Source of the DNA: Natrinema salinisoli
GTDB lineage: Archaea > Halobacteriota > Halobacteria > Halobacteriales > Natrialbaceae
Direction of reading: 5' to 3'
NCBI RefSeq assembly: GCF_020405205.1
Contig: NZ_CP084470.1
Coordinates: 186,001 to 250,000, forward strand
DNA length: 64,000 nucleotides
Below the pieces are notes generated by a model, which saw only the letters and a program-made list of their open reading frames with translations, was not told where the DNA came from and made no database searches. A program made the translations under genes and the position numbers. This document shows, in pieces, positions 1 to 64,000 of the stretch. Within the stretch, counting starts at the first letter, position 1. Every line of letters starts with the position of its first letter.

Positions 1-183
1 TTTCGTCGTTTCGCTCAGTTGGAGCGTCATCATCCCCACTCGGAGTGCACGCTCGACGACGTCGACCTGTTCTGAATCGTCGTACTCTGCAAGATAGTTG
101 GCGAGGTCTTCGTCGTGGACGGTAAACTGGACTGAGACCTCATTCGTATCCGGGTTTACCTGGACATCGCGTGCAGTTGCCAT
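1..183 (-). CDS. partial hypothetical protein (N-terminus, runs off the left edge)
   Basis: The ATG at 181-183 on the minus strand opens a frame that stays open to the window edge (61 codons visible). The visible protein starts MATARDVQVNPDTNEVSV and is acidic, with a segment (DSEQVDVVERALRVGMMTLQL) that looks like a short amphipathic helix. I recall haloarchaeal nuclease-related proteins beginning this way, but the visible part carries no catalytic motif, so no function is assigned. It lies 135 bp downstream of the QueC-like gene on the same strand and could belong to the same block. Confidence 0.7.
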   Translation of the reverse strand, partial: MATARDVQVNPDTNEVSVQFTVHDEDLANYLAEYDDSEQVDVVERALRVGMMTLQLSETTK

Positions 184-318
184 ATTGCTACCGTATACTC
201 CAGTTATGTTAGAATTGGTGTCGGAATGACGGAATCCATCTGTAGACACCAATACACGGCCCGGAAATAGCACAAAAGTCGTAAGGGTGACGGATATCAA
301 TCAGGCATCATCCGTAAA

Positions 319-1785
319 CTAACATAAGTTGGCGAGCTCTTCGTCCTCTAACGAAAGAAACTCTGTAACGTAGTTTTCCAGCGTTGGGTTATCAGCTGCG
401 AAGAATTCCACGGTTTGGAAGATCTCTCTACTAAATCGCTCATAGAGCCCCAATATATCGGGGTCAAGAAGCTCGGGGTTAGATGAAACCAGCTCCCCTT
501 GGGTCGAAGTCTGGATACGGTACGCGAACGAGAGATGAGCATTCAAGCCTAACAAAAACACTGACAAACTAGACTGTCGACTCTGGTTGGGTTGAGCAAT
601 ATTCTCAGCATTCACTTTCGAGAAGTCGAAGTCCAATAGATGATTCTTGTCTAACATCAATTCGTCTGGCTGTATTTTGTGTTCGCTGTTTACTAGACCA
701 ATGATACGGATAAGACAAGGAATACACTCACCACAGTTGTAAGGGTGTCCGGAAGCGTCCTTTCCTTGTGACAATTCACGCGGATGCGGACATGTTCGAG
801 TGAAGAAAATATCTGCCTTGTTTGGGATACAGTCGACAACCTCTTTCTTCGTGTAATCAAGGAACGGATTGCTGATTTTCAGCTTACGGTCCGGGAATAG
901 ATCGTCAAAAATGCGGTTCAAGCTCTTTACGAATAGCGGATGAACTGTGCGAGTCGTCGTCCAGCCAGATTCTAGCGATGAGAACCGCGATAGGACGCCA
1001 TTCTCGGGAACAAAGATATCATCAACATCGAGGGCCACCGCGACAGCGGCGGCGAAAGCGAAGTACATGAACGAACGAGTGAACTGCGTATCCTCATATG
1101 CATAGAATTCTTCGTCGACACCTATTGAGGTCAGATCACCATCAAAGAGATGGTCAAAATTCCGCACTAGATGACCGACGTTTCGACCATGATCTACACT
1201 GACAAAGTGTGGATTGTACCCGTCCTCAGCGAGGTGAAATCGGCCACCCAAACTATCTAACCCGCCAGAAAAAAGGGCGACAGAATCAGCCTCAGGCAGC
1301 TGATCACGATATCCATCAGCACCATCGTCAATAGACTGGTTTTCGTCAATCGCATCGATGAACCGATACTGGAAATTATCACGCGAGATGAAGCTAATAG
1401 CGTGGTTCAATTCAGGCTCTATTGGTCGCCATTTCTCCACGTCAGCAACAGGGTGCAAAATCTGTATCTGCCGTGATTTCAGCATTTCCTCCCCATCATC
1501 CTTCGCGCCAGTAGGCCCCCGCTTCACCAAACGATCTGCAACGTATGTACCGAGTGCGAGCTCAACTAATGCCGTGACTGCTGGAGGGGGACTCTGTCCG
1601 AACAGGTCGTTTAGAACCTCCTTCTTGTACTTTATCAGACGACCATCCTCCGTTTCAGTCTCGGTGCGATAATCGTCAACGACGATTGTGTAGTCCGAGT
1701 CAGCTTCGCTAAGATTTGATCCAGTCCCGGACTTGATCAAGAATCGCTTAGTTCCCTTCAAAGTCCTCGTCCTCCCATGCTTCAA
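319..1785 (-). CDS. QueC-like PP-loop ATPase, probably QatC of a Qat-type defence system
   Basis: A 488-residue protein with a PP-loop motif SGGLDS at about residues 173-178 and a QueC-type zinc cluster at Cys332, Cys351, Cys354 and Cys357 (CGECIPC). QueC makes the 7-cyano-7-deazaguanine precursor preQ0. Longer QueC-like proteins occur as QatC in the Qat antiviral system and in CBASS-associated loci. This protein is about twice the length of housekeeping QueC because of extra N- and C-terminal regions, which favours the defence branch. No ATG lies near the N-terminus: the frame opens after a TGA and TTG codons at 1785 or 1761 are the only early starts, overlapping the end of the upstream gene. 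Upstream is a broken QatB-like gene. QatA (ATPase) and QatD (TatD nuclease) are not in the window. Confidence 0.75.
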   Translation of the reverse strand: MKHGRTRTLKGTKRFLIKSGTGSNLSEADSDYTIVVDDYRTETETEDGRLIKYKKEVLNDLFGQSPPPAVTALVELALGTYVADRLVKRGPTGAKDDGEEMLKSRQIQILHPVADVEKWRPIEPELNHAISFISRDNFQYRFIDAIDENQSIDDGADGYRDQLPEADSVALFSGGLDSLGGRFHLAEDGYNPHFVSVDHGRNVGHLVRNFDHLFDGDLTSIGVDEEFYAYEDTQFTRSFMYFAFAAAVAVALDVDDIFVPENGVLSRFSSLESGWTTTRTVHPLFVKSLNRIFDDLFPDRKLKISNPFLDYTKKEVVDCIPNKADIFFTRTCPHPRELSQGKDASGHPYNCGECIPCLIRIIGLVNSEHKIQPDELMLDKNHLLDFDFSKVNAENIAQPNQSRQSSLSVFLLGLNAHLSFAYRIQTSTQGELVSSNPELLDPDILGLYERFSREIFQTVEFFAADNPTLENYVTEFLSLEDEELANLC

Positions 1786-2588
1786 TCATCTCGTGCATAG
1801 TATCTCGGATCATTTCCTCTACATCCTCATGCTCTAGTAGCTCTACGTTGGCATCTTCGAAAATTGGAGCGAGTTCGGGCTGGTCTTGGATCTTTTCGAC
1901 GAGTTCATCTGCCCGACTGGCACACTGGTCTCGCAGCTACTCTTCAAATTCTTCTAACTCTTGATCTGTATTGACGTTCTGGCTGAAGTGAAGCTGAAGG
2001 GCAGAGTCTGACTCAGGATCATTTGCAGCTGCCTCAATCTCCTCGTTGAGCAACTGAAACAGATACTCCCGAAAGTATACCCGGAAGAATCCCTCAACGC
2101 CATGTGTCTCTACGAACTCGTCAATATTATTTTGAATTTTGGTGTCGTTCAAGAGCATCAGCTCCTTCGGTCATGATGTCACCCATCGCACTTTCCATTG
2201 CTCGTTCTGCAGACTCTGAAAAGGCTCGGTCCGTACCTTGAGACCCCTCTGCGAGGCCCCGAGTAGCGGCCTCTTTCGAAGCCTGCTCAACGACGGCTTC
2301 AGAGGCACCAGCTGCAACGACCTCTTTTGTCACAGAGGCACCGACATCTTTGGTAGCGGACTCAACTCCGTTCTGGTGGCTTTTTATGATGAATTCCGAA
2401 CCATATCGGACCGCTAGGTATGCTGGAACTTTGGCTGCACCGTTCGGTTGAGCAGCCAGAATCATCTTGAAATAAATTTCACTCGCCCTAGCAGCATCTT
2501 TATCACCCGCAGCATCAGCTAATTCGCGTTTCGCATCCTCATAACCAGCGTTGGATGCCCCAGATCGTCCCCGGGTTGCCGTTCCCAT
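1748..2588 (-). pseudogene. QatB-like protein gene, interrupted by a frame change and an in-frame TAG
   Basis: Three consecutive minus-strand segments together resemble a QatB-sized protein of about 280 residues. Segment 1 (2588-2127, 153 aa) starts MGTATRGRSGASNAGY, close to the MGTS-type QatB N-terminus. Segment 2 (2158-1937, 73 aa) continues in another frame from an ATG overlapping the end of segment 1, and ends at TAG 1937-1939. Immediately after this TAG the same frame stays open for 62 more codons (LRDQCASRADELVEK...) to TAA at 1748-1750, overlapping the QueC-like start. A TATA-like box at about 2608-2616 lies about 24 bp before the ATG, as in leaderless transcripts. Segments 1 and 2 could instead be two real overlapping genes. 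The QatB assignment rests on N-terminal resemblance and position only. Confidence 0.5.
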
Positions 2589-2770
2589 ACTACATTATTG
2601 CTATTGTGTATTATAATTCTAATTATTGGATGGTCTCGTCGTCATCAGTACAGTATGAAATGTATAGGGAAGACACAAACTCGAACATCAGCAACGTATT
2701 CTCGATTCGTTAGTTGCTGTAGCAATAGTTCAACCTTGGATTTCGTACTCAGCGTGTAGAGCGAGGAGTC

Positions 2771-2795
2771 TTTTGGCCCCTCAATGGGCGAGGGG
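2771..2795 (+). promoter_or_regulatory. T-rich box plus GCCCC/GGGG hairpin motif, copy 1
   Basis: TTTTGGCCCC is followed by TCAATGGGCGAGGGG, so GGCCCC can pair with GAGGGG. It ends 39 bp before the TFB-like ATG. It is the most diverged member of the family seen at 17755, 20725, 21149, 23127, 37836, 57673 and 58748. Confidence 0.5.
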
Positions 2796-2834
2796 ATCGC
2801 TGTACTGGCGGGTTCCCTGAACACGGTGAGAACG

Positions 2835-3398
2835 ATGGCAACCAGAGACATCTACGAGAGTGGATTCGATGAAGACGTCCGAGCTGAGTCGAGCACGAAC
2901 CAATGCCCCGAATGCGATGGCCGAGTCACGACGAACGCGGTCGAAACGGTTTGCGAGGACTGTGGCCTGGTCATCAACGAACACCATATCGATCACGGGC
3001 CGGAGTGGCGGGCGTACGACGACGAGGAGTGTCTCCCCCATGCGGAGAGAGCTATCGAGCGAGGAGCTGAACTCTACGCTGGGACGAAAAGTCGAGAGGC
3101 ACGGGAGTTCTTTCGAGATCGTCTTCCAGAAGCGACGATATGGGAACCTCAAATGGACTGGATGCATGAACACTCGAGCTATCCCAAAGTGAGTCGGCTG
3201 ATTGTCGCTGATCGAGCGAAAGTCGTTGTTGGTCTGTGGGACGAAGATGCTGATGGGGTGAAAACGGAAACTGCAATAGTCGGAGAAGGAACGACTAATC
3301 CCTTGGTGGTCCTTGTCCGTGAACTGCTCGGTCCTCGATTAGATCATCTCGATTACCAGAGTGACGAATTCCTTGGAAGTCTTCCGTTTGAAAGCTGA
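2835..3398 (+). CDS. chimeric protein: TFB-type zinc ribbon joined to a TrmB-type sensor domain
   Basis: A 187-residue protein starting at ATG 2835. Residues 1-60 match the N-terminus of haloarchaeal transcription factor B: MATRDIYESGFDED, then a zinc ribbon with Cys24, Cys27, Cys40 and Cys43 and the W-R-A-Y/D-D stretch. The two cyclin-like TFB repeats are absent. After about residue 68 the sequence instead resembles the C-terminal PLD-like domain of TrmB-family regulators (LPEATIWEPQMDWMHEHS, VSRLIVADRAKVVVG, ETAIVGEGTTNPLVVLVREL). The frame is uninterrupted. Known: the TFB ribbon contacts RNA polymerase, and TrmB C-termini sense ligands. Inference: either a decay product of recombination or a small regulator that could compete with TFB. 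The hairpin motif lies directly upstream. Confidence 0.65.
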   Translation: MATRDIYESGFDEDVRAESSTNQCPECDGRVTTNAVETVCEDCGLVINEHHIDHGPEWRAYDDEECLPHAERAIERGAELYAGTKSREAREFFRDRLPEATIWEPQMDWMHEHSSYPKVSRLIVADRAKVVVGLWDEDADGVKTETAIVGEGTTNPLVVLVRELLGPRLDHLDYQSDEFLGSLPFES

Positions 3399-3830
3399 CC
3401 ACCAATATTCGCTGCGAGGAATGAGTTCAATAACTGCTTCTCCTGTACTTACCGCTGTCCTCAAGGATGGGACTCGCGGACACGGTACTTGCAGTAAGTA
3501 CGTGTATGGACTTAGCGTAATACTTCTACCACCTACGTACTCCAGAAAACGCCGACAGGGGGTGCCGGCGTTCATGTCCCTATGGTGGGTACGTCAACCA
3601 TGGTGGTTCTGAGATTGGGTGACGGTTTGGCTATTGACGTCACGTCGGAACGATCTCAGAGTGGCGAGGTTGATATGTCTCGTGTCGAACAGTCGATGGG
3701 TGCTGACTGATCCTTTCCCCCTCGCCAGCTGGTTATTAGCACACAACTGGTATCAACCTATTGGCCATTTGCCAGTATTGGGAATAGTGGATACCAATCT
3801 CTGAAAACAATAATAGAAGTTGACAATCAG
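3399..3830. other. 432-bp stretch without a convincing gene
   Basis: Short open frames here show no recognisable domain. The stretch holds a 16-bp sequence at 3442-3457 (CCTGTACTTACCGCTG) repeated exactly at 32622-32637, which suggests remnants of a mobile element. Confidence 0.5.
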
Positions 3831-4121
3831 CTACTTCAAGTCAACATATTGGTTTTCCCAGTCTCGACGAGCTTTGAGTTCTCGAGTGCCGCGAGCCGTG
3901 ATCGAGTAGACGTTCGTCCGTCGGTCCTTCTCACCTTTTTCAACCAGTCCTTTGTCTACGATCTCGTCGAGATTCGGGTAGAGCCGTCCATGATGGATTT
4001 CGTTCTCGTAATAATCTTCAAGTTCGTCTTTGATCGCCAGCCCGTGCGGCTCCTCCAGTCCCGCAGCCACGTACAGCAGATCGCGCTGGAAACCGGTCAG
4101 ATCGTACATATAATAACTCAT
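3831..4121 (-). CDS. PadR-family transcriptional regulator
   Basis: A 96-residue winged-helix protein starting MSYYMYDLTGFQRDLLYVAAGLEEP. The stretch HGLAIKDELEDYYENEIHHGRLYPNLDEIVDKGLVEKG is the classic PadR helix-turn-helix and beta-wing pattern of small haloarchaeal members, ending in a basic C-terminal helix. The ATG at 4119-4121 was chosen because the residues in front of it show no family resemblance. The protein probably acts as a DNA-binding dimer. It is divergent from the HalOD1 gene starting at 4237, so the 115-bp gap probably holds both promoters. Confidence 0.85.
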   Translation of the reverse strand: MSYYMYDLTGFQRDLLYVAAGLEEPHGLAIKDELEDYYENEIHHGRLYPNLDEIVDKGLVEKGEKDRRTNVYSITARGTRELKARRDWENQYVDLK

Positions 4122-4205
4122 GATAGTCACCGATATAAGAACGCGGATGATCTCGCCTTGTCTAACATGAAAGACCGTGTCCAATTCAATAGGGTTTGGA
4201 AATCC

Positions 4206-4212
4206 TTTTATA
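4206..4212 (+). promoter_or_regulatory. TATA-like box for the HalOD1 gene
   Basis: TTTTATA is centred about 27 bp upstream of ATG 4237, the spacing expected for a leaderless haloarchaeal transcript. This helps choose 4237 as the start. Confidence 0.5.
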
Positions 4213-4236
4213 CCGGAGTCTTGGATTTTAGGGTCA

Positions 4237-4551
4237 ATGGGAAAGATGGGCACCCAGATTAATACAGATGAATCTTCAGCTGAAATTACTCTGTCGACTA
4301 CTGCCAAATGGGAGCAGGATACCGAGAATACGCCTGTCTATGCGGTTGTTTCGGCGGTGTCAGAAGCGTCTGGTCTAGATATAGTTGAGTTGCCGCCACT
4401 CTATGAGGTAATCAATCCAGACGCGCTGAACGCGTTGTTCACTTCCCGAGCTGAGCCTGCTGTCAGAAAAGTCTCCTTCGAGTACGCAGGATACGACATC
4501 GTTGTACGCGGAACCGGTGCGGTTGAGGTACGGACCACAGTCAACGCCTGA
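4237..4551 (+). CDS. HalOD1 output domain protein
   Basis: About 104 residues beginning MGKMGTQINTDESS. The core VYAVVSAVSEASGLDIVELPPLYEVINPDALNALF followed by VSFEYAGYDIVVRGTGAVEV is the HalOD1 pattern: alpha helix, P-P-L-x-x-x-I/V-D-x-x-A-L, then a beta hairpin with F-E-Y-x-G. HalOD1 domains occur at the C-terminus of haloarchaeal response regulators or, as here, alone. Their biochemical role is not established. The upstream TATA-like box supports ATG 4237; ATG 4246 is an alternative. It faces away from the PadR gene. Confidence 0.85.
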   Translation: MGKMGTQINTDESSAEITLSTTAKWEQDTENTPVYAVVSAVSEASGLDIVELPPLYEVINPDALNALFTSRAEPAVRKVSFEYAGYDIVVRGTGAVEVRTTVNA

Positions 4552-4749
4552 AATACGGTTTCTCACTCTTTGCTCAGACCATCGGTGGCAGACTTCTTGA
4601 GTCACGGCTGTCGCCAATCATGGATATCCCTCTCAATGACGTCCTGCCGCCGGTATGGGACACTCAACTGTCGATTCCAAGAGTAGTATGGCTGGGTCAA
4701 TCAGGGGCTTATCCTTCACGACAGTCCTCAACCGCCTGCGCCGACTTGT

Positions 4750-5658
4750 TCAGCGCATCTTCTCCCCCCCCTCAACGATATTACCAGTAGTGATATCGCC
4801 GCCACCATCCAAGATCCCACCATCGTCAGATCCACTGTCCTCATCCTCTGTCTCGAGTACAGCATCACGGCACTCCCCGGCCTCATCAGAAACGGATTCA
4901 AGCGTTTCAGACGCGACTGATGAATTCACATCTTCCAATATCCTGTCCACGTCGGTGTTATGCTCGTCTGCCACCGCTTCCAGATCCTCTCGGCGCAACT
5001 CTACACCCATCTTCCCTGCCTGTCGCAGCAGGTTCGAGGTCCCGGTCACCATCGATCCTCGGAGCGCCACGTGCACCTCGCTCATCGCAAGCGCCCAGCA
5101 CCGATCCCCACACACGTACCGCAACCGGTACAGCCCGAGTTGACTGGCCTTATTGGCAGTGAACCGTGTTCCAGCAAACGCCGGCTGGTAGAACGCTCCC
5201 GTCGAGATCAGCATCGCATCCACACCGAACATCACCGTCGCAATCTGGTACTCCTGAATCGCAGCGTCAGTCCGTTCCTCAGAGGCAGCACACGCCTTGT
5301 TGCTCATCTGGTTGTAGCTACCGAGCAGCGGCGCATACTTCGTCAGTTCTCCCGTCTCACTGCGGATGTCTCCAAGCGGTTCGACCGGAACCTGCCCACC
5401 GAACTCATTGGCGATCTGGGCCGCGTAATGCGCCCGCCGCACTGTACGATCCGTCGTTTCCCCGCCGTCTTCCAGCATCGACTTATTGACCTCGTTCTCG
5501 AAATCTTGGTTGAAGTCACAGAGGTCGTCTGCGCTCTCGAGAAAGACCTCGCGTCGCTCCGATTCATTGTCCGGCAGATCATCGTAGAACCCGAGATTTG
5601 CCAGTAGCTCAAGATACGTGTCAATGGAAAGCTCGTCGCTACCAGGACCACTATCCAT
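4750..5658 (-). CDS. hypothetical haloarchaeal protein, acidic, 302 aa
   Basis: An uninterrupted 302-residue frame from ATG 5656-5658. It is strongly acidic, with a C-terminal low-complexity tail rich in Asp, Gly and Glu (EDEDSGSDDGGILDGGGDITTG). The central part has moderately hydrophobic helices (QIATVMFGVDAMLISTGAFYQPAF) but no clear transmembrane segment, and a C-G-D-R-C motif near residue 180. I do not recognise the family. Downstream (4552-4749) is noncoding. The next upstream gene (5734-6141) is on the same strand 75 bp away, so a loose operon is possible. Confidence 0.7.
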   Translation of the reverse strand: MDSGPGSDELSIDTYLELLANLGFYDDLPDNESERREVFLESADDLCDFNQDFENEVNKSMLEDGGETTDRTVRRAHYAAQIANEFGGQVPVEPLGDIRSETGELTKYAPLLGSYNQMSNKACAASEERTDAAIQEYQIATVMFGVDAMLISTGAFYQPAFAGTRFTANKASQLGLYRLRYVCGDRCWALAMSEVHVALRGSMVTGTSNLLRQAGKMGVELRREDLEAVADEHNTDVDRILEDVNSSVASETLESVSDEAGECRDAVLETEDEDSGSDDGGILDGGGDITTGNIVEGGEKMR

Positions 5659-5733
5659 AGTTAAACCATGGTATCACGTATCACAGGAGTTGTTGTAGTG
5701 TTTAAGGTAGGCGCATATGATGTTTTGATTCGT

Positions 5734-6141
5734 CTAATAGGCTGTCAGCCACCCCAAGAGATTGAAAAGGAGATACTGAAAAAGAGTTCCAAAGATGAGT
5801 GAACCAACCGCAAGCGGAATGAGCAACACAGGCCTGCTCATTGATTGATCTACGGGAGCGTGTACGATTCCTTTTTCGTCGACGGTACCGATAGACTCGA
5901 GAAGAAGCCATCCTGCAACGAAGAATCCTATTGGGGGGACAGTGAGCAAAAGGAGTCCCGTTGTAATCCATACCCAAGTTTCGACGTCGCCAGTGGGAAG
6001 TACATAACTGCGAAAGGAGCCTCTATTGCGTTCCAAGTGACCTAATTTTCCGTCGACATGATCGGCAGAGCTTGGCCTATCGTCGCTACGAGATTCAGTA
6101 GAAGTGGATGGATCTGAATCATGCTCACGGGAATTTTCCAT
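5734..6141 (-). CDS. small membrane protein, two predicted transmembrane helices
   Basis: A 135-residue protein with a polar, Ser/Asp-rich N-terminal 45 residues and two hydrophobic segments: TWVWITTGLLLLTVPPIGFFVAGWLLL (about 57-83) and PVLLIPLAVGSLIFGTLFQYLLFNLL (about 103-128). The start is ATG 6139-6141. No recognised domain. The acidic N-terminus is expected on the cytoplasmic side of a halophile membrane protein. The long TA-rich gap upstream probably contains its promoter. Confidence 0.65.
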   Translation of the reverse strand: MENSREHDSDPSTSTESRSDDRPSSADHVDGKLGHLERNRGSFRSYVLPTGDVETWVWITTGLLLLTVPPIGFFVAGWLLLESIGTVDEKGIVHAPVDQSMSRPVLLIPLAVGSLIFGTLFQYLLFNLLGWLTAY

Positions 6142-6592
6142 GGCGATAAACCCGTTGTATGTTTTAAAAAGTTTTCGCCTAACATATCTCTAGTCCCCAT
6201 TTTGATCGACGGGATCAGTAAACACGGAGAACTACCTACAGAATTCGGTGCTATTCCCTCAACAGTCGGTGTTGGCGTATCCCTGCACAGGAGTCTTCCG
6301 AACAATAGTGTTTGCCGGTTCTGTTGAAATCCTCTTCTTTGGAGACTTATTTACGAGAATCTACTGTACACTACACGTGCGGATATAACGTTTAGGATAC
6401 TGACAATTTTGAATGATATTCGGTAAGCCGTTCTGAATAGAGGGATCGAATGAAGCCCGGGTCAATGCCCACTCAGAGGGATGAAAGATTTACCGTTCAG
6501 TACGGGATCATTTAATATGACACTAATTCTCTCTTAAAATCCCTTATAGGTGTTGAGGACAGATATTAGACGGTAGCAAGGGGCATAACCAA
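6142..6592. other. 451-bp AT-rich stretch with an orphan IS end
   Basis: No gene is visible. At 6317-6334 is GGTTCTGTTGAAATCCTC, 17 of 18 identical to the left inverted repeat of the IS at 10829. It is not followed by a transposase, so it looks like a solo IS end. The rest is AT-rich intergenic DNA. Confidence 0.55.
6317..6334 (+). repeat. orphan IS terminal inverted repeat (left-end orientation)
   Basis: GGTTCTGTTGAAATCCTC differs at one base from the end of the IS at 10829-10846. No matching right end or transposase is seen nearby. Confidence 0.6.
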
Positions 6593-6949
6593 ATGTCTGG
6601 CCAAATAATTCGTTCCATGGTAACATTAGACAAAATATTTGGATTGCTAAAGGATGAACGCCGCCGGTACGTGCTGTATTATCTTTATGAGCAAGACGGT
6701 CCAGTAGCTATTAGAGACGTAGTTGAAACCATTGAGAACTGGGAAGACGATCCACCTCCAGAAGACAGTTCACTTGATAAATTTGAGAGGATATCTCTTG
6801 ATATAAAATATAATCATATTCCTAAGTCTGACGAGGTTCAATTCATTCAATACGATTCCGAACAATCCGTTATCCAAATTCAAGGGTCGCCGCCAGAGTT
6901 CGACACACTTGTGACAATAGCGAGGCTGATTGAAGAACCGTCGAGTTGA
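6593..6949 (+). CDS. DUF7344-like winged-helix protein
   Basis: A 118-residue protein. LDKIFGLLKDERRRYVLYYLYEQDGPVAIRDVVETI is the first helix-turn-helix half of the DUF7344 family, which in haloarchaea is usually paired with HalOD1 proteins. KYNHIPKSDEVQFIQYDSEQSVIQIQG is a diverged form of the second half, usually H-x-H-L-P-x-L-x-D-x-G-x-I-x-Y. The start is ATG 6593, with ATG 6617 (MVTLDKIF) as the alternative. It is codirectional with nothing close by. It may be a DNA-binding regulator, but no target is known. Confidence 0.65.
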   Translation: MSGQIIRSMVTLDKIFGLLKDERRRYVLYYLYEQDGPVAIRDVVETIENWEDDPPPEDSSLDKFERISLDIKYNHIPKSDEVQFIQYDSEQSVIQIQGSPPEFDTLVTIARLIEEPSS

Positions 6950-7313
6950 GAGTACTGCCCTCTGAATTCAACACGCTATTTCTGGCAGCTATCAGAGAGA
7001 TAGCTGCCGCTCCGGTAACGTCCTTGTCGTACTGAGCGGCAACTACATGTGCGTATTGACCACCAACGATTCTGCTAGCTTCGATAGGTGTTCTTCCTGG
7101 CGTGCTGAATACACAGCGCGAATGCTGCATGAACTCTGGTTTTAATTTGCGGAGCTGGTGATCGTTCAGTACAGATGGTTTATGCTCTGTAACCGCGTAC
7201 AGCATACTTGGCGGTCTCGATAAATGGTTGGGGCCTCTGGGAGCGTCTGAGGCCATCGCTCCCGACATTTCTGCCCAATGGAAAATACGCAATCGGAAGT
7301 ATCTACAAGTGAT
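6950..7313. other. degraded stretch without a convincing gene
   Basis: No recognisable protein on either strand. It contains copy 1 (7101-7174) of an imperfect repeat also found at 8410-8480. It lies just downstream (minus strand) of the winged-helix fragment at 7314-7449. Confidence 0.5.
7101..7174 (+). repeat. degenerate repeat, copy 1
   Basis: GTGCTGAATACACAGCGCGA and then AATTTGCGGAGCTGGTGATC followed by TTCAGTACAG align with 8410-8480. A shorter inverted match (GTGCTGAATGCACAGCGC on the minus strand) lies at 37703-37740. The copies probably derive from an old mobile element. Confidence 0.5.
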
Positions 7314-7449
7314 TTATAGTTGATCGAGGAGCGATTCCAGTTGGGTAAGTTTCTCTGTCGGTTCAACGAAATTTCGGTTTGAGTCATAATTGACGACTCC
7401 TTTATCCTCCAATTTTGGAATGTGAACGTGGTGCAATGATATATGAACC
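7314..7449 (-). pseudogene. C-terminal fragment of a DUF7344-type winged-helix gene
   Basis: On the minus strand the frame VHISLHHVHIPKLEDKGVVNYDSNRNF... ends at TAA 7314-7316. The motif L-H-H-V-H-I-P-K-L-E-D-x-G-V-V-x-Y-D is the second half of the DUF7344 winged helix, as in the intact protein at 7701-8075 (LEHHHLPKLADAGYIRW). The N-terminal half is missing: the fragment begins right after the stop of the HalOD1 gene at 7451. It therefore looks like the remains of a related gene left by recombination between similar regulators. Confidence 0.6.
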
Positions 7450-7450
7450 C

Positions 7451-7696
7451 CTATGCACCTTCACTATATTTTATCCCATCAATATAGATAACTTCGTCTT
7501 GATTTATGGTTACTTGATGGTCAGACACTTGGAATGTTATTTTCCACGTTCCCTTTTCCATCTTTCCTAATTTTATCAAAACATCAGGGTCGATGTAGTC
7601 TTGAAGATTATAGTTTAACTCAGTTGGTTCCAAATCATCGGCATCAGCCAAGCATTCAATTACCTTAGTGGTGAACTCGACACTATCCAATTTCAT
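7451..7696 (-). CDS. HalOD1 output domain protein
   Basis: An 81-residue protein from ATG 7694-7696, four bases after the TAA of the winged-helix gene. A GTG start at 7717 would overlap that gene. TTKVIECLADADDLEPTELNYNLQDYIDPDVLIKL, then WKITFQVSDHQVTINQDEVIYI, follows the HalOD1 helix-loop-beta layout, although the usual P-P-L is replaced by L-N-Y-N-L. With the 7701-8075 gene it forms a two-gene operon. The same pairing is seen at 52802-53448. Confidence 0.75.
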   Translation of the reverse strand: MKLDSVEFTTKVIECLADADDLEPTELNYNLQDYIDPDVLIKLGKMEKGTWKITFQVSDHQVTINQDEVIYIDGIKYSEGA

Positions 7697-7700
7697 GCAA

Positions 7701-8075
7701 TTACTCAAGGATTTCACAGCCGTAAATTAGTGTCTTGGGTAAATGATCAAGTGAATCAATAATCTGTTTGGAAATAATTTCTACTTCCTCGTAACGGGGC
7801 CCACGCTGGACGCAAAACGGATCGCGCTCCCATCGAATGTACCCGGCATCAGCCAACTTTGGAAGGTGATGATGTTCCAGTTGGATATTTAATGACTTCG
7901 AATCTATTGAAGTATTAGGAGATTCTGCGGCTTCGGGCAATGGGAGTCGCCGTTCCTCTGGGACATCCAGTAACGAAAAGATCACCATGCGTCGTGATTC
8001 GTCAGCAAGTGCCTCATGGAGCTGATTCCATCGATCAATGGCTGATCCGTTCCCTTCGGTCCAGTCAGTGTCCAT
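7701..8075 (-). CDS. DUF7344-type winged-helix regulator
   Basis: A 124-residue protein from ATG 8073-8075. WNQLHEALADESRRMVIFSLLDVPEERRLPLPEA is followed by LNIQLEHHHLPKLADAGYIRWERDPFCVQRGPRYEEV. This is the split winged helix of the haloarchaeal DUF7344 family, with a typical L-x-H-H-H-L-P-K-L-x-D-A-G-Y-I-x-W recognition region. It is the first gene of an operon with the HalOD1 gene at 7451-7696. It probably binds DNA; the regulated genes are unknown. Confidence 0.85.
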   Translation of the reverse strand: MDTDWTEGNGSAIDRWNQLHEALADESRRMVIFSLLDVPEERRLPLPEAAESPNTSIDSKSLNIQLEHHHLPKLADAGYIRWERDPFCVQRGPRYEEVEIISKQIIDSLDHLPKTLIYGCEILE

Positions 8076-9037
8076 AGCTCAAATACGGTTCACAGGTGGT
8101 TATAGATAGGCATTTTTAAACATACCATAATTAGCTCTAAACGGAGAGTGTACTCAACCTGACTTTCGAAATATGATAAAAAGTGCTATATTCAACTGAC
8201 TCGGCGGAAATAGGTTTATAGATCCGCGATGGCCAGTCCTGAGTAGATACATAGTAGTGATCTCTGATTTCTGATTTGTTCAATAAGCAGGTCTACTGAT
8301 CGGCTGATTCATTGGTTTCAGCGCGAAACAAACGAAGCCGTCTTGCTGAACCCATCCTCTGTATTCAGTACGCTGTTTGTGGAAACATCCGGACAGAACA
8401 CTCAATCGTTGCTGAATAGAGAGCGCGAATGCAGCACGAGATTCAACTCAATTTGCGAAGGTGGCGATCACTCAGTACAGGCAAACGATGCACCACGGTG
8501 GATTGGATGTATCCAACTCCTGGCAAGGATCACATACAGAATCCAGAGGTTGTGTGTGTTTCAGTCAGCTGGCCGTTTAAATTCATCAGACTCATGCTGT
8601 TCAAGACGCTTGGCCGTGCGTTTCATCGCCTTTCGGACACGCCGGTGGATCTTCTCCGTGTCAGTCACCAACACTAATTTGAGTCTGGGTGGCTTTTGAG
8701 ATCTCGGGCCTATGGGTGACACTTTCTTCGGGAGGGGCCTCCGGGTGAGAGGGTCAGTATCCCACAGGACACCTCCTTTAGAACACTCCTCTTCACACTG
8801 CAGAATGATGTCAACAGCTCCCAGCCTGCTGGCTCGGTCCCGTCCCCTTGAAAAGCTCTTCCACGAAAAATGGTAGCTCACGAAAATATTTTTCTTGGCC
8901 ATTGAATTGGAAAAGCACGCTCGCGATGGCCAGAGCATTAATCAACCTGTAGAACCTGTCTACTCATAGTACAATCATCCACATTTTCGAGAAAAGATTC
9001 GGGGACCGAACCAGCTACGAGACGCCATCCGGTAGTC
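8076..9037. other. long stretch with only degraded sequence
   Basis: No convincing intact gene. A minus-strand frame at 8561-8938 ends in a basic stretch (KIHRRVRKAMKRTAKRLEQ) but has no family match I recognise. Copy 2 of the degenerate repeat lies at 8410-8480. The promoter region of the kinase at 9111 begins near 9038. Confidence 0.5.
8410..8480 (+). repeat. degenerate repeat, copy 2
   Basis: TGCTGAATAGAGAGCGCGAA and AATTTGCGAAGGTGGCGATC followed by CTCAGTACAG match copy 1 at 7101-7174 with scattered differences. Confidence 0.5.
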
Positions 9038-9058
9038 GAGACCGAATTAATCGGTCTC
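9038..9058. promoter_or_regulatory. perfect inverted repeat upstream of the GAF kinase (candidate operator)
   Basis: GAGACCGA - ATTAA - TCGGTCTC: two perfect 8-bp arms around 5 bp, ending 52 bp before ATG 9111. It could be an operator or include the promoter (AT-rich centre). Confidence 0.45.
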
Positions 9059-9110
9059 AAACATAGTGAGTGTGTCACCGAATCGTCACCCCTTGAGCCC
9101 CACTCAATAA

Positions 9111-10718
9111 ATGGATCACGCACAACAATTGGACGCGCTCCACGAGCGAACACGGATGTTCATGCGGGCTGACTCTACCCACGATGTCGCACAAATTGCG
9201 ACCGACGCGGCCCGCGACCTCCTTGGGCTTGAAGTGAACAGTGTACTCGTATACGACGACAATCTGGATGCACTCGTGCCGCTGACGGAGACGCGGGAAG
9301 GACGAGCCTTGTTCGGCGAATACCCAGTATTCTATGCAGGCGAAGGATTCGTCTGGGAGGTCTTCGAAACAGGGGAGCCACAACTCTACGAGGATGTGAG
9401 CGCTGAACCGGGTGTGTACAATCCGGAGACACCGATTCGGAGTGAACTGATCTTCCCGCTCGGCGAGCACGGCGTCTTCATCGCTGGGTCAACGACCGCC
9501 CGTGACTTCGACGAGCAAACCAAATCGGTGGCGAGCGTGTTAACAGCCAATGTCGAAGCCGCGCTCGATCGCGTGACTCGGGAAGAGACCATCAAACAGC
9601 TATATCTCCAGCTCGAGGCGCTTATCCGGGCCGACACCCGCGAGGAGGTGGCGACTCTCGCAGTCGAGACGGCTCGGGATGCCCTTCACCTTCCGTTAAG
9701 CGGGATTCACCTTGCCAATCGAGCACGAACAGCCCTCGAGTCTGTTGCCGTCACTGACCAGTTCCGAGAGCAATTCGGGACAGCGCCCTCATACGATCGG
9801 ACTGCCCCGTCACGATCCATCGACTCCGTCATCTGGGACGTGTACGAACGCGGCGATACGGTCGTGATCGACGATGTCTGTGAGAACGATGAGATCGAGG
9901 CTACGGAGACGCCCGCTCGGAGCGGCATCATTCATGCCCTGGACGAGCATGGTGTCTTTATCACGTCGTCGCCCGATACGCGTGCGTTCGACGACACCGA
10001 TAAAGCACTGACGGACATCCTGGCAACAACCATCACCGCCGCGCTCGACCGGGTCGAACACGAAGTGTATCTCCGTGGGCAGAAAGCCACCTTGGAAACG
10101 GAGAACGAACGGCTCGAAGAGTTTGCGCATGTCGTTTCACACGATCTGCGCAATCCGCTGACGCTCGCAACCGGACGGCTTGACCAGGTGAAAGACGAGC
10201 ACGAGAGTGAGTCTCTCGAGGAGATCGACGCGGCGCTTGAGCGCATGGAGACGCTCATCGAGGATCTACTGACGCTCGCCCGCGAAGGCCGGACCGTCGC
10301 CGATTTCGAGGCGTTGTCCCTCGAAGAAGTAGTCCGTCAATGCTGGCACCTTCTCGACACGGATAATGCAACTCTAACTACCACTGGCGATTGTACCGTG
10401 CGCTCCAACCGGAGTCGATTTGCTCAACTCTTCGAGAACCTCTTTCGAAACGCAATCGAACACAACGAGGGGCCGGTAACGCTGACTGTTGGGCCACTCC
10501 AGGATGGGTTCTTTGTCGAAGATGATGGAGTTGGGATTCCGCCGGCCGACCGCGACCAGGTGTTTGCTGCCGGCTACTCAACGAATGATAATGGAACTGG
10601 GTTCGGGCTGCGGATTGTCCGGGAAATAGTCGACGCGCACGGCTGGGAGATTATGGTGACGGAGGGGTCGAACGGCGGAGCGCGCTTCGAGATAACGAAT
10701 GTTGCGCTCCCACCATAG
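9111..10718 (+). CDS. sensor histidine kinase with two GAF domains
   Basis: A 535-residue soluble kinase with no transmembrane segment. Two GAF-like domains (about 10-150 and 165-315) share repeated signatures (ADSTHDVAQIATDAARDLLGL versus ADTREEVATLAVETARDALHL, and DEHGVFI twice). A dimerisation/phosphoacceptor domain with FAHVVSHDLRNPL (phospho-His about 344) follows. The ATPase domain has an N box (LFENLFRNAIEHN), G1 (DDGVGIPP) and G2 (GTGFGLRIV). It resembles haloarchaeal Bat-like GAF kinases that respond to redox or light cues. No response regulator is adjacent. A perfect palindrome lies 52 bp upstream. The 3' side was the target of the IS unit at 10829. Confidence 0.9.
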   Translation: MDHAQQLDALHERTRMFMRADSTHDVAQIATDAARDLLGLEVNSVLVYDDNLDALVPLTETREGRALFGEYPVFYAGEGFVWEVFETGEPQLYEDVSAEPGVYNPETPIRSELIFPLGEHGVFIAGSTTARDFDEQTKSVASVLTANVEAALDRVTREETIKQLYLQLEALIRADTREEVATLAVETARDALHLPLSGIHLANRARTALESVAVTDQFREQFGTAPSYDRTAPSRSIDSVIWDVYERGDTVVIDDVCENDEIEATETPARSGIIHALDEHGVFITSSPDTRAFDDTDKALTDILATTITAALDRVEHEVYLRGQKATLETENERLEEFAHVVSHDLRNPLTLATGRLDQVKDEHESESLEEIDAALERMETLIEDLLTLAREGRTVADFEALSLEEVVRQCWHLLDTDNATLTTTGDCTVRSNRSRFAQLFENLFRNAIEHNEGPVTLTVGPLQDGFFVEDDGVGIPPADRDQVFAAGYSTNDNGTGFGLRIVREIVDAHGWEIMVTEGSNGGARFEITNVALPP

Positions 10719-10820
10719 CGGGTTCAGCAAAGCAGACGATGCCAAGATCACTGACCAACACAGCCCGCTTACGGCAGAGGGAGGACAAAATCGGATTTTG
10801 AGCGGAAGTTTATGAATTTG

Positions 10821-10828
10821 GAACCACC
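10821..10828 (+). repeat. 8-bp target site duplication, left copy
   Basis: GAACCACC directly precedes the left IS end at 10829 and recurs at 13908-13915 directly after the right IS end. Confidence 0.75.
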
Positions 10829-10880
10829 GGCTCTGTTGAAATCCTCAAAGAGTTACAGGTTCGCCCTGTAATTCCACGAG

Positions 10881-11703
10881 ATGAAGGCCCTCCCGAAGTC
10901 GCAGATTCTCCGCTTTACTGAGAAGGCGATCCATCTGGCACGCCGAGCGGTCTCTCGATACTCCTCGAAGTTCTCCAAACACCGCTATACACTCCCGCAG
11001 CACGTTGTTCTGTTGTGTCTCAAAGTTCGAAAGAACACAACCTACCGTGGTCTACTTGACGAACTGATCGAGATGCCACGCATCCGACGAGTTCTTGGAT
11101 TAGCCGAACTTCCTACGCCATCAACGCTCTGTAAGGCATTTAACCGGCTTGATATGGCCGTATAGCGTATTATGCTGACTCTCTCAACGACGCTACTTCC
11201 GATGAGCGGAGTTGTTGGAGTTGATGCGTCAGGGTTTGACCGCAGTCACGCTTCGAAACACTACACGAAACGCGCCGAGCTCACGATTCAGCAGCTCAAA
11301 GTGACGCTGTTGGTCGATACAAAGGTGAACGCAATTCTCGATCTCCACGTGACGACGACACGAAAACACGATAGCCAGATCGCTCCGTCGTTGGTCAAAC
11401 GCAATCCCGAGAGCATCGATATTCTGCTCGGTGACAAAGGGTACGACGATCAGAAAATCAGGAGACTTGCCCGTCAATACGAGGTACGTCCACTGATTAA
11501 GCATCGTGAGTTCACGTCACTTCCCGGGAATGGAACGCACGCTTGGACGCTGATCTCTACGGACAACGGAGTCAACCAGAGACGGTCAATTCAACGCTCA
11601 AGCGGAAGTTCGGTGCGTTCGTCCGCTCACGACGGTGGTGGAAGCAATTCCGTGAACGCACTATCGCCTGTCTCAGTCACAACATCGACCGATCACTCTG
11701 AGT
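10881..11703 (+). pseudogene. IS5-family transposase, broken by TAG and a frameshift
   Basis: The first segment (10881-11165) is MKALPKSQILRFTEKAIHLA..., ending in LCKAFNRLDMAV at a TAG (11163-11165). The same frame continues as RIMLTLSTTLLPMSGVVGVDASGFDRSHASKHYTKR..., where relatives carry a Trp, so TGG to TAG is likely. Near 11530 (CTTCCCGGGAATGG) one base is missing. After the shift the frame reads WNARLDADLYGQRSQ-ETVNS-LKRKFGAFVRSRRWWKQF up to TGA at about 11703. The DDE catalytic core (VDASGF, LGDKGYDD, and the E of ETVNS) is otherwise recognisable. A homologous C-terminal fragment lies at 61285-61505. Confidence 0.85.
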
Positions 11704-11878
11704 AATCAAAAGAGGGGACTTACAGATCGCTTAGCACAGTGACCACTCCCAACGGATATTTCAGCGACCAAGATGTCGAACAAAGATGATACCAACATAG
11801 CCTTAGACTCCACCTTATGGTGCCAACATTGCTTTCCTGTTAATTATCCGTGCGCACAGAAAGTTGGAAGGGCGTTCT

Positions 11879-12100
11879 TCAATAGCCGCCCGCATCCGAA
11901 AAGCACCGTCCGCATCTGCTAATTTCATTACTAGCAATTTCCTGTTCTACGGAGGTGTTGCGTAACTGCTCTTGCCTAAGGTGGCGGGTCACACCACAAT
12001 CCGTATGGAACCCGGAGGTACCCCGCTTTCGTTTGTGTAGCGTGTCCGTATTCACGTTCACAATCCCATCCTGGAGAGGTTCGTCGAGGGTATTGCCCAT
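11879..12100 (-). CDS. small haloarchaeal zinc-binding-like protein
   Basis: A 73-residue protein from ATG 12098-12100 with a C-G-V-T-R-H segment and a C-terminal C-G-R-C-F-S-D-A-G-G-Y. The Cys/His pattern suggests a metal-binding knuckle. I recall similar short proteins in other haloarchaea, but no function is known. It is on the opposite strand to the transposase remnant inside the IS-bounded unit, so it is passenger DNA. The following 175 bp up to 12275 contain only the promoter region of the Bat gene. Confidence 0.6.
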   Translation of the reverse strand: MGNTLDEPLQDGIVNVNTDTLHKRKRGTSGFHTDCGVTRHLRQEQLRNTSVEQEIASNEISRCGRCFSDAGGY

Positions 12101-12268
12101 AGCTACCGTGTCCTACCACCTCAAATAGTTATTTTCCCTAACTGTCAAGGTGTGTTCGATCGTCAATCGGTGGCTACCGGTTTCTCTTGCTATTTGCAGA
12201 GCCGTCACAATTAGTGACACTCTGTCTCGACCAGAGCCCAGCAATTAGGTCGTTAATCCCAGAGTACA

Positions 12269-12294
12269 TTGTGGTATGATAACGTATACCACAA
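12269..12294. promoter_or_regulatory. inverted repeat in the promoter of the Bat-type gene
   Basis: TTGTGGTAT (12269-12277) and ATACCACAA (12286-12294) are perfect 9-bp arms around 8 bp. The right arm abuts a TATA-like GATATTT at 12294-12300, about 30 bp before ATG 12330. It is a good candidate operator. One half (ATTGTGGTATGATA) recurs with one mismatch at 52368-52381. Confidence 0.5.
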
Positions 12295-12329
12295 GATATT
12301 TGTCCCATTCCCGGGTACTGGGTACACCA

Positions 12330-13031
12330 ATGTCTCTGCAAGAACCATCAGCCAGACCTGTGTGTGAAGTTGAGTTTGGCTTTCAGGACCCTCGGTATCC
12401 GTTCGTGGGTGTCACTAAGAAGGAATCGTGCCGGTTCGAACTTGCCGAAATGCTCCCTCGTCCCGATGGGCGGTACGCCGAATACTTCCACGTTAGCGGA
12501 GTCGAACCGGAGCGAGTAGCAGGCTACGCAACCGAGCTGGAGACCGTCGACGTCACGATCCTTGCCGAGTATGAGGATGGAGGCAGTTTGGAATTTCTTG
12601 TATCTGGCGATTGTCCTGCATTTCGACTAACCGAACTCGGAGCGCTCCCGCGCGAAGTCTGCGCGATAGAAGGCGTTGGTCGTCTCGTCGCCGAAATTCC
12701 TGCTGAAGAAAATCCATCGGAAGTCGTCGAGACATTTTTGCAAGAGTATCCGGATGTATCGCTGCTCTCGAAGCGGGAAAAAGACGGTATTGCGCCCCGA
12801 TTTCCAGACTCCGGGTTCCAACGAGTCCTCCAGAATCATCTCACGGATCGCCAACGCGAAGTACTCAAAGCGGCGTTTGAAGAAGGATATTATGAGTGGC
12901 CACGCGAATGCACCGGCGAAGACATCGCTACGGAACTCGGTATTACATCAGCCACCTTTTCCGAGCATATTCAAGCCGCTGAGCGGAAACTACTCACAGT
13001 TATGTTCAATGGTTCCGATGGCGGAAACTAA
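12330..13031 (+). CDS. Bat-type (HTH_10) transcriptional regulator
   Basis: A 233-residue protein from ATG 12330; the preceding 18 codons overlap the promoter. The N-terminal 150 residues form the bacterio-opsin-activator-type sensory region. The C-terminus LTDRQREVLKAAFEEGYYEWPRECTGEDIATELGITSATFSEHIQAAERKLL is the HTH_10 DNA-binding domain. It lies in the IS-bounded unit next to a palindromic promoter element, which suggests autoregulation. It is convergent with the HalOD1 gene downstream. The regulated genes are unknown. Confidence 0.88.
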   Translation: MSLQEPSARPVCEVEFGFQDPRYPFVGVTKKESCRFELAEMLPRPDGRYAEYFHVSGVEPERVAGYATELETVDVTILAEYEDGGSLEFLVSGDCPAFRLTELGALPREVCAIEGVGRLVAEIPAEENPSEVVETFLQEYPDVSLLSKREKDGIAPRFPDSGFQRVLQNHLTDRQREVLKAAFEEGYYEWPRECTGEDIATELGITSATFSEHIQAAERKLLTVMFNGSDGGN

Positions 13032-13081
13032 TTCCGCGCACAGTTTGGTTGATTACGGCCCACCGAATCCGCCTTCTGCTA

Positions 13082-13405
13082 TTACTCGGGTCCTTTCACG
13101 ACTACCTCCCCATCTGCGAAGACTGTGACATCGCAACCCTCGTACTGGAAGTTGACAGTATCCGATGGGAAATGATGTGAATCCGTAGATTGTGGTCCAA
13201 AGAGATCTGCAAGGGCATCGACATCGATGCTGTTGTAGAGCGGGGGGATTTCGGTGGGATTCTTTCCAGTTGCTTTTAAGACAGAAGTAGCGATTGTGTG
13301 GATTACGGATTCACAGTCCATTTGGTTACATTTCGATGTGACGACGATTTGTTGTACGTCTGTGCTAGACCCGTGCTCGGGGGGTGGGGTATCTCGTTCA
13401 CTCAT
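13082..13405 (-). CDS. HalOD1 output domain protein
   Basis: A 107-residue protein from ATG 13403-13405 (MSERDTPPPEHGSS). CESVIHTIATSVLKATGKNPTEIPPLYNSIDVDALADLF, then VNFQYEGCDVTVFADGEVVV, is a full HalOD1 motif set. It is convergent with the Bat-type gene and divergent from the amphi-Trp gene at 13548. All three are inside the IS-bounded unit. Confidence 0.85.
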   Translation of the reverse strand: MSERDTPPPEHGSSTDVQQIVVTSKCNQMDCESVIHTIATSVLKATGKNPTEIPPLYNSIDVDALADLFGPQSTDSHHFPSDTVNFQYEGCDVTVFADGEVVVKGPE

Positions 13406-13547
13406 GGTGTCCAACCTCACAAGAGGTCCGGATGAGATACTGCAGGCTCACTCCATAATCGATGTCCCTACATCGCAAGGGCTTCTGAGTCATGATTGCT
13501 TTATTATTAGGGATTCACTTATCGGTGCAGGAAACGTACCGTTCATT

Positions 13548-13835
13548 ATGCCTGAAGAAGTCCTGTTCAAATCAGAAAGTGACCAGACCCGAGAAGAAAT
13601 CGCATCGTATCTCCGCAATGTCGCTGATAAGCTCGAACAAGGGGATGCAATCACACTCAAATCCGGTTCCGAGTCTGTGACAATGGAACCACCAGCACGC
13701 CCGACGTTTGAGGTCAAAGCCGAACGCGAGGGGCCAACGGACGGGCCCGGTGAATTGAGTCTCGAGTTCGAACTCGAATGGGAGGAGAACGGCAATGAGG
13801 GGGATGGCGGGAGCGAACAGTTAGAAATTGAGTGA
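13548..13835 (+). CDS. amphi-Trp domain protein
   Basis: A 95-residue protein from ATG 13548. MPEEVLFKSESDQTREEIASYLRNVADKLEQGDAITLKSGSESVTMEPPARPTFEVKAEREG is the amphi-Trp domain layout: a charged helix followed by beta strands with conserved aromatics. Its function is unknown. The acidic tail (EWEENGNEGDGGSEQLEIE) is halophile-typical. An upstream TATA-like TTTATTATTA at 13500-13509 fits a short leader. It is the last gene before the right IS end. Confidence 0.8.
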   Translation: MPEEVLFKSESDQTREEIASYLRNVADKLEQGDAITLKSGSESVTMEPPARPTFEVKAEREGPTDGPGELSLEFELEWEENGNEGDGGSEQLEIE

Positions 13836-13907
13836 TCAATTTGCATCTTTTAGTGACTAGCCGTTTCGGACGAGAATCTATCTGAATAAGAGGATTTCAA
13901 CAAAGCC

Positions 13908-13915
13908 GAACCACC
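13908..13915 (+). repeat. 8-bp target site duplication, right copy
   Basis: GAACCACC directly follows the right IS end; see 10821-10828. Confidence 0.75.
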
Positions 13916-13947
13916 GTATTTTTAGAATTGTAAGGAGAATTGTTAGT

Positions 13948-14706
13948 ATGGATTCTCCGCCGCCTGGATGGACGACGCATCGGTTCGATAAGCGGTCAGT
14001 GCGGTTCAGTAACAATGCAAAACGGATAGAAGTGGGCATTAAACCGGTTCCCCGTGCGGGTAGGAGGGAGCAGTCTGATACAAATTCCACAGGGTTCGTT
14101 GTCCATGTCCATCAGGATCGGGTTGGTAAAGGAACCCTCGGGGATCGGAACATGGCGACGACCGTTGAGACGTGGGACAAGGCGTTGACAATTATCTACA
14201 CGTTCATGGAAAGGTTCAATGCGGAGCAAGCAGCGCTGCCGCGGGACGATGTAGAATCGGTTCATCGAAGTCTTGACGACGTCAATACGGCCGAAGCCGT
14301 TCTCTCGACAACAACAGCTGCGGAAGCACTCACTGATGCCGCAGGGTACACAGACGAGTTATTGCTGGATGTCTTAGCGACAGAGACGAATAGCCAGTTT
14401 CGGTTGGTAGCCCATCGGAAGGGGAGCGAGGTTAACACTATTTATCGGAATCGGGCCTCTGACCTTGGTAATATCTCCATTGCAAAGATACACACTACGT
14501 TCCCGGTGGACACATTAGGGGTTGAAACGATACTGGATGCTGAGATGCCGATTGCGATAACGGTCCATGTTGGCAACCATACGATCTATCGGTTCATTTT
14601 CGGCGACAGGAAAGAAACGGACGTCGTCCTTCCTCGCGGGATTCAGCTCGTAACACCAGAGTTTGAGCGAACAGTCATGAACGTCTTAGACGAGAAATGG
14701 ACGTAG
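13948..14706 (+). CDS. hypothetical haloarchaeal protein, 252 aa
   Basis: The frame opens at ATG 13948, preceded by a ribosome-binding-site-like AAGGAG (13932-13937) and a TATA-like TATTTTTAG just after the IS target duplication. The N-terminal part MDSPPPGWTTHRFDKRSVRFSN and FVVHVHQDRVGK suggest a beta-rich domain. A helical middle and a second beta-rich part (FRLVAHRKGSEVNTIYRNR) follow. No family is recognised. It lies convergent with the peroxiredoxin gene, 19 bp apart. The IS insertion lies only about 40 bp upstream and may have replaced its promoter context. Confidence 0.65.
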   Translation: MDSPPPGWTTHRFDKRSVRFSNNAKRIEVGIKPVPRAGRREQSDTNSTGFVVHVHQDRVGKGTLGDRNMATTVETWDKALTIIYTFMERFNAEQAALPRDDVESVHRSLDDVNTAEAVLSTTTAAEALTDAAGYTDELLLDVLATETNSQFRLVAHRKGSEVNTIYRNRASDLGNISIAKIHTTFPVDTLGVETILDAEMPIAITVHVGNHTIYRFIFGDRKETDVVLPRGIQLVTPEFERTVMNVLDEKWT

Positions 14707-14725
14707 TATCGCTCTGGTTTGATTA

Positions 14726-15214
14726 CTACGAGTCGAAGATATCGACTGACTTCATTGCATCTTGGACTTCCGATAGATCCGGCTTCACAAGAGCATCTTC
14801 CGTCATCCATGCATACTGGACGGTTTGTGTGTCGTCGATCACGAAGAGTGCCCGTTGTGAGACGTTTTGATGCTGTTCCCAGATATCGTATCGGACACCG
14901 TACTCCTCACAGATTTCAGCGAGGCTGTCGCTCAGGAGTGGGAATGTCAAATCGTACTCGTCAATGAACGCGCGGTGGGAATAGGCACTATCAGTAGAGA
15001 TGCCGAAGAGATTGACTCCCTCGGTGAACGTTAGCCACTCGACATCGCGGAAGTCACAGAGCTCTTCCGTGCAAATCGGACTGAAATCGAATGGGTAAAA
15101 GGCTAACACAGCAGCGCCCTCATTGGTGTACTCTTCGAGACTATACTCGTCGATTGTCTCACCGTCCGTCCCTGGAAGAGTGAACGAAGGCGCTGTCTCA
15201 CCGGGTTCGAGCAT
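14726..15214 (-). CDS. peroxiredoxin (AhpC/TSA, BCP-like)
   Basis: A 162-residue thioredoxin-fold protein, MLEPGETAPSFTLPGTDGETIDEYSLEEY, with the active site FYPFDFSPICTEELCDFRD (peroxidatic Cys48; Cys53 is the possible resolving Cys, as in BCP-type enzymes). The usual Pro before the active-site Thr/Ser is present in the F-x-P-x-x-F-S-P-x-C-T form. It reduces peroxides using a thioredoxin-like donor. The length is typical. The start ATG 15212-15214 gives the expected N-terminus. Confidence 0.92.
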   Translation of the reverse strand: MLEPGETAPSFTLPGTDGETIDEYSLEEYTNEGAAVLAFYPFDFSPICTEELCDFRDVEWLTFTEGVNLFGISTDSAYSHRAFIDEYDLTFPLLSDSLAEICEEYGVRYDIWEQHQNVSQRALFVIDDTQTVQYAWMTEDALVKPDLSEVQDAMKSVDIFDS

Positions 15215-15586
15215 ATCTCGTATGAATCTCGTCTAATCAACCATAAAATAGTATGAAGTATGTGAACATTGAACAGTTCGCACAGCTACGTAACAGTTGA
15301 TTCGGTTGAAAGAAGATAAACTTCATAACCAGATGTTCCAATGGGGTCATCGAAGGCGACCCTACCGAGTCGTATTATTTTTTGACTCAAGCCGTTTTAG
15401 AATTGGTCTTGATTAAGCCGATATGGCCGCTATCCGTGATCGGGGTCAGGAAAGGCTACGACACCGTCGACATCGAGGCGTTCGAGAAGATCTTGCATAC
15501 ACTCGATACCTACGGGAGCCGGTTTGGTGACAACGCAGACCCACCCGAATAGTACACCGTCACCCTGTTAGGAGCCCTGGCTACAG
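15215..15586. other. intergenic stretch with one possible gene remnant
   Basis: A plus-strand frame ending at TAG about 15552 reads RKGYDTVDIEAFEKILHTLDTYGSRFGDNADPPE. It looks coding-like but is short, begins without a clear start, and matches no family I know. The rest contains the AT-rich upstream region of the peroxiredoxin gene. Confidence 0.4.
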
Positions 15587-16076
15587 CTACTCAAGCGGTT
15601 CTATCTCGTCGCTCGGACGGATACTGCCACCTTCAAGGATATCTGCCCGGAGCCCTCCGCGATGAGCCAATGGCTCCAATACGTCTTTTTCGGTGATGCG
15701 TTCCAGATACCCGCAGGGCTCACACAGTCGGGCGCCGCGACAGACAACCTCACCGACGCGGAACCGCTTGCCGACGAGATGGTTGAGTGCAGCGTCCTGG
15801 GTGACAATATTTCGGCGGTGTTCCCCCGGCGCGAGTTCGATATCCGCCTCGCGCTCGATCCCTTCGATGGCTTCCCGCTCGATGAGCGTTAAATCGTAGC
15901 CATCAGGGCGCTCCTCGTTCGGCCCCCCACTTGACGAAGGTTCCGGTCTCGATCTCGCGGAAATATCGGTCCCCTCGGAGGCCTCCCGGGACGGCCTCGA
16001 CGTCACTCCGATCGGTCATCTCGGCTTTGGCCTCCGGAGCAGTGAAGATACGTTCAACAGTCCCCATGCCGTTCAT
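15587..16076 (-). pseudogene. MOSC-domain protein, frameshifted in a G6 run
   Basis: From ATG 16074-16076 (MNGMGTVERIFTAPEAKAEM) the frame covers DVEAVPGGLRGDRYFREIETGTFVKWG and then runs into a stop. One frame over it continues as GPNEERPDGYDLTLIEREAIEGIEREADIELAPGEHRRNIVTQDAALNHLVGKRFRVGEVVCRGARLCEPCGYLERIT to 15587. Together they form a complete MOSC (molybdenum cofactor sulfurase C-terminal) protein of about 162 residues, including the conserved HRRN and C-E-P-C motif. The shift lies at six consecutive C on the plus strand (15923-15928); five would restore W-G-P-N. This is either a real mutation, slippage, or a homopolymer sequencing error. Confidence 0.8.
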
Positions 16077-16270
16077 ACTACAAGTTCTCACTCCGTTAGC
16101 AAATCTTTTTCGTGAGAGTCTCTCGTTTAACATCTCGTGAGCAGGAAGTCAGCTGTACTGAACGGCAGCCTCACCCTCACTCCGAACGAGGAAAGCACAT
16201 TGTCAGCTACTGGGACCCCCAACGAATGCGTTCGGGAGAACTTCCTCCGGAGATCTGTGACCACGAACCA

Positions 16271-17161
16271 CTATGTCCGACGCAGCGCCCGCCACTTCGC
16301 GGCGACGAACCCCGCGAGGATGAACGCGAACCCGGCGACGGTCGCGGGAGTCACTTCCTGGCCGAGCACGAGCCACCCCGCCAACGCCGCGAACACGGGA
16401 ATCACGTACTCGATGAAGCTCATCTCGATGGGGCCGAGGTCGTCCAGCAGCGTGAAGTACAGCAGGAAGCCACCGACGCCGGCGACCGCCGAGAGGTACG
16501 CGATGGCGCCGAGTGCTGACGGCGTCCACGTGGCGTCCGCGAACGACTGGCCGGGGAGCGCGAGCACGGCGGCGTGGAGGACGACCGCGCCGACGGCCAT
16601 CATCCACGCCTGCGTGGCGAGGAACGGCATCGACGGCGATCGGCTGTGGGTGACGACCGCGGCGACGGCGAACGCGAGCGCGGACGCGAGCACGAGCGAC
16701 ACACCGAGGACGCTGTCCGCGATGTTCGCGGGGTCGAGGTCGGCGATGACGACGACGCCAGCGAACCCAAGCGCGACGCCGAGCGCGGTGGCGGCGGTGA
16801 ACTCCTCGTCGGTGGAGACGAGCCGGGTGAGTGCGGGCGTCACCACGGGGACGAGACCCAATAGAACGGCGGCGACGCCGCCCGTGACGTACCGCTGGCC
16901 GGCGAAGAGGAACGCGTGGTGGGCGCCGATGATGAGCGCGCCGCCGACGAGCACGTAGACATAGTCGTCCCGAGTCCGGGGGCGGACGTCCGCGCCGGAG
17001 GCGAGAACAGCGGCGAACAGCAGCGCGGCAGCGACGTCGAAGCGCACGGCTGCAAACGGCACCGCGGGGAGGTCCGCGAGGCCGACGTCCGTCGCCATGA
17101 ACGCCGTCCCCCAGACCGCGCACAGCAGCAAGAAGCGGCCGACCGTCCGGTAGCGACTCAT
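16271..17161 (-). CDS. EamA/DMT-superfamily transporter
   Basis: A 296-residue membrane protein with about ten hydrophobic helices arranged as two EamA repeats (first: FLLLCAVWGTAFMATDVGL; second: SALAFAVAAVVTHSRSP). The motifs W-G-T-A-F and P-x-x-x-A-A-x-R in the first repeat, and GPIEMSFIEYVIPVFAALAGWLVLGQEVTPATVAGFAFILAGF near the end, are typical. It probably exports small metabolites; the substrate is unknown. Its base composition is visibly more GC-rich than its neighbours, suggesting separate origin. It stands alone, with a 110-bp gap to the MOSC pseudogene. Confidence 0.9.
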   Translation of the reverse strand: MSRYRTVGRFLLLCAVWGTAFMATDVGLADLPAVPFAAVRFDVAAALLFAAVLASGADVRPRTRDDYVYVLVGGALIIGAHHAFLFAGQRYVTGGVAAVLLGLVPVVTPALTRLVSTDEEFTAATALGVALGFAGVVVIADLDPANIADSVLGVSLVLASALAFAVAAVVTHSRSPSMPFLATQAWMMAVGAVVLHAAVLALPGQSFADATWTPSALGAIAYLSAVAGVGGFLLYFTLLDDLGPIEMSFIEYVIPVFAALAGWLVLGQEVTPATVAGFAFILAGFVAAKWRALRRT

Positions 17162-17327
17162 TCACGAGGAGGTCGCCGCCGGACGGCGAAATATGCGTCG
17201 AACCGCCCCAGCTATCCGAGCGTCCGGACGCGCTTGGCGACGGCGTCGACTTCGCGGTGTGGTGGATCGACTCCTCGAGGAGAGTGAGGATCTCTGGATC
17301 GTACCCGCTGATGTGTATTTCTAACCA

Positions 17328-17693
17328 ATGCCCGGGATCACCAATTGGCGACGCGAGAGCCGCTCGCAGACACTCGCGTATCGGAACACCGAGACCGATA
17401 TGCGAGTCGTCCTGCATCGAGCGCTGGACTCCTACCGGTACAAATGGAGTGGGGTAATCCTCGTCGACGGCTACCCGATCTGGTCGCAGGGGTACGAGAC
17501 AAAGGACGTGAAGTCGTTCCGTGACGCGCTTCGGGAGCGGCCAATCCCGGAACTCAGCTGTCAGGAGTGTCCGAACGTCGACGTCCTCCTGATGGAGATG
17601 GACACAGCAGAACACGATCCTCTCCGCATCGACGTACAGCCGTTCTTGTTCGAGCGTTTTCTCATCACGACCGTCGTCGACGATGCCACGTGA
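17328..17693 (+). CDS. DUF7568-like protein with an altered C-terminus
   Basis: A 121-residue protein. MPGITNWRRESRSQTLAYRNTETDMRVVLHRALDSYRYKWSGVILVDGYPIWSQGYETKDVKSFRDALRERP matches the conserved N-terminal two thirds of a haloarchaeal plasmid-associated family (DUF7568 as I recall it). After CQECPNVDV, where relatives have a second C-x-x-C zinc pair, the sequence changes to MDTAEHDPLRIDVQPFLFERFL and lacks it. The C-terminus is therefore probably replaced after recombination or a frameshift. It belongs to the plasmid-type set together with ArdC and SWIM genes. Confidence 0.6.
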   Translation: MPGITNWRRESRSQTLAYRNTETDMRVVLHRALDSYRYKWSGVILVDGYPIWSQGYETKDVKSFRDALRERPIPELSCQECPNVDVLLMEMDTAEHDPLRIDVQPFLFERFLITTVVDDAT

Positions 17694-17754
17694 GCGGAAC
17701 GCGTAGGCTTGGGTGGTGCCATTCGCAAAGTGCGTCGTACAGACCGCCCAGCGA

Positions 17755-17784
17755 TGTTTATCGCCCCAGAAGGGGTGAAGGGGC
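17755..17784 (+). promoter_or_regulatory. T-rich box plus GCCCC/GGGG hairpin motif, copy 2
   Basis: TGTTTATCGCCCC, then AGAAGGGGTGAAGGGGC, begins 57 bp before the TFB ATG at 17812. The GCCCC arm can pair with either GGGG run. Confidence 0.65.
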
Positions 17785-17811
17785 TGTTCCGTTGTCCCTT
17801 CGGAGCCAACG

Positions 17812-18735
17812 ATGGCAACGAGAGAGATCTATACGACGGCGTTCGACGAAGACGTCCAGACGACTACAACTGAGTGTCCTGATTGTGGTGGCAGTATTCG
17901 ACAGGCTGGCCATGAAACGAGCTGTGAGGACTGTGGACTCGTCCTCGAGGAGAACCAACTCGATCGAGAGCCCGATTGGGGGCGGAGTAACAGGCAGGAA
18001 TCGAAGAAACGGACTGGTGCACCACTGACGCCGACGCGTCACGATCGGGGTCTGTCCACCGAACTCGGCTATCATCGAGATGGGAACGGAAACACGCTCT
18101 CGAGTCAGAAGCGACGGCAACTGAACTGACTGCGTCGCGAACAGTCTCGAGCACAGTGGCAGTCAAAAGCGGAACGGAACCTCGCATATGGCCTCAGCGA
18201 AGTCCGGCGGATCGTCGCTCGTCTCGGTCTGGCGGAGAGTATCCGTGATCAAGCGTGTACGCTCTTCCGACGGGCTCAATCCGAGGGGCTCTGTCAGGGT
18301 CGATCGCTCGAAGCGGTAGCCTCAGCCAGTGTCTATGCAGTAACTCGGTGTAACGGACTCGGGCGATCACGCGCAGAAATCGCTGCCAGTGCTCGCTGTG
18401 ATCAGGGGAGACTCACCAACGCCTACGATGCGATGAACGTCGACCTCGAGTTACCGACACAACCAATTTCGGCGACCGATCGCATTCCAAAACTAGCGAC
18501 GGAGCTCGAGGTTCCGGACCGAGTCCGTCGACGGACAGTTGAGCTCGCACAGCAGGCGAGTGACGCTGGATTCACGATCGGACGTCGGCCGAGTGGCGTC
18601 GCAGCGGGGTGTCTGTATCTCGCTGCCGAGCGAGCTGGATTGTCTCTCTCACAGCGCCAGATCGCCGATACTGCAGGAACATCGCCGAATACACTTCGAA
18701 ACCGACGGGACGAGATACTCGAGCTCGACGCCTGA
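17812..18735 (+). pseudogene. tfb: transcription initiation factor TFB gene with one in-frame TGA
   Basis: The gene encodes a TFB of about 307 residues. The N-terminal zinc ribbon has Cys22, Cys25, Cys38 and Cys41. The B-finger/linker is GAPLTPTRHDRGLSTELGY...LSSQKRRQLN, then TGA at 18127-18129. The same frame continues without a gap as LRREQSRAQWQSKAERNLAYGLSEVRRIVARLGLAESIRDQACTLFRRAQSEG..., covering both cyclin-like repeats to TGA 18733-18735. Relatives have N-R-L-R-R at this point, so CGA to TGA explains the stop. The rest is well preserved, so the lesion is recent, or the downstream part is re-initiated (for example at ATG 18433). The hairpin motif lies upstream. Confidence 0.85.
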
Positions 18736-18923
18736 TCTGATCAGAAAGAACCGGATAGTGAGCGCCCGTTCGGATATATTTATCCAGCGACGGCGATGGG
18801 TGGCAAAGACGTTCGAGGATGCCCGGGAAGACATGGATGCGCTTCGGCGGTACATCTACCGGCTCGCAGCGGACTACATTAAATCCAGCCAGCAGACCCA
18901 CACGAAGAGTAATCCTTTTGGCT

Positions 18924-18943
18924 GTTGCACAGAATTATGCAAC
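18924..18943. promoter_or_regulatory. inverted repeat at the promoter of the HTH/nucleotidyltransferase pair
   Basis: GTTGCA - 8 bp - TGCAAC, ending 6 bp before ATG 18950, with a TATA-like region around 18909-18919. Its position over the transcription start fits autorepression by the HTH protein. Confidence 0.5.
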
Positions 18944-18949
18944 TATAGG

Positions 18950-19615
18950 ATGTACGACGTATGTGGCGAGAAGGAACTCAAGGTCATCCTCGCGCTTGAC
19001 CCGGGCGATTCCATCTCGGGCGTTGCGCGGAAGGTCGACGAGAATCGGGAGACGATTCGGCGCGTCGTGAACCGTATTGAGGAGGCAGGATACGTCGCGT
19101 ACGATGATGGCCTCCAGCTCGTCGACCAGACGATTCGAGACGCCGGTCTCGAGTTCCTGACAGTGTCAGCAGATATCTCCCCACCGTCAATCTCGGAGGC
19201 GTACGTCCTCCCGCAATTCGCCGGTATGGACTACGCCTTCACCGCCATCGATGCAGTCTACGTCTGGACCCGCGGTGGCTACCAGGTCGCTCGCGACCCA
19301 GCGGACTATCCGCTGTTCATCGCTGTCCACGAATCCGACCTCAACGCCTGGACGGAGTTCTTCGATCGGTTCGGAATCCCGACTTCGGAAGAGCGCCAGC
19401 CCGCTGAAGATGTCGATGGCGCCATTCAGGTCATTCTGGAGCCATGGTCACAGATCGATGCCGAGATGATCGACGGACGGCCTGTCATTCCGCTCCAAGA
19501 AACCGTGGCGTTCGCAAACGAGTACTATGCGACCTTCGAGTCGGCACTTGACATGCTCGGACGGATGTACGACGACGTCGACACTGACGCGAGCTACCGC
19601 ATGGAGCCAGCTTGA
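18950..19615 (+). CDS. winged-helix protein, probable antitoxin of a nucleotidyltransferase toxin
   Basis: A 221-residue protein from ATG 18950 (MYDVCGEKELKVILALDPGDSISGVARKVDENRETIRRVVNRIEEAGYVAYDDGLQLV). The N-terminal winged helix (about 1-60) is followed by a mixed domain of about 150 residues (VLPQFAGMDYAFTAIDAVYVWTRGGYQVARDPADYPLFIAV). In haloarchaea this architecture commonly precedes a nucleotidyltransferase gene, as here, with two bases between stop and ATG. The promoter palindrome supports autoregulation as in toxin-antitoxin operons. It was chosen over the longer upstream frame because that frame runs through the promoter. Confidence 0.75.
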   Translation: MYDVCGEKELKVILALDPGDSISGVARKVDENRETIRRVVNRIEEAGYVAYDDGLQLVDQTIRDAGLEFLTVSADISPPSISEAYVLPQFAGMDYAFTAIDAVYVWTRGGYQVARDPADYPLFIAVHESDLNAWTEFFDRFGIPTSEERQPAEDVDGAIQVILEPWSQIDAEMIDGRPVIPLQETVAFANEYYATFESALDMLGRMYDDVDTDASYRMEPA

Positions 19616-19617
19616 AC

Positions 19618-20313
19618 ATGAGTCAAGAAGACCGAAGCGAGGCACTCATCGAAGTGCTCGAAGAGTTGGAGCAGTCAAATATCGGGTTCGTACTCGTTGG
19701 AGGCTACGCGATCAGTCAGTTCGAGACGCGGTTCTCGACCGACCTTGACCTCGTTATCGCCCCCGACGACTATGACAAAGTCATTACCTTTATCGAAGCG
19801 CGCGGCTTCGAACGACAGGCCGATCTCGAAGTTCCACCAGAAGAGACAATCTATAATCGTGAAATCGAACTCTTCGAGCGCACCGAAGGGCTTCCTCACC
19901 CGGTCGGTGTAGACATCCTTGTGAACGGCCTCGGCTGCCGACAGACCGAGGCAGAGTGGTCGTTTGACTATCTGCGCACGCATAGTTCCCCGACGACGAT
20001 TTCGGGCGGGACTCGGTCGACGACTGCACGAGCAGCAGACGGGGAAGTACTCGTCGCGGCCAAACTCCATAGTGGCCGGAAAACGGATCTCGCTGACGTC
20101 CTTGCTGCGATCCCCTCGGTCGACTTAGATCTAGTCGAGACGCATCTGCATCGCGGAGATGCTAATGCCCTTCGTCAACAGCTCAGTGACGCACACACAT
20201 TCATCGAAGAGGGTGGGTTAGATCACCGTTTCAAGAGCATGTTCGGCCAATCCTCGGCCTCAGCCGAGGATATCGAGACACTCCTCGAGTTCCTCAAGCG
20301 GCAACAGGAGTGA
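19618..20313 (+). CDS. nucleotidyltransferase-fold protein (AbiEii/MNT-like, probable toxin)
   Basis: A 231-residue protein from ATG 19618. GFVLVGGYAISQFETRFSTDLDLVIAPDDYDKV carries the nucleotidyltransferase signature: Gly-Gly, then the metal-binding D-x-D in S-T-D-L-D-L, followed by HPVGVDILVNGL, a possible third acidic residue. Members of this superfamily are toxins in AbiE-type and MNT/HEPN-type systems, modifying tRNA or the partner protein. It is coupled to the upstream winged-helix gene. No HEPN gene is present, so the AbiE-like assignment fits better than MNT. Confidence 0.75.
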   Translation: MSQEDRSEALIEVLEELEQSNIGFVLVGGYAISQFETRFSTDLDLVIAPDDYDKVITFIEARGFERQADLEVPPEETIYNREIELFERTEGLPHPVGVDILVNGLGCRQTEAEWSFDYLRTHSSPTTISGGTRSTTARAADGEVLVAAKLHSGRKTDLADVLAAIPSVDLDLVETHLHRGDANALRQQLSDAHTFIEEGGLDHRFKSMFGQSSASAEDIETLLEFLKRQQE

Positions 20314-20402
20314 GAGAGCGCTCACTCCGACAGCAACAGCGACGGTAACTGCGAGTACCCGTCGCCGAAGTTGAGCTAAATAAGAGTGAGTTGGTGCCGT
20401 TT

Positions 20403-20428
20403 GTTGGCGCCTTGAGAGCACGGAGGCG
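20403..20428 (+). promoter_or_regulatory. hairpin motif family, copy 3 (weak)
   Basis: GTTGGCGCCTTGAGAGCACG followed by GAGGCG. GCGCCT pairs with AGGCG. It ends 7 bp before GTG 20436. Confidence 0.4.
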
Positions 20429-20435
20429 AATACCA

Positions 20436-20657
20436 GTGAACGACTCGTCAGATAAATCTGGAGAATCAGGTGGTCTTACACCGAACCAGCGTCTCGAAGC
20501 ACCGAATCATCGATTGATCGAGGCAGGTATCGCGACGATTCCAGATATGGAGACGCTCCAGGAGTGCGTTGCCTACGAGAACGTACACCAAAACCGGACG
20601 CAAATTCTGCGGCGGCTCAAGTGGAAGGCGGAAAAATTGCGTGAAAATGAAGAGTAG
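20436..20657 (+). CDS. small conserved haloarchaeal plasmid protein
   Basis: A 73-residue protein with a GTG start at 20436 just after the hairpin motif; no ATG is available until residue 38. The core APNHRLIEAGIATIPDMETLQECVAYENVHQNRTQILRRLKWKAEKLRENEE is helical and charged and resembles small hypothetical proteins in other haloarchaeal plasmids. No function is known. It is followed by the TTAACCAACAAT inverted repeat. Confidence 0.6.
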   Translation: MNDSSDKSGESGGLTPNQRLEAPNHRLIEAGIATIPDMETLQECVAYENVHQNRTQILRRLKWKAEKLRENEE

Positions 20658-20666
20658 GATCCGTTC

Positions 20667-20708
20667 TTAACCAACAATATGCGAGTTAGTTCACCTATTG
20701 TTGGTTAA
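20667..20708. repeat. long inverted repeat TTAACCAACAAT / ATTGTTGGTTAA, copy 1
   Basis: Perfect 12-bp arms (20667-20678 and 20697-20708) around an 18-nt loop containing TGCGAGT. A related, less perfect element with the same loop heptamer lies at 57322-57363. Both sit between two genes, directly before a hairpin-motif promoter. It could be a terminator, recombination site or regulator site. Confidence 0.65.
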
Positions 20709-20724
20709 AAGTATGTAGTCCCAC

Positions 20725-20755
20725 GTTTTTTGCGCCCCCAGAGAGAGCGAGGGCT
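20725..20755 (+). promoter_or_regulatory. T-rich box plus GCCCC hairpin motif, copy 4
   Basis: GTTTTTTGCGCCCCC, then AGAGAGAGCGAGGGC: GCCCC pairs with the downstream G-rich arm. The GTG start at 20789 is 33 bp further on. Confidence 0.55.
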
Positions 20756-20788
20756 TCATCAAGGGTCTTCGTCCAAAGGTGACTTCCT

Positions 20789-21136
20789 GTGAGTCAACAA
20801 CAGAGTGCCGACAACGTCTCAATCGACGACATCCCGGTTGATATCGATAACACGCAATCAGAGGACATCGATCCCGCTGACGTCCCCGACGAAATCGAGT
20901 CCATCACCCGTGGGCTTGCCGGCGAGCATCCACCGACGAACCCGCTGGTCGTTCTCAAAGCGGCTCGCTGGTGGCACATTCACGGCAAGGGCGGAACGGA
21001 TCCCGCCTTCCGGTGGGCTATCGAATGGGCACGTCACCTTGCGACCGACACGCCCAGCGACGTCGATCTGTTCGACGAGTACCTCGAGTACCTCATCACA
21101 GTCGGCTTCGCTGACGAATCCCACGAACTCCGGTAA
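20789..21136 (+). CDS. hypothetical haloarchaeal plasmid protein, 115 aa
   Basis: The GTG start at 20789 follows the hairpin motif. The N-terminal 45 residues are acidic and probably disordered (VSIDDIPVDIDNTQSEDIDPADVPDEIESI). The C-terminal part LVVLKAARWWHIHGKGGTDPAFRWAIEWARHLATDTPSDVDLFDEYLEYLITVGF is helical and well conserved-looking. No known function. It precedes the ArdC gene by 85 bp. ArdC has its own hairpin motif, so it is probably transcribed separately. Confidence 0.65.
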   Translation: MSQQQSADNVSIDDIPVDIDNTQSEDIDPADVPDEIESITRGLAGEHPPTNPLVVLKAARWWHIHGKGGTDPAFRWAIEWARHLATDTPSDVDLFDEYLEYLITVGFADESHELR

Positions 21137-21148
21137 CCGAGAGCTCGG

Positions 21149-21176
21149 TTTTTATACGCCCCGAAGGGTGCGGCGC
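21149..21176 (+). promoter_or_regulatory. T-rich box plus GCCCC hairpin motif, copy 5
   Basis: TTTTTATACGCCCC, then GAAGGGTGCGGCGCG, 46 bp before ATG 21222. It overlaps a good TATA box (TTTTTATA). Confidence 0.65.
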
Positions 21177-21221
21177 GTCCTGAACTGACGCAGTCGCCGA
21201 GAACTTTATTCGGTGAACACA

Positions 21222-22166
21222 ATGGCTACGACCAGTGATTCGTCGGTTTCCTTCGAGGAGACCGACACGCGAGACGACGAAATGAACAGCACCATCGAAC
21301 AGTGGATCGACGACCTCGTCGCCGGCGTCGACGACGTGCAGGCTAGCGACGAATTCCAGGAGTGGCTTGACGTCCAGAGTCGCTTCCACGACTATTCGTA
21401 TCGAAACACGCTCCTCATCAAGCACCAGTGTCCCGAGGCGACCCGGGTGGCGGGCTACCGGACGTGGCAGGAGGAGTTCGACCGCCACGTCAAGGAGGGC
21501 GAGTCGGCCATCTGGATCTGGGCGCCGATCATCACCAAGCAGTGCCCGGAGTGCGAGAACTCGCCGAGTTACCACGAGGACAGTGACTGTGACTACGACG
21601 AGACGCCGCCCGAAAAGTGGTCGAAAGGCCTCGTCGGGTTCAAGCCAACCCCGGTGTTCGACGTCTCGCAGACCAAGGGTGAGGCGCTCCCCGACCTCGA
21701 CACGGAAGCGACCGGGGACGCCAGCGACCTCGTCGCTCAGCTGACTGAGACCGCTGACGAACTCGGCGTGACGGTTCAGATAGTTCCAGACGAAGAGTGG
21801 ACACACGGGGAGGCGAAGGGTATCTGTGAGCAATTGAGTCTTTTTGACGTACAGCCGCTTGTCGAGGTTCGTGATCGAGAAAACAAAGCCGATATCGCAC
21901 GGACGCTGGTCCACGAGTACGCGCACGCCCTGCTCCACTTCGACATCGACGACGACGACACTGAGCGGTCGAAACGCGAAGTCGAGGCCGAGGCCGTCGC
22001 GTACGTCGTCGGCCGGTACTGCGGGCTCGACACCAGTGGGTCGGCGTTCTACCTGGCCGCATGGGAGTCAGACGATCCGGAGGTTGTTCGAAACCGGCTC
22101 GACCGGATCAGTCGAACGGCAGAGGAGATCATCGATATCGTTGACGAGGTGATGGAGGATGAGTGA
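21222..22166 (+). CDS. ArdC-like protein with an M78/IrrE-type metallopeptidase motif
   Basis: A 314-residue protein from ATG 21222 (GTG 21213 is in frame but lies before it). The N-terminus resembles the ArdC ssDNA-binding domain (FHDYSYRNTLLIKHQCPEATRVAGYRTWQEEFDRHVKEGESAIWIWAPI), with an inserted Cys-rich loop CPECENSPSYHEDSDC. The C-terminal half carries ARTLVHEYAHALLHFD, i.e. HExxH at His231/His235, and a downstream E-x-E-A-x-A-x-x-V. ArdC proteins are antirestriction factors of conjugative plasmids. The peptidase may cleave a repressor or regulator. It overlaps the next gene (ATG inside its end) and is part of the plasmid-type set. Confidence 0.88.
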   Translation: MATTSDSSVSFEETDTRDDEMNSTIEQWIDDLVAGVDDVQASDEFQEWLDVQSRFHDYSYRNTLLIKHQCPEATRVAGYRTWQEEFDRHVKEGESAIWIWAPIITKQCPECENSPSYHEDSDCDYDETPPEKWSKGLVGFKPTPVFDVSQTKGEALPDLDTEATGDASDLVAQLTETADELGVTVQIVPDEEWTHGEAKGICEQLSLFDVQPLVEVRDRENKADIARTLVHEYAHALLHFDIDDDDTERSKREVEAEAVAYVVGRYCGLDTSGSAFYLAAWESDDPEVVRNRLDRISRTAEEIIDIVDEVMEDE

Positions 22167-22371
22167 TCGAAATCTACTCCTCGAGATCGTCACTGCGCTC
22201 GAAGAACAGGGACTCGGTCGTGACGAGTACCAACTGCAACGAGTGGTCGATGTCGAAGCGCTCGAGCAACTCGTCAACTCAGCACGTGCTGATCTCGAAG
22301 TCAAATTCTCGGTTGGTGAGTTCCGTCTCTGCGTGACGCAGTCCGATGTGCAGGTTCTTGAAAGCCCATAG
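22159..22371 (+). CDS. HalOD1-like small protein
   Basis: A 70-residue protein whose ATG overlaps the last 8 bp of the ArdC gene, so it is translationally coupled. LLLEIVTALEEQGLGRDEYQLQRVVDVEALEQLVNSARADLEVKFSVGEFRLCVTQSDVQVLE follows the HalOD1 plan: helix, V-D-x-E-A-L, then beta hairpin. The P-P-L motif is replaced by Y-Q-L. Association with ArdC suggests an accessory role, but no function is known. A hairpin follows the stop directly. Confidence 0.7.
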   Translation: MSDRNLLLEIVTALEEQGLGRDEYQLQRVVDVEALEQLVNSARADLEVKFSVGEFRLCVTQSDVQVLESP

Positions 22372-22396
22372 TAGGAGAATCTAGCTGGTTCTCCTA
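22372..22396 (+). terminator. hairpin directly after the ArdC/HalOD1 operon
   Basis: TAGGAGAA - 9 nt - TTCTCCTA, perfect 8-bp arms starting at the base after the stop codon. There is no long T-run, so it may be a terminator or RNA-stabilising structure. Confidence 0.45.
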
Positions 22397-22689
22397 TCGT
22401 ATCGCGCTCGAGGAGCCGCCGGTCTCGACAGTCACCGCTCGAGGAGGCTATGGGCGAACAGACACAGTTAGGGGAGGAAGAAAAACGGTTGCTACCGTTG
22501 TGTCCATACTGTGGAAAGTAGTGATTCCGGTATACACACAGTCCGATAGAACATAACGCATCACCGTATGGCTGTCGAGTGGCGTCGCCAGACCTCTGGG
22601 GATACTCTGCCATCGATGCGATTGCGACTACCGATGCTACATATTTTAGACCGGCGCGATCAACGCGATTTTGAACCGCATTCAGGGAA
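22397..22689. other. stretch with a possible 23-residue zinc peptide
   Basis: At 22450-22521 a short frame reads MGEQTQLGEEEKRLLPLCPYCGK and stops. The C-P-Y-C pair suggests the start of a truncated zinc-finger protein. Nothing else coding is visible. Confidence 0.35.
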
Positions 22690-22953
22690 TTAGTTTTCCG
22701 GCATCGTCACTCGAAGTTCGCCGTCAACCTCGTAAAAGTAGCCTCGCTCGATCAGCCGGGAGAGTGCATGAGTCGCGTCCTCGGATTCGAGAGCTACGTC
22801 ATCAATACTGCAAAGAACCTCGATCGCTTGCTCTCGAGGGATCGACTGCACATCTTCTGCTTCAGCCGAATTGAAACTGTGAGTACAAAGGACATCGTAT
22901 GCGTCCAAAATCCACTCTGGAAGCGGCGGTCGTGGATCAGAGAGATCCCTCAT
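22690..22953 (-). CDS. hypothetical haloarchaeal protein, 87 aa
   Basis: The frame from ATG 22951-22953 gives MRDLSDPRPPLPEWILDAYDVLCTHSFNSAEAEDVQSIPREQAIEVLCSIDDVALESEDATHALSRLIERGYFYEVDGELRVTMPEN. The C-terminal A-T-H-A-L-S-R-L-I-E-R-G-Y-F-Y-E-V-D-G-E-L-R-V is winged-helix-like (helix then beta wing), so it may be a small DNA-binding protein. It is on the opposite strand to its neighbours and its promoter should lie in 22954-23020. Confidence 0.6.
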   Translation of the reverse strand: MRDLSDPRPPLPEWILDAYDVLCTHSFNSAEAEDVQSIPREQAIEVLCSIDDVALESEDATHALSRLIERGYFYEVDGELRVTMPEN

Positions 22954-23126
22954 CTCGACTGTGTACGCTACTCTTTGCTATCGACTTGGTTAAGCGTATT
23001 CCTCAGCGAGGTACAGGACTGACGCCGTGAGATACCAATCGGTCTCGGAATACTACTTCGCACAAACGGAAACTACGATCCTACTCAGAATTGTCTTTCC
23101 ACAACCGATTCCAGGACTTGAACGTT

Positions 23127-23156
23127 GTTTTTTCGCGCCTGATGGGTGAGGCGCGA
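23127..23156 (+). promoter_or_regulatory. T-rich box plus GCGCC hairpin motif, copy 6
   Basis: GTTTTTTCGCGCC, then TGATGGGTGAGGCGCGA: CGCGCC pairs with GGCGCG. It ends 23 bp before ATG 23180. Confidence 0.6.
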
Positions 23157-23179
23157 CGACATGTGCCTCGAGAGTACCC

Positions 23180-23743
23180 ATGAGTACAGATCGACCGATT
23201 CACTGCGAGCAGCAGCAGGATTACTACCACGATCGCGGCGACACCACTGACCGAGAGCAGCGGTATCCCGGTGATGTCGCTCGACTGAACGAGCACGAGC
23301 TCATCGCAATCGACGAGTGGCTACCAGGCAGGGAACCAACCCCATACGAGATCGATCTCACCAACGGCTACGAGTACCGGACACGCTACTGGCGCTGCCG
23401 AAACTGTGGTCAAGAACGAAATCGTCGCGAGGAGTTCAGCAATCAGTGTGAGACACCAGCACCACCGACTCCACTCGAGGCTGGCGGCTACTCGATCGAC
23501 GAGCCACGAACACGTCGTGCTCTGAACGAGGATATGGACGTCCGCTTCGCTATGGTGGGTTCTCTCTATGAGGTTGTTAGCGACAGTGGAAATACCTACG
23601 AAGTCGACAGCGAGAGCGAGACGTGTACCTGTCCGGACTTTGAGCAGCGCCAGCCAGACGATGGCTGTAAGCATCTTCGGCGTGTCGACCTCGAAATCCG
23701 TACCGGACTAGTTCCCGCACCAGATGGGACATTCAGTCACTGA
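23180..23743 (+). CDS. SWIM zinc-finger protein
   Basis: A 187-residue protein from ATG 23180. The C-terminus has a SWIM finger, YEVDSESETCTCPDFEQRQPDDGCKHLRRV, with Cys149, Cys151, Cys163 and His165 (CxCx11CxH). A second metal site is likely at Cys73/Cys76 (WRCRNCGQ) with Cys90. SWIM fingers bind DNA or proteins in recombination and transposition factors. This one belongs to the plasmid-type gene set. The hairpin motif lies immediately upstream, giving a leader of about 20 nt. Confidence 0.85.
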   Translation: MSTDRPIHCEQQQDYYHDRGDTTDREQRYPGDVARLNEHELIAIDEWLPGREPTPYEIDLTNGYEYRTRYWRCRNCGQERNRREEFSNQCETPAPPTPLEAGGYSIDEPRTRRALNEDMDVRFAMVGSLYEVVSDSGNTYEVDSESETCTCPDFEQRQPDDGCKHLRRVDLEIRTGLVPAPDGTFSH

Positions 23744-24212
23744 CTCAGGTAATGTAGTCGTCACTCAAGACTATTTGTAGCCCCGAACGGGTGGTCGAGT
23801 GTTAGATCGTCAGAGTATGTTCGTTGGATCGTCACAGTGTGATCGCAAAGGGTCTGAAATGTCGCTCAACGCGCGACTGGGAACCCGCCACGGTGAGTAG
23901 GGAGCAGTCACAAGATCATAGTTGGCGACCTTGTGATACAACCGATCGATCTGTTTCGATTGTTTAAATGACACGATGCATAGTGTGTTGGATTATTAGA
24001 TAATAAGTCGGTATACCGGTCGTTACGGACACTAACCTCTATATGGTTGATCAAGGCTCGCTCAATGTTTCAAGTGACGAGTTTTCCCAGAATGGTATGT
24101 AGTATCGACAGACAACCGGCCGCCATCACTTAGTATCATCAGTTCAGTTAACATATTGGCGGATATCGAAGTTTCCAGTAACGAGAATAGGAGACACATT
24201 CAGCATCTAATC
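23744..24212. other. stretch with an orphan hairpin motif and no clear gene
   Basis: It contains the hairpin motif at 23773-23800, followed by only a 27-codon frame (ATG 23816) without similarity, so the gene it served is probably lost. The remainder is AT-rich and includes the promoter region of the next operon. Confidence 0.5.
23773..23800 (+). promoter_or_regulatory. hairpin motif, copy 7 (orphan)
   Basis: ATTTGTAGCCCC, then GAACGGGTGGTCGAG. It is clearly of the same family, but no intact gene follows. Confidence 0.5.
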
Positions 24213-24389
24213 ATGTCACAAGACATCACGCCACGAGTACTCCAATTGTTCAAGATCAAACTTAAGAATCATCCGGATATCTCTGCAGAGACAGTAGAAG
24301 GATTGCTTCAAGAGCAGGGGAAGAATGACTTCGGTGACGATGACGAACTCCTGGATACCGTCGTCGAAATGATAGAGGACGACGAATGA
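24213..24389 (+). CDS. 58-aa acidic protein coupled to an SMC-like ATPase
   Basis: ATG 24213 gives MSQDITPRVLQLFKIKLKNHPDISAETVEGLLQEQGKNDFGDDDELLDTVVEMIEDDE. It is small, helical, and acidic at the C-terminus, with no recognised domain. Its stop overlaps the start of the ATPase gene (ATGA), so the two proteins are probably made together and may interact. The earlier in-frame TTG at 24156 is less likely as the start. Confidence 0.65.
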   Translation: MSQDITPRVLQLFKIKLKNHPDISAETVEGLLQEQGKNDFGDDDELLDTVVEMIEDDE

Positions 24390-26350
24390 CTATCCAGCTC
24401 GAGTCGCTCACCATCCGTGCGTTCCGCGGAGTTCGCGAGGAAGAACAATTCGAATTCAACGGCAAAAACGCCGTTATCGCAGGACCAAACGGATCCGGCA
24501 AGAGTACGGTCCTCCAAGCGATCGAGTTCCTACTTACTGGACAGATTGCTGCGCTCAGAGGGTCCGGTACTGGCGGAATCAAAACGACCGAACATATTCC
24601 GAATCAATACGCTAATCCCGACGAAACAGCCGTCGAAGGGACGTTCACTGTCGAAGGTGAAGACTCGTTTCGAATCGTCCGGGAATTCACGAACCGCTCA
24701 CAGATGCAGGCCGAAGATCGCCCAGAAGCATTTACCGAACTTGTCACAGCAGCGAATCAGGGCCTCTTGAATCTCTCTCGTGATGAACTGCTGGAACTTG
24801 TTATCACGACTCCAGGTGACCGGAAAGATCAGATATACCATCTGATGAACACCGAAGGACTCGACGAGCGACGTCGACAACTCAAGCGGTTGGCGAAAAA
24901 TGCAGATCGTCAGGCATCAACGAACAAAACGCGCTATGAAGATAACCTCCAACAGATCCAGAAAATCGTTGGCGATGGAGTCGTGACGTCCATCGACGAC
25001 GATTCGGAACTCCGACCGGCAGCGCTCTGTGAAGCCGTGAACGTCCGGCGAGAGCGCGTCGGCGGTGATCCAATCGAGAGCATCGACGCGGTCGAGTCGT
25101 TCGAGGAAGGATTGACATCACCACTCGATCAGGCATCGAATCCGCTGCAGCGCGACGACGTCCGTCGACAACTGACTCAACTCGAGGATTGGGTCGACGA
25201 TGGGCAGACGGAGGTAGCAGAAGCATTGGACAACATTCGACAGGAAATTCGTGCACTGAGTGCAGACGAGGACGCACTCACTGCCCTCGCAGAGCGCTCA
25301 CTTGTCGACCAGGGCCGCAAGCTCGTCGATACGACTACGCGTGAGTGTCCGCTCTGTGAGCAACCGTGGGACAAAGGAGAGTTGCAAGCGCACCTCGAGA
25401 ACCGAGCCGATCGACTTGAGCGTATTGAGGGGCGTATCGAGACAATCGACGAATTGGCCGAGAACGCAGATCGGAAACTGAATTCGATCACAGGAACGAT
25501 CGACCGATTGGTCGAAGCACTCTCGACGGATGAGGTCGATATCGATCTTCGACCATTGGCGCAGTACCAAGAGCAACTCGAAGCAATCGTACAGGCTGTC
25601 GATACCGATCTCACAGACGATCCGAAAGCAGTGGATCTTGACAATCTGTCTCTTCCGAAGGCCGACCAGACTAACGTTCCCGAAACCCTCACTGAGCTCC
25701 GTGATACGGCAGCTGCGCTCCCGGAACGATCGACGATAGAAACCATGTGGGGCGAACTGCAGACGCTAGATAAGACACACAAACGGCTACAGACAGCTTC
25801 CATAGAACAGACGCGATATGCACGAGCAGCGAACGGGTTCGAAATCGCTCACGAAGAGTTCCTCAAGGCACGGGATGACGTCCTCAGTGATATCTTTGAA
25901 ACGATTAGTGACCGGTTCGCGAGCTTTTACCAAGCGGTGAATCCCGACGAAAGCGCGTTCAATCCAACGATCGGACAGACGGATACCGGGGTCGAATTCT
26001 CTGTGGAGTTCTTCGATACGGGCGACCACCCGCCGAATGCGCTGCATAGCGAAGGCCATCAGGACCTCATGGGCGTCTGTCTCTTCCTGGCATTAGCATC
26101 CGAGCTCTCTCCACTCGAGCGGACACCAGTATTGCTAGATGACGTTGTGATGTCGGTCGACGAAGGGCACCGAGAACAATTTGCAAAGGTGCTCCAAGAC
26201 GAGTTCAGCGACCACTTCCAATTCTTGATTGCAACCCACGACGAGACGTGGGTCAACCAGCTCGTGAATACAAGTGTCGTTGATGATAGGGAAGTGATCA
26301 AATTCGCTGAGTGGACGCCAGACCGTGGGCCAGTTCTCGAGGTGAAATAA
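24386..26350 (+). CDS. Rad50/SMC-like ATPase with a zinc hook
   Basis: A 654-residue ABC-type ATPase. Walker A GPNGSGKST is at 33-41. A coiled-coil region is split by a zinc hook C321-P-L-C324 followed by Q-P-W (Rad50/SbcC type). A signature-like region SEGHQDLMGVCLFLAL (about 553-568) and Walker B PVLLDDVVMSVDEGHR (about 580-595) follow, then IATHDETW. It is shorter than Rad50 and no Mre11 nuclease gene is adjacent. Such stand-alone hook ATPases are common in defence loci, where they sense or hold DNA. It is coupled to the 58-aa gene and is followed on the same strand by a transporter and a PLD-type nuclease. Confidence 0.9.
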   Translation: MTIQLESLTIRAFRGVREEEQFEFNGKNAVIAGPNGSGKSTVLQAIEFLLTGQIAALRGSGTGGIKTTEHIPNQYANPDETAVEGTFTVEGEDSFRIVREFTNRSQMQAEDRPEAFTELVTAANQGLLNLSRDELLELVITTPGDRKDQIYHLMNTEGLDERRRQLKRLAKNADRQASTNKTRYEDNLQQIQKIVGDGVVTSIDDDSELRPAALCEAVNVRRERVGGDPIESIDAVESFEEGLTSPLDQASNPLQRDDVRRQLTQLEDWVDDGQTEVAEALDNIRQEIRALSADEDALTALAERSLVDQGRKLVDTTTRECPLCEQPWDKGELQAHLENRADRLERIEGRIETIDELAENADRKLNSITGTIDRLVEALSTDEVDIDLRPLAQYQEQLEAIVQAVDTDLTDDPKAVDLDNLSLPKADQTNVPETLTELRDTAAALPERSTIETMWGELQTLDKTHKRLQTASIEQTRYARAANGFEIAHEEFLKARDDVLSDIFETISDRFASFYQAVNPDESAFNPTIGQTDTGVEFSVEFFDTGDHPPNALHSEGHQDLMGVCLFLALASELSPLERTPVLLDDVVMSVDEGHREQFAKVLQDEFSDHFQFLIATHDETWVNQLVNTSVVDDREVIKFAEWTPDRGPVLEVK

Positions 26351-26527
26351 GTCCAATCAGATCATAGTCTAACGACTAACAGTGAACCGAACTGTTCAAC
26401 CGATAAGATCATATACGTCAGAAATATTCTTCCAATATGATTCAAAGAGGGCTAATAGATGCTTTGGATAGCACTCATTTGTTGGATACAGAAGAGAGGA
26501 TATTCCTGAAAGGTAAGGTGATCCAGC

Positions 26528-27187
26528 ATGCAAATTGAGGACACCCGAGCAATCTGTACTACACTTTTTGCTGGATCCATTGTCCTCGCCAATGTACTAG
26601 CAGCAAAATTGACGTGGGTCGAATTACCTGTTATCGGTGGCGTTGCCGTTCCAGCAGGGTTTGTTGCGTTCGGTGTCGCCTATCTCGCGTCAGACTTGCT
26701 TGTTGAGTACCACGGACGCGAGTATGCGGCATCAGTCGTCAACGGAACTGTAGCCACGCTTGTTGTAGCGTACGCGCTAGTCTTCGTGGCGATCTGGATG
26801 CCGACAGCGCCCTTCTATGATGGAGAAGCAGCGTTCGTAGCTACGCTTGGTGATTCGGCGTCGATTATCCTAGCATCTGTCGTAGCGTTGGCAATCGCTC
26901 AACACCTTGATGTCAGACTTTTTTCGAAACTCAAGTCTCGAACAGGTGGTCGACATCGGTGGATACGCAACTGTGGGTCGACCGCCACCAGTCAGGGTGT
27001 CGATACGGTCGTGTTCATCACACTCGGGTTCGCGATCTTCCCAACTATCGGTCTCGGCGGTGACCCAACGTGGGGGTGGTCGTTGATATCGATCGTCATC
27101 GGCCAGTATTTGGTCAAACTACTGGTTGCACTCGTTGATACCGTGCCGTTCTACGCGGTGACGGAAGTCGTTGAGCAGAGGGCGTGA
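26528..27187 (+). CDS. VUT-family membrane protein (queuosine-precursor-transporter-like)
   Basis: A 219-residue protein with six or so hydrophobic segments. The motif ASDLLVEYHGREYA and the C-terminal half (TSQGVDTVVFITLGFAIF... YLVKLLVALVDTVPFYAVTEVV) match the YhhQ/QPTR (COG1738, VUT) family, where the conserved D-x-x-x-E-x-x-G and S-Q-x-x-D motifs are diagnostic. In bacteria these import preQ0/preQ1; in archaea they may supply archaeosine precursors. Its place between a hook ATPase and a PLD nuclease is unusual. The GTG of the next gene follows its stop after about 30 bp. Confidence 0.85.
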   Translation: MQIEDTRAICTTLFAGSIVLANVLAAKLTWVELPVIGGVAVPAGFVAFGVAYLASDLLVEYHGREYAASVVNGTVATLVVAYALVFVAIWMPTAPFYDGEAAFVATLGDSASIILASVVALAIAQHLDVRLFSKLKSRTGGRHRWIRNCGSTATSQGVDTVVFITLGFAIFPTIGLGGDPTWGWSLISIVIGQYLVKLLVALVDTVPFYAVTEVVEQRA

Positions 27188-27217
27188 AACCTCGATGCGA
27201 CCGCCCGTAGTGAGTCC

Positions 27218-29065
27218 GTGGAGACCGCTCTTGCCCGGTACCGACGGGTTGAACTGGCCGCTACGAACGAGGAGCGCGACCTCGAGACCCTCGTCTCGTT
27301 GCACAATCGGCTGTTGGTCGACCTCGGACTTGTCGACGCCGAGCAAGAATCGGAGACTGGCCCGGTCTCGGAGGTCGGCGCGCTCGTCCTATGCGGTGAG
27401 GATCCTCAAACCCTCCTGGAGACCCTCGCCGTCGCTAAGTGGCGGAGCGCCCGCCGTCTCCTCCGGGAATGCCTGGCAATCGACGGGGAACTTCCCAGAG
27501 AGGAGTACAACGGCCTACTCCGCGACGACTGGGAAAAAAACGTCCTGACTCCCCTGCTCGGATCGTTCGGGCTCCTGACCGCGTATCCGACCGGCGTCGA
27601 CGTTACCGAGTCGGCCGCACAGGCGGCCATGGACGCATACGATGCGACCTCGACGGACGTCGCAAGGGCGTCGCTCTACTGCCGCGTGCTCTCGTCAACG
27701 ATGAGCCTCGACGACTCGACTGGGGCGGACGTCACAAGTGAACTACTAGGTATCGAACCGGGCAGCGAGGTCGTTCCCGCAAACGCGATCGGGACGCTCG
27801 GAGAGGACTTTCCGCGAGCGATCGACCACGAAGCGGTCCTCGAGGCAGCGAGCGAGATCCGGGTGGAGTACGAGCAGGCGTCCCAAAGATATCGCCGCCT
27901 GGCCACCGGTGACGTCTCGGTGCCCGAGCGAGCCGATAAGGTCCTTCGCGTTACGTCCGAGGACGTCGATCCTTCTGATATCGCGTCGGTCGATGAGATC
28001 TTGAATCTGGTCGCGACGGTTATCGATGGCGATCTCGGTCGAATCGAAATGGACTATGTCACTGACGCCCTCAACGCCGAGCCCTACGATTGCTTCCAAG
28101 TACTGAACAACGTGCCCGGACTCGAATGCGATCTTGCAGACGAGACCGTCGAGGTGGTGCGCGTCCCGTCCGATGTCGCCGGGACAAGCCGCCTCGACGA
28201 GTACGTCGAGTACTTGCTTGATCAACACGCGATCGTCTCTCAGCGGATCGAAGCTCTCTCGCATCCCGAGTTCGAACTCGAGGGGAACCACGCCGACGCG
28301 AACCTCGTGGATCGCCTCGATCGTCTCCAGGATCGTCAGGTCGCGCCAACGTACTTCGCGTACACGTTGATCGACCCCGAGTCGCTCGGCGAAGAGGCGA
28401 TGGACGACTACGTCGGCGACTCCCGGGGCCTCCGCCGCGAGCGCGCCCTCCTCCAACGGTGGCATGAGGACCTGCCGAGCGGCCTTCGGTCGTACACGGC
28501 GATGACCGACCGCCTATTCAGCCTCGGGCTAGAGGAAGAACTGGATCACCGTGTCCTCCGGATCATGACGCCGTTCGACGATGACACGTTCAGCGAGTAC
28601 GCCGCGCAACTGCGGCGCCTCCTGGAACGTGGCTTCGAACTCCGCCTGCTCACTCGTCACACGAAAGAGCCCTGGGAGTGGCGCCGTCTTCGGGACAACC
28701 TGCTCGCACAACTCGAATCGAACCGCAAGAACGTCCACATCCGGACCTACTCGCGCTTCAAGACCCACCAGCGGGTCACCCGTGACACGGACCTCAGCGA
28801 CCTCAGTGAGCTCGGGATCCACGGCAAACTTCACGTCATCGGCGCTCCCGACGAGGGTGCCGCACTGCTTGGCTCGGCGAACTTCATGGAGAACAGCTAC
28901 CACTGGAACCCCGAGTGTGGCGTCTACACCGAGCAGTCCGCGTTCGTCGACAGCGCCACCGAGTTCTTCGATGTCGTCTGGGATATCGCCGGTGCGGACC
29001 AGCTCTCGCTGGAACGACTCCAGGAGATTCCGGAACGGCGGTTTATCCCGAGCTACTACAGTTAG
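27218..29065 (+). CDS. large protein with a C-terminal PLD (HKD) nuclease-like domain
   Basis: A 615-residue protein from GTG 27218. The N-terminal 430 residues are helical and acidic with no recognised domain. The C-terminal part has the PLD fold: a first strand/helix unit HRVLRIMTPFDDDTFSEYAAQLRRLLERGFELRLLTRH and then one HKD motif, G-I-H-G-K-L-H (His535, Lys537) ...LLGSANFMENSYHWNPECGV. With one HKD per chain it probably acts as a dimer, as in DrmC- or DpdK-type defence nucleases. Position after the hook ATPase and VUT gene suggests a shared role, perhaps DNA restriction. This is inferred from context only. Confidence 0.8.
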   Translation: METALARYRRVELAATNEERDLETLVSLHNRLLVDLGLVDAEQESETGPVSEVGALVLCGEDPQTLLETLAVAKWRSARRLLRECLAIDGELPREEYNGLLRDDWEKNVLTPLLGSFGLLTAYPTGVDVTESAAQAAMDAYDATSTDVARASLYCRVLSSTMSLDDSTGADVTSELLGIEPGSEVVPANAIGTLGEDFPRAIDHEAVLEAASEIRVEYEQASQRYRRLATGDVSVPERADKVLRVTSEDVDPSDIASVDEILNLVATVIDGDLGRIEMDYVTDALNAEPYDCFQVLNNVPGLECDLADETVEVVRVPSDVAGTSRLDEYVEYLLDQHAIVSQRIEALSHPEFELEGNHADANLVDRLDRLQDRQVAPTYFAYTLIDPESLGEEAMDDYVGDSRGLRRERALLQRWHEDLPSGLRSYTAMTDRLFSLGLEEELDHRVLRIMTPFDDDTFSEYAAQLRRLLERGFELRLLTRHTKEPWEWRRLRDNLLAQLESNRKNVHIRTYSRFKTHQRVTRDTDLSDLSELGIHGKLHVIGAPDEGAALLGSANFMENSYHWNPECGVYTEQSAFVDSATEFFDVVWDIAGADQLSLERLQEIPERRFIPSYYS

Positions 29066-29082
29066 CCCTCGCTATCTGTTCT

Positions 29083-29517
29083 TTAGACCTTCTCAAAGAG
29101 TCCTGGACTGGTCGGAGGGGTATAGGAATCGAGGAACGACCGGACGCTCCCGTGCTTCGCACGAAGCGTCTCGAAGCGCTCGTCGGTGGGTCGCATGAAC
29201 CCCTGCGGGTATTCCATCGAGTACCCCAGCGCCTCGTGGAGTTCCTCCGCGGGGAGATCGATCCGTCGAACGCGATCCAGATAGATCACGAAGGGCCACG
29301 GCTCCTCTTTGTTCGCGACGATTCGGCCCCCATCGTAGGGCACCCACAGTTCCTCTGCGACATCAAGACAGTAGCACACCAACCAAAGAACGCCTGGAAT
29401 GTCACCACTGCGACCGGACAATCGACCCCGGAAGACGCCCCGAACGGGAGCAAGGACGGCATTGCGATCATCCCCATTGTCAGTTAGTGCAGAGTCAGCC
29501 CACAATCTGTGGATCAC
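29083..29517 (-). CDS. possible hypothetical protein (minus strand, convergent with the PLD gene)
   Basis: A 144-codon frame with only a GTG at 29515-29517 as start. The C-terminal 90 residues, ELWVPYDGGRIVANKEEPWPFVIYLDRVRRIDLPAEELHEALGYSMEYPQGFMRPTDERFETL, look coding (balanced, acidic, few rare residues). The first 50 look less so, so it may be the 3' part of a truncated gene. No family recognised. Confidence 0.45.
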   Translation of the reverse strand: MIHRLWADSALTDNGDDRNAVLAPVRGVFRGRLSGRSGDIPGVLWLVCYCLDVAEELWVPYDGGRIVANKEEPWPFVIYLDRVRRIDLPAEELHEALGYSMEYPQGFMRPTDERFETLRAKHGSVRSFLDSYTPPTSPGLFEKV

Positions 29518-29573
29518 CTATCTGAAGGTCGCAGGAGAAAGGGACTTCTGGCCCAAGAGCGTCTACCAAATCA

Positions 29574-32500
29574 ATGGATGCAGGAGCAGACGCCACGGAT
29601 CCGACGTTCTGGGCAGACACCGATGATGAGGTGGCGGTCCAACGATTCCGGACACTCGTCAATACGGTCAACGACGGGATTTACCAGCTCGACGCTGCCG
29701 GACGATTCGTTGCGGTCAACGCTGTTATCGTCGAGATGTCTGGCTATACCCGTGACGAACTTCTGGGCGAACACGTCTCACTCCTCCTTGCGGACGACGA
29801 TATCGACCGTATCAGACGCAGAATCGAGGCCTGCCTGGCAGATAGCACACAACTAAACGAGACGTTTGAATTCATTGCCCGGACTAAAAACGGAGAATCT
29901 ACTCTCTGTGAACTCCAGACAAGTCTACTCGTCGAAGACGGATCGTTCGAAGGGACTGTTGGTATCGTTCGTGATATCACCAATCGGAAACAACATGAAC
30001 AGTTGCTTCAGGACCAGAAACGTCAACTCGAGCGCGAACGTGACCTGGTACACCATATTCTCGAGACGAGCCCCATCGGCATTCAGGTGCTGGATGCAGA
30101 CGGTGAAATCACGCGGATGAACGATCGTCTCAAGGAAATACTGGAGATTTCAACCGCAGAGGCAAACACGTACGATCCATCAGACCGATCCGTCTACGAC
30201 GAAACCGGGGAAGAACTCACGATTGACGAGCATCCGTTTGCCCATACGCTTGAGACAGGTGAACCAGTCTACGAGAAAATGATGCGCATCGAGCTCCCCA
30301 GCGGTGACACCCGCTGGCTCTCGGTCAACGCAGCACCTATTCTCACGGACGACGGGACAATCGACCGCGTCGTTACCACTGCTGAGGACGTCACCGAACT
30401 CAAGGAGCGGGAGCGCGAACTCTCGACGGAACTGGACGAAATGTTCGGGCGGATTTCGGACGCGTTCTACGCGCTCGACGAGGAGTTTCGGTTCGAACAC
30501 GTCAACACGCAGGCCGAGGAACTCCTCCAGCACTCCGAGAACAAGTTACTCGGCAAGAAACTCTGGGACGTGTTTCCCTCTGCTGCCGAGATCGACGAGG
30601 TCTGGGATGCGTTCCATACGGCACTCGAAACACAGGAGGCAACCAGCTACGAACTCTACTACGACGAACTTGACTTCTGGGTCGAAGCGAATATCTATCC
30701 CTCTGAGACTGGCGTCTCGGTCTATTTCCGCGACGTCACTGAGAGAAAGGAACACGAGCAAGAACTCGAACTGTTCCGGACGCTGCTGGATCACTCTTCC
30801 GACAGCGTGTTCGTGATCGATCCGTCCACGGGGCAGTTCCTTGACGTAAACGGGACCGCCTGCCGTCGCCTCGGATACGACCGCGAGGAACTGCTGGAGC
30901 TATCAGTCCCCGATATCGAATGGGGGTTGCCCGATCTTTCGGTGTGGGAATCTCACGTTAAGGAGGTGAAAACTGAGGGAGGAGCGACCTTCGACGGGAG
31001 ACACGAACGAAAGGACGGGAGTACCTTCCCAGTTGAAGTCAACGTCTCATACGCCGATCTGTCTCAGGAATACGTCATCGCAGTTGCCCGTGACGTAACT
31101 GAACGCCGGCAGCGCGAGCGTGAACTCGAGGAGTCTGAACGCCGGTACCGGACGCTCGCTGAGTGTTTCCCAAACGGGATCGTTACCCTGTTCGATGACG
31201 ATTTGACGTATACCCTGGCGGCAGGACGAGCATTCGATGATCTCCCCCTCGATCCCGATGAGGTAGAAGGGAACCCCGTCCAGGACGTGTGGGGCGCCGA
31301 TACCGTTGCGGCACTGGAACCACAGTTACGGGCCGCACTCGACGACGAGGAGACCGCGATCGAACTCGAATACGCGGGGCGGGAGTGGGTCGTGTACGTC
31401 GTCCCGGTCGCGAACGACAGCGGTGAGATATTTGCCGGGATGACGATGGCCCAGGACATCACTGAGCGCAAGGAGACCGAACGACAGCTGCGCCACCGCG
31501 AACACGAGCTCGAGCAGTACAAGGAATACACTGACGACATTCTGGGTGCGATCGACGACGTGTTCTACGTCCTCGATGAGAACGGCACCCTCAAGCGGTG
31601 GAACGCGACCGTCTCCGAAGTAACAGGCTATGCAAGCGACGAGGTTGAGACGATGCACGCACTGGATTTCTTTGCCGAGACGGATCACGAACAGATCGTG
31701 AACGCCATCGCTGAGGGATTCGAGACAGGGACGACACAAGTTGAAGCGAATCTGCAGACCAAAGCGGGTGATGAAATTCCGTACGAGTTCGTTGCCAACA
31801 GTCTGGAGAATCCCGCCGGGGATCAAGTGCTTACGGGTATCGGCCGGGATGTGTCTGCACGTGAGGAGAAACGGCGGAAACTCGAAGAGACGGTCGAGCA
31901 ACTCGAAACTTCCAACGAGCGCCTCGAACAGTTCGCCTACGCCGCCTCGCACGATCTACAGGAACCGCTGCGAATGGTTTCCAGCTACCTGCAGCTCCTC
32001 GAACGCCGCTACGGCAACGCACTCGACGAAGAGGGGGAGGAATTCCTCAAGTTCGCCGTCGATGGTGCTGACCGGATGCGGACGATGATCGAGGGGCTTC
32101 TCGCCTATTCTCGTGTCGAAACGAAGGGCAATCCGATTGAGCCAGTTGATCTCGAGGAGATACTTGATGATGTGGTCGACGATCTCCAGCTTCGAATCGC
32201 GGAGACCGATGCTGAACTCACCGTCGAGGAACTTCCGTGCGTCGAGGGTGACGCCAGCCAACTGCGCCAAATGCTTCAAAACTTGCTGAGTAATGCCATC
32301 AACTACAGCGGCGACAAACCGCCGCAGATTCACGTCGATGCGGAGCGACGAGGCGAGATGTGGACGATTTCGATCCACGACGAGGGCATCGGTATCGCGC
32401 CCGACGATCAGGAACGGGTGTTCGAAATCTTCAAACGGCTTCATGGCCGCGAAGCGTACGAGGGGGCTGGGATTGGACTCGCACTCTGTCAACGGATCAT

Positions 32501-32594
32501 TGAGCGCCACGGCGGTGAGATTTGGGTAGAATCGGAACTAGGTGAGGGGGCGACGTTCTCGTTTGCCCTTCCTGCGGCAGGAAATGATAATTGA
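29574..32594 (+). CDS. multi-PAS sensor histidine kinase
   Basis: A 1,006-residue soluble kinase with about six tandem PAS/PAC domains between residues 20 and 770. PAC ends are visible as G-x-V-R-D-I-T-N-R-K, TTAEDVTELKERE, YFRDVTERKEHE, VARDVTERRQRE and MAQDITERKETE. The HisKA domain has FAYAASHDLQEPLRMV (phospho-His793). The ATPase domain has an N box (LQNLLSNAINY), G1 (DEGIGIAPDD) and G2 (GAGIGLALCQRI). It resembles haloarchaeal orphan kinases. Its kinase core is nearly the same as that of the 35568-37625 kinase (SHD-[LQ/LR]-EPLRMVSSYLQL), so the two are paralogues. No adjacent response regulator. Confidence 0.93.
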   Translation: MDAGADATDPTFWADTDDEVAVQRFRTLVNTVNDGIYQLDAAGRFVAVNAVIVEMSGYTRDELLGEHVSLLLADDDIDRIRRRIEACLADSTQLNETFEFIARTKNGESTLCELQTSLLVEDGSFEGTVGIVRDITNRKQHEQLLQDQKRQLERERDLVHHILETSPIGIQVLDADGEITRMNDRLKEILEISTAEANTYDPSDRSVYDETGEELTIDEHPFAHTLETGEPVYEKMMRIELPSGDTRWLSVNAAPILTDDGTIDRVVTTAEDVTELKERERELSTELDEMFGRISDAFYALDEEFRFEHVNTQAEELLQHSENKLLGKKLWDVFPSAAEIDEVWDAFHTALETQEATSYELYYDELDFWVEANIYPSETGVSVYFRDVTERKEHEQELELFRTLLDHSSDSVFVIDPSTGQFLDVNGTACRRLGYDREELLELSVPDIEWGLPDLSVWESHVKEVKTEGGATFDGRHERKDGSTFPVEVNVSYADLSQEYVIAVARDVTERRQRERELEESERRYRTLAECFPNGIVTLFDDDLTYTLAAGRAFDDLPLDPDEVEGNPVQDVWGADTVAALEPQLRAALDDEETAIELEYAGREWVVYVVPVANDSGEIFAGMTMAQDITERKETERQLRHREHELEQYKEYTDDILGAIDDVFYVLDENGTLKRWNATVSEVTGYASDEVETMHALDFFAETDHEQIVNAIAEGFETGTTQVEANLQTKAGDEIPYEFVANSLENPAGDQVLTGIGRDVSAREEKRRKLEETVEQLETSNERLEQFAYAASHDLQEPLRMVSSYLQLLERRYGNALDEEGEEFLKFAVDGADRMRTMIEGLLAYSRVETKGNPIEPVDLEEILDDVVDDLQLRIAETDAELTVEELPCVEGDASQLRQMLQNLLSNAINYSGDKPPQIHVDAERRGEMWTISIHDEGIGIAPDDQERVFEIFKRLHGREAYEGAGIGLALCQRIIERHGGEIWVESELGEGATFSFALPAAGNDN

Positions 32595-33324
32595 GTGCTA
32601 GATACCGTGTTAAGCTCTCCACCTGTACTTACCGCTGAGGACTTCAACAGAGCTAATGAATTATCTTCTAATCGTGTCCTCAGTTGGCTGTCGGCAGCCC
32701 ACGCGAGTACGAACGCTCACCGAGACGGCTACACTGCTCACGATAATTATTCCGACCATCAGTAATGAGGCAACAGCGCCAACGAGCCAGATATTGTCCG
32801 AAGGAGTACGAGGAGAAAATATTTCAAGATCGATCGGTTCGATCGAATTTCCCTGTGTTTCGAAGCGAGAATAGTCGCGGAATTCCTCTCCCTACTCATC
32901 TAACCCGTCCTCCTACCGGAGCTCAAGGAGTTGCAGATAGATCGAGACCATGCGCGACGACGACTCTGGGAGCCTGCCGTCGACTCAAACTCGAATACAG
33001 TACCGGAAAACGCGAGTTCCATCTAGTGAATTCGTCTTCAGAATTGCGCTCGATGGAGAAAGTGATCGTGCCCGCGGTCGTTTACTGAGCCGATGACAGG
33101 AAAGGTCCCGTCTGTCATCGATCATAGCAACAAGCAAACTACATACCAATGAGTTTGGCCAGAACCCTTATCATTTCGCTGTTTAGTTATGTTTCTGGTA
33201 GAAGTAGACAGTCTGGTTTGGAGCCTGATTCACTGAACGGGAGAGAGTAGGGAAAATAACACCTATATGATGGGGGGATCGCGGGAGGTTACGAACTAAC
33301 TGCCATCTAACAACACAGATCAGT
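32595..33324. other. 730-bp stretch with IS-like ends and no intact gene
   Basis: It contains the 16-bp repeat (32622-32637) shared with 3442-3457, directly followed by GAGGACTTCAACAGAGCT (32637-32654), a diverged right IS end. A weak plus-strand tail frame ends at 33088 (SSSELRSMEKVIVPAVVY) without a recognised family. Confidence 0.5.
32637..32654 (-). repeat. diverged orphan IS end (right-end orientation)
   Basis: GAGGACTTCAACAGAGCT compared with GAGGATTTCAACAGAGCC, two differences. No transposase is adjacent. Confidence 0.45.
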
Positions 33325-33921
33325 ATGCACGGAATCATTCTGAAAGGGCTGAAGGACTTCACGATCGAACAGTACGATGAGGCCACTTGGAATCGCATTC
33401 GGGACGAAGCAGACGTCGAGCGAAGACTGTATGTCCCGGTGACCGAATATCCCGACGAACACGTTTTCGAACTCGTCACGACGGCCTCGGAGATTTCAGG
33501 GGTAGATCCGCCGATACTCTTACGCGCGTTCGGCCGGTTTCTCGTCCCACAACTCGTTCAGACCTACGGCGTCCACGTCGAGAAGGACTGGGACGGCCTC
33601 GAGTTGATCGAGAACGTCGAGGAATACATCCACATGGCGCTTCGGGCAAAAGACATGGCGGACTTCACTCCGCCGGCCGTCGACGCTCGTCGGCTCGACG
33701 AGAATCGTGTCGTTGTCCGCTACAACTCCGATCGGCAACTGTGCGAAGTCGCCATCGGCATTCTTGTGGGAATAGGTGAGTTCTACGATGAGTCCTACAC
33801 AGTGACCGAATCTCAGTGCATGCACGACGGCGCTCCAAAGTGTGAGATCGTCGTCGAGCGCGAGATCCCCACATCGCTCGATAACGGAGACGACAGCATG
33901 AATTCCGTGAGGACACCATGA
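33325..33921 (+). CDS. H-NOX (haem NO-binding) domain protein
   Basis: A 198-residue protein, MHGIILKGLKDFTIEQYDEATW..., with the diagnostic Y-x-S-x-R motif (Tyr133, Ser135, Arg137) that binds haem propionates and a proximal haem ligand His103 (EEYIHMALR). Pro at 116/117 is also as expected. H-NOX proteins sense NO or O2. The C-terminal end CMHDGAPKCEIVVEREI resembles the last strand of the family. It overlaps the next gene by ATGA, so sensor and enzyme-like partner are coupled. It lies between two PAS kinases, which could be signalling partners. Confidence 0.92.
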   Translation: MHGIILKGLKDFTIEQYDEATWNRIRDEADVERRLYVPVTEYPDEHVFELVTTASEISGVDPPILLRAFGRFLVPQLVQTYGVHVEKDWDGLELIENVEEYIHMALRAKDMADFTPPAVDARRLDENRVVVRYNSDRQLCEVAIGILVGIGEFYDESYTVTESQCMHDGAPKCEIVVEREIPTSLDNGDDSMNSVRTP

Positions 33922-34982
33922 GCAGTGGGGACGCTGCGATCCGCGAGGATGACAGGGAGTCTAACCGAGACGACGATCGCGGCGACCGGCCGGGAAGCTA
34001 CGGCGAGCATGTTCTCCAGAAGCGGTTCGGAACCGAAGACCGCGCTGACCGATTCTACGACTCGGAGATGCAGGCGACGCTGACTGACCGAATGCAGTCG
34101 TTCCTCGCGGAGCGATGGACCGGCTTCGTCGGTTGGCTAGACGATGGTCGGCCGCGGGTCACCCCGGCTGTCGATGGTCCGGGGATGGTGCAGGTACTCG
34201 ACTCCGAGACCGTCGCGTGGCCTGCTGGCACAATGATCGGTCCAACGCCAACGTTGGACGGTTCTCAAGAAGAACGGTGGCTATCGTTAGTGACCGTTGA
34301 TTGGTTCGATACGACGGTCGGGTTGCACATCAACGGCGTCGGCGAACGCGTTGAGTACGTCTATAATCAGCAACACGAGCGTCTCCCCGGGACCGACTGG
34401 ATCGTGCTATCGGTCGAAGAAGCGTACATCCACTGCGCGAAGCACGCCCCACAGCTATCTGTAGAGCAGCTACCACTGGCCGAGGCTGCGCGCGATCCTA
34501 TCGAGAAATCATTCGGACGGCTGTCCAAACGGGCCCAGCGGTTTGTCGGATCGCGACTTCAGGCAGTTCTCGGAACCGCAGACGCCGACGGGGAGACCGA
34601 CGTTTCACCGCGGCTGGGGCCGGCAGGGTTCGTGCAGGTACTCGATGAGTCGACGCTGGCGTGGCCGGAGTACCGCGGCAACGGTGTCCACGCCTCGTTG
34701 GGGAACATGTACGAGCGACCCGTCGCTACCCTTTCGTTTGTCGACTGGTGGTCGACAGAGGCCATCCTCGAGGTGAGCGGCACTGTGTCTCTCGAGGACG
34801 AGGTCGATGATGCAACGGATTTGACCGATGTCGATCAGACGAAGACATGGGTCAGTCTGGAGGTTGATTCAGTCGGTCTCGTAACGAATCCACCGTTACC
34901 TCGCCTCTCGCTCGAAGAGTTCGATCCACCGTGGGGGACCGACGATGCGAGCATCAAGAAAAGCGGTTATTTTACGGATTGA
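33918..34982 (+). CDS. two-repeat flavin split-barrel (pyridoxamine 5'-phosphate oxidase-like) protein
   Basis: A 354-residue protein with two split-barrel repeats. Repeat 1, about 55-180: FLAERWTGFVGWLDDGRPRVTPAVDGPGMVQVLDSETVAWPAG. Repeat 2, about 210-335: FVGSRLQAVLGTADADGETDVSPRLGPAGFVQVLDESTLAWPEYRGNG. P-R-x-x-P and G-F-V-Q-V-L-D-E-x-T-L-A-W-P are typical for FMN-binding PNPOx-like pyridoxamine oxidase relatives. The N-terminal GSYGEHVLQKRFGTEDRADRFYD is a common lead-in. It is coupled to H-NOX, so a flavin enzyme acting on NO-related stress is an attractive but unproven reading. Confidence 0.85.
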   Translation: MSSGDAAIREDDRESNRDDDRGDRPGSYGEHVLQKRFGTEDRADRFYDSEMQATLTDRMQSFLAERWTGFVGWLDDGRPRVTPAVDGPGMVQVLDSETVAWPAGTMIGPTPTLDGSQEERWLSLVTVDWFDTTVGLHINGVGERVEYVYNQQHERLPGTDWIVLSVEEAYIHCAKHAPQLSVEQLPLAEAARDPIEKSFGRLSKRAQRFVGSRLQAVLGTADADGETDVSPRLGPAGFVQVLDESTLAWPEYRGNGVHASLGNMYERPVATLSFVDWWSTEAILEVSGTVSLEDEVDDATDLTDVDQTKTWVSLEVDSVGLVTNPPLPRLSLEEFDPPWGTDDASIKKSGYFTD

Positions 34983-35004
34983 TATCCTCCCCGCCGTGAT
35001 CAGA

Positions 35005-35077
35005 GAGGGACCGTCGGTCCCTCAAGCAGTCGGGCATGGCCCGACGACAGCTTGGGCTTCCAACCGCAGGACTGCGG
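35005..35077 (+). ncRNA. three consecutive GC-rich hairpins, possible IS200/IS605-type right end or guide-RNA remnant
   Basis: GAGGGACC-gtc-GGTCCCTC (35005-35023), GTCGGGC-atg-GCCCGAC (35029-35045) and CCGCAG-ga-CTGCGG (35064-35077) are all perfect. They follow GGATTGATATCCTCCCCGCC, which resembles haloarchaeal TnpB-element right ends as I recall them. No tnpB is present. It could also act as a terminator for the H-NOX operon. Confidence 0.45.
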
Positions 35078-35149
35078 CTAGTTTGGGGACCTCGGATTTA
35101 CAGACTAACACTGTTGAGGTACCACGCCCCCGTTACTCCTCACAGATTG

Positions 35150-35484
35150 GATGTTCAGTGTTAGTTCAGAATATTGTTGTTTTAACCGCCGTTGCTGCCG
35201 ATAAGGGATACAACTGGGAGGTTCTTCGCATGAAACTGCGATCGGAAGGTATCACACCGGTTATCCCGACAAGAGTGATGGATTTGCATGGCCTCGTGAG
35301 GAACCCCTTGACCGATGATCGGACGGACCACCAACGCTCGGACATTGAGTCGGTGCTTTTCGGATTACGCCGTCGGTACGGCGAGACGCTGTGGTCGAGA
35401 ACCTGGTACGGACAGTTCCGCGAACTTGTCATGAAATCCGCGGTCCGAAACATCGAACGCGCCATCAAGGGCTCTGACCCATGA
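35150..35484 (+). pseudogene. C-terminal fragment of an IS5-type transposase
   Basis: The frame reads VLTAVAADKGYNWEVLRMKLRSEGITPVIPTRVMDLHGLVRNPLTDDRTDHQRSDIESVLFGLRRRYGETLWSRTWYGQFRELVMKSAVRNIERAI. A-D-K-G-Y and S-D-I-E-S are the second catalytic Asp and the catalytic Glu of an IS5-type DDE transposase. The N-terminal half is missing. It is a different lineage from the IS at 10829 (ETLWSRTWYGQFREL versus FVRSRRWWKQFRE). Confidence 0.75.
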
Positions 35485-35567
35485 CAGTAGGCGTCTAAAC
35501 AGGAGCCGATAGATGTATTCATCAAACTGTCATCTGTAGGCTGTTCAGATCCCCCGAAGCAGGCGAT

Positions 35568-37625
35568 TTACTGTGGATTCTGAAGCGTCAAAGAGAATGT
35601 CGCGCCATCGCTCGGCGTCGAGTCGACCCAGATCTCGCCCCCGTGGCGCTCAACGATTCGCTTACACAGCGCGAGTCCGATCCCTGTGCCAGCGTGTTCT
35701 TCTTGGGTGTGGAGCCGCTCGAACACCTTGAAGATGCGCTCTTGATCCTCGGGATCGATCCCGATGCCCTCGTCGGTGACCGACAGGGTCCACTCTTCAC
35801 CGGACCTCGTGGCCGAAACGTCGACGCGGGGCGGTTCGTCGCCGCTGTACTCGATAGCGTTCTTGAGCAGGTTCTGGAACAGCTGCCGGAGCTGACTGGC
35901 GTCGCCCTCGACCGTCGGGAGTTCCTCGACCGTAATCTCCGCGTCATGCTCCTCGATCTGGATCTGGAGATCAGCCATCAGGTTTTCAAGGACATCATTC
36001 AGATCTATAGGTTCAAATGGCTCTCCCTCTGTCTCGACACGCGAGTACTCAAGAAGCCCGTCAATCATCGCACGCATCCGGTCTGCCCCGTCGACGGCGA
36101 ACTGAATGAACTCCCTGCCGTCCTCATCAAGTTCATCGGCGTACTGCTGCTCGATCAACTGGAGGTAACTAGAGACCATCCGTAGCGGTTCCCGGAGGTC
36201 GTGGGAGGCGGCATAGGCGAACTGTTCGAGGCGTTTGTTCGACTCCTTGAGCTCGCGCTCGTAGGTCTTCCGTTCGGTTATGTCACGGGCCACGCCGATC
36301 ATCCGCGTCGGACCGTCGTCGTCCTGGATCGGATGACCGGGAGCTTCAATCCATCGCACCTCCCCGTCCCGGACAATGCGAATCTCTTCGGATTTCGGCT
36401 CGCCCGTCTCGAGGGCATTCTCGATACCTTCTTGTACCTTCTGTCTATCTTCCGAGTGAATCACCTCGACGAAGTCCTCCCAGGTCTCGACGGTCGTTCC
36501 GTAAAGCGACTCTGCCGAGGGGTAAAACGACGCCTGGTCTTCGTCGACGTTCCAGTCCCAGACGACCGCGTCGGTGGCGTTGAGCGCGAATTCCATCCGT
36601 TCTCGGACATGCTGAAGTTCGCGCTCGCGCTCTTTGCGCTCAGTGATGTCTCGAAAGTAGACGGACATTCCCGACTCAGCGGGATACCCTCGGACCCCCA
36701 CCCAAATGTCGAGTACATCCGAGTAATATTCAAACTCCAGCAATTCGTTGGCCGCCATTGCTTCCTCGGCCATCTCACGGAGATGGCTATCAGCGATCTC
36801 GTATAGAACATCCCAGACACGAGTCTCTAGGAGCTCCTCTGGGGGTAACTGGACCAGCTCGGTCGCCTGGTCATTGACGTAGGTGATGTTCCACTCATCG
36901 TCGAGGGCCATGAACGCCTCGTCGACTCGCTTGAAGATCTCATCAAGTTCTGCCTCGAGTTCGTCTCGCTGCTGTTCGAGCCTCTCGGCCTGTTCTTCCA
37001 GTTGTTGCTCATACTCGCGGCGGTCAGTCATGTCACGTGTGACCTTCGTGAATCCCCGGATATCTCCCTCGTCGCCTCGGATAGCGGTGATCGTCACATT
37101 CGCCCAAAACCGCGAGCCGTCTGAACGGACCCGCCACCCCTCGTCTTCGATTCGGCCATCTGCCACTGCGCCCTCGAGGTTCTGCTCCGGCACGTCATCG
37201 GCGACGTCCTCGTCGGTGTAGAACGTCGAAAAGTGTTTGCCCACGATTTCGTCTTCCGAATATCCTTTGATCCGCTCAGCCCCCTCATTCCAGCTCACGA
37301 TATTGCCGTCGGGATCGAGCAAGAAGATGGCGTAGTCCTTGACGGCATTCACGACGGCACGGAACTGTTCTTCATCCGGTTGCCGGCCGCTTGATACCTG
37401 TCCCTGGGGTTTCCACCAGACTCTGCCTGAACCGGCTCCTTGCTTGGTTCGAATCTCCCCCCGGTTGACAAGGTCTTCCAGCCAGCGCCGGGCGACTTGA
37501 GGGGAACAATCCAGTGCCTCCGCGATCTCTTCAGTAAAAAATGGCGTCGACGGGTTGGGTGTTTGACTGAAGAACCCCCGGATATCGTCTCCCGTCACGT
37601 CCTGTGTTGGCCCCTGAGATCCCAT
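35568..37625 (-). CDS. PAS sensor histidine kinase with an N-terminal winged-helix-like domain
   Basis: A 685-residue protein. Residues 8-75 (GDDIRGFFSQTPNPSTPFFTEEIAEALDCSPQVARRWLEDLVNRGEIRTKQGAGSGRVWWKP) form a winged helix. Three PAS/PAC units follow (about 85-200, 220-330, 340-455), then HisKA with FAYAASHDLREPLRMV (phospho-His475) and an ATPase domain with N box (FQNLLKNAIEY), G1 (DEGIGIDPED) and G2 (GTGIGLALCKRI). A DNA-binding-like domain on a kinase is unusual and could couple sensing directly to DNA. A coiled coil rich in Glu/Gln (about 203-225) links PAS1 and PAS2. The kinase core is paralogous to 29574-32594. Confidence 0.92.
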   Translation of the reverse strand: MGSQGPTQDVTGDDIRGFFSQTPNPSTPFFTEEIAEALDCSPQVARRWLEDLVNRGEIRTKQGAGSGRVWWKPQGQVSSGRQPDEEQFRAVVNAVKDYAIFLLDPDGNIVSWNEGAERIKGYSEDEIVGKHFSTFYTDEDVADDVPEQNLEGAVADGRIEDEGWRVRSDGSRFWANVTITAIRGDEGDIRGFTKVTRDMTDRREYEQQLEEQAERLEQQRDELEAELDEIFKRVDEAFMALDDEWNITYVNDQATELVQLPPEELLETRVWDVLYEIADSHLREMAEEAMAANELLEFEYYSDVLDIWVGVRGYPAESGMSVYFRDITERKERERELQHVRERMEFALNATDAVVWDWNVDEDQASFYPSAESLYGTTVETWEDFVEVIHSEDRQKVQEGIENALETGEPKSEEIRIVRDGEVRWIEAPGHPIQDDDGPTRMIGVARDITERKTYERELKESNKRLEQFAYAASHDLREPLRMVSSYLQLIEQQYADELDEDGREFIQFAVDGADRMRAMIDGLLEYSRVETEGEPFEPIDLNDVLENLMADLQIQIEEHDAEITVEELPTVEGDASQLRQLFQNLLKNAIEYSGDEPPRVDVSATRSGEEWTLSVTDEGIGIDPEDQERIFKVFERLHTQEEHAGTGIGLALCKRIVERHGGEIWVDSTPSDGATFSLTLQNPQ

Positions 37626-37835
37626 TACCTTCGAATCTCATCGTGTGCCTATAAGCGCTTGGCATTCCCAAACAATAGACTCCACGTCTATCCCGTTATA
37701 GTGTGAGAAATGCGCTGTGCATTCAGCACGACTCTCTGAAGATATACGAAGATTGGAAAGTTCCCTGGCAGTCAATACGCAACTGTAGTATTTACTGATA
37801 AACTGTGAGTTGAACTGGTCGTTCACTCGAGATGG
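37626..37835. other. intergenic stretch with a partial degenerate repeat
   Basis: It holds an inverted 25-bp match (37703-37740) to the repeat at 7101-7174. No gene visible. Confidence 0.4.
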
Positions 37836-37865
37836 ATTGTCGCCCCAGGAGGGGCGCGGGGGCTC
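37836..37865 (+). promoter_or_regulatory. T-rich box plus GCCCC hairpin motif, copy 8
   Basis: ATTGTCGCCCC, then AGGAGGGGCGCGGGGGC: CGCCCC pairs with GGGGCG. It ends 24 bp before ATG 37890. Confidence 0.6.
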
Positions 37866-37889
37866 GACTGAAGTCCGCCGCATCAATCC

Positions 37890-38105
37890 ATGCGAACAAC
37901 TGATAGCAACAGCGTCGTCAGACGTGGGGACGACTCAGTTCCTGAAGCGAGCTATCGCCAGATGACCAACCATAACGCGTGTCGGATGCCGGGTTGTTCA
38001 GCGCTTACTCACGATCAGGCAGGATACGCTGGCCGATTCTGTTCGGACAGCTGTGAGGTCCTGCAGGCGGACGCTCGAGACGCTGCTCAAGAGGACGTGT
38101 ACTGA
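37890..38105 (+). CDS. small zinc-binding haloarchaeal plasmid protein
   Basis: A 71-residue protein from ATG 37890. NACRMPGCSALTHDQAGYAGRFCSDSCEVLQADARDAAQEDVY carries C-x4-C and C-x3-C pairs, likely a treble-clef or MYND-like zinc site. Similar short proteins occur in other haloarchaeal plasmids; function unknown. The hairpin motif precedes it closely, as for the other plasmid-type genes. Confidence 0.65.
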   Translation: MRTTDSNSVVRRGDDSVPEASYRQMTNHNACRMPGCSALTHDQAGYAGRFCSDSCEVLQADARDAAQEDVY

Positions 38106-38470
38106 TGCTCGAACAGGTTGATCACCGTGGCAAGTGCTTGACGATCGATGATTCCATCGTCGACGAAATAAATGACGAGAACTCCCGACAGACAGATGCA
38201 CTCGAACAGCAGGCCCAGCAAGAAGCTTGTGAACTCGAGCGTGCAAAAGCGGTCGCTGGTCCAGCTGGTTCGAATCCCTCGTCCAGTGCATGTGTATCGT
38301 CTTTGATCTGGTAGATAATCCCTCGATGCTGGAGTAGATCGAGGGCGCGATGGCGGTACTCTGATGGAAGTCGGCGCGGCGTGCCAAGTCCGTTGCGGCA
38401 TGCGGTTTCTCGAGATAGTAGAGGACGCGAAGCGTCACACCGGACAACAGTCCGGGCCACTCGAACCGAG
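38087..38470 (-). pseudogene. winged-helix regulator gene with two frameshifts
   Basis: On the minus strand, PGLLSGVTLRVLYYLEKPHAATDLARRADFHQST continues after a one-base loss as YRALDLLQHRGIIYQIKDDTHALDEGFEPA. In the third frame it continues as RFCTLEFTSFLLGLLFECICLSGVLVIYFVDDGIIDRQALATVINLFEHQYTSS, ending at 38087. HQST-YRALDLLQHRGI is a clear recognition helix. The pieces add up to one regulator of about 125 residues. It overlaps the end of the small zinc-protein gene by 19 bp. Confidence 0.6.
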
Positions 38471-38473
38471 TAC

Positions 38474-38662
38474 CAGGTCCGCTACGAGTTTTCGAACACG
38501 ATCGACGGCGACACGCCGTTGCCGATGAACTGCGATAACGACGATCTGCAGCGCTACTGCATCGGCCAAGACCAGTGCCCCTACTCGATCTGGGGAAGTC
38601 TCCCATTCCTAGATGAGATGTACGACCAAGTCGACGAGGAGTCTGCCAGTCCCACTGAGTAG
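38474..38662 (+). pseudogene. C-terminal fragment of a Cys-containing hypothetical protein
   Basis: The frame YQVRYEFSNTIDGDTPLPMNCDNDDLQRYCIGQDQCPYSIWGSLPFLDEMYDQVDEE looks genuine: C-x9-C-x5-C and aromatic-rich. It has no start codon before residue 17 and its upstream codons fall in the inverted pseudogene. Probably a truncated gene. No family recognised. Confidence 0.4.
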
Positions 38663-38750
38663 TTCTGAATCAAAGACTTCGCCGAATCTGTTTATTATCC
38701 AGATAGACTTCTGCAGTTCCGCTAAATAGAGGGCATATTTCCGTATTCAC

Positions 38751-39407
38751 TCATGATCTGTTCTTCCACTGATTGTCCCCTTCTTGTTCGCGTGGGTCAC
38801 CGATGGCGTCTTTGATTATTTCGCCTTCAGCTCGGTGAAGAACGCCACTGATCACCGATTTGTTGACCTCGAGTTCCTCGGCAAGATCAGTCAAAGAACA
38901 CCCTCGAGGGTTATCGTAATATCCTCGTTTAATTGCGACCGTGAGAATCTCTCGTTGCCGAGCGGTGAGAGAATCGAGAACGTTGTAGCCCTCAGTGATT
39001 GAGAGAATTTCATAGTTGACGTTGCGTTCGTCGAGTGACTCCCACATCGCCGCCATCTTTGACTCTGGCATCACGAATTCGATGAAGAGGTGGCCGTCAC
39101 GAGCGACGACAGGAGTCGTTGGGTGGTATTCAATGTCCTCAGAGACGAAATACCCATTGGGCGGCTGTCCCTCAAGCATCATGACTACTGTATCATCATC
39201 GCTGTGCAACAGTGTGGTCGAACTCGAAAACCAATTCTCGGTTTCCTGAACAAATTCTTCTGGGTGGTCCGTCTGAATCTCCAAAACGCTGGTCACACCA
39301 TTCTCTGAGGGGTAATTCGAGAGAAATCGGATAACTGTATTCGGAAACTTATCAGCGATAGCGACCATGTCCGGCATTGGGCCGACCTTGAGACGTACCC
39401 GTGGCAT
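38751..39407 (-). CDS. Bat-type (HTH_10) transcriptional regulator of the copper/redox cluster
   Basis: A 218-residue protein from ATG 39405-39407. Residues 1-140 form a bacterio-opsin-activator-type ligand domain. LDSLTARQREILTVAIKRGYYDNPRGCSLTDLAEELEVNKSVISGVLHRAEGEII is the HTH_10 domain. A near-palindromic GGTAAACATGTTCACC lies 36-51 bp before its start. The same element recurs before four neighbouring genes, so this protein is a natural candidate for the factor that binds it. Confidence 0.9.
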   Translation of the reverse strand: MPRVRLKVGPMPDMVAIADKFPNTVIRFLSNYPSENGVTSVLEIQTDHPEEFVQETENWFSSSTTLLHSDDDTVVMMLEGQPPNGYFVSEDIEYHPTTPVVARDGHLFIEFVMPESKMAAMWESLDERNVNYEILSITEGYNVLDSLTARQREILTVAIKRGYYDNPRGCSLTDLAEELEVNKSVISGVLHRAEGEIIKDAIGDPREQEGDNQWKNRS

Positions 39408-39442
39408 ACTCGTCCTTGTCTCCCTCAGATAATGAGCACAGA

Positions 39443-39461
39443 GGTAAACATGTTCACCTCC
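39443..39461. promoter_or_regulatory. AACATGT element A (before the Bat-type gene)
   Basis: GGTAAACATGTTCACC is palindromic apart from one base pair. It lies 36-54 bp upstream of ATG 39407 (minus), just before a TATA-like CATTATC. Confidence 0.6.
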
Positions 39462-39510
39462 ATCCTTAGAATAGCTCTGGAAATTTCAGGGTAACTGGCT
39501 TTGTTCCCGA

Positions 39511-39527
39511 TGCCAACATGTCCACGT
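39511..39527. promoter_or_regulatory. AACATGT element B (before the 39565 membrane gene)
   Basis: GCCAACATGTCCACGTG, 38-54 bp upstream of ATG 39565. Confidence 0.55.
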
Positions 39528-39564
39528 GAATTTTCATCCAGCACACAGCGAAACCTCGTTTGTG

Positions 39565-39999
39565 ATGTATTCAGCACAAGTAGAGAAGAGGGACAACAGA
39601 GACTCCGTTCCGACACACGTTCAATGGGCGACGTACTCCTACCTCGGCGCAGCTGTCCTCCTTACAGCCAGTGTTCTCATCCAAATTTACATCGCCGGAA
39701 TGGCCGTGTTTGTTGATCCGGCCCGATGGAGCAGTCACGTCTCGTTCGGCAATATTCTGCCGGTAGTTCTTCTGATACTGTTCGTCCTCGCGTTCCTCGG
39801 GCGATTACCCCGGATTCACAAGGGACTTCCAATTGTAATCTTTCTCTTGTTCTTCATCCAATTCGCCACCGCCCATCGGTTCGGGTCGCTCGTCGGGGCG
39901 ATTCACCCGGTGAATGGAGTCGTGATATTCTGGTTGTCGACGATCACAGTCCAGCGTGCATGGGCAGAAGTTACGGCTAACAGAGGCGGAGTTCTATGA
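39565..39999 (+). CDS. membrane protein with four predicted helices
   Basis: A 144-residue protein from ATG 39565 (MYSAQVEKRDNRDS). Hydrophobic segments: SYLGAAVLLTASVLIQIYIAGMAVFV, ILPVVLLILFVLAFLGRLP, LPIVIFLLFFIQFATAHRF and VNGVVIFWLSTITVQRAWA. No named family is certain; the layout resembles small haloarchaeal DUF proteins with a conserved His near helix 3. An AACATGT element lies just upstream, tying it to the copper/redox regulon. The longer frame from 39526 overlaps that element and is less likely. Confidence 0.75.
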   Translation: MYSAQVEKRDNRDSVPTHVQWATYSYLGAAVLLTASVLIQIYIAGMAVFVDPARWSSHVSFGNILPVVLLILFVLAFLGRLPRIHKGLPIVIFLLFFIQFATAHRFGSLVGAIHPVNGVVIFWLSTITVQRAWAEVTANRGGVL

Positions 40000-40107
40000 A
40001 AAGTACTCTACCTGAGTCGGAACTCGACGCGTGGAGATCCAATCCTTGGTACCGCGTGTTTGAACCGCGAAACACTGACCAAACGGCAGAAGATCTGCAA
40101 CTCGACT

Positions 40108-40598
40108 ATGAATAAAGGACTTCCCGATCCATCTCTACGCGTCGTTATTCATGTGTTCGGAGCAACAGTAATTGGAGCAAGCTTCGCAGGGTGTCTCGGC
40201 AGTCCTAGTGAGAATAGCGATGAATCAAGGCGTGCTGACGAAACCTACGTTGACGATCCTCCCGACTACGTCGGGTGGTTCGACGACATCGATAATTATC
40301 GTTGGACTGTAGACGAACGTGGACAGGACGAGGTATTCGTCCGTGTCGGTGCAAGGAGCCGAGGAATGGCGTCTGACCCACCGGCGGTGATGATCGCTCT
40401 GGGTACGACTATTGTCTGGGAATGGGCCGGTGACGGTGGAACACACAACGTTGTAGCCGAGAGTGGTGAGTTCGAGTCAGAATACTCTAACTCGAGCGAT
40501 TACGCGTACGAGTATACGTTCGAGGACTCCGGGGTCTTCAAGTACGTCTGCGAACCGCATGGTCAGCGGGAATGAAGGGAGCAATCGTGGTCGAATGA
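40108..40598 (+). pseudogene. halocyanin-like blue copper lipoprotein with a 3' frameshift
   Basis: The frame from ATG 40108 has a lipoprotein signal (VVIHVFGATVIGASFAGC, lipobox Cys29) and a cupredoxin domain: PPAVMIALGTTIVWEWAGDGGTHNVVAE ... GVFKYVCEPHGQRE, then stop at 40575. The copper ligands His (THNV), Cys and His (CEPH) are present, but the axial Met region is lost. One frame over, MKGAIVVE follows at 40572-40598, the normal family ending (G-M-K-G-A-I-V-V-E). Adding one G to the GGG at 40568-40570 restores it. It is therefore a recent single-base lesion or a sequencing error. Confidence 0.8.
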
Positions 40599-40606
40599 TC
40601 TTACTA

Positions 40607-41131
40607 CTACTTGAATTCGGATTCTACTTCGAGTAGCGTCGTCAGTTCCTCCTCAAACTCACGCTCGGTGAGATGCCCGTCCACGTACCGAGTCCGAACC
40701 TCCGTGAGCGACTCTGCCGCCCTCTCTTGGGGCGATCTCGGATCCGGAGGTGTGATTGCCGTTGAGAGACCGATGATACGGATTGTCGAGTATTCCTCTT
40801 CGAATTCTTCGAACCACTTTCCGAGTCGATACCGGCCCTTTCTGACGCCCATAGTCGCAACCGACAAAGTCCATTGTACGAGATACCACGTGAGACTGAG
40901 CACGCAAAATAGTCCTGCCAGAGTGAAGAGAACGATTGCGAGAAGTAGGAGACCGAGGGGATTCACCGGATCCGAGTACGCTATCAGGGTGCTCACGATG
41001 GTGGCAAATCCGAAACAGAGGAGACTAGCTCCGGCGAGGATCACGTATGGATTCCCGGACGGAATTCCGTTTCTACGTATGTTAGATTGTCGCGTCATTT
41101 GTGTACTCTGGCACTTCGAACGGCCGATCAT
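40607..41131 (-). CDS. membrane protein with a SHOCT-like C-terminus
   Basis: A 174-residue protein whose ATG (41129-41131) overlaps the stop of the FAD monooxygenase gene (ATGA), showing coupling. Two transmembrane helices (YVILAGASLLCFGFATIVSTLIAY and LGLLLLAIVLFTLAGLFCVLSLTWYLV) are followed by a cytoplasmic part ending in AAESLTEVRTRYVDGHLTEREFEEELTTLLEVE, the short SHOCT oligomerisation helix pair. ATG 41098 (MTRQSNIRR) is an alternative start. Function unknown. Confidence 0.8.
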   Translation of the reverse strand: MIGRSKCQSTQMTRQSNIRRNGIPSGNPYVILAGASLLCFGFATIVSTLIAYSDPVNPLGLLLLAIVLFTLAGLFCVLSLTWYLVQWTLSVATMGVRKGRYRLGKWFEEFEEEYSTIRIIGLSTAITPPDPRSPQERAAESLTEVRTRYVDGHLTEREFEEELTTLLEVESEFK

Positions 41132-42309
41132 ACTGACTCATTCCAGTCCACCCTGTACGAGTAGATTTCTTCGAAGCTTTCCACACCTCGCTTCAGGAAG
41201 AACGGAAGGACGAGGTCCCGAACTTTCCGAGTGACCAAATTGGAAGGTGCTTTCTGATTCCCAGTCTCCCGAGACATCTCAACGATTCCCTCGACTCGAT
41301 CTCGTCGCAGGGACTCGAACGTCTCGAACGCGTCCGGGACCCCTTCAACGTCCCGTAGGCACTTTGCCAGGACAATTGCGTCCTCCATCGCCAGCGAAGC
41401 CCCCTGACCGACGTGCGGGGACGTCGCGTGAGCGGCATCTCCGATAAGGCAAACCGTCCCCCGATTCCACGTTGGGAGCGACGGCAGGTCGTACACGGGC
41501 CACTTGCCGATTTCTCCATCAGTCGAGCGGATGATTTCAGAGACTTCGTTGTGATCGTTCTTGTGGAGTCGAAGTAACTTCTTTTTCCACTCTGCTTGCG
41601 AGATCGCGTCGAGTGCTGCACGATCTGGAGCCTGCTTCCGTTCGTGGTTCTCGAACCAGTAAATCTCGCCCGTCGGAACCTTCTGGTAACCGAAGAACCC
41701 GTCCACACCGAACGTCATTCTCATGACCCCGTCCGTCGGCGGGATCGAGTCGTTCCTGGTGAACGCGCCTGAATCGATGATTCCCGTATACTCGGGATCC
41801 GGCGCGTTAGGGAGAATCGAGCGACGAGTTTGTGAATGAATACCGTCACAACCGACGAGGAAGTCTCCGTGGGCTTCCGTACCATCGTCGAAATACGCGA
41901 TAGCCATGTCTTCGTGTGGAATTTGGACGTCGGTCAGGCGCTTGCCGAACTTCACGGTGATGCCCTGCTCAACCGCCGCTTCTCGGAGACTCTTGGTCAG
42001 GAGACCTCGCTTGATGAGAACCGTCTCGGAGGGGTTCTCACCGAGCTGTTTCTGTTTGTGGTTCTGGAAGACCAACCGATTAGATTCGTGACCACCTTCG
42101 AGGACTTTCTCCCGGATACCGAGTGTTTCCAGGACGTCCGTTCCGTTTGCAGCGAGGTTGAGGAAGAATCCGGCGTCATCTCGTGGTTCAGGCCGTCCCT
42201 CGTAGATGACGGGAGTGATACCGATCCGCCGGAGATACAGTGCGAGCACTGGTCCCACGACTCCGCATCCGATGATCAGTGCTTTCCGATCGCGAGCAGG
42301 CGCACTCAT
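41128..42309 (-). CDS. FAD-dependent monooxygenase (UbiH/salicylate-hydroxylase type)
   Basis: A 393-residue protein from ATG 42307-42309. The N-terminal FAD-binding Rossmann motif is ALIIGCGVVGPVLALYLRRIGITPVIYEGR. The mid-chain D-G motif is FLVGCDGIHSQTRRSI, and the second FAD motif is VCLIGDAAHATSPHVGQGASLAMEDAIVLAKCL. These place it in the group A flavin monooxygenases (COG0654). The substrate is unknown. It is first in a coupled pair with the SHOCT-like gene. An AACATGT element lies about 135 bp upstream, further than in the other genes. Confidence 0.9.
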   Translation of the reverse strand: MSAPARDRKALIIGCGVVGPVLALYLRRIGITPVIYEGRPEPRDDAGFFLNLAANGTDVLETLGIREKVLEGGHESNRLVFQNHKQKQLGENPSETVLIKRGLLTKSLREAAVEQGITVKFGKRLTDVQIPHEDMAIAYFDDGTEAHGDFLVGCDGIHSQTRRSILPNAPDPEYTGIIDSGAFTRNDSIPPTDGVMRMTFGVDGFFGYQKVPTGEIYWFENHERKQAPDRAALDAISQAEWKKKLLRLHKNDHNEVSEIIRSTDGEIGKWPVYDLPSLPTWNRGTVCLIGDAAHATSPHVGQGASLAMEDAIVLAKCLRDVEGVPDAFETFESLRRDRVEGIVEMSRETGNQKAPSNLVTRKVRDLVLPFFLKRGVESFEEIYSYRVDWNESV

Positions 42310-42440
42310 CGTGAACACCTAGTGTTGGCGAATTCGGTCACTTGGATTTCCACGCCGTGGCCGGTTCCCGCAGCATCTTTACCAAACTTCGATTTTCTGG
42401 TCATCAGAGAATAATTGCATTGGTTCTCGCATCATCATTC

Positions 42441-42460
42441 AGATGAACATGTTGACGAGA
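42441..42460. promoter_or_regulatory. AACATGT element C
   Basis: GATGAACATGTTGACGAGA, between the monooxygenase start and the end of the 42502 gene. It is more distant from a start codon than the other copies. Confidence 0.4.
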
Positions 42461-42501
42461 ACCCATTGGCGATGGAATTCGGAGAAAACTCCTACCCCGA
42501 C

Positions 42502-42912
42502 CTACTCTCCGAATAGGACTGGCAATAACCTTGCGCCGAGGACTCCTGCCCCAACCGTGAGGACAAAGCGGACCAACATCATCGCATCGAGTGCTCCGAA
42601 CGCGAAACCGATGAGGCCAGCGAGGGTGCCCACCGCAACACCGTGAAGTGTTGCTGAGTTGGAATCAACTCGTCGAACGACCCACGCTGCCGTAACTACG
42701 GTCAGCAGGATTGTTACGATTGGGTAGATTTGGGTGCCGGATACGGTATTAAACTGCTGTAAGGATCCAGGGTCGGGCTCTCCTCCAGTTCCGAACGCGA
42801 GGAGGAAAGTATACGCGACAATCGATGCTATGAGTAGCCCGGTCGAGATAACGTGAGGTGCGATTCCACCCACGGCGATCTGTTTCCACTGTAAGTCTGA
42901 TACTGTCGTCAT
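42502..42912 (-). CDS. small membrane protein, four helices
   Basis: A 136-residue protein from ATG 42910-42912 with segments IAPHVISTGLLIASIVAYTFLLAF, GTQIYPIVTILLTVVTAAWVVRRV, LHGVAVGTLAGLIGFAFGALDAM and VRFVLTVGAGVLGARLLPVLF. No named family recognised. AACATGT element D sits 37-56 bp upstream, matching the spacing in the other regulon members. Confidence 0.75.
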   Translation of the reverse strand: MTTVSDLQWKQIAVGGIAPHVISTGLLIASIVAYTFLLAFGTGGEPDPGSLQQFNTVSGTQIYPIVTILLTVVTAAWVVRRVDSNSATLHGVAVGTLAGLIGFAFGALDAMMLVRFVLTVGAGVLGARLLPVLFGE

Positions 42913-42948
42913 CACTCGTTAGGTGGCTTTGCTGGTGAATCAGGATTG

Positions 42949-42968
42949 ACGTATACATGTTCACCCGA
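42949..42968. promoter_or_regulatory. AACATGT element D (before the 42502 membrane gene)
   Basis: On the minus strand CGGGTGAACATGTATACG, ending 37 bp before ATG 42912. Confidence 0.55.
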
Positions 42969-43139
42969 GATTTTGTTAGTTAATGTTGGCGGCCAGCGAA
43001 TCCGGCACAAACGGGCCTCAGAACTCAAATTACGGCATTCAGCTTCGTACTGCGTTGTCCTCTCGTTCCATTACTGGAGAACTCGTTCTCGACTATCGTT
43101 ACAGCATCTCCAGGCTTGGATGGTTGTAGGATCATCAAA

Positions 43140-43158
43140 GGCAACATGTTTACGTGAA
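43140..43158. promoter_or_regulatory. AACATGT element E (before the multicopper oxidase gene)
   Basis: GGCAACATGTTTACGTGAA, 38-56 bp upstream of ATG 43196. Confidence 0.55.
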
Positions 43159-43195
43159 GGTTGACCGCAGGGTGGACCCTTTCTCGGCATGAGAG

Positions 43196-44755
43196 ATGAA
43201 GTTCAATCGAAGAGAATTCTCGAAACTCGGATTGATGACCGGTGTCGGATTTGGAATCCCTCTCGGAACGGTTGCAGGACCCGCTGGTCGTCTTGTTGAA
43301 TCCGCAAGTATCACGAGTCCCCAGGTCAAGAAGTTCGAGGTTCCATTACCTGTTCCCCCGGTTCTCGAACCAGTGCGCACCGAAGAGACGACTGACTACT
43401 ACGAAATCACACAGCGAGAGGAGACGGCCGAAATCCTCCCCGGATACGAAACAACGGTATGGGGGTACAATGGAATCTTTCCAGGACCGACTATCGAAGC
43501 CAGAAGAGGCCAGGAAGTCGTCGTCGAACAGCGAAACGAACTTCCCGTTCCTGTTTCCACGCACCTCCACGGCGGGGTGACACCACCTGAGAGTGATGGG
43601 TTCCCCACGGACCTCATCCTCCCGCCCGATCTCTCAACGGACGACCTACCGGGGCATATCTCCGGGACTGTCGCTGGGGTTTCACGCGGCTCCAAGGAGT
43701 ACAGATACCCGAATGAGCAACGGGCAGCCACGCTCTGGTATCACGACCATCGGATGGACTTCACCGGTCCACAGGTCTACAAGGGGCTGGCCGGGTTCTA
43801 CATTATCCGCGACGACGTAGAGGATGAGCTCCCCCTTCCCGAAGGGGAGAAGGAGGTCCCGCTCATGATCGCGGATCGGACCTTCACCGACGACGGTGAG
43901 ATGTACTATCCATCAGTCGATCCATCACTCATGGGCGAGCACGGAGTGCTGGCCTCAACGAGTTTCGGGGAGCACACCGGCGCCTTCGGGGACACGATCC
44001 TCGTCAACGGTGCACCGTGGCCGCGAATGGAGGTTTCAAACACGAAGTACCGATTCCGCATTCTGAACGCGTCGAATGCGCGAACGTATGAACTGGCACT
44101 CGAACCCTCGCCGTCTGAAGGCAGCTCGTTCGTCCAAGTGGGTAGCGATGGCGGCCTGCTTTCGGAGCCGATTCCACACGACAAACTCCTCGTCTCTCCC
44201 GCTGAACGCTTCGATGTCGTCATCGACTTCTCACATTACTCAGTGGGCTCCGAAGTGACCCTCGTTAACCGACGTGGAGAGGGTCGGGTGTCCGATGTAA
44301 TGCGTTTCGAAGTTGTCCGTGAAGAGGAGGAGGAGAGCGATATCCCAAGTCAGCTCGCGCCAAACCTCGACTTCCCGAGTCCTGAGGAAGCGGAAGTCAC
44401 CAGGCAATTCTTTTTCATTGCAGGGATGCTCGGAGGGATGTCAACCATCAACGGAAACGCGTATGACCCAGAACGAATCGATGCAGATCCCCGCCTCGGG
44501 TCTACTGAAATTTGGGAGTTCGATGCTGACCCAGCTCACCCAATTCACATGCATCTCGTTCATTTCAAGGTCATTTCTCGTGATGGTGGCCCACCTGGTC
44601 CCTATGATGCCGGTTGGAAGGACACAGTCTTCCTAGATGGCGGCACCGTTCGAGTGGTTGCCAAGTTCACTCCTTACCGTGGAAAGTACGTCTTCCATTG
44701 CCACAATCTTGAACACGAGGATATGATGATGATGGCCAATTTCGAGGTGATCTGA
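43196..44755 (+). CDS. multicopper oxidase (laccase/CotA-like), Tat-exported
   Basis: A 519-residue protein with a twin-arginine-type N-terminus (MKFNRREFSKLGLMTGVGFGIPLG). All four copper motifs are present: HLHGG (His123, His125), WYHDH (His183, His185), HPIHMH (His448, His451, His453) and FHCHNLEHEDMMMM (His501, Cys502, His503, His507, Met about 512). It oxidises phenolics or metal ions with reduction of O2 to water at the cell surface. A halocyanin-like gene and an FAD monooxygenase are nearby. The downstream membrane gene starts immediately after its stop. Confidence 0.95.
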   Translation: MKFNRREFSKLGLMTGVGFGIPLGTVAGPAGRLVESASITSPQVKKFEVPLPVPPVLEPVRTEETTDYYEITQREETAEILPGYETTVWGYNGIFPGPTIEARRGQEVVVEQRNELPVPVSTHLHGGVTPPESDGFPTDLILPPDLSTDDLPGHISGTVAGVSRGSKEYRYPNEQRAATLWYHDHRMDFTGPQVYKGLAGFYIIRDDVEDELPLPEGEKEVPLMIADRTFTDDGEMYYPSVDPSLMGEHGVLASTSFGEHTGAFGDTILVNGAPWPRMEVSNTKYRFRILNASNARTYELALEPSPSEGSSFVQVGSDGGLLSEPIPHDKLLVSPAERFDVVIDFSHYSVGSEVTLVNRRGEGRVSDVMRFEVVREEEEESDIPSQLAPNLDFPSPEEAEVTRQFFFIAGMLGGMSTINGNAYDPERIDADPRLGSTEIWEFDADPAHPIHMHLVHFKVISRDGGPPGPYDAGWKDTVFLDGGTVRVVAKFTPYRGKYVFHCHNLEHEDMMMMANFEVI

Positions 44756-45160
44756 ATGAGTATCGTAAGAGCGAGTAGCAGCAAATCACTACGGACTGGG
44801 AACACCCCCATTCGATTTACTGGGGCAGCACTCGCCTTAATGTCCCAAGTGATACACCTCTGGATTCTCCCCGGAGAATTCGTGGTTACGCTTGTACCCG
44901 GTCTATTCTTCCTTGTCGTAGGAATCAGTCAGGGGCTGCTTGGCATTAGTTTACTGTTTGGATCGAGGAAATGGGCACTACGTTTGGGAGTCATGCTCAA
45001 CCTCCTCATCGTTACTGTCTGGGGCATTACTCGGATTATAAGCCTTCCTGCAATCACGGGGTCAGCACAGTTTAACATAGGAGTGCTTGGGATCGGGTCA
45101 GTAGCTGTAGAAATTGCTCTAATAGTGATACTCCTGAAATTACACAAAAACAGGAAATGA
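44756..45160 (+). CDS. membrane protein cotranscribed with the multicopper oxidase
   Basis: A 134-residue protein starting at the base after the oxidase stop. Four hydrophobic segments: TGAALALMSQVIHLWIL, VVTLVPGLFFLVVGISQGLLGISLLFG, LGVMLNLLIVTVWGITRIISL and IGVLGIGSVAVEIALIVILLKL. No named family. A role in copper handling, electron transfer or oxidase maturation is suggested only by the operon. Confidence 0.8.
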   Translation: MSIVRASSSKSLRTGNTPIRFTGAALALMSQVIHLWILPGEFVVTLVPGLFFLVVGISQGLLGISLLFGSRKWALRLGVMLNLLIVTVWGITRIISLPAITGSAQFNIGVLGIGSVAVEIALIVILLKLHKNRK

Positions 45161-45835
45161 AATAGCATACCTCTTGTTGTAGCCGGACTGGAGATGGCAT
45201 CTATATTCATCAAGCCGGAATTGCTACCGGTTGAAGACTTCATCAAAAACGGTTCAATCATTATTCCGAGGATTAGGTAGCAGTTCAGAATTAGATCCTT
45301 CTGATTAACTGTCGAGCAATTTTGAGTGGCTAATACCACTAAATTCGGTAAAATCGGAATATTACAAGCTCCGGAGTGCTGAGCTGAGGATCTTCTAGGG
45401 AATCAGAACAGATGTTGCAGCGTCCCGAACCAATTCAAATACCTCAGAGATCCCCGTTATTACCCCATCGTCGAGCAAATTTTGGAATCTCAGAATTATC
45501 CCCGAGCTCGTCGAGGTTGTTTTTACGCCCTCAAATCGGCCCGACGAGATTCTTCTTCGCTTTGAGGGCGTCATGTTGGCTTGCATATCGCGGATTTCGT
45601 CTAAAGAAAGAGGTGATATGCAATGTGCGAAGGCCGCTGGCTCTCTCAGGCCGAGGGGCCGTCACAGAGATATTGGATTCACGGAATTAGCATTAGATTG
45701 TACGTTCGTGGCGGATAGTCACTGATCTGGCTCATCACCACACCTGTGATGGATCGGCAGTACGATGAGCAGTCACACCCTGATACAAGGATTGACCATA
45801 CTAGGATCCGCCGGGTCCCTTTTGGAAAGAAAGGG
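45161..45835. other. 675-bp stretch without a recognisable gene
   Basis: Short frames on both strands (for example minus 45395-45586) show no family features. The stretch marks the change from the AT-richer copper cluster to the GC-richer region that follows. Confidence 0.5.
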
Positions 45836-46282
45836 TCACTTTGTCTCTTCGAGGATGCGTTTCAAATTCCGGCCCTCCTCACGCATGTGTGTTCGGACGG
45901 CGTCGAACTCTCGACGGTTGAGTCGGGCGCCAATCGGGCCGGTTCGAACTTTGATTCGCTGGGTGAGTTCACAGCCGTTCGGACGAGGCTCGATCGTGAA
46001 ACTGATGTGCGGCATGAGCAGTCCGATTAGCAGAGAAGTCGGCTTAAACTCGATGTATCGATCCGGATCGGCCTCCACGAATCGCACCGTTTTCTCCTAT
46101 ACCTTCCCTGCGATACGCTCCTTGAAATACGCCTCCGCTCCTGGCTCCAACCCGGTTCCCTCGGTCCACCGGAACGTGATATGATCGGGGTGCCACTCGA
46201 CGTAGTTGTCCTCCATTTCCTCGAAGAATCGATACACCACGGCCGGCGGTGCCGCCACGGCCGTGGTCTCCTTCAATATCAT
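45836..46282 (-). pseudogene. SRPBCC-family protein with an in-frame TAG
   Basis: From ATG 46280-46282, MILKETTAVAAPPAVVYRFFEEMEDNYVEWHPDHITFRWTEGTGLEPGAEAYFKERIAGKV runs to TAG 46097-46099. The same frame goes on as EKTVRFVEADPDRYIEFKPTSLLIGLLMPHISFTIEPRPNGCELTQRIKVRTGPIGARLNRREFDAVRTHMREEGRNLKRILEE to 45836. Both halves together make a normal START/SRPBCC fold of about 148 residues. The stop replaces a residue between two beta strands; CAG to TAG is the simplest cause. A GTG exists just after it, but half a fold would be useless. Confidence 0.8.
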
Positions 46283-46448
46283 TTCAACAGAGATAGGCCG
46301 TTCGGACGTAAATACTGTGCATCGCATCCCGGGAGGTGACCACTTCAGCGACCAAGGAGTTACCCGCACCTCTCGGTTCGGCGGAGGGCCCCAACTCGAT
46401 ATCGTCTGGCTCGAGGAAGGACCTGGCTGCATAATTAGCGCGTATCGA

Positions 46449-47249
46449 TCACAACGACTCGACGAATTGACTCACGATCCGGTTGAATCGGTCGGGTTCC
46501 TCGAGGGTCAGACAGTGGCCACTCTCGTCGAAGAGTTCGAAGCTCCCCTCCGGAACGATCTCCGCGACGTGCCTCGTTGATCCAACGGATCCGCGCTTTT
46601 CATCTGCGCCAGCACAGACTACCATCGTCACGTCGATCTCGGGGAGGACGTCTCGATAATCGCGTGTGAGCGCGTCGAAGAGGATCGCGCTCTTGATCGG
46701 CGCTGGCACCCGGGAAAGTTCGTCGAACACCAGAGCCCTCGTTTCGCCCGAGGGAGGGTCCTTGAACACCTGCTCGGTGATCCGTTCGATGAGACTCGTC
46801 CGATCCTGCTGGGCCAACGCGAGCGTGGTTTGAAGGCCGTCCAAATCGGCGAGTCCGTAGTCGGAGTCGGCCCACTGAAATCGGGACGCTTCCATATCGA
46901 CGTCCACCAACCCTCGGACTCCCTCAGTCCCGAACTGATCGACGTACTCCCACGAGACGAGTGCGCCCATCGACCACCCGACCAAGACGACGTTGTCGAG
47001 GTCGCGCTGGCTGAGAAAGGCCCGAAGGTCGCGGGCGTACTGCGCGACCGTGTGTCCCAACTCCGTCTTCGCTGACTGGCCATGCCCCCTGAAATCGACG
47101 GCAATCGTTTGATACTCCCTCGAGAGGGTCGTCAGTTGGGGCTCGAAGAACCGGTGGCTCGCCATGACGCCGTGTAGAAAGACGATCGGTGCCCCCTCGC
47201 CGTGGTCCTCGTAGTAGAGATCCGCCCCGTTGCACTGGCTGTACGGCAT
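46449..47249 (-). CDS. alpha/beta hydrolase
   Basis: A 266-residue hydrolase. The oxyanion-hole motif is FLHGVMAS. The nucleophile elbow GWSMG has Ser93. The acid is probably Asp in VVCAGADEK, and the catalytic His is in FDESGHCLTLEEP. It belongs to the esterase/haloperoxidase-like group; the substrate is unknown. The length and the start (MPYSQCNGADLYYEDHG) are typical. It is on the same strand as the SRPBCC pseudogene, 167 bp away. Confidence 0.9.
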   Translation of the reverse strand: MPYSQCNGADLYYEDHGEGAPIVFLHGVMASHRFFEPQLTTLSREYQTIAVDFRGHGQSAKTELGHTVAQYARDLRAFLSQRDLDNVVLVGWSMGALVSWEYVDQFGTEGVRGLVDVDMEASRFQWADSDYGLADLDGLQTTLALAQQDRTSLIERITEQVFKDPPSGETRALVFDELSRVPAPIKSAILFDALTRDYRDVLPEIDVTMVVCAGADEKRGSVGSTRHVAEIVPEGSFELFDESGHCLTLEEPDRFNRIVSQFVESL

Positions 47250-47388
47250 AACGATGATCGTACGAGAAACGCAATGATAAGCCTATCCCGTAAACCAACG
47301 AAATAACGGCAAAGAACACTGCAGAGTCAGAAAGTTCGATCGTCGGTAGGATCTCGTATGGACGAGGCGGGTATGGACACGGATCCAA

Positions 47389-48156
47389 CTAGTGTTCCGG
47401 AAGCGGTACTAGCTGTCTACCGGATCGGGTCTCTCTGTGACCCAGTAGTTCGGTCACCCCCGTGACGAAGAGGACACCACCGACACTTGCGAGAAGTATC
47501 GCTACCATCGCCGTCGAGAGACCGGTCACGAGGAAGTTACCGAACAGTGCGCCTGCGATAAAGCTGAGCTGAGTTGCGATAACGCTCGCAGTACCCCAAC
47601 CGCGGCTGACCGGAGCGTACAGGCCGCCGACGGCGACCGTCTCCGCGATCGCGTGGCCAGTGAGGATGGTCAGACCGATCAGGCCGAGCGCTGCGCTCGC
47701 TGCGTAGACGCTTGCGATGATCGCTCCTTCAGTAGCGCGGTGAACGAGTATCGCCCCGAACGCTACGTCAGCACAACCGTCGTGTGGCGATATGCCGCGA
47801 GCACGGCTATTCCAAGCGATCGTCCCACCGACCATTCCGCCGACGACCGAAAGAGCCCATAGCTGAGTGACGGACGACGCGAATGTTACGAGCCCTACCG
47901 CGATCACCACGATGGGCGTCAGTAAGTCGCGACCGCGTTCGACAGTGCGATTCGGTTGCCAGCGCGCGACTGTGTGTAAACCGATCGCGGCGCTGACCAG
48001 TGCCGAGAACCCGACCACTACGACGAACGGGACCGTTAAACCGTGGGCGCCAGCATCCCCAGCGGCGCCGTGGGCACTAACGACCATCGGCCACGCGAAG
48101 AGCGCAACGAGCAGCATTGGCAGAATCGCGACCGTCACACGGCTCGCCCGTCTCAC
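47389..48156 (-). CDS. ZIP-like metal transporter family membrane protein
   Basis: A 255-residue protein with a GTG start (48154-48156) and a signal-like first helix ending in VSAHGAAGDAGAHG, then about seven helices. The motifs VHRATEGAIIASVYAAS and TGHAIAETVAVGGLYAP are H-x-x-x-E pairs as in the metal-binding helices IV and V of ZIP transporters. The His-rich external start fits metal binding. The family call is by motif only; the SBP56 gene upstream on the same strand may be cotranscribed. Confidence 0.7.
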   Translation of the reverse strand: MRRASRVTVAILPMLLVALFAWPMVVSAHGAAGDAGAHGLTVPFVVVVGFSALVSAAIGLHTVARWQPNRTVERGRDLLTPIVVIAVGLVTFASSVTQLWALSVVGGMVGGTIAWNSRARGISPHDGCADVAFGAILVHRATEGAIIASVYAASAALGLIGLTILTGHAIAETVAVGGLYAPVSRGWGTASVIATQLSFIAGALFGNFLVTGLSTAMVAILLASVGGVLFVTGVTELLGHRETRSGRQLVPLPEH

Positions 48157-48316
48157 GTCTCACCAACTCGGGAAGCGAAATTCATACGATTCTAATTCCG
48201 ATATTTCCGCCGACTTATTTCGGCGGTGTCGTCCGCCATCGATCGGCGGAACCGACGACGGAAAGCCGATGGGGCGTCACCGACGGACCGATGGACGTCG
48301 GCGACGTTCGCGCCAC

Positions 48317-49705
48317 CTACATCCAGACGTCGCTGGTGCAGTCGCCGTCGGGCCACCGGATCTCGTGGGCACGGGCCGGGCCTTCGGGGAGCGTTCCGAA
48401 GTCGACGAGGAACTCCTCGTCGAGGGTCATCGTCCCCTCGCGCGGGTTCACGTCGGCCTTGAGCATGACCGACCCCCGCTCTCCCTCCTCGGGGAAGAAC
48501 TGGTCGTCCCACGAGGAGTACAGCGAGGTCGTGAAGTAGAGACGCTCGCCGTCCAGCGAGAGCTGAAGCATCTGCGGCCCGGCGATGATCTCCCGGTCCT
48601 TCACCTCGCGGACGTCGCCGAAGAGGCCGCCCACCGAGATCGTATCGGTCAGCCGCGGGTTCGACGGATCGGAGACGTCGTACATGCGGACCTCTCCGTG
48701 GAGCCAGTTCGCGAAGAACAGGTACCGATCGTCCATCGAGACCAGCAGGTCGGTGATTAACCCGGGAACCGGCATGTCCCAGTCCTCGTGGTCGCGGGGC
48801 TCGACGTCGATGACCTTCGTCGCGCGCCACTCGTCGTCCTCCTTGGACAGATGGAACATGTTCGACGAGAGCGCGGCGCCGACGTAGGCGTGTTCGGATT
48901 CGGGGGTGTGGAGGAAGCGAACCTCGAGGGGCACCAGTCCCTCCTCGCCGAGGTCGATCGTCTGTTCGACCGTCTTCTCGTCCCAGTTCCAGACGTGAAG
49001 CCGCTGTCCGTACTTCCCGGCTTCGACGTCTTCGAGATCGAATCCCGGTTGGTAGGTCGAGGGGGCGGCCCACTCGCTCGAGACCATCACGTTACGACGC
49101 GGCTGGTACCAGAAGTCGTAGTTCATCTCGATGTCCCCAGGCTTGTCCCAGCGGCCGTCGATTTCGAAGTCCTCGTTCAGCAGGAGGAAACCGCCAGGGA
49201 GTTCGCCGTCGTCGTTTCCGAGCATGCTGATCATGATCTTCCCCTCCGGGATGCAGTGGACGGTGTGGGGCGCTGAAAGGTCGTGCTCGAAGACCGCTTC
49301 CGGTTCAATGACTTTCACGAGTTCGGGGTGCTCCCGGTCTTCGGTATCAACGACGTGGATGCGCGAGGAGCGGTTTCCGGGAACGACGAGGTACCGCCGC
49401 TCCGCTCCCTCGACGTGGCAGGACGACGAGCAGGCGTTCCATCCGAAGTGGTGCAGTTCGTCGCCTTTGGTCGGCATCTCGATCCGATCGACGATCTCGC
49501 AGTAGGTCGACGAATCGGGGTCGACGTCGACGACGGTCAGCATGTCGGGCGCGTCGATGTCGGTCCCCACGTAAAGGGCCGGAACATAGGCGAGACGCTC
49601 GCGAGCGGACTGCTCGATAGCGGCCTGCGGGGTGTCGTATCCGACCGCTCCCGCGTGGTGTCCGTGGGCGTGGCTCTCAGTGGTGTGATGTGAGTCTGAG
49701 CTCAT
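48317..49705 (-). CDS. selenium-binding protein family (SBP56, methanethiol oxidase-like)
   Basis: A 462-residue beta-propeller protein from ATG 49703-49705 (MSSDSHHTTESHAHGHHAGAVGYDTP). It contains conserved SBP56 stretches: DELHHFGWNACSSSCHVEGAERRYLVVPG, EHDLSAPHTVHCIPEGKIMISMLG, MNYDFWYQPRRNVMVSSEWAAPSTY and VRFLHTPESEHAYVGAALSSNMFHL. Bacterial relatives are copper-dependent methanethiol oxidases; the His residues in HHFGW, H-T-V-H and FLH match the metal ligands. The extra His-rich N-terminus may bind metal. It faces a divergent promoter with the HTH gene region. Confidence 0.93.
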   Translation of the reverse strand: MSSDSHHTTESHAHGHHAGAVGYDTPQAAIEQSARERLAYVPALYVGTDIDAPDMLTVVDVDPDSSTYCEIVDRIEMPTKGDELHHFGWNACSSSCHVEGAERRYLVVPGNRSSRIHVVDTEDREHPELVKVIEPEAVFEHDLSAPHTVHCIPEGKIMISMLGNDDGELPGGFLLLNEDFEIDGRWDKPGDIEMNYDFWYQPRRNVMVSSEWAAPSTYQPGFDLEDVEAGKYGQRLHVWNWDEKTVEQTIDLGEEGLVPLEVRFLHTPESEHAYVGAALSSNMFHLSKEDDEWRATKVIDVEPRDHEDWDMPVPGLITDLLVSMDDRYLFFANWLHGEVRMYDVSDPSNPRLTDTISVGGLFGDVREVKDREIIAGPQMLQLSLDGERLYFTTSLYSSWDDQFFPEEGERGSVMLKADVNPREGTMTLDEEFLVDFGTLPEGPARAHEIRWPDGDCTSDVWM

Positions 49706-49958
49706 GGTATATATTACGAACCAATATACGATAAACAATCTCGTGGAAAACCATGTACATCCTCGCAGTCATGTATTACTGAGAGGTCATTTTCGGGAGG
49801 GGTTGGAAGACGTGCGATCGGTCCCGACCGGGCTGCGTCGGGAAGCGACGTCGCCGTTTCCCCGCCGACAGCGAGGAAGCCTCGAGCGGAAGAGACGAGA
49901 GACGAGCGGGAAGCCGAAATCGACCCCGCTTCTTGGAATAGCGAAATCGATCGTCGGA
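49706..49958. other. intergenic region upstream of the SBP56 gene
   Basis: It contains an AT-rich promoter-like stretch, GGTATATATTACGAACCAAT followed by ATACGATAAAC, just upstream of the start. No gene visible. Confidence 0.45.
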
Positions 49959-50816
49959 TCACGGCTCGATTCGATCACGAATCGGGTCGGAGCGGTCTCG
50001 ATACGTCTCGAAAACGCGTTCGGCCCAGCCGCGGGCGATCGCGGAGTCGGAGTCGACGAACACGCGCATCATCCCGGTCTGATCGTCGTATCCGGCGACG
50101 CCGATGCAGTCGTCGAAGATGGCGAGTCCGTACGGGAGCGCCTCGCGCGTCCGGAGGGTCAGATGGCCCGCGTCCATGGCCTCGCGAACCTGTTCGGGGT
50201 GGGTCTCGAGGAGAGAGTCGACGACCTCGGGGAGGTAGATGAGTTCCACGTCGCGCCCGTCGAATGGTCGGTCCGACGGTTCCGCGAGCGTCGGCGGGAC
50301 CATGTGGGTCGTGTTGAACCCGCGAAACGCGTCGCTCCCGCGCAGTAACTGCACGAACCGGGCGAACGGTGCGTACGGGTCTTCGGGGGTCGCCGTCGTC
50401 ACCGTCCCGTCGGCGAACGGCGCGACGACGAACTCGCGGTGGGCTTCACAGATCGATTCGAGCAACGGAGCGAGCACCGTCGCGGCCCGCAGGTCCCGCT
50501 CGAGGTGTCCGATCGCGTCGGCGTAGACCTGGCCCTTACCCGTCAGCGTGAACCGATTGTCGACCCTCCTCGCGAGGTCGTGGTCTTCGAGCCATCGGGT
50601 GAACCGGTGGCTCGTCGCTCGAGAGACGCCCAGTCGCGCCTCGAGGTCGTTCCGGTCGAGCGGTTCGTCCGCCAATGCCTCCAAGAGCTCACGGTGGCGG
50701 ACGACGTCGAGCAGTTCGTCGGTCGCCATTCGCTCGCCGAGTTCGTATGCCGATACCGAAGCGGAGTCCAACTCGCGAGTCGTCTCCAGGATTTCGTCGA
50801 GGACTGTGGTTCCCAT
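49959..50816 (-). CDS. winged-helix regulator with a FilR1/DUF1724-type C-terminal domain
   Basis: A 285-residue protein from ATG 50814-50816. The winged helix at about 30-100 (HRELLEALADEPLDRNDLEARLGVSRATSHRFTRWLEDHDLARRVDNRFTLTGKGQ) is followed by a long domain (ILAPLLESICEAHREFVVAPFADGTVTTATPEDPYAPFARFVQLLRGSDAFRGFNTTHMVPP ... GLAIFDDCIGVAGYDDQTGMMRVFVDSDSAIARGWAERVFETYR), typical of FilR1-type archaeal regulators. It is divergent from the MFS gene at 50976, which it may control. Confidence 0.88.
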   Translation of the reverse strand: MGTTVLDEILETTRELDSASVSAYELGERMATDELLDVVRHRELLEALADEPLDRNDLEARLGVSRATSHRFTRWLEDHDLARRVDNRFTLTGKGQVYADAIGHLERDLRAATVLAPLLESICEAHREFVVAPFADGTVTTATPEDPYAPFARFVQLLRGSDAFRGFNTTHMVPPTLAEPSDRPFDGRDVELIYLPEVVDSLLETHPEQVREAMDAGHLTLRTREALPYGLAIFDDCIGVAGYDDQTGMMRVFVDSDSAIARGWAERVFETYRDRSDPIRDRIEP

Positions 50817-50975
50817 GTCGATCACGTCGGTGCAGACGATTACTGAACGTACGCGTCTCACTCAGATAGCTCTGTCTCAGCCTGTGAGATACGTCGAATT
50901 CCCTGATACCGAAGTTCGGATTCGATAGCACGCTCGGTAAATGACTACACGAGGCTCGGCCGCGTCTATTCGTTC

Positions 50976-52223
50976 ATGGACCACGGAAACGAATCCAGCG
51001 GACGAGCGGAATCAACGGACGACCTGAACGAGACCGTGCCGTGGGGGTCTCGGACGGTCCAGATCGTGTTGACGAGCACGGCGCTCGCACCCCTCGGCGT
51101 GCCGCTTATCAGCCCCGCACTGCCGGTCTTTCGCGACGTGTTTGGGATCACCGACGCACAGGCGAGCCTCCTAGTGAGCACGTACTTCCTCGTCGGGATC
51201 GTCCTCTCACCGTTCATCGGCGTCCTCGCCGATCGAATCGGCCGAAAGCGGGTCCTGGTCGGGGGACTGCTGGCGTTCGGCGTTCTCGGCGGTGCGATGG
51301 CGGTCGCGCCGACGTTCGAGGCCCTGCTCGCGCTGCGCGTCGCACAGGGGACCGCAGCGGCGGCGATCTTCATCACGACCGTCACGATCGTGGGCGATGC
51401 GTTCGACGGCGTCCAGCGAAACGCGGTCCTAGGTGCGAACGTCGCGGTCCTTTCGGCTACCGCCGCGCTATTTCCCGTCCTCGGCGGGTTCCTCGCCGGA
51501 ATCGCGTGGAACGCGCCGTTTCTCGCGTACTTGGCAGCAATCCCGATCGCCATGTTCGCGCAGGTCGCGCTGGACGAACCACACCGCGTCGACGACAGAG
51601 ACGGGGTTTCGTACCTCGTCGACGCCGCACGAGCGGTTCTCACGCCGGCGCTCGCGACGCTGTTCGCCGTCGCGTTCCTCACGGAGTTCCTGCTGTTCGG
51701 CGTGATCTTCACGGCGATGCCGTTCGTTCTCGCGGCGACGTTTACTCCCGTACTGATCGGGGTCGTGATCTTGGTCTCCGAGACGGCCTCGATGGTGGTC
51801 GCGCTCTCGAGCGGCCGCCTGGCGCGATACCTCTCGAACGAGTGGTTGATCGCAACTGGATTCGCCTGCTACGCTATCGGATTCGCGGCCGCGTGGGCCG
51901 CGACCGGACTCGTCGATACGATGGGAGCGGTCGTGGTCATCGGCGTCGGCGTCGGACTCCTGATGCCGGTCGTCGACGCCGCCGTGAGCGATCGGGTCAC
52001 CACCGAGTACCTAGCCGGGGCGATGAGCCTGCGTAACAGCACCACCTTCTTCGGTCGGACCGCCGGACCGATCGCGTTCGCCGGCCTGGCGATCTCCACC
52101 GGGATCGGATACGAACCACTCCTGCTCGCCTCGAGTTGCGTCGCTGTCGTCGCGGCCGGCGTCGCCGTCATCGCCGGACCGGTTCGCCTCGGTCGGGAGA
52201 CTGCTCGTCAACCGCCGATGTGA
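50976..52223 (+). CDS. MFS transporter
   Basis: A 415-residue protein with 12 predicted helices. The loop 2-3 motif A GVLADRIGRKRVLVGG is clear, with PLISPALPVFRDVFGITDAQASLLVSTYFLVG in helices 1-2 and the motif C-like region AIFITTVTIVGDAFDG. It resembles drug or metabolite exporters; substrate unknown. The gene is strongly GC-rich. The neighbouring FilR1-type regulator is divergent with 160 bp between the starts, a common arrangement for a transporter and its repressor. Confidence 0.93.
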   Translation: MDHGNESSGRAESTDDLNETVPWGSRTVQIVLTSTALAPLGVPLISPALPVFRDVFGITDAQASLLVSTYFLVGIVLSPFIGVLADRIGRKRVLVGGLLAFGVLGGAMAVAPTFEALLALRVAQGTAAAAIFITTVTIVGDAFDGVQRNAVLGANVAVLSATAALFPVLGGFLAGIAWNAPFLAYLAAIPIAMFAQVALDEPHRVDDRDGVSYLVDAARAVLTPALATLFAVAFLTEFLLFGVIFTAMPFVLAATFTPVLIGVVILVSETASMVVALSSGRLARYLSNEWLIATGFACYAIGFAAAWAATGLVDTMGAVVVIGVGVGLLMPVVDAAVSDRVTTEYLAGAMSLRNSTTFFGRTAGPIAFAGLAISTGIGYEPLLLASSCVAVVAAGVAVIAGPVRLGRETARQPPM

Positions 52224-52419
52224 GGGTGCTGCCGCGTTCTCAGTGGAGAGTGGATGTAGCACCGTCGTCGCCGCGGATCGAGTTGTCGCTCTATCGGCGG
52301 CTCGGAACCGTATTTTGTATTCGGCTGAACACCGGTGTATTGTAAAGAAGTGAATCAATTCATATTCATTGTGGTATGTTAGCGCGACTCTTACGTCCGT
52401 CGGCCCCGTATCTTCTCGT
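52224..52419. promoter_or_regulatory. promoter region of the Hsp20-like gene
   Basis: It contains ATTGTGGTATGTTA (52368-52381), one mismatch from the left half of the palindrome before the Bat-type gene at 12330, about 39 bp before ATG 52420. It may be a shared regulator half-site. Confidence 0.35.
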
Positions 52420-52656
52420 ATGAACGTACTAGGATTCCTCAGAGAGGCCGATCGAGGAGGAGCCGTCGTCCGAACGTACGACTACGATGACGAGAACATT
52501 ATCGTCGTCGATCTTGGGCAGACGAGCGATATCGAGACGGACTTGGTCGGAAAGACGGCGATCGTGGTGATCGGTGATCGACAGTTCGAGTTTGAACTCC
52601 CTCCCGACGCGAGGGATATATCGATCAAGAACGGGATTCTCACGATCTCAGAGTAA
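52420..52656 (+). CDS. DUF7127-like protein with an Hsp20/alpha-crystallin-type fold
   Basis: A 78-residue protein from ATG 52420 (MNVLGFLREADRGGAVVRTYDYDDENIIVVDLGQTSDIETDLVGKTAIVVIGDRQFEFELPPDARDISIKNGILTISE). The final ENGILTI-like motif (KNGILTIS) is the Hsp20 signature, and the strand pattern fits a minimal alpha-crystallin domain. Haloarchaeal members are annotated DUF7127. A chaperone role is inferred from the fold only. Confidence 0.8.
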   Translation: MNVLGFLREADRGGAVVRTYDYDDENIIVVDLGQTSDIETDLVGKTAIVVIGDRQFEFELPPDARDISIKNGILTISE

Positions 52657-52801
52657 TATAGCGCGCTCGTCACACCGACTATGGGACGAGTTTTCTGCCG
52701 GCTGATTTCGATTTTCAGACTACGGTGCTCGAGCCAAATTACGGATTCCAAACCACCGAGCGGTCGAACGGCAACTCGAAGAAGAACGAGTTCCTGTCGG
52801 A

Positions 52802-53044
52802 TTACTTGACTTCAACGTTCCCGTCTGCCCATACTATGACGTCCCGCTCACAGAATCGGAATTTGACGACCCCCGACCGTCGCTCGTGCTTCGACGTCGG
52901 TTCGAACAATTTATCCAACGCAATGGGATCGATTACATCCGCTAATCGGCACTCGAGGTCGGTCGGGTCGACGCCGTTTTTCGCCGCGACTGCCTCGACC
53001 ACGGCGAGGCTCGGCGGTTTGTCAACGGAATTATCGCGAGACAT
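52802..53044 (-). CDS. HalOD1 output domain protein
   Basis: An 80-residue protein. LAVVEAVAAKNGVDPTDLECRLADVIDPIALDKLF, then VKFRFCERDVIVWADGNVEV, is a complete HalOD1 motif set. It starts five bases after the stop of the DUF7344-type gene at 53050, forming the same two-gene unit as 7451-8075. Confidence 0.85.
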   Translation of the reverse strand: MSRDNSVDKPPSLAVVEAVAAKNGVDPTDLECRLADVIDPIALDKLFEPTSKHERRSGVVKFRFCERDVIVWADGNVEVK

Positions 53045-53049
53045 TCTCC

Positions 53050-53448
53050 CTATTTACGGCGGTAGTCGACTGTTTCCGACAACGCCGACACGTCGAAGAG
53101 TCCGGTCGGGTCCGGTAACGCTTGAGAGAGGAGATCCAGAATAGGGGTGACCGTAACGTTCTCTTCGACTCGGTCCCACTCGACGACGCCCGATTCGGAA
53201 AGTATCGGCAGATGAACGTGCTGCAGCTCGAGGAACGCTTCGAATTGCTGGTCGGCGGTCACGTCTTCGCTCGGAATCCCGCGTTCGAGGGCGGCGATCT
53301 CGGCAGCTAACCGAGAAACCGTCACTCGATCACGGTGAGTGAGGAGATACTGAAGCGCGTTTCGACGGGATGCGTCGGCCAAAATTACGTAAACCGTGTC
53401 GAGGAACTCGGGGCTCTCCAGTCGGTCAATGCTGAGTCGTTCAACCAT
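53050..53448 (-). CDS. DUF7344-type winged-helix regulator
   Basis: A 132-residue protein. LDTVYVILADASRRNALQYLLTHRDRVTVSRLAAEIAALE, then FEAFLELQHVHLPILSESGVVEWDRVEENVTV, is the DUF7344 winged helix with the H-V-H-L-P-x-L recognition part. It is cotranscribed with the HalOD1 gene. A Bat-type regulator gene follows upstream on the same strand, so three regulators sit together. Confidence 0.85.
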   Translation of the reverse strand: MVERLSIDRLESPEFLDTVYVILADASRRNALQYLLTHRDRVTVSRLAAEIAALERGIPSEDVTADQQFEAFLELQHVHLPILSESGVVEWDRVEENVTVTPILDLLSQALPDPTGLFDVSALSETVDYRRK

Positions 53449-53538
53449 GATCCGTGATGGAGTTGAACTGCGAAAGCCTTCGCTCCGTACTGCTCATGAC
53501 CTTTATCTTCGTAGTACTGCTTGTCCTGAATATCGGTA

Positions 53539-54198
53539 TTACCGGTTCCCGCTCCCGGATTGAAGCAACGCGGCACGAAGGACTTTGTCCGCTCCTCGAC
53601 GTACCCGTTCGGAGAGTGCCTGCACTGAGACGTCAAGTTCTGCAGCGAGTTCGTCGTACTCGACTTTCCGAGGGACTTTGAAGTAGCCGCGCTCGACCGC
53701 GAGCGCGAGCGCTTCGTGCTGTGCATCGGTCAAATCGAAGTCGTGACCGTTGGATGGACGCTCGGCAAGCGAGGAAACGCGGTTGAGCCGATACGTAATA
53801 TCGTGTTCGGCACAATAGTGGTTGAACTGAGCGAGTCCGGAGTGATCCTCAAACCGGATTCGAAATATCCACTCCTCGTCACTGTGCGCCTCGAGTATCG
53901 TAGCATTGGTGTTGGTGATCCCGGTAATCAACTGTTCGGCCGGATCTTCCCACACAATCTTGTAGAGCGCCCGATCGTCATATTGGTCGAGGACGGAAAT
54001 CGATTTTACGTTCGGACTCTCTTCCATCGCGGCCTCGAACGTCTCGAGATCGCTCCCGTAGCCCCAGATATAGGGCATGATCCGTTTTTCGGCGGGCACC
54101 ACACGTTCGAGTTCGACCGAGAGGCCGTCGTGTTCGGCGATGATCTGCCCGAGGAGAAATTGATTGGCTTGAATCGAAATTTCGGCAATAATAGTCAT
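53539..54198 (-). CDS. Bat-type (HTH_10) transcriptional regulator
   Basis: A 219-residue protein from ATG 54196-54198 (MTIIAEISIQANQFLLGQIIAEHDGLSVELERVVPAEKRIMPYIWGYG). The N-terminal bacterio-opsin-activator sensory fold is followed by FDLTDAQHEALALAVERGYFKVPRKVEYDELAAELDVSVQALSERVRRGADKVL, the HTH_10 domain. It is divergent from the cupin gene at 54306, with 107 bp between the starts, so the cupin gene is a likely target. Confidence 0.9.
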   Translation of the reverse strand: MTIIAEISIQANQFLLGQIIAEHDGLSVELERVVPAEKRIMPYIWGYGSDLETFEAAMEESPNVKSISVLDQYDDRALYKIVWEDPAEQLITGITNTNATILEAHSDEEWIFRIRFEDHSGLAQFNHYCAEHDITYRLNRVSSLAERPSNGHDFDLTDAQHEALALAVERGYFKVPRKVEYDELAAELDVSVQALSERVRRGADKVLRAALLQSGSGNR

Positions 54199-54305
54199 AG
54201 GAGGGATAGGCGTCAATAGGTAATAGATCCTCCCTCACTCGTTCAGACCTATCGACTCGCGTTCGTGCTCGGTCTCTTTTATCTTGTTGCAAGCCGCCCA
54301 TACAT

Positions 54306-54800
54306 GTGATAGGTTCACACACCACATCCGATCAGAAGTACAACATCGATCTCGGTAAGCTCGGCGCGAAATTGGAGATCGCCCGGACCGAAAACGAGGC
54401 GAATGTCGCCATCGTCGAACATACACTTCCGCCGCACACGCTCGCCGCCCCACTGCACCGACACAGCCGGGAGGACGAGATCTCTTACGTACTGGATGGT
54501 GAGATGACCGTGCTCGCTGGCGACGAAATCTGGACCGTCCCCGCGGACGAGGCTACCGTCAAGGGCCGGAACGTCTGGCACACCTTCTGGAACGCGGCCG
54601 ACGAACCGCTCCGGTTCCTCGAGATTATCGCCCCCGGCGAGTTCTCGGAGTTCTTCGCGGAGATCGCGCACGTTTACCCGGTCGATCCCGCGGACGAGGA
54701 GGCGCTCGCTCGTTTCGAGGAAATCTGCGAGCGGTACGGCTTCGAGGCCGACCTCGAGAGCGTTCCGCCGCTCTGCGAGGAATACGGTCTGCGCATATAA
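54306..54800 (+). CDS. cupin-domain protein
   Basis: A 164-residue protein from GTG 54306. A TATA-like TTTTATC about 28 bp upstream supports a leaderless GTG start. The cupin motifs are PLHRHSREDEISYVLDGEMTVLAGDE (motif 1, with H-R-H and E) and GRNVWHTFWNAADEPLRFLEII (motif 2, with a His). This is a single-domain metal-binding cupin of the quercetinase/oxidase-like type. The substrate is unknown. It is divergent from a Bat-type regulator. Confidence 0.9.
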   Translation: MIGSHTTSDQKYNIDLGKLGAKLEIARTENEANVAIVEHTLPPHTLAAPLHRHSREDEISYVLDGEMTVLAGDEIWTVPADEATVKGRNVWHTFWNAADEPLRFLEIIAPGEFSEFFAEIAHVYPVDPADEEALARFEEICERYGFEADLESVPPLCEEYGLRI

Positions 54801-54913
54801 CTGACAGATAGCGGTCGGGTGCTGGTATGCGCAGCAGTACTTTATTTTGTCCGAAGCGCCATTTTCATGGGAATAAGATATTAAATCCATATTCTCGACA
54901 CTATGTAAACACG

Positions 54914-55235
54914 TGGTCGCTGGCGGTCGAAAGCGGAACCAAATCTCGCCCACGGACTGGGCAAAGTGCGCCGATTGGCGAGTGCGCTCGAGCTCTCCGA
55001 TTCGGTCCGTGACCAGGCGTGTCAGCTCTTCCGGAGCGCCCAGAACGAGGATCTGCTTCGTGGCAGACCCATCGAGGCCGTCGCCGCGGCCAGCGTGTAC
55101 AGAGCCTGCAGGTGCAACGGCCGCTCACGGTTGGTGGGCGGCATCAGCGAGATGGCCCGCGTCGCGGATACCAGGAACGTCACACCAACTACGGTCCGGA
55201 CGCATCATGAGACGCTCGATGAACTCGCGATCTAG
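54914..55235 (+). pseudogene. tfb: TFB fragment (first cyclin-like repeat)
   Basis: The frame RWRSKAEPNLAHGLGKVRRLASALELSDSVRDQACQLFRSAQNEDLLRGRPIEAVAAASVYRACRCNGRSRLVGGISEMARVADTRNVTPTTVRTHHETLDELAI matches the TFB core from just after the B-linker through the first repeat. The zinc ribbon, linker and second repeat are missing. It is a third TFB-derived piece in this window. The sequence upstream (54801-54913) is unrelated. Confidence 0.75.
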
Positions 55236-55720
55236 ACCGGCCAGGTAGGGAGCGAGGGCGTCCCATTCTCCCAGCGAATCGACTCTATCGCCGCCGGGAG
55301 TTGCTGTAGTCGGTCATCGAGGACGGCGAGTGGGTGCGCATCGAGAAACGTCGCGCTATGCCGATCGACCGGCATGTCTTCGTGATTGAGCTGGATGTGA
55401 CAGGGCCCAAGATCCGGATGATCGGCATCATGGTGGAAGCCGAGCATCAGGTTCTGGTCCGGTTCGACCCAGTTGATGCGATAGTATTCGTGGTCGACAC
55501 CGGCTGGGTACCAGAACCAAATCTCCAGTCGTGCGGTCTCTGCGTCGTAGGAGTTACTCAGGAACGTGGTTGGATCGATATCCGCGATGACGTACCGGGG
55601 TCGGCGTCGAGATGGGCGATAGAGCACGTCCTCACAACCCGCTTGATTCGTCAATCGGTCGTGAACGTCGTGGAGGAGGGTCCGCTGTGTATAGCGGTCG
55701 CGACTAGCGAGAAAGATCAT
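55232..55720 (-). CDS. hypothetical haloarchaeal protein paired with a DUF7342-type HTH gene
   Basis: A 162-residue protein from ATG 55718-55720. IWFWYPAGVDHEYYRINWVEPDQNLMLGFHHDADHPDLGPCHIQLNHEDMPVDRHSATFLDAHPLAVLDDRLQQLP is conserved-looking, with several His and Asp residues (HHDADHPDLG, HIQLNHED) that could form a metal site. The upstream HTH gene on the same strand is 17 bp away. This two-gene unit recurs in haloarchaea as I recall it, in a toxin-antitoxin-like arrangement. The function is not known. Confidence 0.75.
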   Translation of the reverse strand: MIFLASRDRYTQRTLLHDVHDRLTNQAGCEDVLYRPSRRRPRYVIADIDPTTFLSNSYDAETARLEIWFWYPAGVDHEYYRINWVEPDQNLMLGFHHDADHPDLGPCHIQLNHEDMPVDRHSATFLDAHPLAVLDDRLQQLPAAIESIRWENGTPSLPTWPV

Positions 55721-55737
55721 ACTGTGAGAGAGGGGGA

Positions 55738-56289
55738 TTAGCTCGTAGCGTGGTCAGCCACATCGGTCATCTGTTCGCGAGCGGCTTCGACGTCGGAGTA
55801 GAGTTCCAGTGCGTGCTTGATGAGTCGGCGATCTTCCTCGTTCTCGCGCCAGAACGCGATGACGTCGCGGCGTTCGCGGAGTTCCTCACTTGCAAGGTCG
55901 CCGTCGGCGAGCGACTGTTCGAGGTCCTCCCACGTCTCGACGTCGTAGGTCGCCTGCCACTCCTCGATCTCCTCGGTGATCGCGGCCAGTTCGTTCCGAA
56001 GCTCCTCGCGCGTGTTCTCCTCGATGAGCGAGCGGATTTCCTCGAAGAGCAGTTGCGTGTAGTCCGGCTGGTAGAGCGTCGTCTCGCCGGCCTCGACCCG
56101 ACGCAACTGCCCCTGCTCGACGAGATCTCTGAGTTCCTCGCTGGTCGTGCTCCAGGCTGCGTCGGCCTGTTCGCTGATCCAGTTGACGGACCGCGGTTCG
56201 CGAAGCGTCTCCGCGACCGCCCGAATACGGTCGCGGGCGCTCATCGACTCACTCCACGACTGGACCCCATCTCGCGAGGATTCGGACAT
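55738..56289 (-). CDS. DUF7342-type helix-turn-helix protein
   Basis: A 183-residue protein from ATG 56287-56289 (MSESSRDGVQSWSESMSARDRIRAVAETLREPRSVNWISEQADAAWSTTSEELRDLVEQGQLRRV). A winged helix at about 15-75 is followed by a long coiled-coil-like helical part (FEEIRSLIEENTREELRNELAAITEEIEEWQATYDVETWEDLEQ) and FWRENEEDRRLIKHALELYSDVEAAREQ. It is the first gene of a pair with 55232-55720. It is probably a DNA-binding antitoxin or regulator. Confidence 0.85.
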   Translation of the reverse strand: MSESSRDGVQSWSESMSARDRIRAVAETLREPRSVNWISEQADAAWSTTSEELRDLVEQGQLRRVEAGETTLYQPDYTQLLFEEIRSLIEENTREELRNELAAITEEIEEWQATYDVETWEDLEQSLADGDLASEELRERRDVIAFWRENEEDRRLIKHALELYSDVEAAREQMTDVADHATS

Positions 56290-56413
56290 GCTTGGCACCT
56301 CTTACTACAGTGTTGGCGCTGTACTCCCATATAAGTTTGTACTCTCTCGCATAATCAAGAGGGCGTTGCGAGCGAGGGCGTCCGTACGTTGAAATACGAA
56401 ACCGACAGAAGTT

Positions 56414-57302
56414 ATGAGCCAACCGATGAACAACCGATATTCTGACTTCGAGGAACTGCGGCCGACCGGCGAGGCACCCACATTCCGGACGAGAAGTTGG
56501 ACGACGGCTGTGATGGTGACCCCCGGCGGCAACGCGTCGCGACGAGCACGGGGGCTACCCCGATGTACCGATGGCCGCCGACGGCGAGTGCCGATCCTGT
56601 GGGGCGTCAATCCCAGACGGGCAGACGAAATGCCGGTTCTGTATCACCAACCATCTCGGGAGTGACGCCACCAGCACGGATAAGGCGGCGACGACGTTCC
56701 CCGGAATCGTCCACCTGGTCGTCGAGTCGACCACGTTCTACGGCGCCGTGGCGAAGGGCGGCGGCGCGGCGACCCTCCTCACCGCCAACGAGGCGGAACC
56801 GGCCGTCGACGACTATACGCTCATCTACGACCTCGACGAGGCGCCGGCGCGCCAGCTGGCTGAGCAATGGCCCTGACTCCCTGACGCGGTACAGGTGTCG
56901 TCAAAAGAGGGTGAGCGGCTTCTCAGTGCCGCCCGTGACCGGACAGGCAGGAACGAGGAAGGAGTGTCGGAGCACCAGGAGCAGCCCCCGACGCGGCTCT
57001 ACGATCAGCGTGGGAACGGCATCCGCGATGAGTCGCGTCTCGGTGCGGTCATCGACGACGCCGACAATACGGTGTGGCTGGTTCCAGCGATGGCGCTGAC
57101 CGAATCCGCCGGCGAGGCTGAGGCTGATAGCCAGGTTTCGTCGGTACCGACGATGCAGCAACTGGACTGTCAGAACTGTGGGCGAGCGACCGACCACCGG
57201 TTCAAGACCCATGAATCGGTCCCAGATGAGGCGTGGACGGGACAAGCGAACTGGGAGTGCCGGGTGTGTGGCTCGGCTCGCTATGGACCCAGTCTCGAGT
57301 AG
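56414..57302 (+). pseudogene. conserved zinc-ribbon protein (annotated elsewhere as biosurfactant protein 1) with a frameshift and an in-frame TGA
   Basis: MNNRYSDFEELRPTGEAPTFRTRSWTTAVMVTPGGNASRRA is read in one frame, then shifts near 56540 to ...GGYPDVPMAADGECRSCGASIPDGQTKCRFCITNHL (two C-x-x-C pairs). It continues as GIVHLVVESTTFYGAVAKGGGAATLL...ARQLAEQWP to TGA 56874-56876. The same frame resumes as LPDAVQVSSKEGERLLSAARDRTG ... LDCQNCGRATDHRFKTHESVPDEAWTGQANWECRVCGSARYGP, a second zinc ribbon, to 57302. As I recall the family, relatives have W-P-S-L-P-D, so TCA to TGA. The whole is a plasmid-type haloarchaeal protein of unknown function. Confidence 0.75.
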
Positions 57303-57321
57303 CCTCAGTGCTGAGCGTCGA

Positions 57322-57363
57322 TTAACCAACAACCTGCGAGTACCGTCGAGGTTCGTTGGTGAA
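57322..57363. repeat. inverted repeat TTAACCAACAA type, copy 2
   Basis: TTAACCAACAACC (57322-57334) and GGTTCGTTGGTGAA (57350-57363) form an imperfect inverted repeat. The loop again starts TGCGAGT. It stands between the zinc-ribbon pseudogene and a hairpin-motif gene, as copy 1 does at 20667. Confidence 0.55.
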
Positions 57364-57406
57364 GGCCGCGAGCTCCTGCAAGCCCGACGCCAGTCTCGAT
57401 GGGGAG

Positions 57407-57436
57407 TCTTTCCGCGCCGGCGAGCGGTGAGGCGCT
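57407..57436 (+). promoter_or_regulatory. hairpin motif, copy 9
   Basis: GTCTTTCCGCGCC, then GGCGAGCGGTGAGGCGC: GCGCC pairs with GGCGC. It ends 4 bp before ATG 57441, closer than in other copies. Confidence 0.5.
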
Positions 57437-57440
57437 TCCG

Positions 57441-57629
57441 ATGGAGCAAGAGTTCAAACAGGGCTACCGGATGCATCGTGTACTCAGCAATATCAACCGA
57501 CTCGACGTTGACCGGTTGGACGACGCGGATCGAGAACGAGTCGAGACCGCGAGAGGTCTTCTGGAAGAGGTGAGCCTTCTCACGCGGCTGGGCGACGGAG
57601 CCGGGGCGGACGCCCACGCAGATTCCTAA
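57441..57629 (+). CDS. small helical haloarchaeal plasmid protein, 62 aa
   Basis: ATG 57441 gives MEQEFKQGYRMHRVLSNINRLDVDRLDDADRERVETARGLLEEVSLLTRLGDGAGADAHADS. It is fully helical and charged, with no known domain. The ATG follows the hairpin motif by 4 bp, as expected for a short-leader or leaderless transcript. Part of the plasmid-type set. Confidence 0.6.
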   Translation: MEQEFKQGYRMHRVLSNINRLDVDRLDDADRERVETARGLLEEVSLLTRLGDGAGADAHADS

Positions 57630-57672
57630 CTGGAGTCGCCGGCCACGCCTCGGGAGGCACCTCTCGCGTCGG

Positions 57673-57702
57673 TTTATTGCCCCCGACAGGCGTGCGGGGG
57701 CG
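57673..57702 (+). promoter_or_regulatory. T-rich box plus GCCCCC hairpin motif, copy 10
   Basis: GGTTTATTGCCCCC, then GACAGGCGTGCGGGGGC: GCCCCC pairs with GGGGGC. It ends 18 bp before ATG 57721. Confidence 0.65.
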
Positions 57703-57720
57703 ACCCCGTGAAGTCCAGAC

Positions 57721-58107
57721 ATGGCGACACTGCAAGCTGCGACGACGTCGACCGGCGCGATTGTATCGGATCCGTAAACAGTCCGCGAGCTCTGTGAGAG
57801 CTACTGCTTCGGGACGCTCGACTGGGAGGTCACTGAGGACGGAGAGCTCACCATCTGGGCGGACGACGACTTCGAGGTGTACGAGACGCGGGAGAACAGC
57901 CTCCCGGACTACGAGGGCGGCATCGTGACCCACGAATTCCTGCGAGAACCCGCCGACCACCCCGAAGCCGACGAAGAACTCGATATCCAGACAGCGGGGT
58001 TCACCAAGTGCCGCTTTCCTGTGCTGGCGAAGCGGTACGTTGTTCGCGACGGCGAAGTCCTCCACGCGGACCTCAGTTCTCCCGACCCGATCGACGAGTG
58101 GCAGTAG
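57721..58107 (+). pseudogene. conserved haloarchaeal plasmid protein with an in-frame TAA
   Basis: ATG 57721 gives MATLQAATTSTGAIVSDP and then TAA 57775-57777. The same frame continues as TVRELCESYCFGTLDWEVTEDGELTIWADDDFEVYETRENSLPDYEGGIVTHEFLREPADHPEADEELDIQTAGFTKCRFPVLAKRYVVRDGEVLHADLSSPDPIDEWQ to 58107. The C-terminal 110 residues are well preserved. A CAA or GAA codon would restore the gene (about 128 residues). The hairpin motif precedes the original start, showing this start is the right one. Internal GTG 57877 could start a shorter product. Confidence 0.7.
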
Positions 58108-58316
58108 GTGATGATACGGTTTCTTTATTCAGATTTAGGGGTGAAACAGACGGTCAGTACAAGGTGGTATCTCACATCCCAAACATGAGGTCGGTAGCTT
58201 GCCGCTGCAAGCGAATTCCGGTGTGTGTCGTAATACGAGGGAGAGGTTGTTGTCTTTGACATGAGTGCCAGTAGGGGGTGGCGAACCAATACGACAATAA
58301 ATCAATAAGTAATATA

Positions 58317-58607
58317 CTATTGCACGTTTATAACGTCCTCTTTGGGGACATAGATGTTCTTACCGGGCGATGTTTTCCGTGTCTTTATTTCTGTATGCAA
58401 GGACCGAGAGTCAAATAAGGAGTCCCAATTGTCCTGTGTATAATAAAATATATTCTCGCATTTGGGGCATTCAATTTCAATATGTGTAGGTGGAATGCTC
58501 TCATTAGTTAACTTTGCTGACTTTTCATCAGGAATCGTTATAGAGTCGATTCGATGAGGGCAGTACCCACAATCTCTTTCGAACATCCCCGTCTCGATCT
58601 CGTGCAT
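58317..58607 (-). CDS. hypothetical protein with two CxxC pairs
   Basis: A 96-residue protein from ATG 58605-58607: MHEIETGMFERDCGYCPHRIDSITIPDEKSAKLTNESIPPTHIEIECPKCENIFYYTQDNWDSLFDSRSLHTEIKTRKTSPGKNIYVPKEDVINVQ. C-G-Y-C and C-P-K-C suggest one zinc ribbon. It is AT-rich and less acidic than its neighbours, indicating different origin. No family recognised. The region between 58108 and 58316 holds no gene. Confidence 0.6.
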   Translation of the reverse strand: MHEIETGMFERDCGYCPHRIDSITIPDEKSAKLTNESIPPTHIEIECPKCENIFYYTQDNWDSLFDSRSLHTEIKTRKTSPGKNIYVPKEDVINVQ

Positions 58608-58747
58608 ATCTGAGCATTATATGCCCTTTACAAATGGATATTGTGCCTCCCAATCATACAACATAAGCAGATTCACTTACCGATTTATCCCCCTGATTAC
58701 AGTACTAATCTCGGGTAAAAATCCTCGCTAGCAACTACTGGAGCGTT

Positions 58748-58774
58748 GTTCGTCCCCCGGGAGGGGTGCGGGGC
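58748..58774 (+). promoter_or_regulatory. hairpin motif, copy 11
   Basis: GTTCGTCCCCC, then GGGAGGGGTGCGGGGC: CCCCC pairs with GGGG. It ends 36 bp before the former start (ATA 58811) of the DUF6735 remnant. Confidence 0.6.
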
Positions 58775-58810
58775 AATCGAGTCGCGGTCGCCCCGTGAGG
58801 TGATTGCTCG

Positions 58811-59050
58811 ATAGAACACCGCGCACTCGTTGCGTATGAACGCACAGACGGACAGTACACGCTCCACTACAGCCATTGGGGCGCAGCGAACCTGAAGCTC
58901 AAACACCGAATCTCGGCGGAAACGCCGTTCGGTGGCGAAGACACCGATTCGAAGTGGGCGAAACAGCTGCTGGCGGAACTGGCCGATGGCCTCGAGGCAG
59001 ATGCCGTCGCGTACTGGTCAAATGAAAGACCGGCATTAGATATGCGGTAG
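58811..59050 (+). pseudogene. DUF6735 gene remnant, start codon lost and 3' part missing
   Basis: The frame HRALVAYERTDGQYTLHYSHWGAANLKLKHRISAETPFGGEDTDSKWAKQLLAELADGLEADAV is the N-terminus of the haloarchaeal DUF6735 family. The position expected to hold ATG-GGA reads ATA-GAA (58811-58816), so the start is mutated. After GLEADAVA (about 59015) the sequence changes to an unrelated stretch and stops at 59050. An upstream hairpin motif marks the old promoter. Confidence 0.7.
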
Positions 59051-59340
59051 GAGAGTTCTGTTTGGGAAATTCCTGTTGATAGTGGCACTTGAGCTTCAAT
59101 CAGTTTGGACCGAGCTGTGTCGGACTGCAGCTGTTCGCAGGCTCGTATGTCTGCTTCGATCACCGGCGCCGTATCAAGATAGGTTTGTTGAGCAGTGAGG
59201 TTCCGATCGAACACATCACGTTGAACACGAAGAGAGTCGGTGACTTATTGCTGACTTTGGACAAGTTTGCGGCCCTTGGGAGTAACCCTCAGGATCTTTT
59301 TTGCCTGAGTAAGTTGCGTTACGGACCCTTCGAATGTCCA
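59016..59340 (-). pseudogene. unidentified gene remnant with an in-frame TAA
   Basis: On the minus strand one frame reads WTFEGSVTQLTQAKKILRVTPKGRKLVQSQQ, TAA (about 59245), then VTDSLRVQRDVFDRNLTAQQTYLDTAPVIEADIRACEQLQSDTARSKLIEAQVPLSTGISQTELSYRISNAGLSFDQ. Both parts look coding. I do not recognise the family; LRVTPKGRKL is winged-helix-like. It ends at the same junction as the DUF6735 remnant, indicating that a recombination event joined two broken genes. Confidence 0.45.
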
Positions 59341-59418
59341 AGATCGAAGGCGGCTACGGAATCATACCCCGTCAGCGATGGTGGAATTCCAGCACCTATT
59401 TTCATGGGACAGGGGTTG

Positions 59419-60414
59419 CTACGGGCGCGGAGCAGCCTTTTGTAGTGCTGTCTCAGCAATATTACCACCGTAGTCGGCGCTTCGAGAGAGCGAGTCGACG
59501 ATCAGCCCTAGCAACTGGGCCTGAACCGGCTCAAGGTTGCGGAGCATGTCGTCGATCCGTCTGGTGGACTCATCAATATCGACGACGGCCGCAAGCGCAT
59601 CATGGCCGAGCTGATTGGCTTCGTCGGTGTCGTCAGCGAGCAGTGCATCCATTGATTGCTCGAAAATGCTGCTGGCCTCGTCGTGGAGCCCGTTGAGAGC
59701 GTCGGCAACATCATCGGGGATCTCCTCGAGCTTGAGCGCGAGGTTGCTGATCTTGACGGCGTGATCGGCGATCCGCTCGAGCTGGCGGGCACTCGAGTGA
59801 AAGTCAAAACAGTCCTCGCGGGAGACACCGAGTTCTTCGACAGCCCGGGGCGAACGGAGGGTGGAACGGAAAATTCGGGAAACGACAAGCCAGAGACGGT
59901 CGACGTCGTCGTCGCGATTGATCACGTCGTGGGCGATGTCGTCGTCGTTCTCGATTAATGCCGTCACCGCGTCCTCGAACATCGACTTAGCGATCAGGCG
60001 CATCCGCGTAACAGCATTGACGATTGATAGCTCCGAGGAGTCCAGCAGGTCTTGAATCACCACACTGTCGCTCGTCTCCTCAAGCACTTCGACGCCAACG
60101 AGCCGCTGGGCCGCGTTCCGGATGGCGTTGCGCTGCTTGGTCGTGATATGTCCGGCCTCAAGGCGGATTATGTCGAAGCCGCTAACGTACATCGTCATCA
60201 CAGCTCGCATCAGCTGTTCGTCTTCGAGTCCGGATACATCAAGCGTTCCCTCTTGCCGATACGTTTCGCGTTCGGGTGTCAAAAAGAGTTCCTCGCCCTC
60301 TGGATAGAACTCGACTGTCGTTCCGCTACTAATGTCATTCTCGGTCGCCCATGTCTTCGGGAGCGAGACCGTAAACGTCGACCCACCAGTTACTTGCACC
60401 TTCCGGGTCTCCAT
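59419..60414 (-). CDS. AbrB-PhoU regulator of phosphate uptake
   Basis: A 331-residue protein. Residues 1-50 (METRKVQVTGGSTFTVSLPKTWATENDISSGTTVEFYPEGEELFL) are a SpoVT/AbrB DNA-binding domain. Two PhoU helical-bundle repeats follow (ELSIVNAVTRMRLIAKSMFEDAVTALIENDDDIAHDVINRDDDVDRL and FHSSARQLERIADHAVKISNLAL), with the E/D-x-x-x-D metal motifs. Such proteins are haloarchaeal regulators of Pst-type phosphate transport. No pst genes lie in this window. A paralogue is at 62209. Confidence 0.93.
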   Translation of the reverse strand: METRKVQVTGGSTFTVSLPKTWATENDISSGTTVEFYPEGEELFLTPERETYRQEGTLDVSGLEDEQLMRAVMTMYVSGFDIIRLEAGHITTKQRNAIRNAAQRLVGVEVLEETSDSVVIQDLLDSSELSIVNAVTRMRLIAKSMFEDAVTALIENDDDIAHDVINRDDDVDRLWLVVSRIFRSTLRSPRAVEELGVSREDCFDFHSSARQLERIADHAVKISNLALKLEEIPDDVADALNGLHDEASSIFEQSMDALLADDTDEANQLGHDALAAVVDIDESTRRIDDMLRNLEPVQAQLLGLIVDSLSRSADYGGNIAETALQKAAPRP

Positions 60415-60800
60415 ATAGGAGGCTTTCTACGGTCGGGATATAAAACTACTTGTGTCTATAGAGGTGTTTCTGGAATTCTTATTACCCCAATTAGGCAGTT
60501 TTCAGCGCTCTACTATCCCTGTTTGGTGTATAGGACTGTTCACAAATATATGACTATATATTATTATGAAAAGATAAATAGCCAATATCAACACAAGCAA
60601 AATAGATACTATACAAACAGGTATGATTCGTCTTAGAAGAGCGTTCGAAGATTTCACATATCGTTCTGATCGAAATGATCAATTCGACAGATTAGTGCGT
60701 AGCTCTATTGAGAATCTTTCACAACGTAGCGCGTATAATAGTCAATACGCCTAGCTTAGCGAGGTATAACTACACACAGTACCCGACTGCGAGTACAGGC
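60415..60800. other. AT-rich intergenic region
   Basis: No gene visible; strongly AT-rich between about 60540 and 60730 and probably carries the promoters of the AbrB-PhoU gene (minus) and the membrane gene (plus). Confidence 0.5.
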
Positions 60801-61160
60801 ATGAAAACAACGACTCCGCTTTGGGCCCGCCCAGATAGGCCAGCAAACCGATCACTTCGGCTCACCTTCGGCTTCCTGTGGCTCACCGACCTTGTCGCCA
60901 CTGTCTGTCTCTTTCTTGTTCCGTTTGCAAGAGAACTCAATCCGATCACCATCTTCTTTTACGAGAGTATCGGCCTAACAGGCGTTGTGCTAGCAGGAAC
61001 CACCTATGCAGCCCTCGTCGTTCTAACTGGGTCTTTTCTTCGGAAGCCGATAGACGGACTCTTCGTCGCAGGTGCAGTTTCAGTATACGCCGTTTGTGCC
61101 ACCAACAACGTCGTCTTATTGGTAACCCGTGTCCCGATTGTACAAAACATGCTTCTCTGA
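60801..61160 (+). CDS. small membrane protein, three helices
   Basis: A 119-residue protein from ATG 60801 (MKTTTPLWARPDRPANRSLRLTFGFLWLTDLVATVCLFLVPFARELNPITIFFYESIGLTGVVLAGTTYAALVVLTGSFLRKP). The hydrophobic segments, a conserved T-D at the start of helix 1 and a long E-L-N-P segment resemble small haloarchaeal DUF membrane proteins (DxxxT-x-x-F-x-x-x-x-x-E-x-N-P). Function unknown. It lies between the AbrB-PhoU gene and an IS remnant. Confidence 0.7.
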   Translation: MKTTTPLWARPDRPANRSLRLTFGFLWLTDLVATVCLFLVPFARELNPITIFFYESIGLTGVVLAGTTYAALVVLTGSFLRKPIDGLFVAGAVSVYAVCATNNVVLLVTRVPIVQNMLL

Positions 61161-61284
61161 AGCCCATGAACGACAAGACCTTCGGTGCGGTACAGAACAA
61201 ACATTGCCGAGAATTGTTACCCGCACTCCTCAAACATAATCGCCGGAACCGTTACCAAAGAGATGCCTGCGAGTGGGAAGATAG

Positions 61285-61505
61285 CAGCTCGACCGCTCAT
61301 CAAGCACCGCGAGTTCTCGTCGATTTACAAGGCGTGGAACGCTCGACTGGACGCCGACCTCTACGGTCAACGGAGTCAGAACGAGACGGTGAACTCCCGG
61401 CTTAAACGGAAATATGGCGCATTCATTCACTCACGATTCTGGTGGAAACAGTTCCGTGAACTCGTCGTCGGCTGTTTCACTCACAACATCGACAAGGCGA
61501 TCTGA
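61285..61505 (+). pseudogene. C-terminal fragment of the same IS5-family transposase as at 10881
   Basis: The frame RPLIKHREFSSIYKAWNARLDADLYGQRSQNETVNSRLKRKYGAFIHSRFWWKQFRELVVGCFTHNIDKAI includes the catalytic Glu region (ETVNS). It matches the corresponding part of 10881-11703 and shows what the intact frame there would look like (KAWNARLDADLYG). The N-terminal three quarters are absent. Confidence 0.8.
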
Positions 61506-61542
61506 ACGGTAGATATAGGGACAAACATCGGTCAGCGTGATA

Positions 61543-62001
61543 TCACTCGCCAGTAATCGACTGACAGTCTGCTTCGAGCCGAATGTCCGGTGTCCTGTCC
61601 TGAGCATTCTCTACGTAGATCTCGATACCGGCCTCATTCGGGCCGTCGCAGGGAAGTGTCGATCGCTCAAAGCCGGGCCAGTCGCGTTCAAACCGGGTTC
61701 CGTCAACGGTCACCACGATTGTTTCGGGGTCGGTCGATGCTGGAAACGTCGCATCCTCGTCAGCCTCGTTACTGTCTGAGAGCTGGTATTCCTTCTCGAA
61801 AAGGACATCACCACCCTCGTTCGTAATCGTGACCGAGACGTGGTGGGTCTCATCACGGTCACCAAGATACATCTTCACCCAATGCGGGGCGGATTCTCCC
61901 TCGCTCTGATTCGAGGACGAACCTAGAGCCGAACAGCCGCTAAGAGAAGTGAGTACCGCACCTGTCCCCGCTAGAAGTGCACGTCGGCTAATGGAGGACA
62001 T
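61543..62001 (-). CDS. secreted lipoprotein, hypothetical
   Basis: A 152-residue protein with a Tat-type lipoprotein signal (MSSISRRALLAGTGAVLTSLSGCSALGSSSNQSEG; twin Arg 6-7, lipobox L-S-G-C at Cys23). The mature part is a beta-rich domain (HHVSVTITNEGGDVLFEKEYQLSDSNEADEDATFPASTDPETIVVTVDGTRFERDWPGFE), like other haloarchaeal surface lipoproteins of unknown function. It lies between an IS5 transposase fragment and a right IS end at 62127, so it may be passenger DNA. Confidence 0.8.
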   Translation of the reverse strand: MSSISRRALLAGTGAVLTSLSGCSALGSSSNQSEGESAPHWVKMYLGDRDETHHVSVTITNEGGDVLFEKEYQLSDSNEADEDATFPASTDPETIVVTVDGTRFERDWPGFERSTLPCDGPNEAGIEIYVENAQDRTPDIRLEADCQSITGE

Positions 62002-62126
62002 TGTATCCTGCTATTCAATCCCGTTTTCCCAAAATGGTTACTATTAGTGCTATATAGGTGGTCGAACTCAGTGACTATATCGCCCACCTACCTACCGACC
62101 GCTTCAGCGGGAAAGTGTCGAGGTAA

Positions 62127-62144
62127 GATGATTTCAACAGAGCC
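62127..62144 (-). repeat. orphan IS end (right-end orientation)
   Basis: GATGATTTCAACAGAGCC differs by one base from the reverse complement of the IS end at 10829. Together with the transposase fragment at 61285 it marks the remains of a second IS copy. Confidence 0.6.
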
Positions 62145-62208
62145 AATCAATTAAATGGTATTCATTCGCCGGTGAAGTCGGGACTCGGTGGCTCTGTACT
62201 GAGCAATT

Positions 62209-63225
62209 CTACTCGAGGCATTCGCAGTCGCGTGCGACCTGCTGAATGGCGATACCGGCGATGTTCGCCCCGTACTCGGCGGTCCGACGGATACTGTCGA
62301 GAAGGAGACCGACGACGTACGCCTCTGCGGGGTCGTCGTGCGTGTAGAGTTCCCGGTCCAACTTCCTGAGGTCGTCCGTGAGATCGTCCCGTTCGGTAAG
62401 TGCGGTGTGTGCCCCCTCGATACCGGTGTCGGCAAGGATTACGTCCGCGGCAGTATCGATGACATGCCTGGAACTCGAGGCCAGCAAATCGATTCGATCC
62501 TCGAAATTCGCCGGTATCGTGACCTCGGGATCGAGGGTGAAGCGAGCGATCTTCTCGGCGTGATCGGCAATGCGCTCGAACTGCCGGCTGACGTAGTAGT
62601 ATTCGAACAGTTCGTCCCGGGTGTACTCGAGTTTCTCGACCTCGTGGAGGTTCGTCAGTGCCCGTCGGAAGTGGCGGGTCACCATTGCGAACAACTTGTC
62701 GGCTTCGTTATCCCGGTCGATGACGCGCTGTGCCAGCGTCTCGTCGTCAGTCAGGACGGCACTCACCGCGTCACGGTGCATCCCGAGCATTACGAGGCGG
62801 AGGCGCAGTGTCGACTTGCGTATGTCGACGTTCTCGGCGTCGATGAGGTTCGTCAGCTGGATCCTGGTGTCGCCGGCCTCCAGCAACTCGAATCCGGAGA
62901 GGTTCGCGACCGTGTCCTCAACAACCGTACGGCGCTCAGCGGAATGGCCCGTCCTGTCGACCAACGTTACCGTATCGAAGCCGACGGCGTGAAGCGCGTG
63001 AATCCACTGTCTGATGCCGCTGTCCGAGTCAGTCGAGACGTCTACGGTCGTCGACCGCGTCTCAGTCGACCGGTCGGCCTCCGCCTCGACCAGCAGCGAA
63101 CCGTCGCCATTGGGATACAACGAGAGCGCTGACCCGGCGTCGATGCCGTGTTCCTGTGCCCACGACTTCGGAAGCGAGATCGTGTACGTCGTCCCTCCGG
63201 AGAGTTGGACTTTGCGTGTTTCCAT
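62209..63225 (-). CDS. AbrB-PhoU regulator of phosphate uptake (second paralogue)
   Basis: A 338-residue protein from ATG 63223-63225. The N-terminal METRKVQLSGGTTYTISLPKSWAQEHGIDAGSALSLYPNGDGSLLV is the AbrB domain. Two PhoU repeats follow (NVDIRKSTLRLRLVMLGMHRDAVSAVLTDDETLAQRVIDRDNEADKL; YYVSRQFERIADHAEKIARFTL). Gene order and orientation match the 59419 paralogue. It is divergent from the HTH-PhoU gene at 63422 with about 200 bp between the starts, suggesting shared regulation of phosphate genes. Confidence 0.93.
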   Translation of the reverse strand: METRKVQLSGGTTYTISLPKSWAQEHGIDAGSALSLYPNGDGSLLVEAEADRSTETRSTTVDVSTDSDSGIRQWIHALHAVGFDTVTLVDRTGHSAERRTVVEDTVANLSGFELLEAGDTRIQLTNLIDAENVDIRKSTLRLRLVMLGMHRDAVSAVLTDDETLAQRVIDRDNEADKLFAMVTRHFRRALTNLHEVEKLEYTRDELFEYYYVSRQFERIADHAEKIARFTLDPEVTIPANFEDRIDLLASSSRHVIDTAADVILADTGIEGAHTALTERDDLTDDLRKLDRELYTHDDPAEAYVVGLLLDSIRRTAEYGANIAGIAIQQVARDCECLE

Positions 63226-63421
63226 ACGTGAACCGTCATGGGCCGATGAAACCTTAGATTTGGTATGAATAGTCCGTGCCGATAATGAGACGCATATATC
63301 AGTACACCATGCACAAGAGAGTTGATTCAAGATGGGATCGATTCGATTCAGTCATGAAGCTATATAATCGTCCGAACAATTTGTGGACCAACCCTAATAC
63401 CGGCAGCCGCGACCAGCAGGT

Positions 63422-64000
63422 ATGTCCCGTCGAACATGGCAGCGCCCGCTGGGAACGGGTGGTCGTGACGCGACGCGTGCCCAGGTCGTCGAATCGATCG
63501 ACAGGATCGCACCGGAAACCAAAGAAGAACTGGCGCGCACTGTCGGCATCTCCGAACAGTATCTCTCGGAGCTGCTGCAGGAACTCAAAGCCGAAGAGAT
63601 AGTGCAAAAAGGCTACGTCGTTGACGACGCGGCGCTGTACGACAATTCGAGACATATCTCGAAACTGTTTGACGACGATCCCGACGGCGCGGAGATAGCA
63701 TCGGACGGAGAGACCAGTGATCGCGGGACGGAAGTACTGGAACTTCTCGACCGCCTGGAGTCAGTGACCACGCGCCAGTATGACGCCGCCCGTGCGGCAT
63801 TTCTCGGCGAGAGCGCAGAGCACTCAGCAAAGACTCTGGAGTCGCTCACCAACGAGCGCTACTCGGCGGTCCTCGCGGAATTGAAATCGTACACGTTGAC
63901 CACCGATTGGCCGAGCAACCGCGTCGCAGCGGACCTGTCGACCATCGCGACGAACCTCGAGATCGTCGGGGATCGTGCCTGCTTCATCGCTGATGTCGTC
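63422..64000 (+). CDS. HTH-PhoU protein, partial (runs off the right edge)
   Basis: ATG 63422 opens a frame that is still open at 64000 (193 codons). MSRRTWQRPLGTGGRDATRAQVVESIDRIAPETKEELARTVGISEQYLSELLQELKAEEIVQKGYVVDD is a winged helix. The following helical part (TRQYDAARAAFLGESAEHSAKTLESLTNERYSAVLAELKSYTLTTDWPSNRVAADLSTIATNLEIVGDRACFIADVV) has the PhoU bundle pattern with the D-R-A-C-x-I-A-D region. It is a haloarchaeal phosphate-response regulator, divergent from the AbrB-PhoU gene. Confidence 0.85.
   Translation, partial: MSRRTWQRPLGTGGRDATRAQVVESIDRIAPETKEELARTVGISEQYLSELLQELKAEEIVQKGYVVDDAALYDNSRHISKLFDDDPDGAEIASDGETSDRGTEVLELLDRLESVTTRQYDAARAAFLGESAEHSAKTLESLTNERYSAVLAELKSYTLTTDWPSNRVAADLSTIATNLEIVGDRACFIADVV

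Follow-up and report, generated by a model that had tools for sequence, protein, structure and literature searches.

The window analysed here, a stretch of 64,000 nucleotides from Natrinema salinisoli, carries an H-NOX gene that overlaps a gene for a protein of two split-barrel repeats. The H-NOX proteins of bacteria and archaea are related to the NO receptor of mammals. The two repeats of the split-barrel protein have lost complementary sets of conserved residues, apparently after a single duplication, and the two gene families are associated elsewhere in part of the order, though not as an operon. That the pair represents a small NO-responsive redox module, in which the H-NOX acts on or with a co-translated split-barrel pseudo-dimer possessing one cofactor site, we consider quite possible, if somewhat short of probable.

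Organisation of the locus

The pair resides on a 400 kb contig, separate from the 4.19 Mb main contig of this 4.7 Mb haloarchaeal genome. The genes and their flanks are as follows (positions within the window):

29574-32594, + strand: PAS histidine kinase, ending 730 nt upstream of the pair
33325-33921, + strand: H-NOX (heme NO-binding) gene, 198 aa; PF07700, E 6.4e-33, 114.4 bits
33909-33921, + strand: Shine-Dalgarno-like GAGG, and the ATGA in which the stop of the first gene overlaps the start of the second, by direct reading
33918-34982, + strand: gene for a two-repeat PNPOx-like split-barrel protein, 354 aa; PF01243, 54.1 bits in two stretches; model pLDDT 80.9
35568-37625, - strand: PAS histidine kinase, convergent, ending 585 nt downstream of the pair

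As the preliminary description had it, the four bases ATGA at 33918-33921 are common to both open reading frames; GAGG stands 5 nt ahead of the second ATG. This stop/start overlap argues for translation of the H-NOX and the split-barrel protein off one message. The two PAS kinases said to flank the pair are indeed present, but nothing shows that they belong to the unit: given their distances, and the convergent direction of the second, they are neighbours and no more.

An open reading frame at 34945-35484 overlaps the end of the split-barrel gene and shows a weak match to DDE_Tnp_1 (E 0.079); it may be the remains of an insertion sequence, lying between the pair and the second kinase. Upstream, the region 24386-29065 of the window encodes an SMC/AAA ATPase, for which LmuB is the best PADLOC model (113 bits), a Vut_1 transporter-like protein and a PLD-domain protein that is weakly DrmC-like. 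It may be a defence-type island interrupted by an unrelated gene. When plasmids were searched for near-identical DNA, none of the best 20 of 53 matches listed covered the pair; other parts of the region 24000-44000 did give matches.

The H-NOX sensor

The upstream protein scored far above the curated cut-off of the HNOB profile (25.5 bits), and over its whole length it could be aligned with solved structures of NO-type H-NOX proteins (4u9b, E 9.6e-22 by phmmer). Alignment placed the following residues:

33631-33633, + strand: codon of His103, aligned to the proximal heme His of Shewanella H-NOX
33721-33735, + strand: heme motif Y133-N-S-D-R137
33742-33843, + strand: Cys140, Cys165 and Cys173, corresponding to the three zinc/thiol-site Cys of H-NOX proteins

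His103 together with Y133, S135 and R137 makes up the heme-binding set, YNSDR being presumably the YxSxR heme motif. The proximal His was also found in 44 of 45 H-NOX rows that were MCP-linked or unassigned (the remaining row has a gap) and in all five rows linked to an FAD protein; the label MCP was in this comparison the default for unassigned rows and so takes in L285, a row with no neighbour assigned.

The gene had been described as an NO/O2 sensor. At the position that we take to be that of Tyr140 in the Thermoanaerobacter protein, the O2-binding Tyr of the distal pocket, the window H-NOX has Val, and because of this it is likelier to be an NO-type sensor; judged by its sequence, NO-type is the better description. 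A distal Tyr is required for O2 binding by H-NOX proteins according to the accessible part of PMC8738867. The zinc/thiol site, which in excerpts of PMC12329717 consists of three Cys and a His or Gln, has Glu at the fourth ligand position (Cys165 minus 3) in the window protein. Since the genome possesses two NirK-type nitrite reductases above the curated cut-off, the host is predicted to make NO, and an endogenous source of the ligand is plausible.

In a phylogenetic tree the window H-NOX was nearest to the group of FAD-protein-linked H-NOX proteins (86/86, which is not strong), one member of which is encoded in the same genome. A grouping with the H-NOX proteins of two other genomes, G332 and G401, was considered and rejected: the values of 86/86 and 89/87 are below the starred level and the branch is long.

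Usual neighbours of haloarchaeal H-NOX genes

From a larger set of H-NOX places, the neighbourhoods of 99 haloarchaeal loci with 104 H-NOX frames were examined. Three contexts dominated: an MCP gene directly downstream, a PRPP synthetase gene directly upstream (its identity was confirmed on one example) and a gene for an Amino_oxidase-type FAD protein downstream. A split-barrel neighbour of the family described here occurred within the 99 loci in the window and in Halocatena only; a third case, in genome G417, was found later. The partner had been called unusual, and this is borne out, since H-NOX genes usually have an MCP gene after them or a PRPP synthetase gene before them.

The H-NOX partners named in the accessible parts of PMC8738867 and PMC12329717 are kinases, cyclases, phosphodiesterases and MCP domains. 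With the stand-alone NO-sensing H-NOX systems that have HnoK, a diguanylate cyclase or an MCP as partner, as far as excerpts describe them, the window pair shares the sensor family, the proximal His, the YxSxR motif, the three zinc-site Cys and an adjoining partner gene. It differs from them in that the partner is a split-barrel redox-type protein instead of a kinase, cyclase or MCP, and in having Glu in place of His or Gln at the fourth zinc position. The literature searched, which mostly lacks subscription journals, contained neither an H-NOX with a PNPOx-like partner nor anything on the function of haloarchaeal H-NOX proteins.

Several of these neighbourhoods have features of their own. The Amino_oxidase-type FAD protein, which makes a second kind of flavoprotein next to H-NOX and differs in fold, is encoded downstream on the same strand at five loci of the same genus (L048, L058, L067, L069 and L074), one of them in the genome that contains the window. 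In none of the 47 PRPP-synthetase-linked HNOB-family proteins (L073, L095, L257 and others) is His among the five residues listed at the proximal position, which are Tyr (27), Ala (7), Val (5), Thr (4) and Arg (2), with other letters in two rows. Most of these proteins keep the Tyr/Arg pair and the three Cys. They look like H-NOX homologues that lack a heme ligand and are tied to nucleotide-precursor synthesis. In G332, G401 and G417 (L250, L251 and L283 9521-10456) the gene after H-NOX encodes an MCP-like HAMP/coiled-coil protein of 274-311 aa without a match to PF00015, which seems to be an MCP minus its signalling tip.

Family and fold of the split-barrel protein

The PNPOx_N profile (PF01243, cut-off 28.1 bits) matched the 354-aa protein in two stretches, and by AlphaFold modelling and structure comparison both halves are split barrels. 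The preliminary description of an H-NOX followed by a two-repeat PNPOx-like protein was thus correct. The best NCBIfam model, for this protein and for all its single-barrel relatives tested, was TIGR04025 (MSMEG_1061 family FMN-dependent PPOX-type flavoprotein). All of them remained far below its curated cut-off of 170 bits, and with a score of 79.1 bits the window protein, unlike the family a tandem duplicate, is to be classed as a relative of TIGR04025 and not as a member.

The model of the whole chain had a pTM of 0.82. The second barrel superimposed on 2htd (Z 14.5, rmsd 2.8, 118 residues) and on HupZ (Z 14.2, rmsd 2.2, 114 residues). The first barrel, modelled apart (aa 1-192, pLDDT 83.2), matched HupZ 5esc (Z 11.2, rmsd 2.6, 105 residues), and its matches also included heme-bound NohD and msmeg_4975, which carries FAD and heme (4ybn, Z 9.1, rmsd 4.7, 115 residues). 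Since flavin- and heme-binding split barrels are both among the top matches, the modelled fold does not discriminate among flavin, F420 and heme. Functions ascribed to superfamily members in the available part of PMC12204192 are the removal of O2 or NO, the sequestering of flavin, heme degradation and regulation.

At the sequence level the protein had no match in the PDB at E 1 (phmmer). The flavocytochromes Anf3 and MSMEG_4975, which are split-barrel dimers whose cofactors touch both subunits and which remove O2 (excerpts of PMC6579470), were likewise not matched by our PDB sequence searches. No relatives of the protein were found in viral contigs or phage records, and a BFVD fold search gave no convincing match.

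Duplication and complementary loss

Single-barrel relatives of about 190 aa are present in other haloarchaea, with 53-60% identity over the best segment, and the family extends well into the bacteria: 561 pattern matches included 529 relatives, and the 80 of these that were kept are mostly bacterial. The leader of repeat 1 and the tail of repeat 2 both have counterparts in the single barrels, from which it follows that an internal tandem duplication of a single barrel gave the 354-aa form. Among the matches listed there were only two other two-repeat orthologues, in G332 and G401 (Haloarcula rara SHR3). The repeats of the window protein are composed as follows:

33918-34487, + strand: repeat 1, with the leader and the GLHxNG / EAYIHCxKH set retained and the set at 54-97 (single-barrel numbering) lost
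34425-34445, + strand: YIHCAKH in repeat 1 (aa 170-176)
34488-34982, + strand: repeat 2, the barrel matching 2htd, with the WGTDD tail and the SPRxGPxGF...PEYRGNGVHASLGN set retained and EAYIHCxKH lost
34665-34706, + strand: PEYRGNGVHASLGN in repeat 2 (aa 250-263)

Both repeats of the three two-repeat orthologues were aligned to 83 single barrels, a set that left out L175 (truncated) and L158 (two-repeat), and columns with at least 90% conservation were scored. Out of 65 such columns, 23 were kept in all three copies of repeat 1 only, 25 in all three copies of repeat 2 only, 11 in both and 6 in neither (Fisher p 9e-5). Because leader and tail can occur once only, the test was repeated on the core alone, the 50 columns of which gave 14, 19, 11 and 6, respectively (p 0.021). 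For the window protein alone the result was borderline (p 0.054). The losses fall in blocks. In the window protein, repeat 2 keeps 23 of 24 conserved positions between 52 and 98 and repeat 1 keeps 8, while between 99 and 162 the numbers are 17 of 21 for repeat 1 and 8 for repeat 2. Each of the residues His119, His156, Cys157, Lys159 and His160 recurs in 81 to 83 of the 83 single barrels.

In other split barrels the cofactors occupy the interface of the dimer, in contact with both subunits. Complementary loss in a protein built around such an interface is most simply read as the formation of a one-chain pseudo-dimer with one composite cofactor site. An arrangement of this kind, with cofactors at the interface contacting both subunits, is described for Anf3 in the accessible part of PMC6579470.

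In the phylogenetic tree the three copies of repeat 1 formed one clade (100/99) and those of repeat 2 another (100/100), which places a single duplication before the three two-repeat lineages diverged. A clade uniting repeat 1 with repeat 2 was absent from the tree and was not rejected (p-AU 0.167). Two-barrel PPOX proteins also occur in bacteria (Streptomyces, Sinorhizobium, Ensifer plasmids). They divide the motifs in the same way, with SHRGG...GN in repeat 2 and NCPKYI or NCPQYI in repeat 1, but their sequences are remote from the window protein and they perhaps go back to a separate duplication, tree support being weak. A common origin of the haloarchaeal and bacterial two-barrel forms was considered and found unsupported (62/61, with long branches), and a profile of three of the bacterial proteins had no match in the PDB at 0.1. 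Two of the three have redox-type neighbours, namely catalase in Sinorhizobium and ferredoxin with an FAD oxidoreductase in Streptomyces (L110 2962-6119, L109 2995-5365), hinting at a ferredoxin-fed redox role of the bacterial proteins.

Distribution of the pair

The preliminary description had made its case depend on conservation of the pair outside this strain. In its operon form the pair is not conserved: among the matches listed, the exact H-NOX/two-barrel operon occurred in none of 148 sampled relatives and 391 other genomes of the order. H-NOX was detected at E 0.001 in 71 of 149 relatives (own genome included), 70 of them over the cut-off. The matches listed for the split-barrel protein came from 6 of these 149, again with its own genome, and from no other genome searched of the same genus. 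For an order sample of 392 genomes, the matches listed gave 91 with H-NOX and 22 with the split-barrel (PPOX) family. Both genes were present in seven genomes, and 7 of 22 PPOX genomes against 91 of 392 overall is not a significant excess (p 0.23); 15 of 21 PPOX carriers were without H-NOX.

As a looser association, however, the pair recurs in part of the order. In another family, that of Halocatena marina (G317), PPOX is present in 12 and H-NOX in 8 of 146 genomes, and all eight H-NOX genomes carry PPOX (Fisher 1e-10 by genome). The value was 5e-10 when G420, identical to G317 over the 10 kb fetched, and G426, a 27% match, were dropped. Since the genomes are related, the fair figure is the one by genus (3/3 vs 2/19, p 0.0065).

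Within that family the genes adjoin each other in two lineages. In Halocatena marina the PPOX gene is divergent from two tandem H-NOX genes, its start codon and that of the first being 383 nt apart, and the H-NOX genes are followed by MCP, CheW and CheY. In G417 the order on one strand is PPOX, H-NOX and the shortened MCP-like gene. The number of adjacencies of this kind that chance would give over these seven genomes is about 0.006. G332, G401, G277 and G411 have both genes at widely separated places, and in G460 the two occupy different contigs. An H-NOX gene was found in the flanks of only one of the 80 mostly bacterial stretches kept from the 529 related ones.

Possible roles of the pair

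These observations might be explained as follows. The H-NOX would bind NO through its His103-ligated heme, possibly sense thiol oxidation through the three-Cys site, and act on, or together with, the split-barrel protein translated alongside it. The latter would descend by tandem duplication from a single-barrel, TIGR04025-like PPOX protein. Its relatives suggest that the ancestral family formed homodimers with a cofactor site at the interface. After the duplication the two barrels would have lost complementary halves of this site, so that the chain may now form a pseudo-dimer that has a single composite site for flavin (or heme), to which repeat 2 would contribute the GNG/SPR set and repeat 1 the EAYIHCxKH set. 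A likely reaction would be the reduction or scavenging of NO or O2, or else redox sensing relayed to a signalling output, which in other haloarchaea is an H-NOX-MCP chemotaxis branch. Our confidence in a functional coupling of the two proteins is moderate; in the exact reaction of the split-barrel protein it is low.

A stand-alone H-NOX and an unrelated flavin protein with separate roles could also have become neighbours by chance on a plasmid-like replicon. The separate 400 kb contig is compatible with this, as are the lack of the same gene order among the matches listed for every other genome searched and the two-repeat orthologues of G332 and G401, which are unlinked to H-NOX. We nevertheless hold it to be rather unlikely in view of the start/stop overlap, the independent adjacency in two further lineages and the 8/8 co-occurrence in one family.

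Those same lineages suggest a role in NO or redox taxis, with the H-NOX and the split-barrel protein as joint inputs of an MCP and the flavin protein reporting redox state without catalytic turnover. A directly downstream MCP (by MCPsignal matches) is a common partner of heme-competent haloarchaeal H-NOX proteins, and MCP or MCP-like genes follow H-NOX in both Halocatena and G417. Around the window pair, however, no MCP match was found in the 11.6 kb scanned, and the MCP-like genes of G332, G401 and G417 are those without the PF00015 domain, which makes this explanation unlikely for the pair.

Heme handling in the manner of HupZ, HutZ, NohD or the flavocytochromes Anf3 and MSMEG_4975 is another alternative that we regard as improbable. 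Here the split-barrel protein would supply, remove or reduce the heme of the H-NOX, or would use heme and flavin to remove NO or O2. It would account for the fold matches, which include HupZ, HutZ, NohD and msmeg_4975, and for the conserved His, Cys and Lys residues of the single barrels. Moreover, according to the available part of PMC6579470, O2 is reduced by Anf3 by means of heme and FAD, and homologues are suggested there to reduce NO. Against it stand the missing sequence matches to the two flavocytochromes and the fact that no heme ligand could be assigned in the split-barrel protein.

Finally, signalling of the H-NOX through the flanking PAS histidine kinases in an HnoK-like manner, with the flavin protein incidental, recalls bacterial H-NOX proteins that act on kinases (excerpts of PMC8738867) but is very improbable, since an H-NOX/HnoK operon has an adjacent co-directional kinase whereas the nearest one here ends 730 nt upstream and the other is convergent, the two carry six and three PAS stretches of their own by profile search, and a profile built from them matched at only 2 of 98 other H-NOX loci.

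We thus favour the NO-responsive redox module. A bolder version, to which we are inclined to give less credence, is that the pair represents a new class of H-NOX output: the sensor heme would control, by direct contact, an NO-gated redox enzyme that evolved by complementary loss from a two-site homodimer to a one-site, one-chain pseudo-dimer, and sensor and enzyme would form one NO-triggered detoxifying or redox-signalling unit in haloarchaea. The known outputs of H-NOX proteins are signalling proteins, and a redox partner would link the sensor directly to chemistry. The doubled barrel would at the same time be a clean natural case of two repeats splitting one ancestral job, with one interface site kept and the other discarded.

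Follow-up and report, generated by a model that had tools for sequence, protein, structure and literature searches.

Which protein reads the short element that recurs before the genes of a small copper-enzyme cluster in Natrinema salinisoli, and does it switch these genes on or off? The cluster lies in a window of 64,000 nucleotides, the whole stretch of DNA analysed, which sits on a 400-kb contig (secondary replicon). HTH_10 proteins are numerous in haloarchaea, and to our knowledge few of them have a known binding site. The locus offers a complete predicted set of regulator, operators and regulon.

The palindromic element and its promoters

The element was identified as the 14-bp palindrome GTRAACATGTTYAC, present in five copies at the five promoters of the cluster. 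An earlier note on this DNA had described five copies within 4 kb by the consensus G-nnn-AACATGT-nn-AC. All five were found where it had placed them, and the copies behind the consensus are real; the palindrome, which is seen on both strands, describes them better. Operator 1 (39444..39457, minus strand, GTGAACATGTTTAC on that strand) was centred 43 bp upstream of the start (39407) of the gene for an HTH_10 regulator of 218 amino acids (38751..39407, minus strand). Operator 2 (39512..39525, plus strand, GCCAACATGTCCAC) was centred 43-46 bp upstream of the gene for a DUF6220 membrane protein (39565..39999, plus strand), which may start with GTG at 39562 or ATG at 39565. The gene behind it, encoding a halocyanin-like copper protein (40108..40575, plus strand), had no operator of its own. 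Operator 3 (42443..42456, minus strand, GTCAACATGTTCAT on that strand) preceded a leader ORF of 32 codons (42306..42404, minus strand), followed by an FAD monooxygenase (PF01494; 41128..42309, minus strand) and, probably in the same operon, a membrane protein (40607..41131, minus strand). Operator 4 (42951..42964, minus strand, GTGAACATGTATAC on that strand) was centred 42-45 bp upstream of the gene for a 137-aa membrane protein (42502..42915, minus strand; GTG at 42915 or ATG at 42912), which lacked a Pfam match and was conserved in 11 of 12 clusters. Operator 5 (43140..43153, plus strand, GGCAACATGTTTAC) was centred 49 bp upstream of the start (43196) of a multicopper oxidase (43196..44755, plus strand) with four histidine-rich copper-binding motifs visible in its sequence. 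The abutting membrane protein gene (44756..45160, plus strand) again lacked its own operator.

Two of these genes showed further peculiarities. The 3' end of the halocyanin gene was frameshifted in this copy: the frame shifts after CEPHG, and the conserved GMKGA end with the methionine copper ligand, kept in all five orthologues compared, lies in another frame. The gene is either a pseudogene or affected by a sequencing error. Among plasmid records, the closest relatives of the multicopper oxidase after two haloarchaea were found in actinomycetes (50-53%), which suggests transfer between domains. The Streptomyces relatives (about 51%) had different neighbours and gave no functional clue.

The window held eight AACATGT/ACATGTT centres, five of them within 3.7 kb and all of these upstream of genes; the remaining three (792, 34707 and 48858) lay inside listed ORFs. 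The window was simulated 300 times with a first-order Markov model, and no 4-kb stretch of any simulation contained more than four sites. The distance from centre to start was 42-49 bp for all five copies when the leader ORF is taken as the first gene behind Operator 3, and the near-constant spacing described in the earlier note therefore extends to the fifth. Across the whole genome (4.7 Mb on three contigs), AACATGTTNAC gave five matches, four of which (three sites) were in the cluster, and the reversed control pattern gave none. A wider regulon in the same genome was rejected, as the two exact matches outside the cluster both fell within ORFs.

The site before the FAD monooxygenase had been noted as lying about 135 bp from that gene. 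The distance was close to this (about 140 bp from the ATG at 42309), and the apparent exception in spacing disappeared with the leader ORF, which was missing from the ORF list. It opens with a minus-strand ATG at 42404, 45 bp from the centre of Operator 3, and its TGA overlaps the monooxygenase ATG (ATGA). An ORF of the same length with the same stop-start overlap was present in five other clusters (L066, L069, L072, L158 and L224), and in L068, L070 and L071 the FAD monooxygenase itself begins at this position. Operator 3 thus stands at the standard place, with the FAD monooxygenase as second cistron, and a separate rule for this site was dropped. A conserved leader peptide was also rejected. 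A role in coupling appears likelier than a peptide function because length and overlap are kept in the six clusters and the sequence hardly at all.

Alignment on the site centre revealed a second block 14-16 bp downstream, common to the promoters of each class. It read CATTA, TCATC, TGATG, TGATT or TTGAC in the five classes and was non-canonical as a TATA box, standing where the TATA box of a presumed leaderless transcript would lie. Such a non-canonical core promoter favours, without proving, dependence on an activator.

Conservation across homologous clusters

Twelve clusters including that of the window, from at least two families, were collected by protein similarity and not by motif. Among the 392 genomes of the order that were searched, six others carried the regulator at 73-89% identity, one of them in two copies, and below this group identity dropped sharply to 39%. 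Clusters from Halomontanus rarus, Halovivax sp. KZCA124, Halohasta litorea and Halegenticoccus soli were added. Two pairs (L070/L071 and L158/L224) looked near-identical, leaving about ten distinct clusters among the twelve. In the genome with two regulator copies (G295; L069 and L072), much of the cluster was duplicated too, one set accompanying each regulator, and the sets lay on two contigs.

Clusters of this kind without the element, named beforehand as the case that would speak against it, were looked for, and the outcome did not count against the element. The palindrome was present upstream of 47 of the 48 starts of five gene classes in the twelve clusters, with 42-49 bp from centre to start. 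Before the regulator gene the centre lay exactly 43 bp from the start codon in 12/12 clusters. The site preceded all 12 copies of the membrane protein gene, 6/6 DUF6220 genes, 7/7 multicopper oxidase genes and 10/11 FAD monooxygenase genes. The sole start without it was that of the FAD monooxygenase in L067, which lies 15 bp behind the membrane-protein gene and probably belongs to its operon. The halocyanin gene and the gene behind the oxidase also had no palindrome of their own; the sites thus follow promoters and not genes. Gene order varied among the clusters, and site and spacing remained constant. None of 13 multicopper oxidase homologues at other loci (36-45% identity) had the palindrome. 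AACATGT/ACATGTT was absent from the fetched locus in 11 of these 13; L007 had a single one roughly 1 kb distant, and the one in L009 lay near the start and was not palindromic.

The HTH_10 regulator as candidate binder

HTH_10 (PF04967) was the only Pfam match of the regulator, with 58.9 bits against a cut-off of 23.1 over residues 147-199; PAS, GAF and BAT (PF15915) gave no match at E 0.01. The label 'Bat-type' given to it previously therefore holds for the HTH_10 domain and is imprecise for the rest of the protein, which is a small NarO/DmsR-like HTH_10 protein, with HTH_10 and without PAS and GAF. Its N-terminal half may be a distant version of BAT, some relatives showing BAT matches. An AlphaFold2 model built from 43 sequences (mean pLDDT 83, pTM 0.59) predicted two parts: the N-terminal half has a beta-alpha-beta arrangement similar to ferredoxin/ACT-like domains, and the C-terminal part is an HTH similar to those of sigma region 4 and LuxR/NarL. 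Structure matches were to ferredoxin/ACT-like domains and sigma-region-4/LuxR HTHs, with middling Z, and no sequence match among solved structures identified the regulator. Residues 185 and 188 were placed at the start of the long third (recognition) helix, comprising approximately residues 183-202.

For 83 divergent HTH_10 proteins (<70% identity), the DNA before the gene was scanned for xxRAA-N4-TTYxx, five or more of the seven palindromic pairs being required. Fifty carried such a palindrome at 38-66 bp, compared to a mean of 0.3 in mononucleotide shuffles. With two further searches, xxRAA-N4-TTYxx was found before the own start of 94 of 134 HTH_10 relatives, and 40 showed no clear site. 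The survey thereby proposes operators for about 90 further HTH_10 proteins, together with a concrete hypothesis linking residues to bases. In one subfamily (L044, L050, L052, L055, L056, L063, L098 and others), GTGAATATATTCAC-type palindromes lay 61-64 bp before the start, in several members directly followed by a good TATA box (CCTTTTTAAG); this arrangement is the same box with a longer leader.

Half-sites varied together with the recognition helix. GTRAA occurred with Ala, Val or Gly at residue 185, and TCGAA, GCAAA, CCGAA and ACGAA with Thr185. GGGAA was associated with Ala185 and Arg188, and GGAAA with Ser185 and Lys188. Regulators with Thr185 had C at position 2 in 91 of their 92 half-sites, and among the 96 half-sites of the other regulators 80 had T there. 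Thr185 and C remained associated when the proteins were grouped at 60% identity (7/7 versus 0/12, Fisher 2e-5). The best tree showed five changes of Thr185, two of them forced by well-supported branches; with too few events for a sign test, a phylogenetically independent proof of the code was abandoned. Wherever base 2 differed on the tree, the change went the same way. The matching variant sites of related regulators hint at a readable protein-DNA code, which has the standing of a supported hypothesis and not of proof. In its full form, residue 185 would set base 2 (C with Thr, mostly T with Ala/Val/Gly, G with Ser), and base 1 would depend largely on residue 188. For the many HTH_10 paralogues of a haloarchaeal genome, operators and regulons could then be predicted from the protein and rewired by single substitutions; we see the chances of this version as evenly balanced.

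Haladaptatus pallidirubidus encoded a 72%-identical oxidase beside a 33%-identical regulator with an Asn-Lys-Ala-Thr helix (GC-reading type), and the site upstream of this oxidase was GGCAACATGTTTGC. The sites at this locus lay 108 and 129 bp from annotated starts, making the comparison less clean. On the H. pallidirubidus plasmid (L159, 9001-10551), the multicopper oxidase relative was annotated as two separate ORFs, as if broken.

These observations make it probable that the HTH_10 regulator encoded in the cluster (38751-39407) has the palindrome as its operator and that this protein activates the cluster. The proposal of the earlier note that the local HTH_10 protein is the binder is well supported by the conservation of site and spacing and by the matched variation of helix and site. 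A regulator dimer would bind the 14-bp palindrome, with one GTRAA half-site read by each recognition helix. The core promoter beside it is weak and non-canonical, and the transcript would be leaderless or nearly so. The bound regulator would most likely recruit basal transcription factors, and a signal would be sensed by its ferredoxin/ACT-like N-terminal half. Under this scheme it would drive its own gene and four other units, namely DUF6220-halocyanin, leader ORF-FAD monooxygenase-membrane protein, the 137-aa membrane protein, and multicopper oxidase-membrane protein. If the regulator reads its own palindrome, binding is expected on GTGAACATGTTTAC and not on CCGAACATGTTCGG or GCAAACATGTTTGC.

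Three other explanations were weighed. The copies could be a chance or repeat-derived cluster, such as remnants of mobile elements, with no regulatory role, and repeats are plausible on a 400-kb secondary replicon. Chance clustering was ruled out by the simulations, none of which placed five sites in 4 kb, and by conservation, and position and spacing were kept in homologous clusters despite rearranged gene order; the probability of this explanation is negligible. The palindrome could also be bound by another HTH_10 paralogue or an unrelated factor, the adjacent regulator gene being merely one of its targets. A first look at the genome gave 52 HTH_10 candidates; dozens of paralogues may be encoded, some of which could read the same site, and paralogues of the Asn-Gln-Ser-Ala and Asn-Pro-Ser-Ala helix types also go with GTGAA half-sites. 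However, the regulator gene stands beside the sites in every one of the twelve clusters, spread over at least two families, its own gene is preceded by a site at one fixed spacing, and site and helix change together across the family, which makes another binder improbable.

The sign of regulation is not readable from sequence alone, and repressors commonly autoregulate from a site adjacent to the core promoter. The same regulator could thus act as autorepressor and local silencer, relieved by a ligand. Against this, the site stands before the presumed core promoter and does not cover it, the core promoters lack a good TATA box, as expected under activator dependence, and related boxes of Haloferax mediterranei behaved as activating sites when mutated. 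Repression is an unlikely reading, though less so than another binder. Promoter layout and the mutants of H. mediterranei point to activation. The palindrome is most probably the operator of an activator that binds as a dimer.

The description of the regulon as 'copper/redox' fits the gene products, halocyanin and multicopper oxidase, which suggest copper-dependent electron transfer; it describes the genes and not a signal. Other halocyanin/membrane protein/multicopper oxidase operons of H. mediterranei rise under denitrifying conditions (PMC11218638), and oxygen limitation is therefore as plausible a signal as copper.

Comparison with known systems

Bat of Halobacterium salinarum is an activator of bop. 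As judged from its description, it has HTH_10 in common with the regulator, in which PAS, GAF and BAT were not detected. NarO uses an N-terminal cysteine-rich motif for oxygen sensing; the regulator differs in this feature, as its single cysteine, Cys170, lies within the HTH. Both Haloferax volcanii NarO and Halobacterium salinarum DmsR resemble it in having HTH_10 and no PAS or GAF, as described in PMC11218638.

The closest known system is the denitrification box of H. mediterranei. In this species, CGAAYATDKTYG is common to the nirK, nor and nosZ promoters, and the box occurs in 83 promoter regions of the genome (PMC10062603). Replacing the first base of CGAACATGTTCG by T lowered nos promoter activity more than the other mutations did and also reduced nor activity significantly; for the nir promoter the decrease was not significant, and a mutation at the other end of CGAACATGTTCG (Mut12) had no significant effect (PMC10062603). 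This first base corresponds to half-site position 2, the base covarying with residue 185. Both systems have an RAA-N4-TTY core, often with a CATG centre, upstream of start codons, and in the present cluster this core was found at a fixed place. The H. mediterranei box is likewise repeated through an island with an HTH_10 gene, halocyanins and copper enzymes (PMC11218638). The half-sites differ, being xCGAA in the CGAA-N4-TTCG box and GTRAA in the present cluster, where position 2 was T in 38 of 47 sequences counted and not C. The genes also differ: those under the H. mediterranei box serve denitrification, and those considered here form an FAD monooxygenase/multicopper oxidase cluster.

The regulator of the H. 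mediterranei box has been called undisclosed; the nirK-nor island includes the HTH_10 gene E6P09_00735 (PMC11218638). Haloferax larsenii has an HTH_10 protein with an Ala-Lys-Ser-Thr helix, which is encoded in a nirK-like/nor island (L300, pHl5678-2) together with a halocyanin, a nirK-like copper oxidase, a subunit of a nor-like oxidase and a DUF2249 protein. This island held eight CGAA-N4-TTCG boxes, of which seven lay 43-73 bp before gene starts, one before the HTH_10 gene itself, making the H. larsenii protein a candidate for the missing denitrification regulator.
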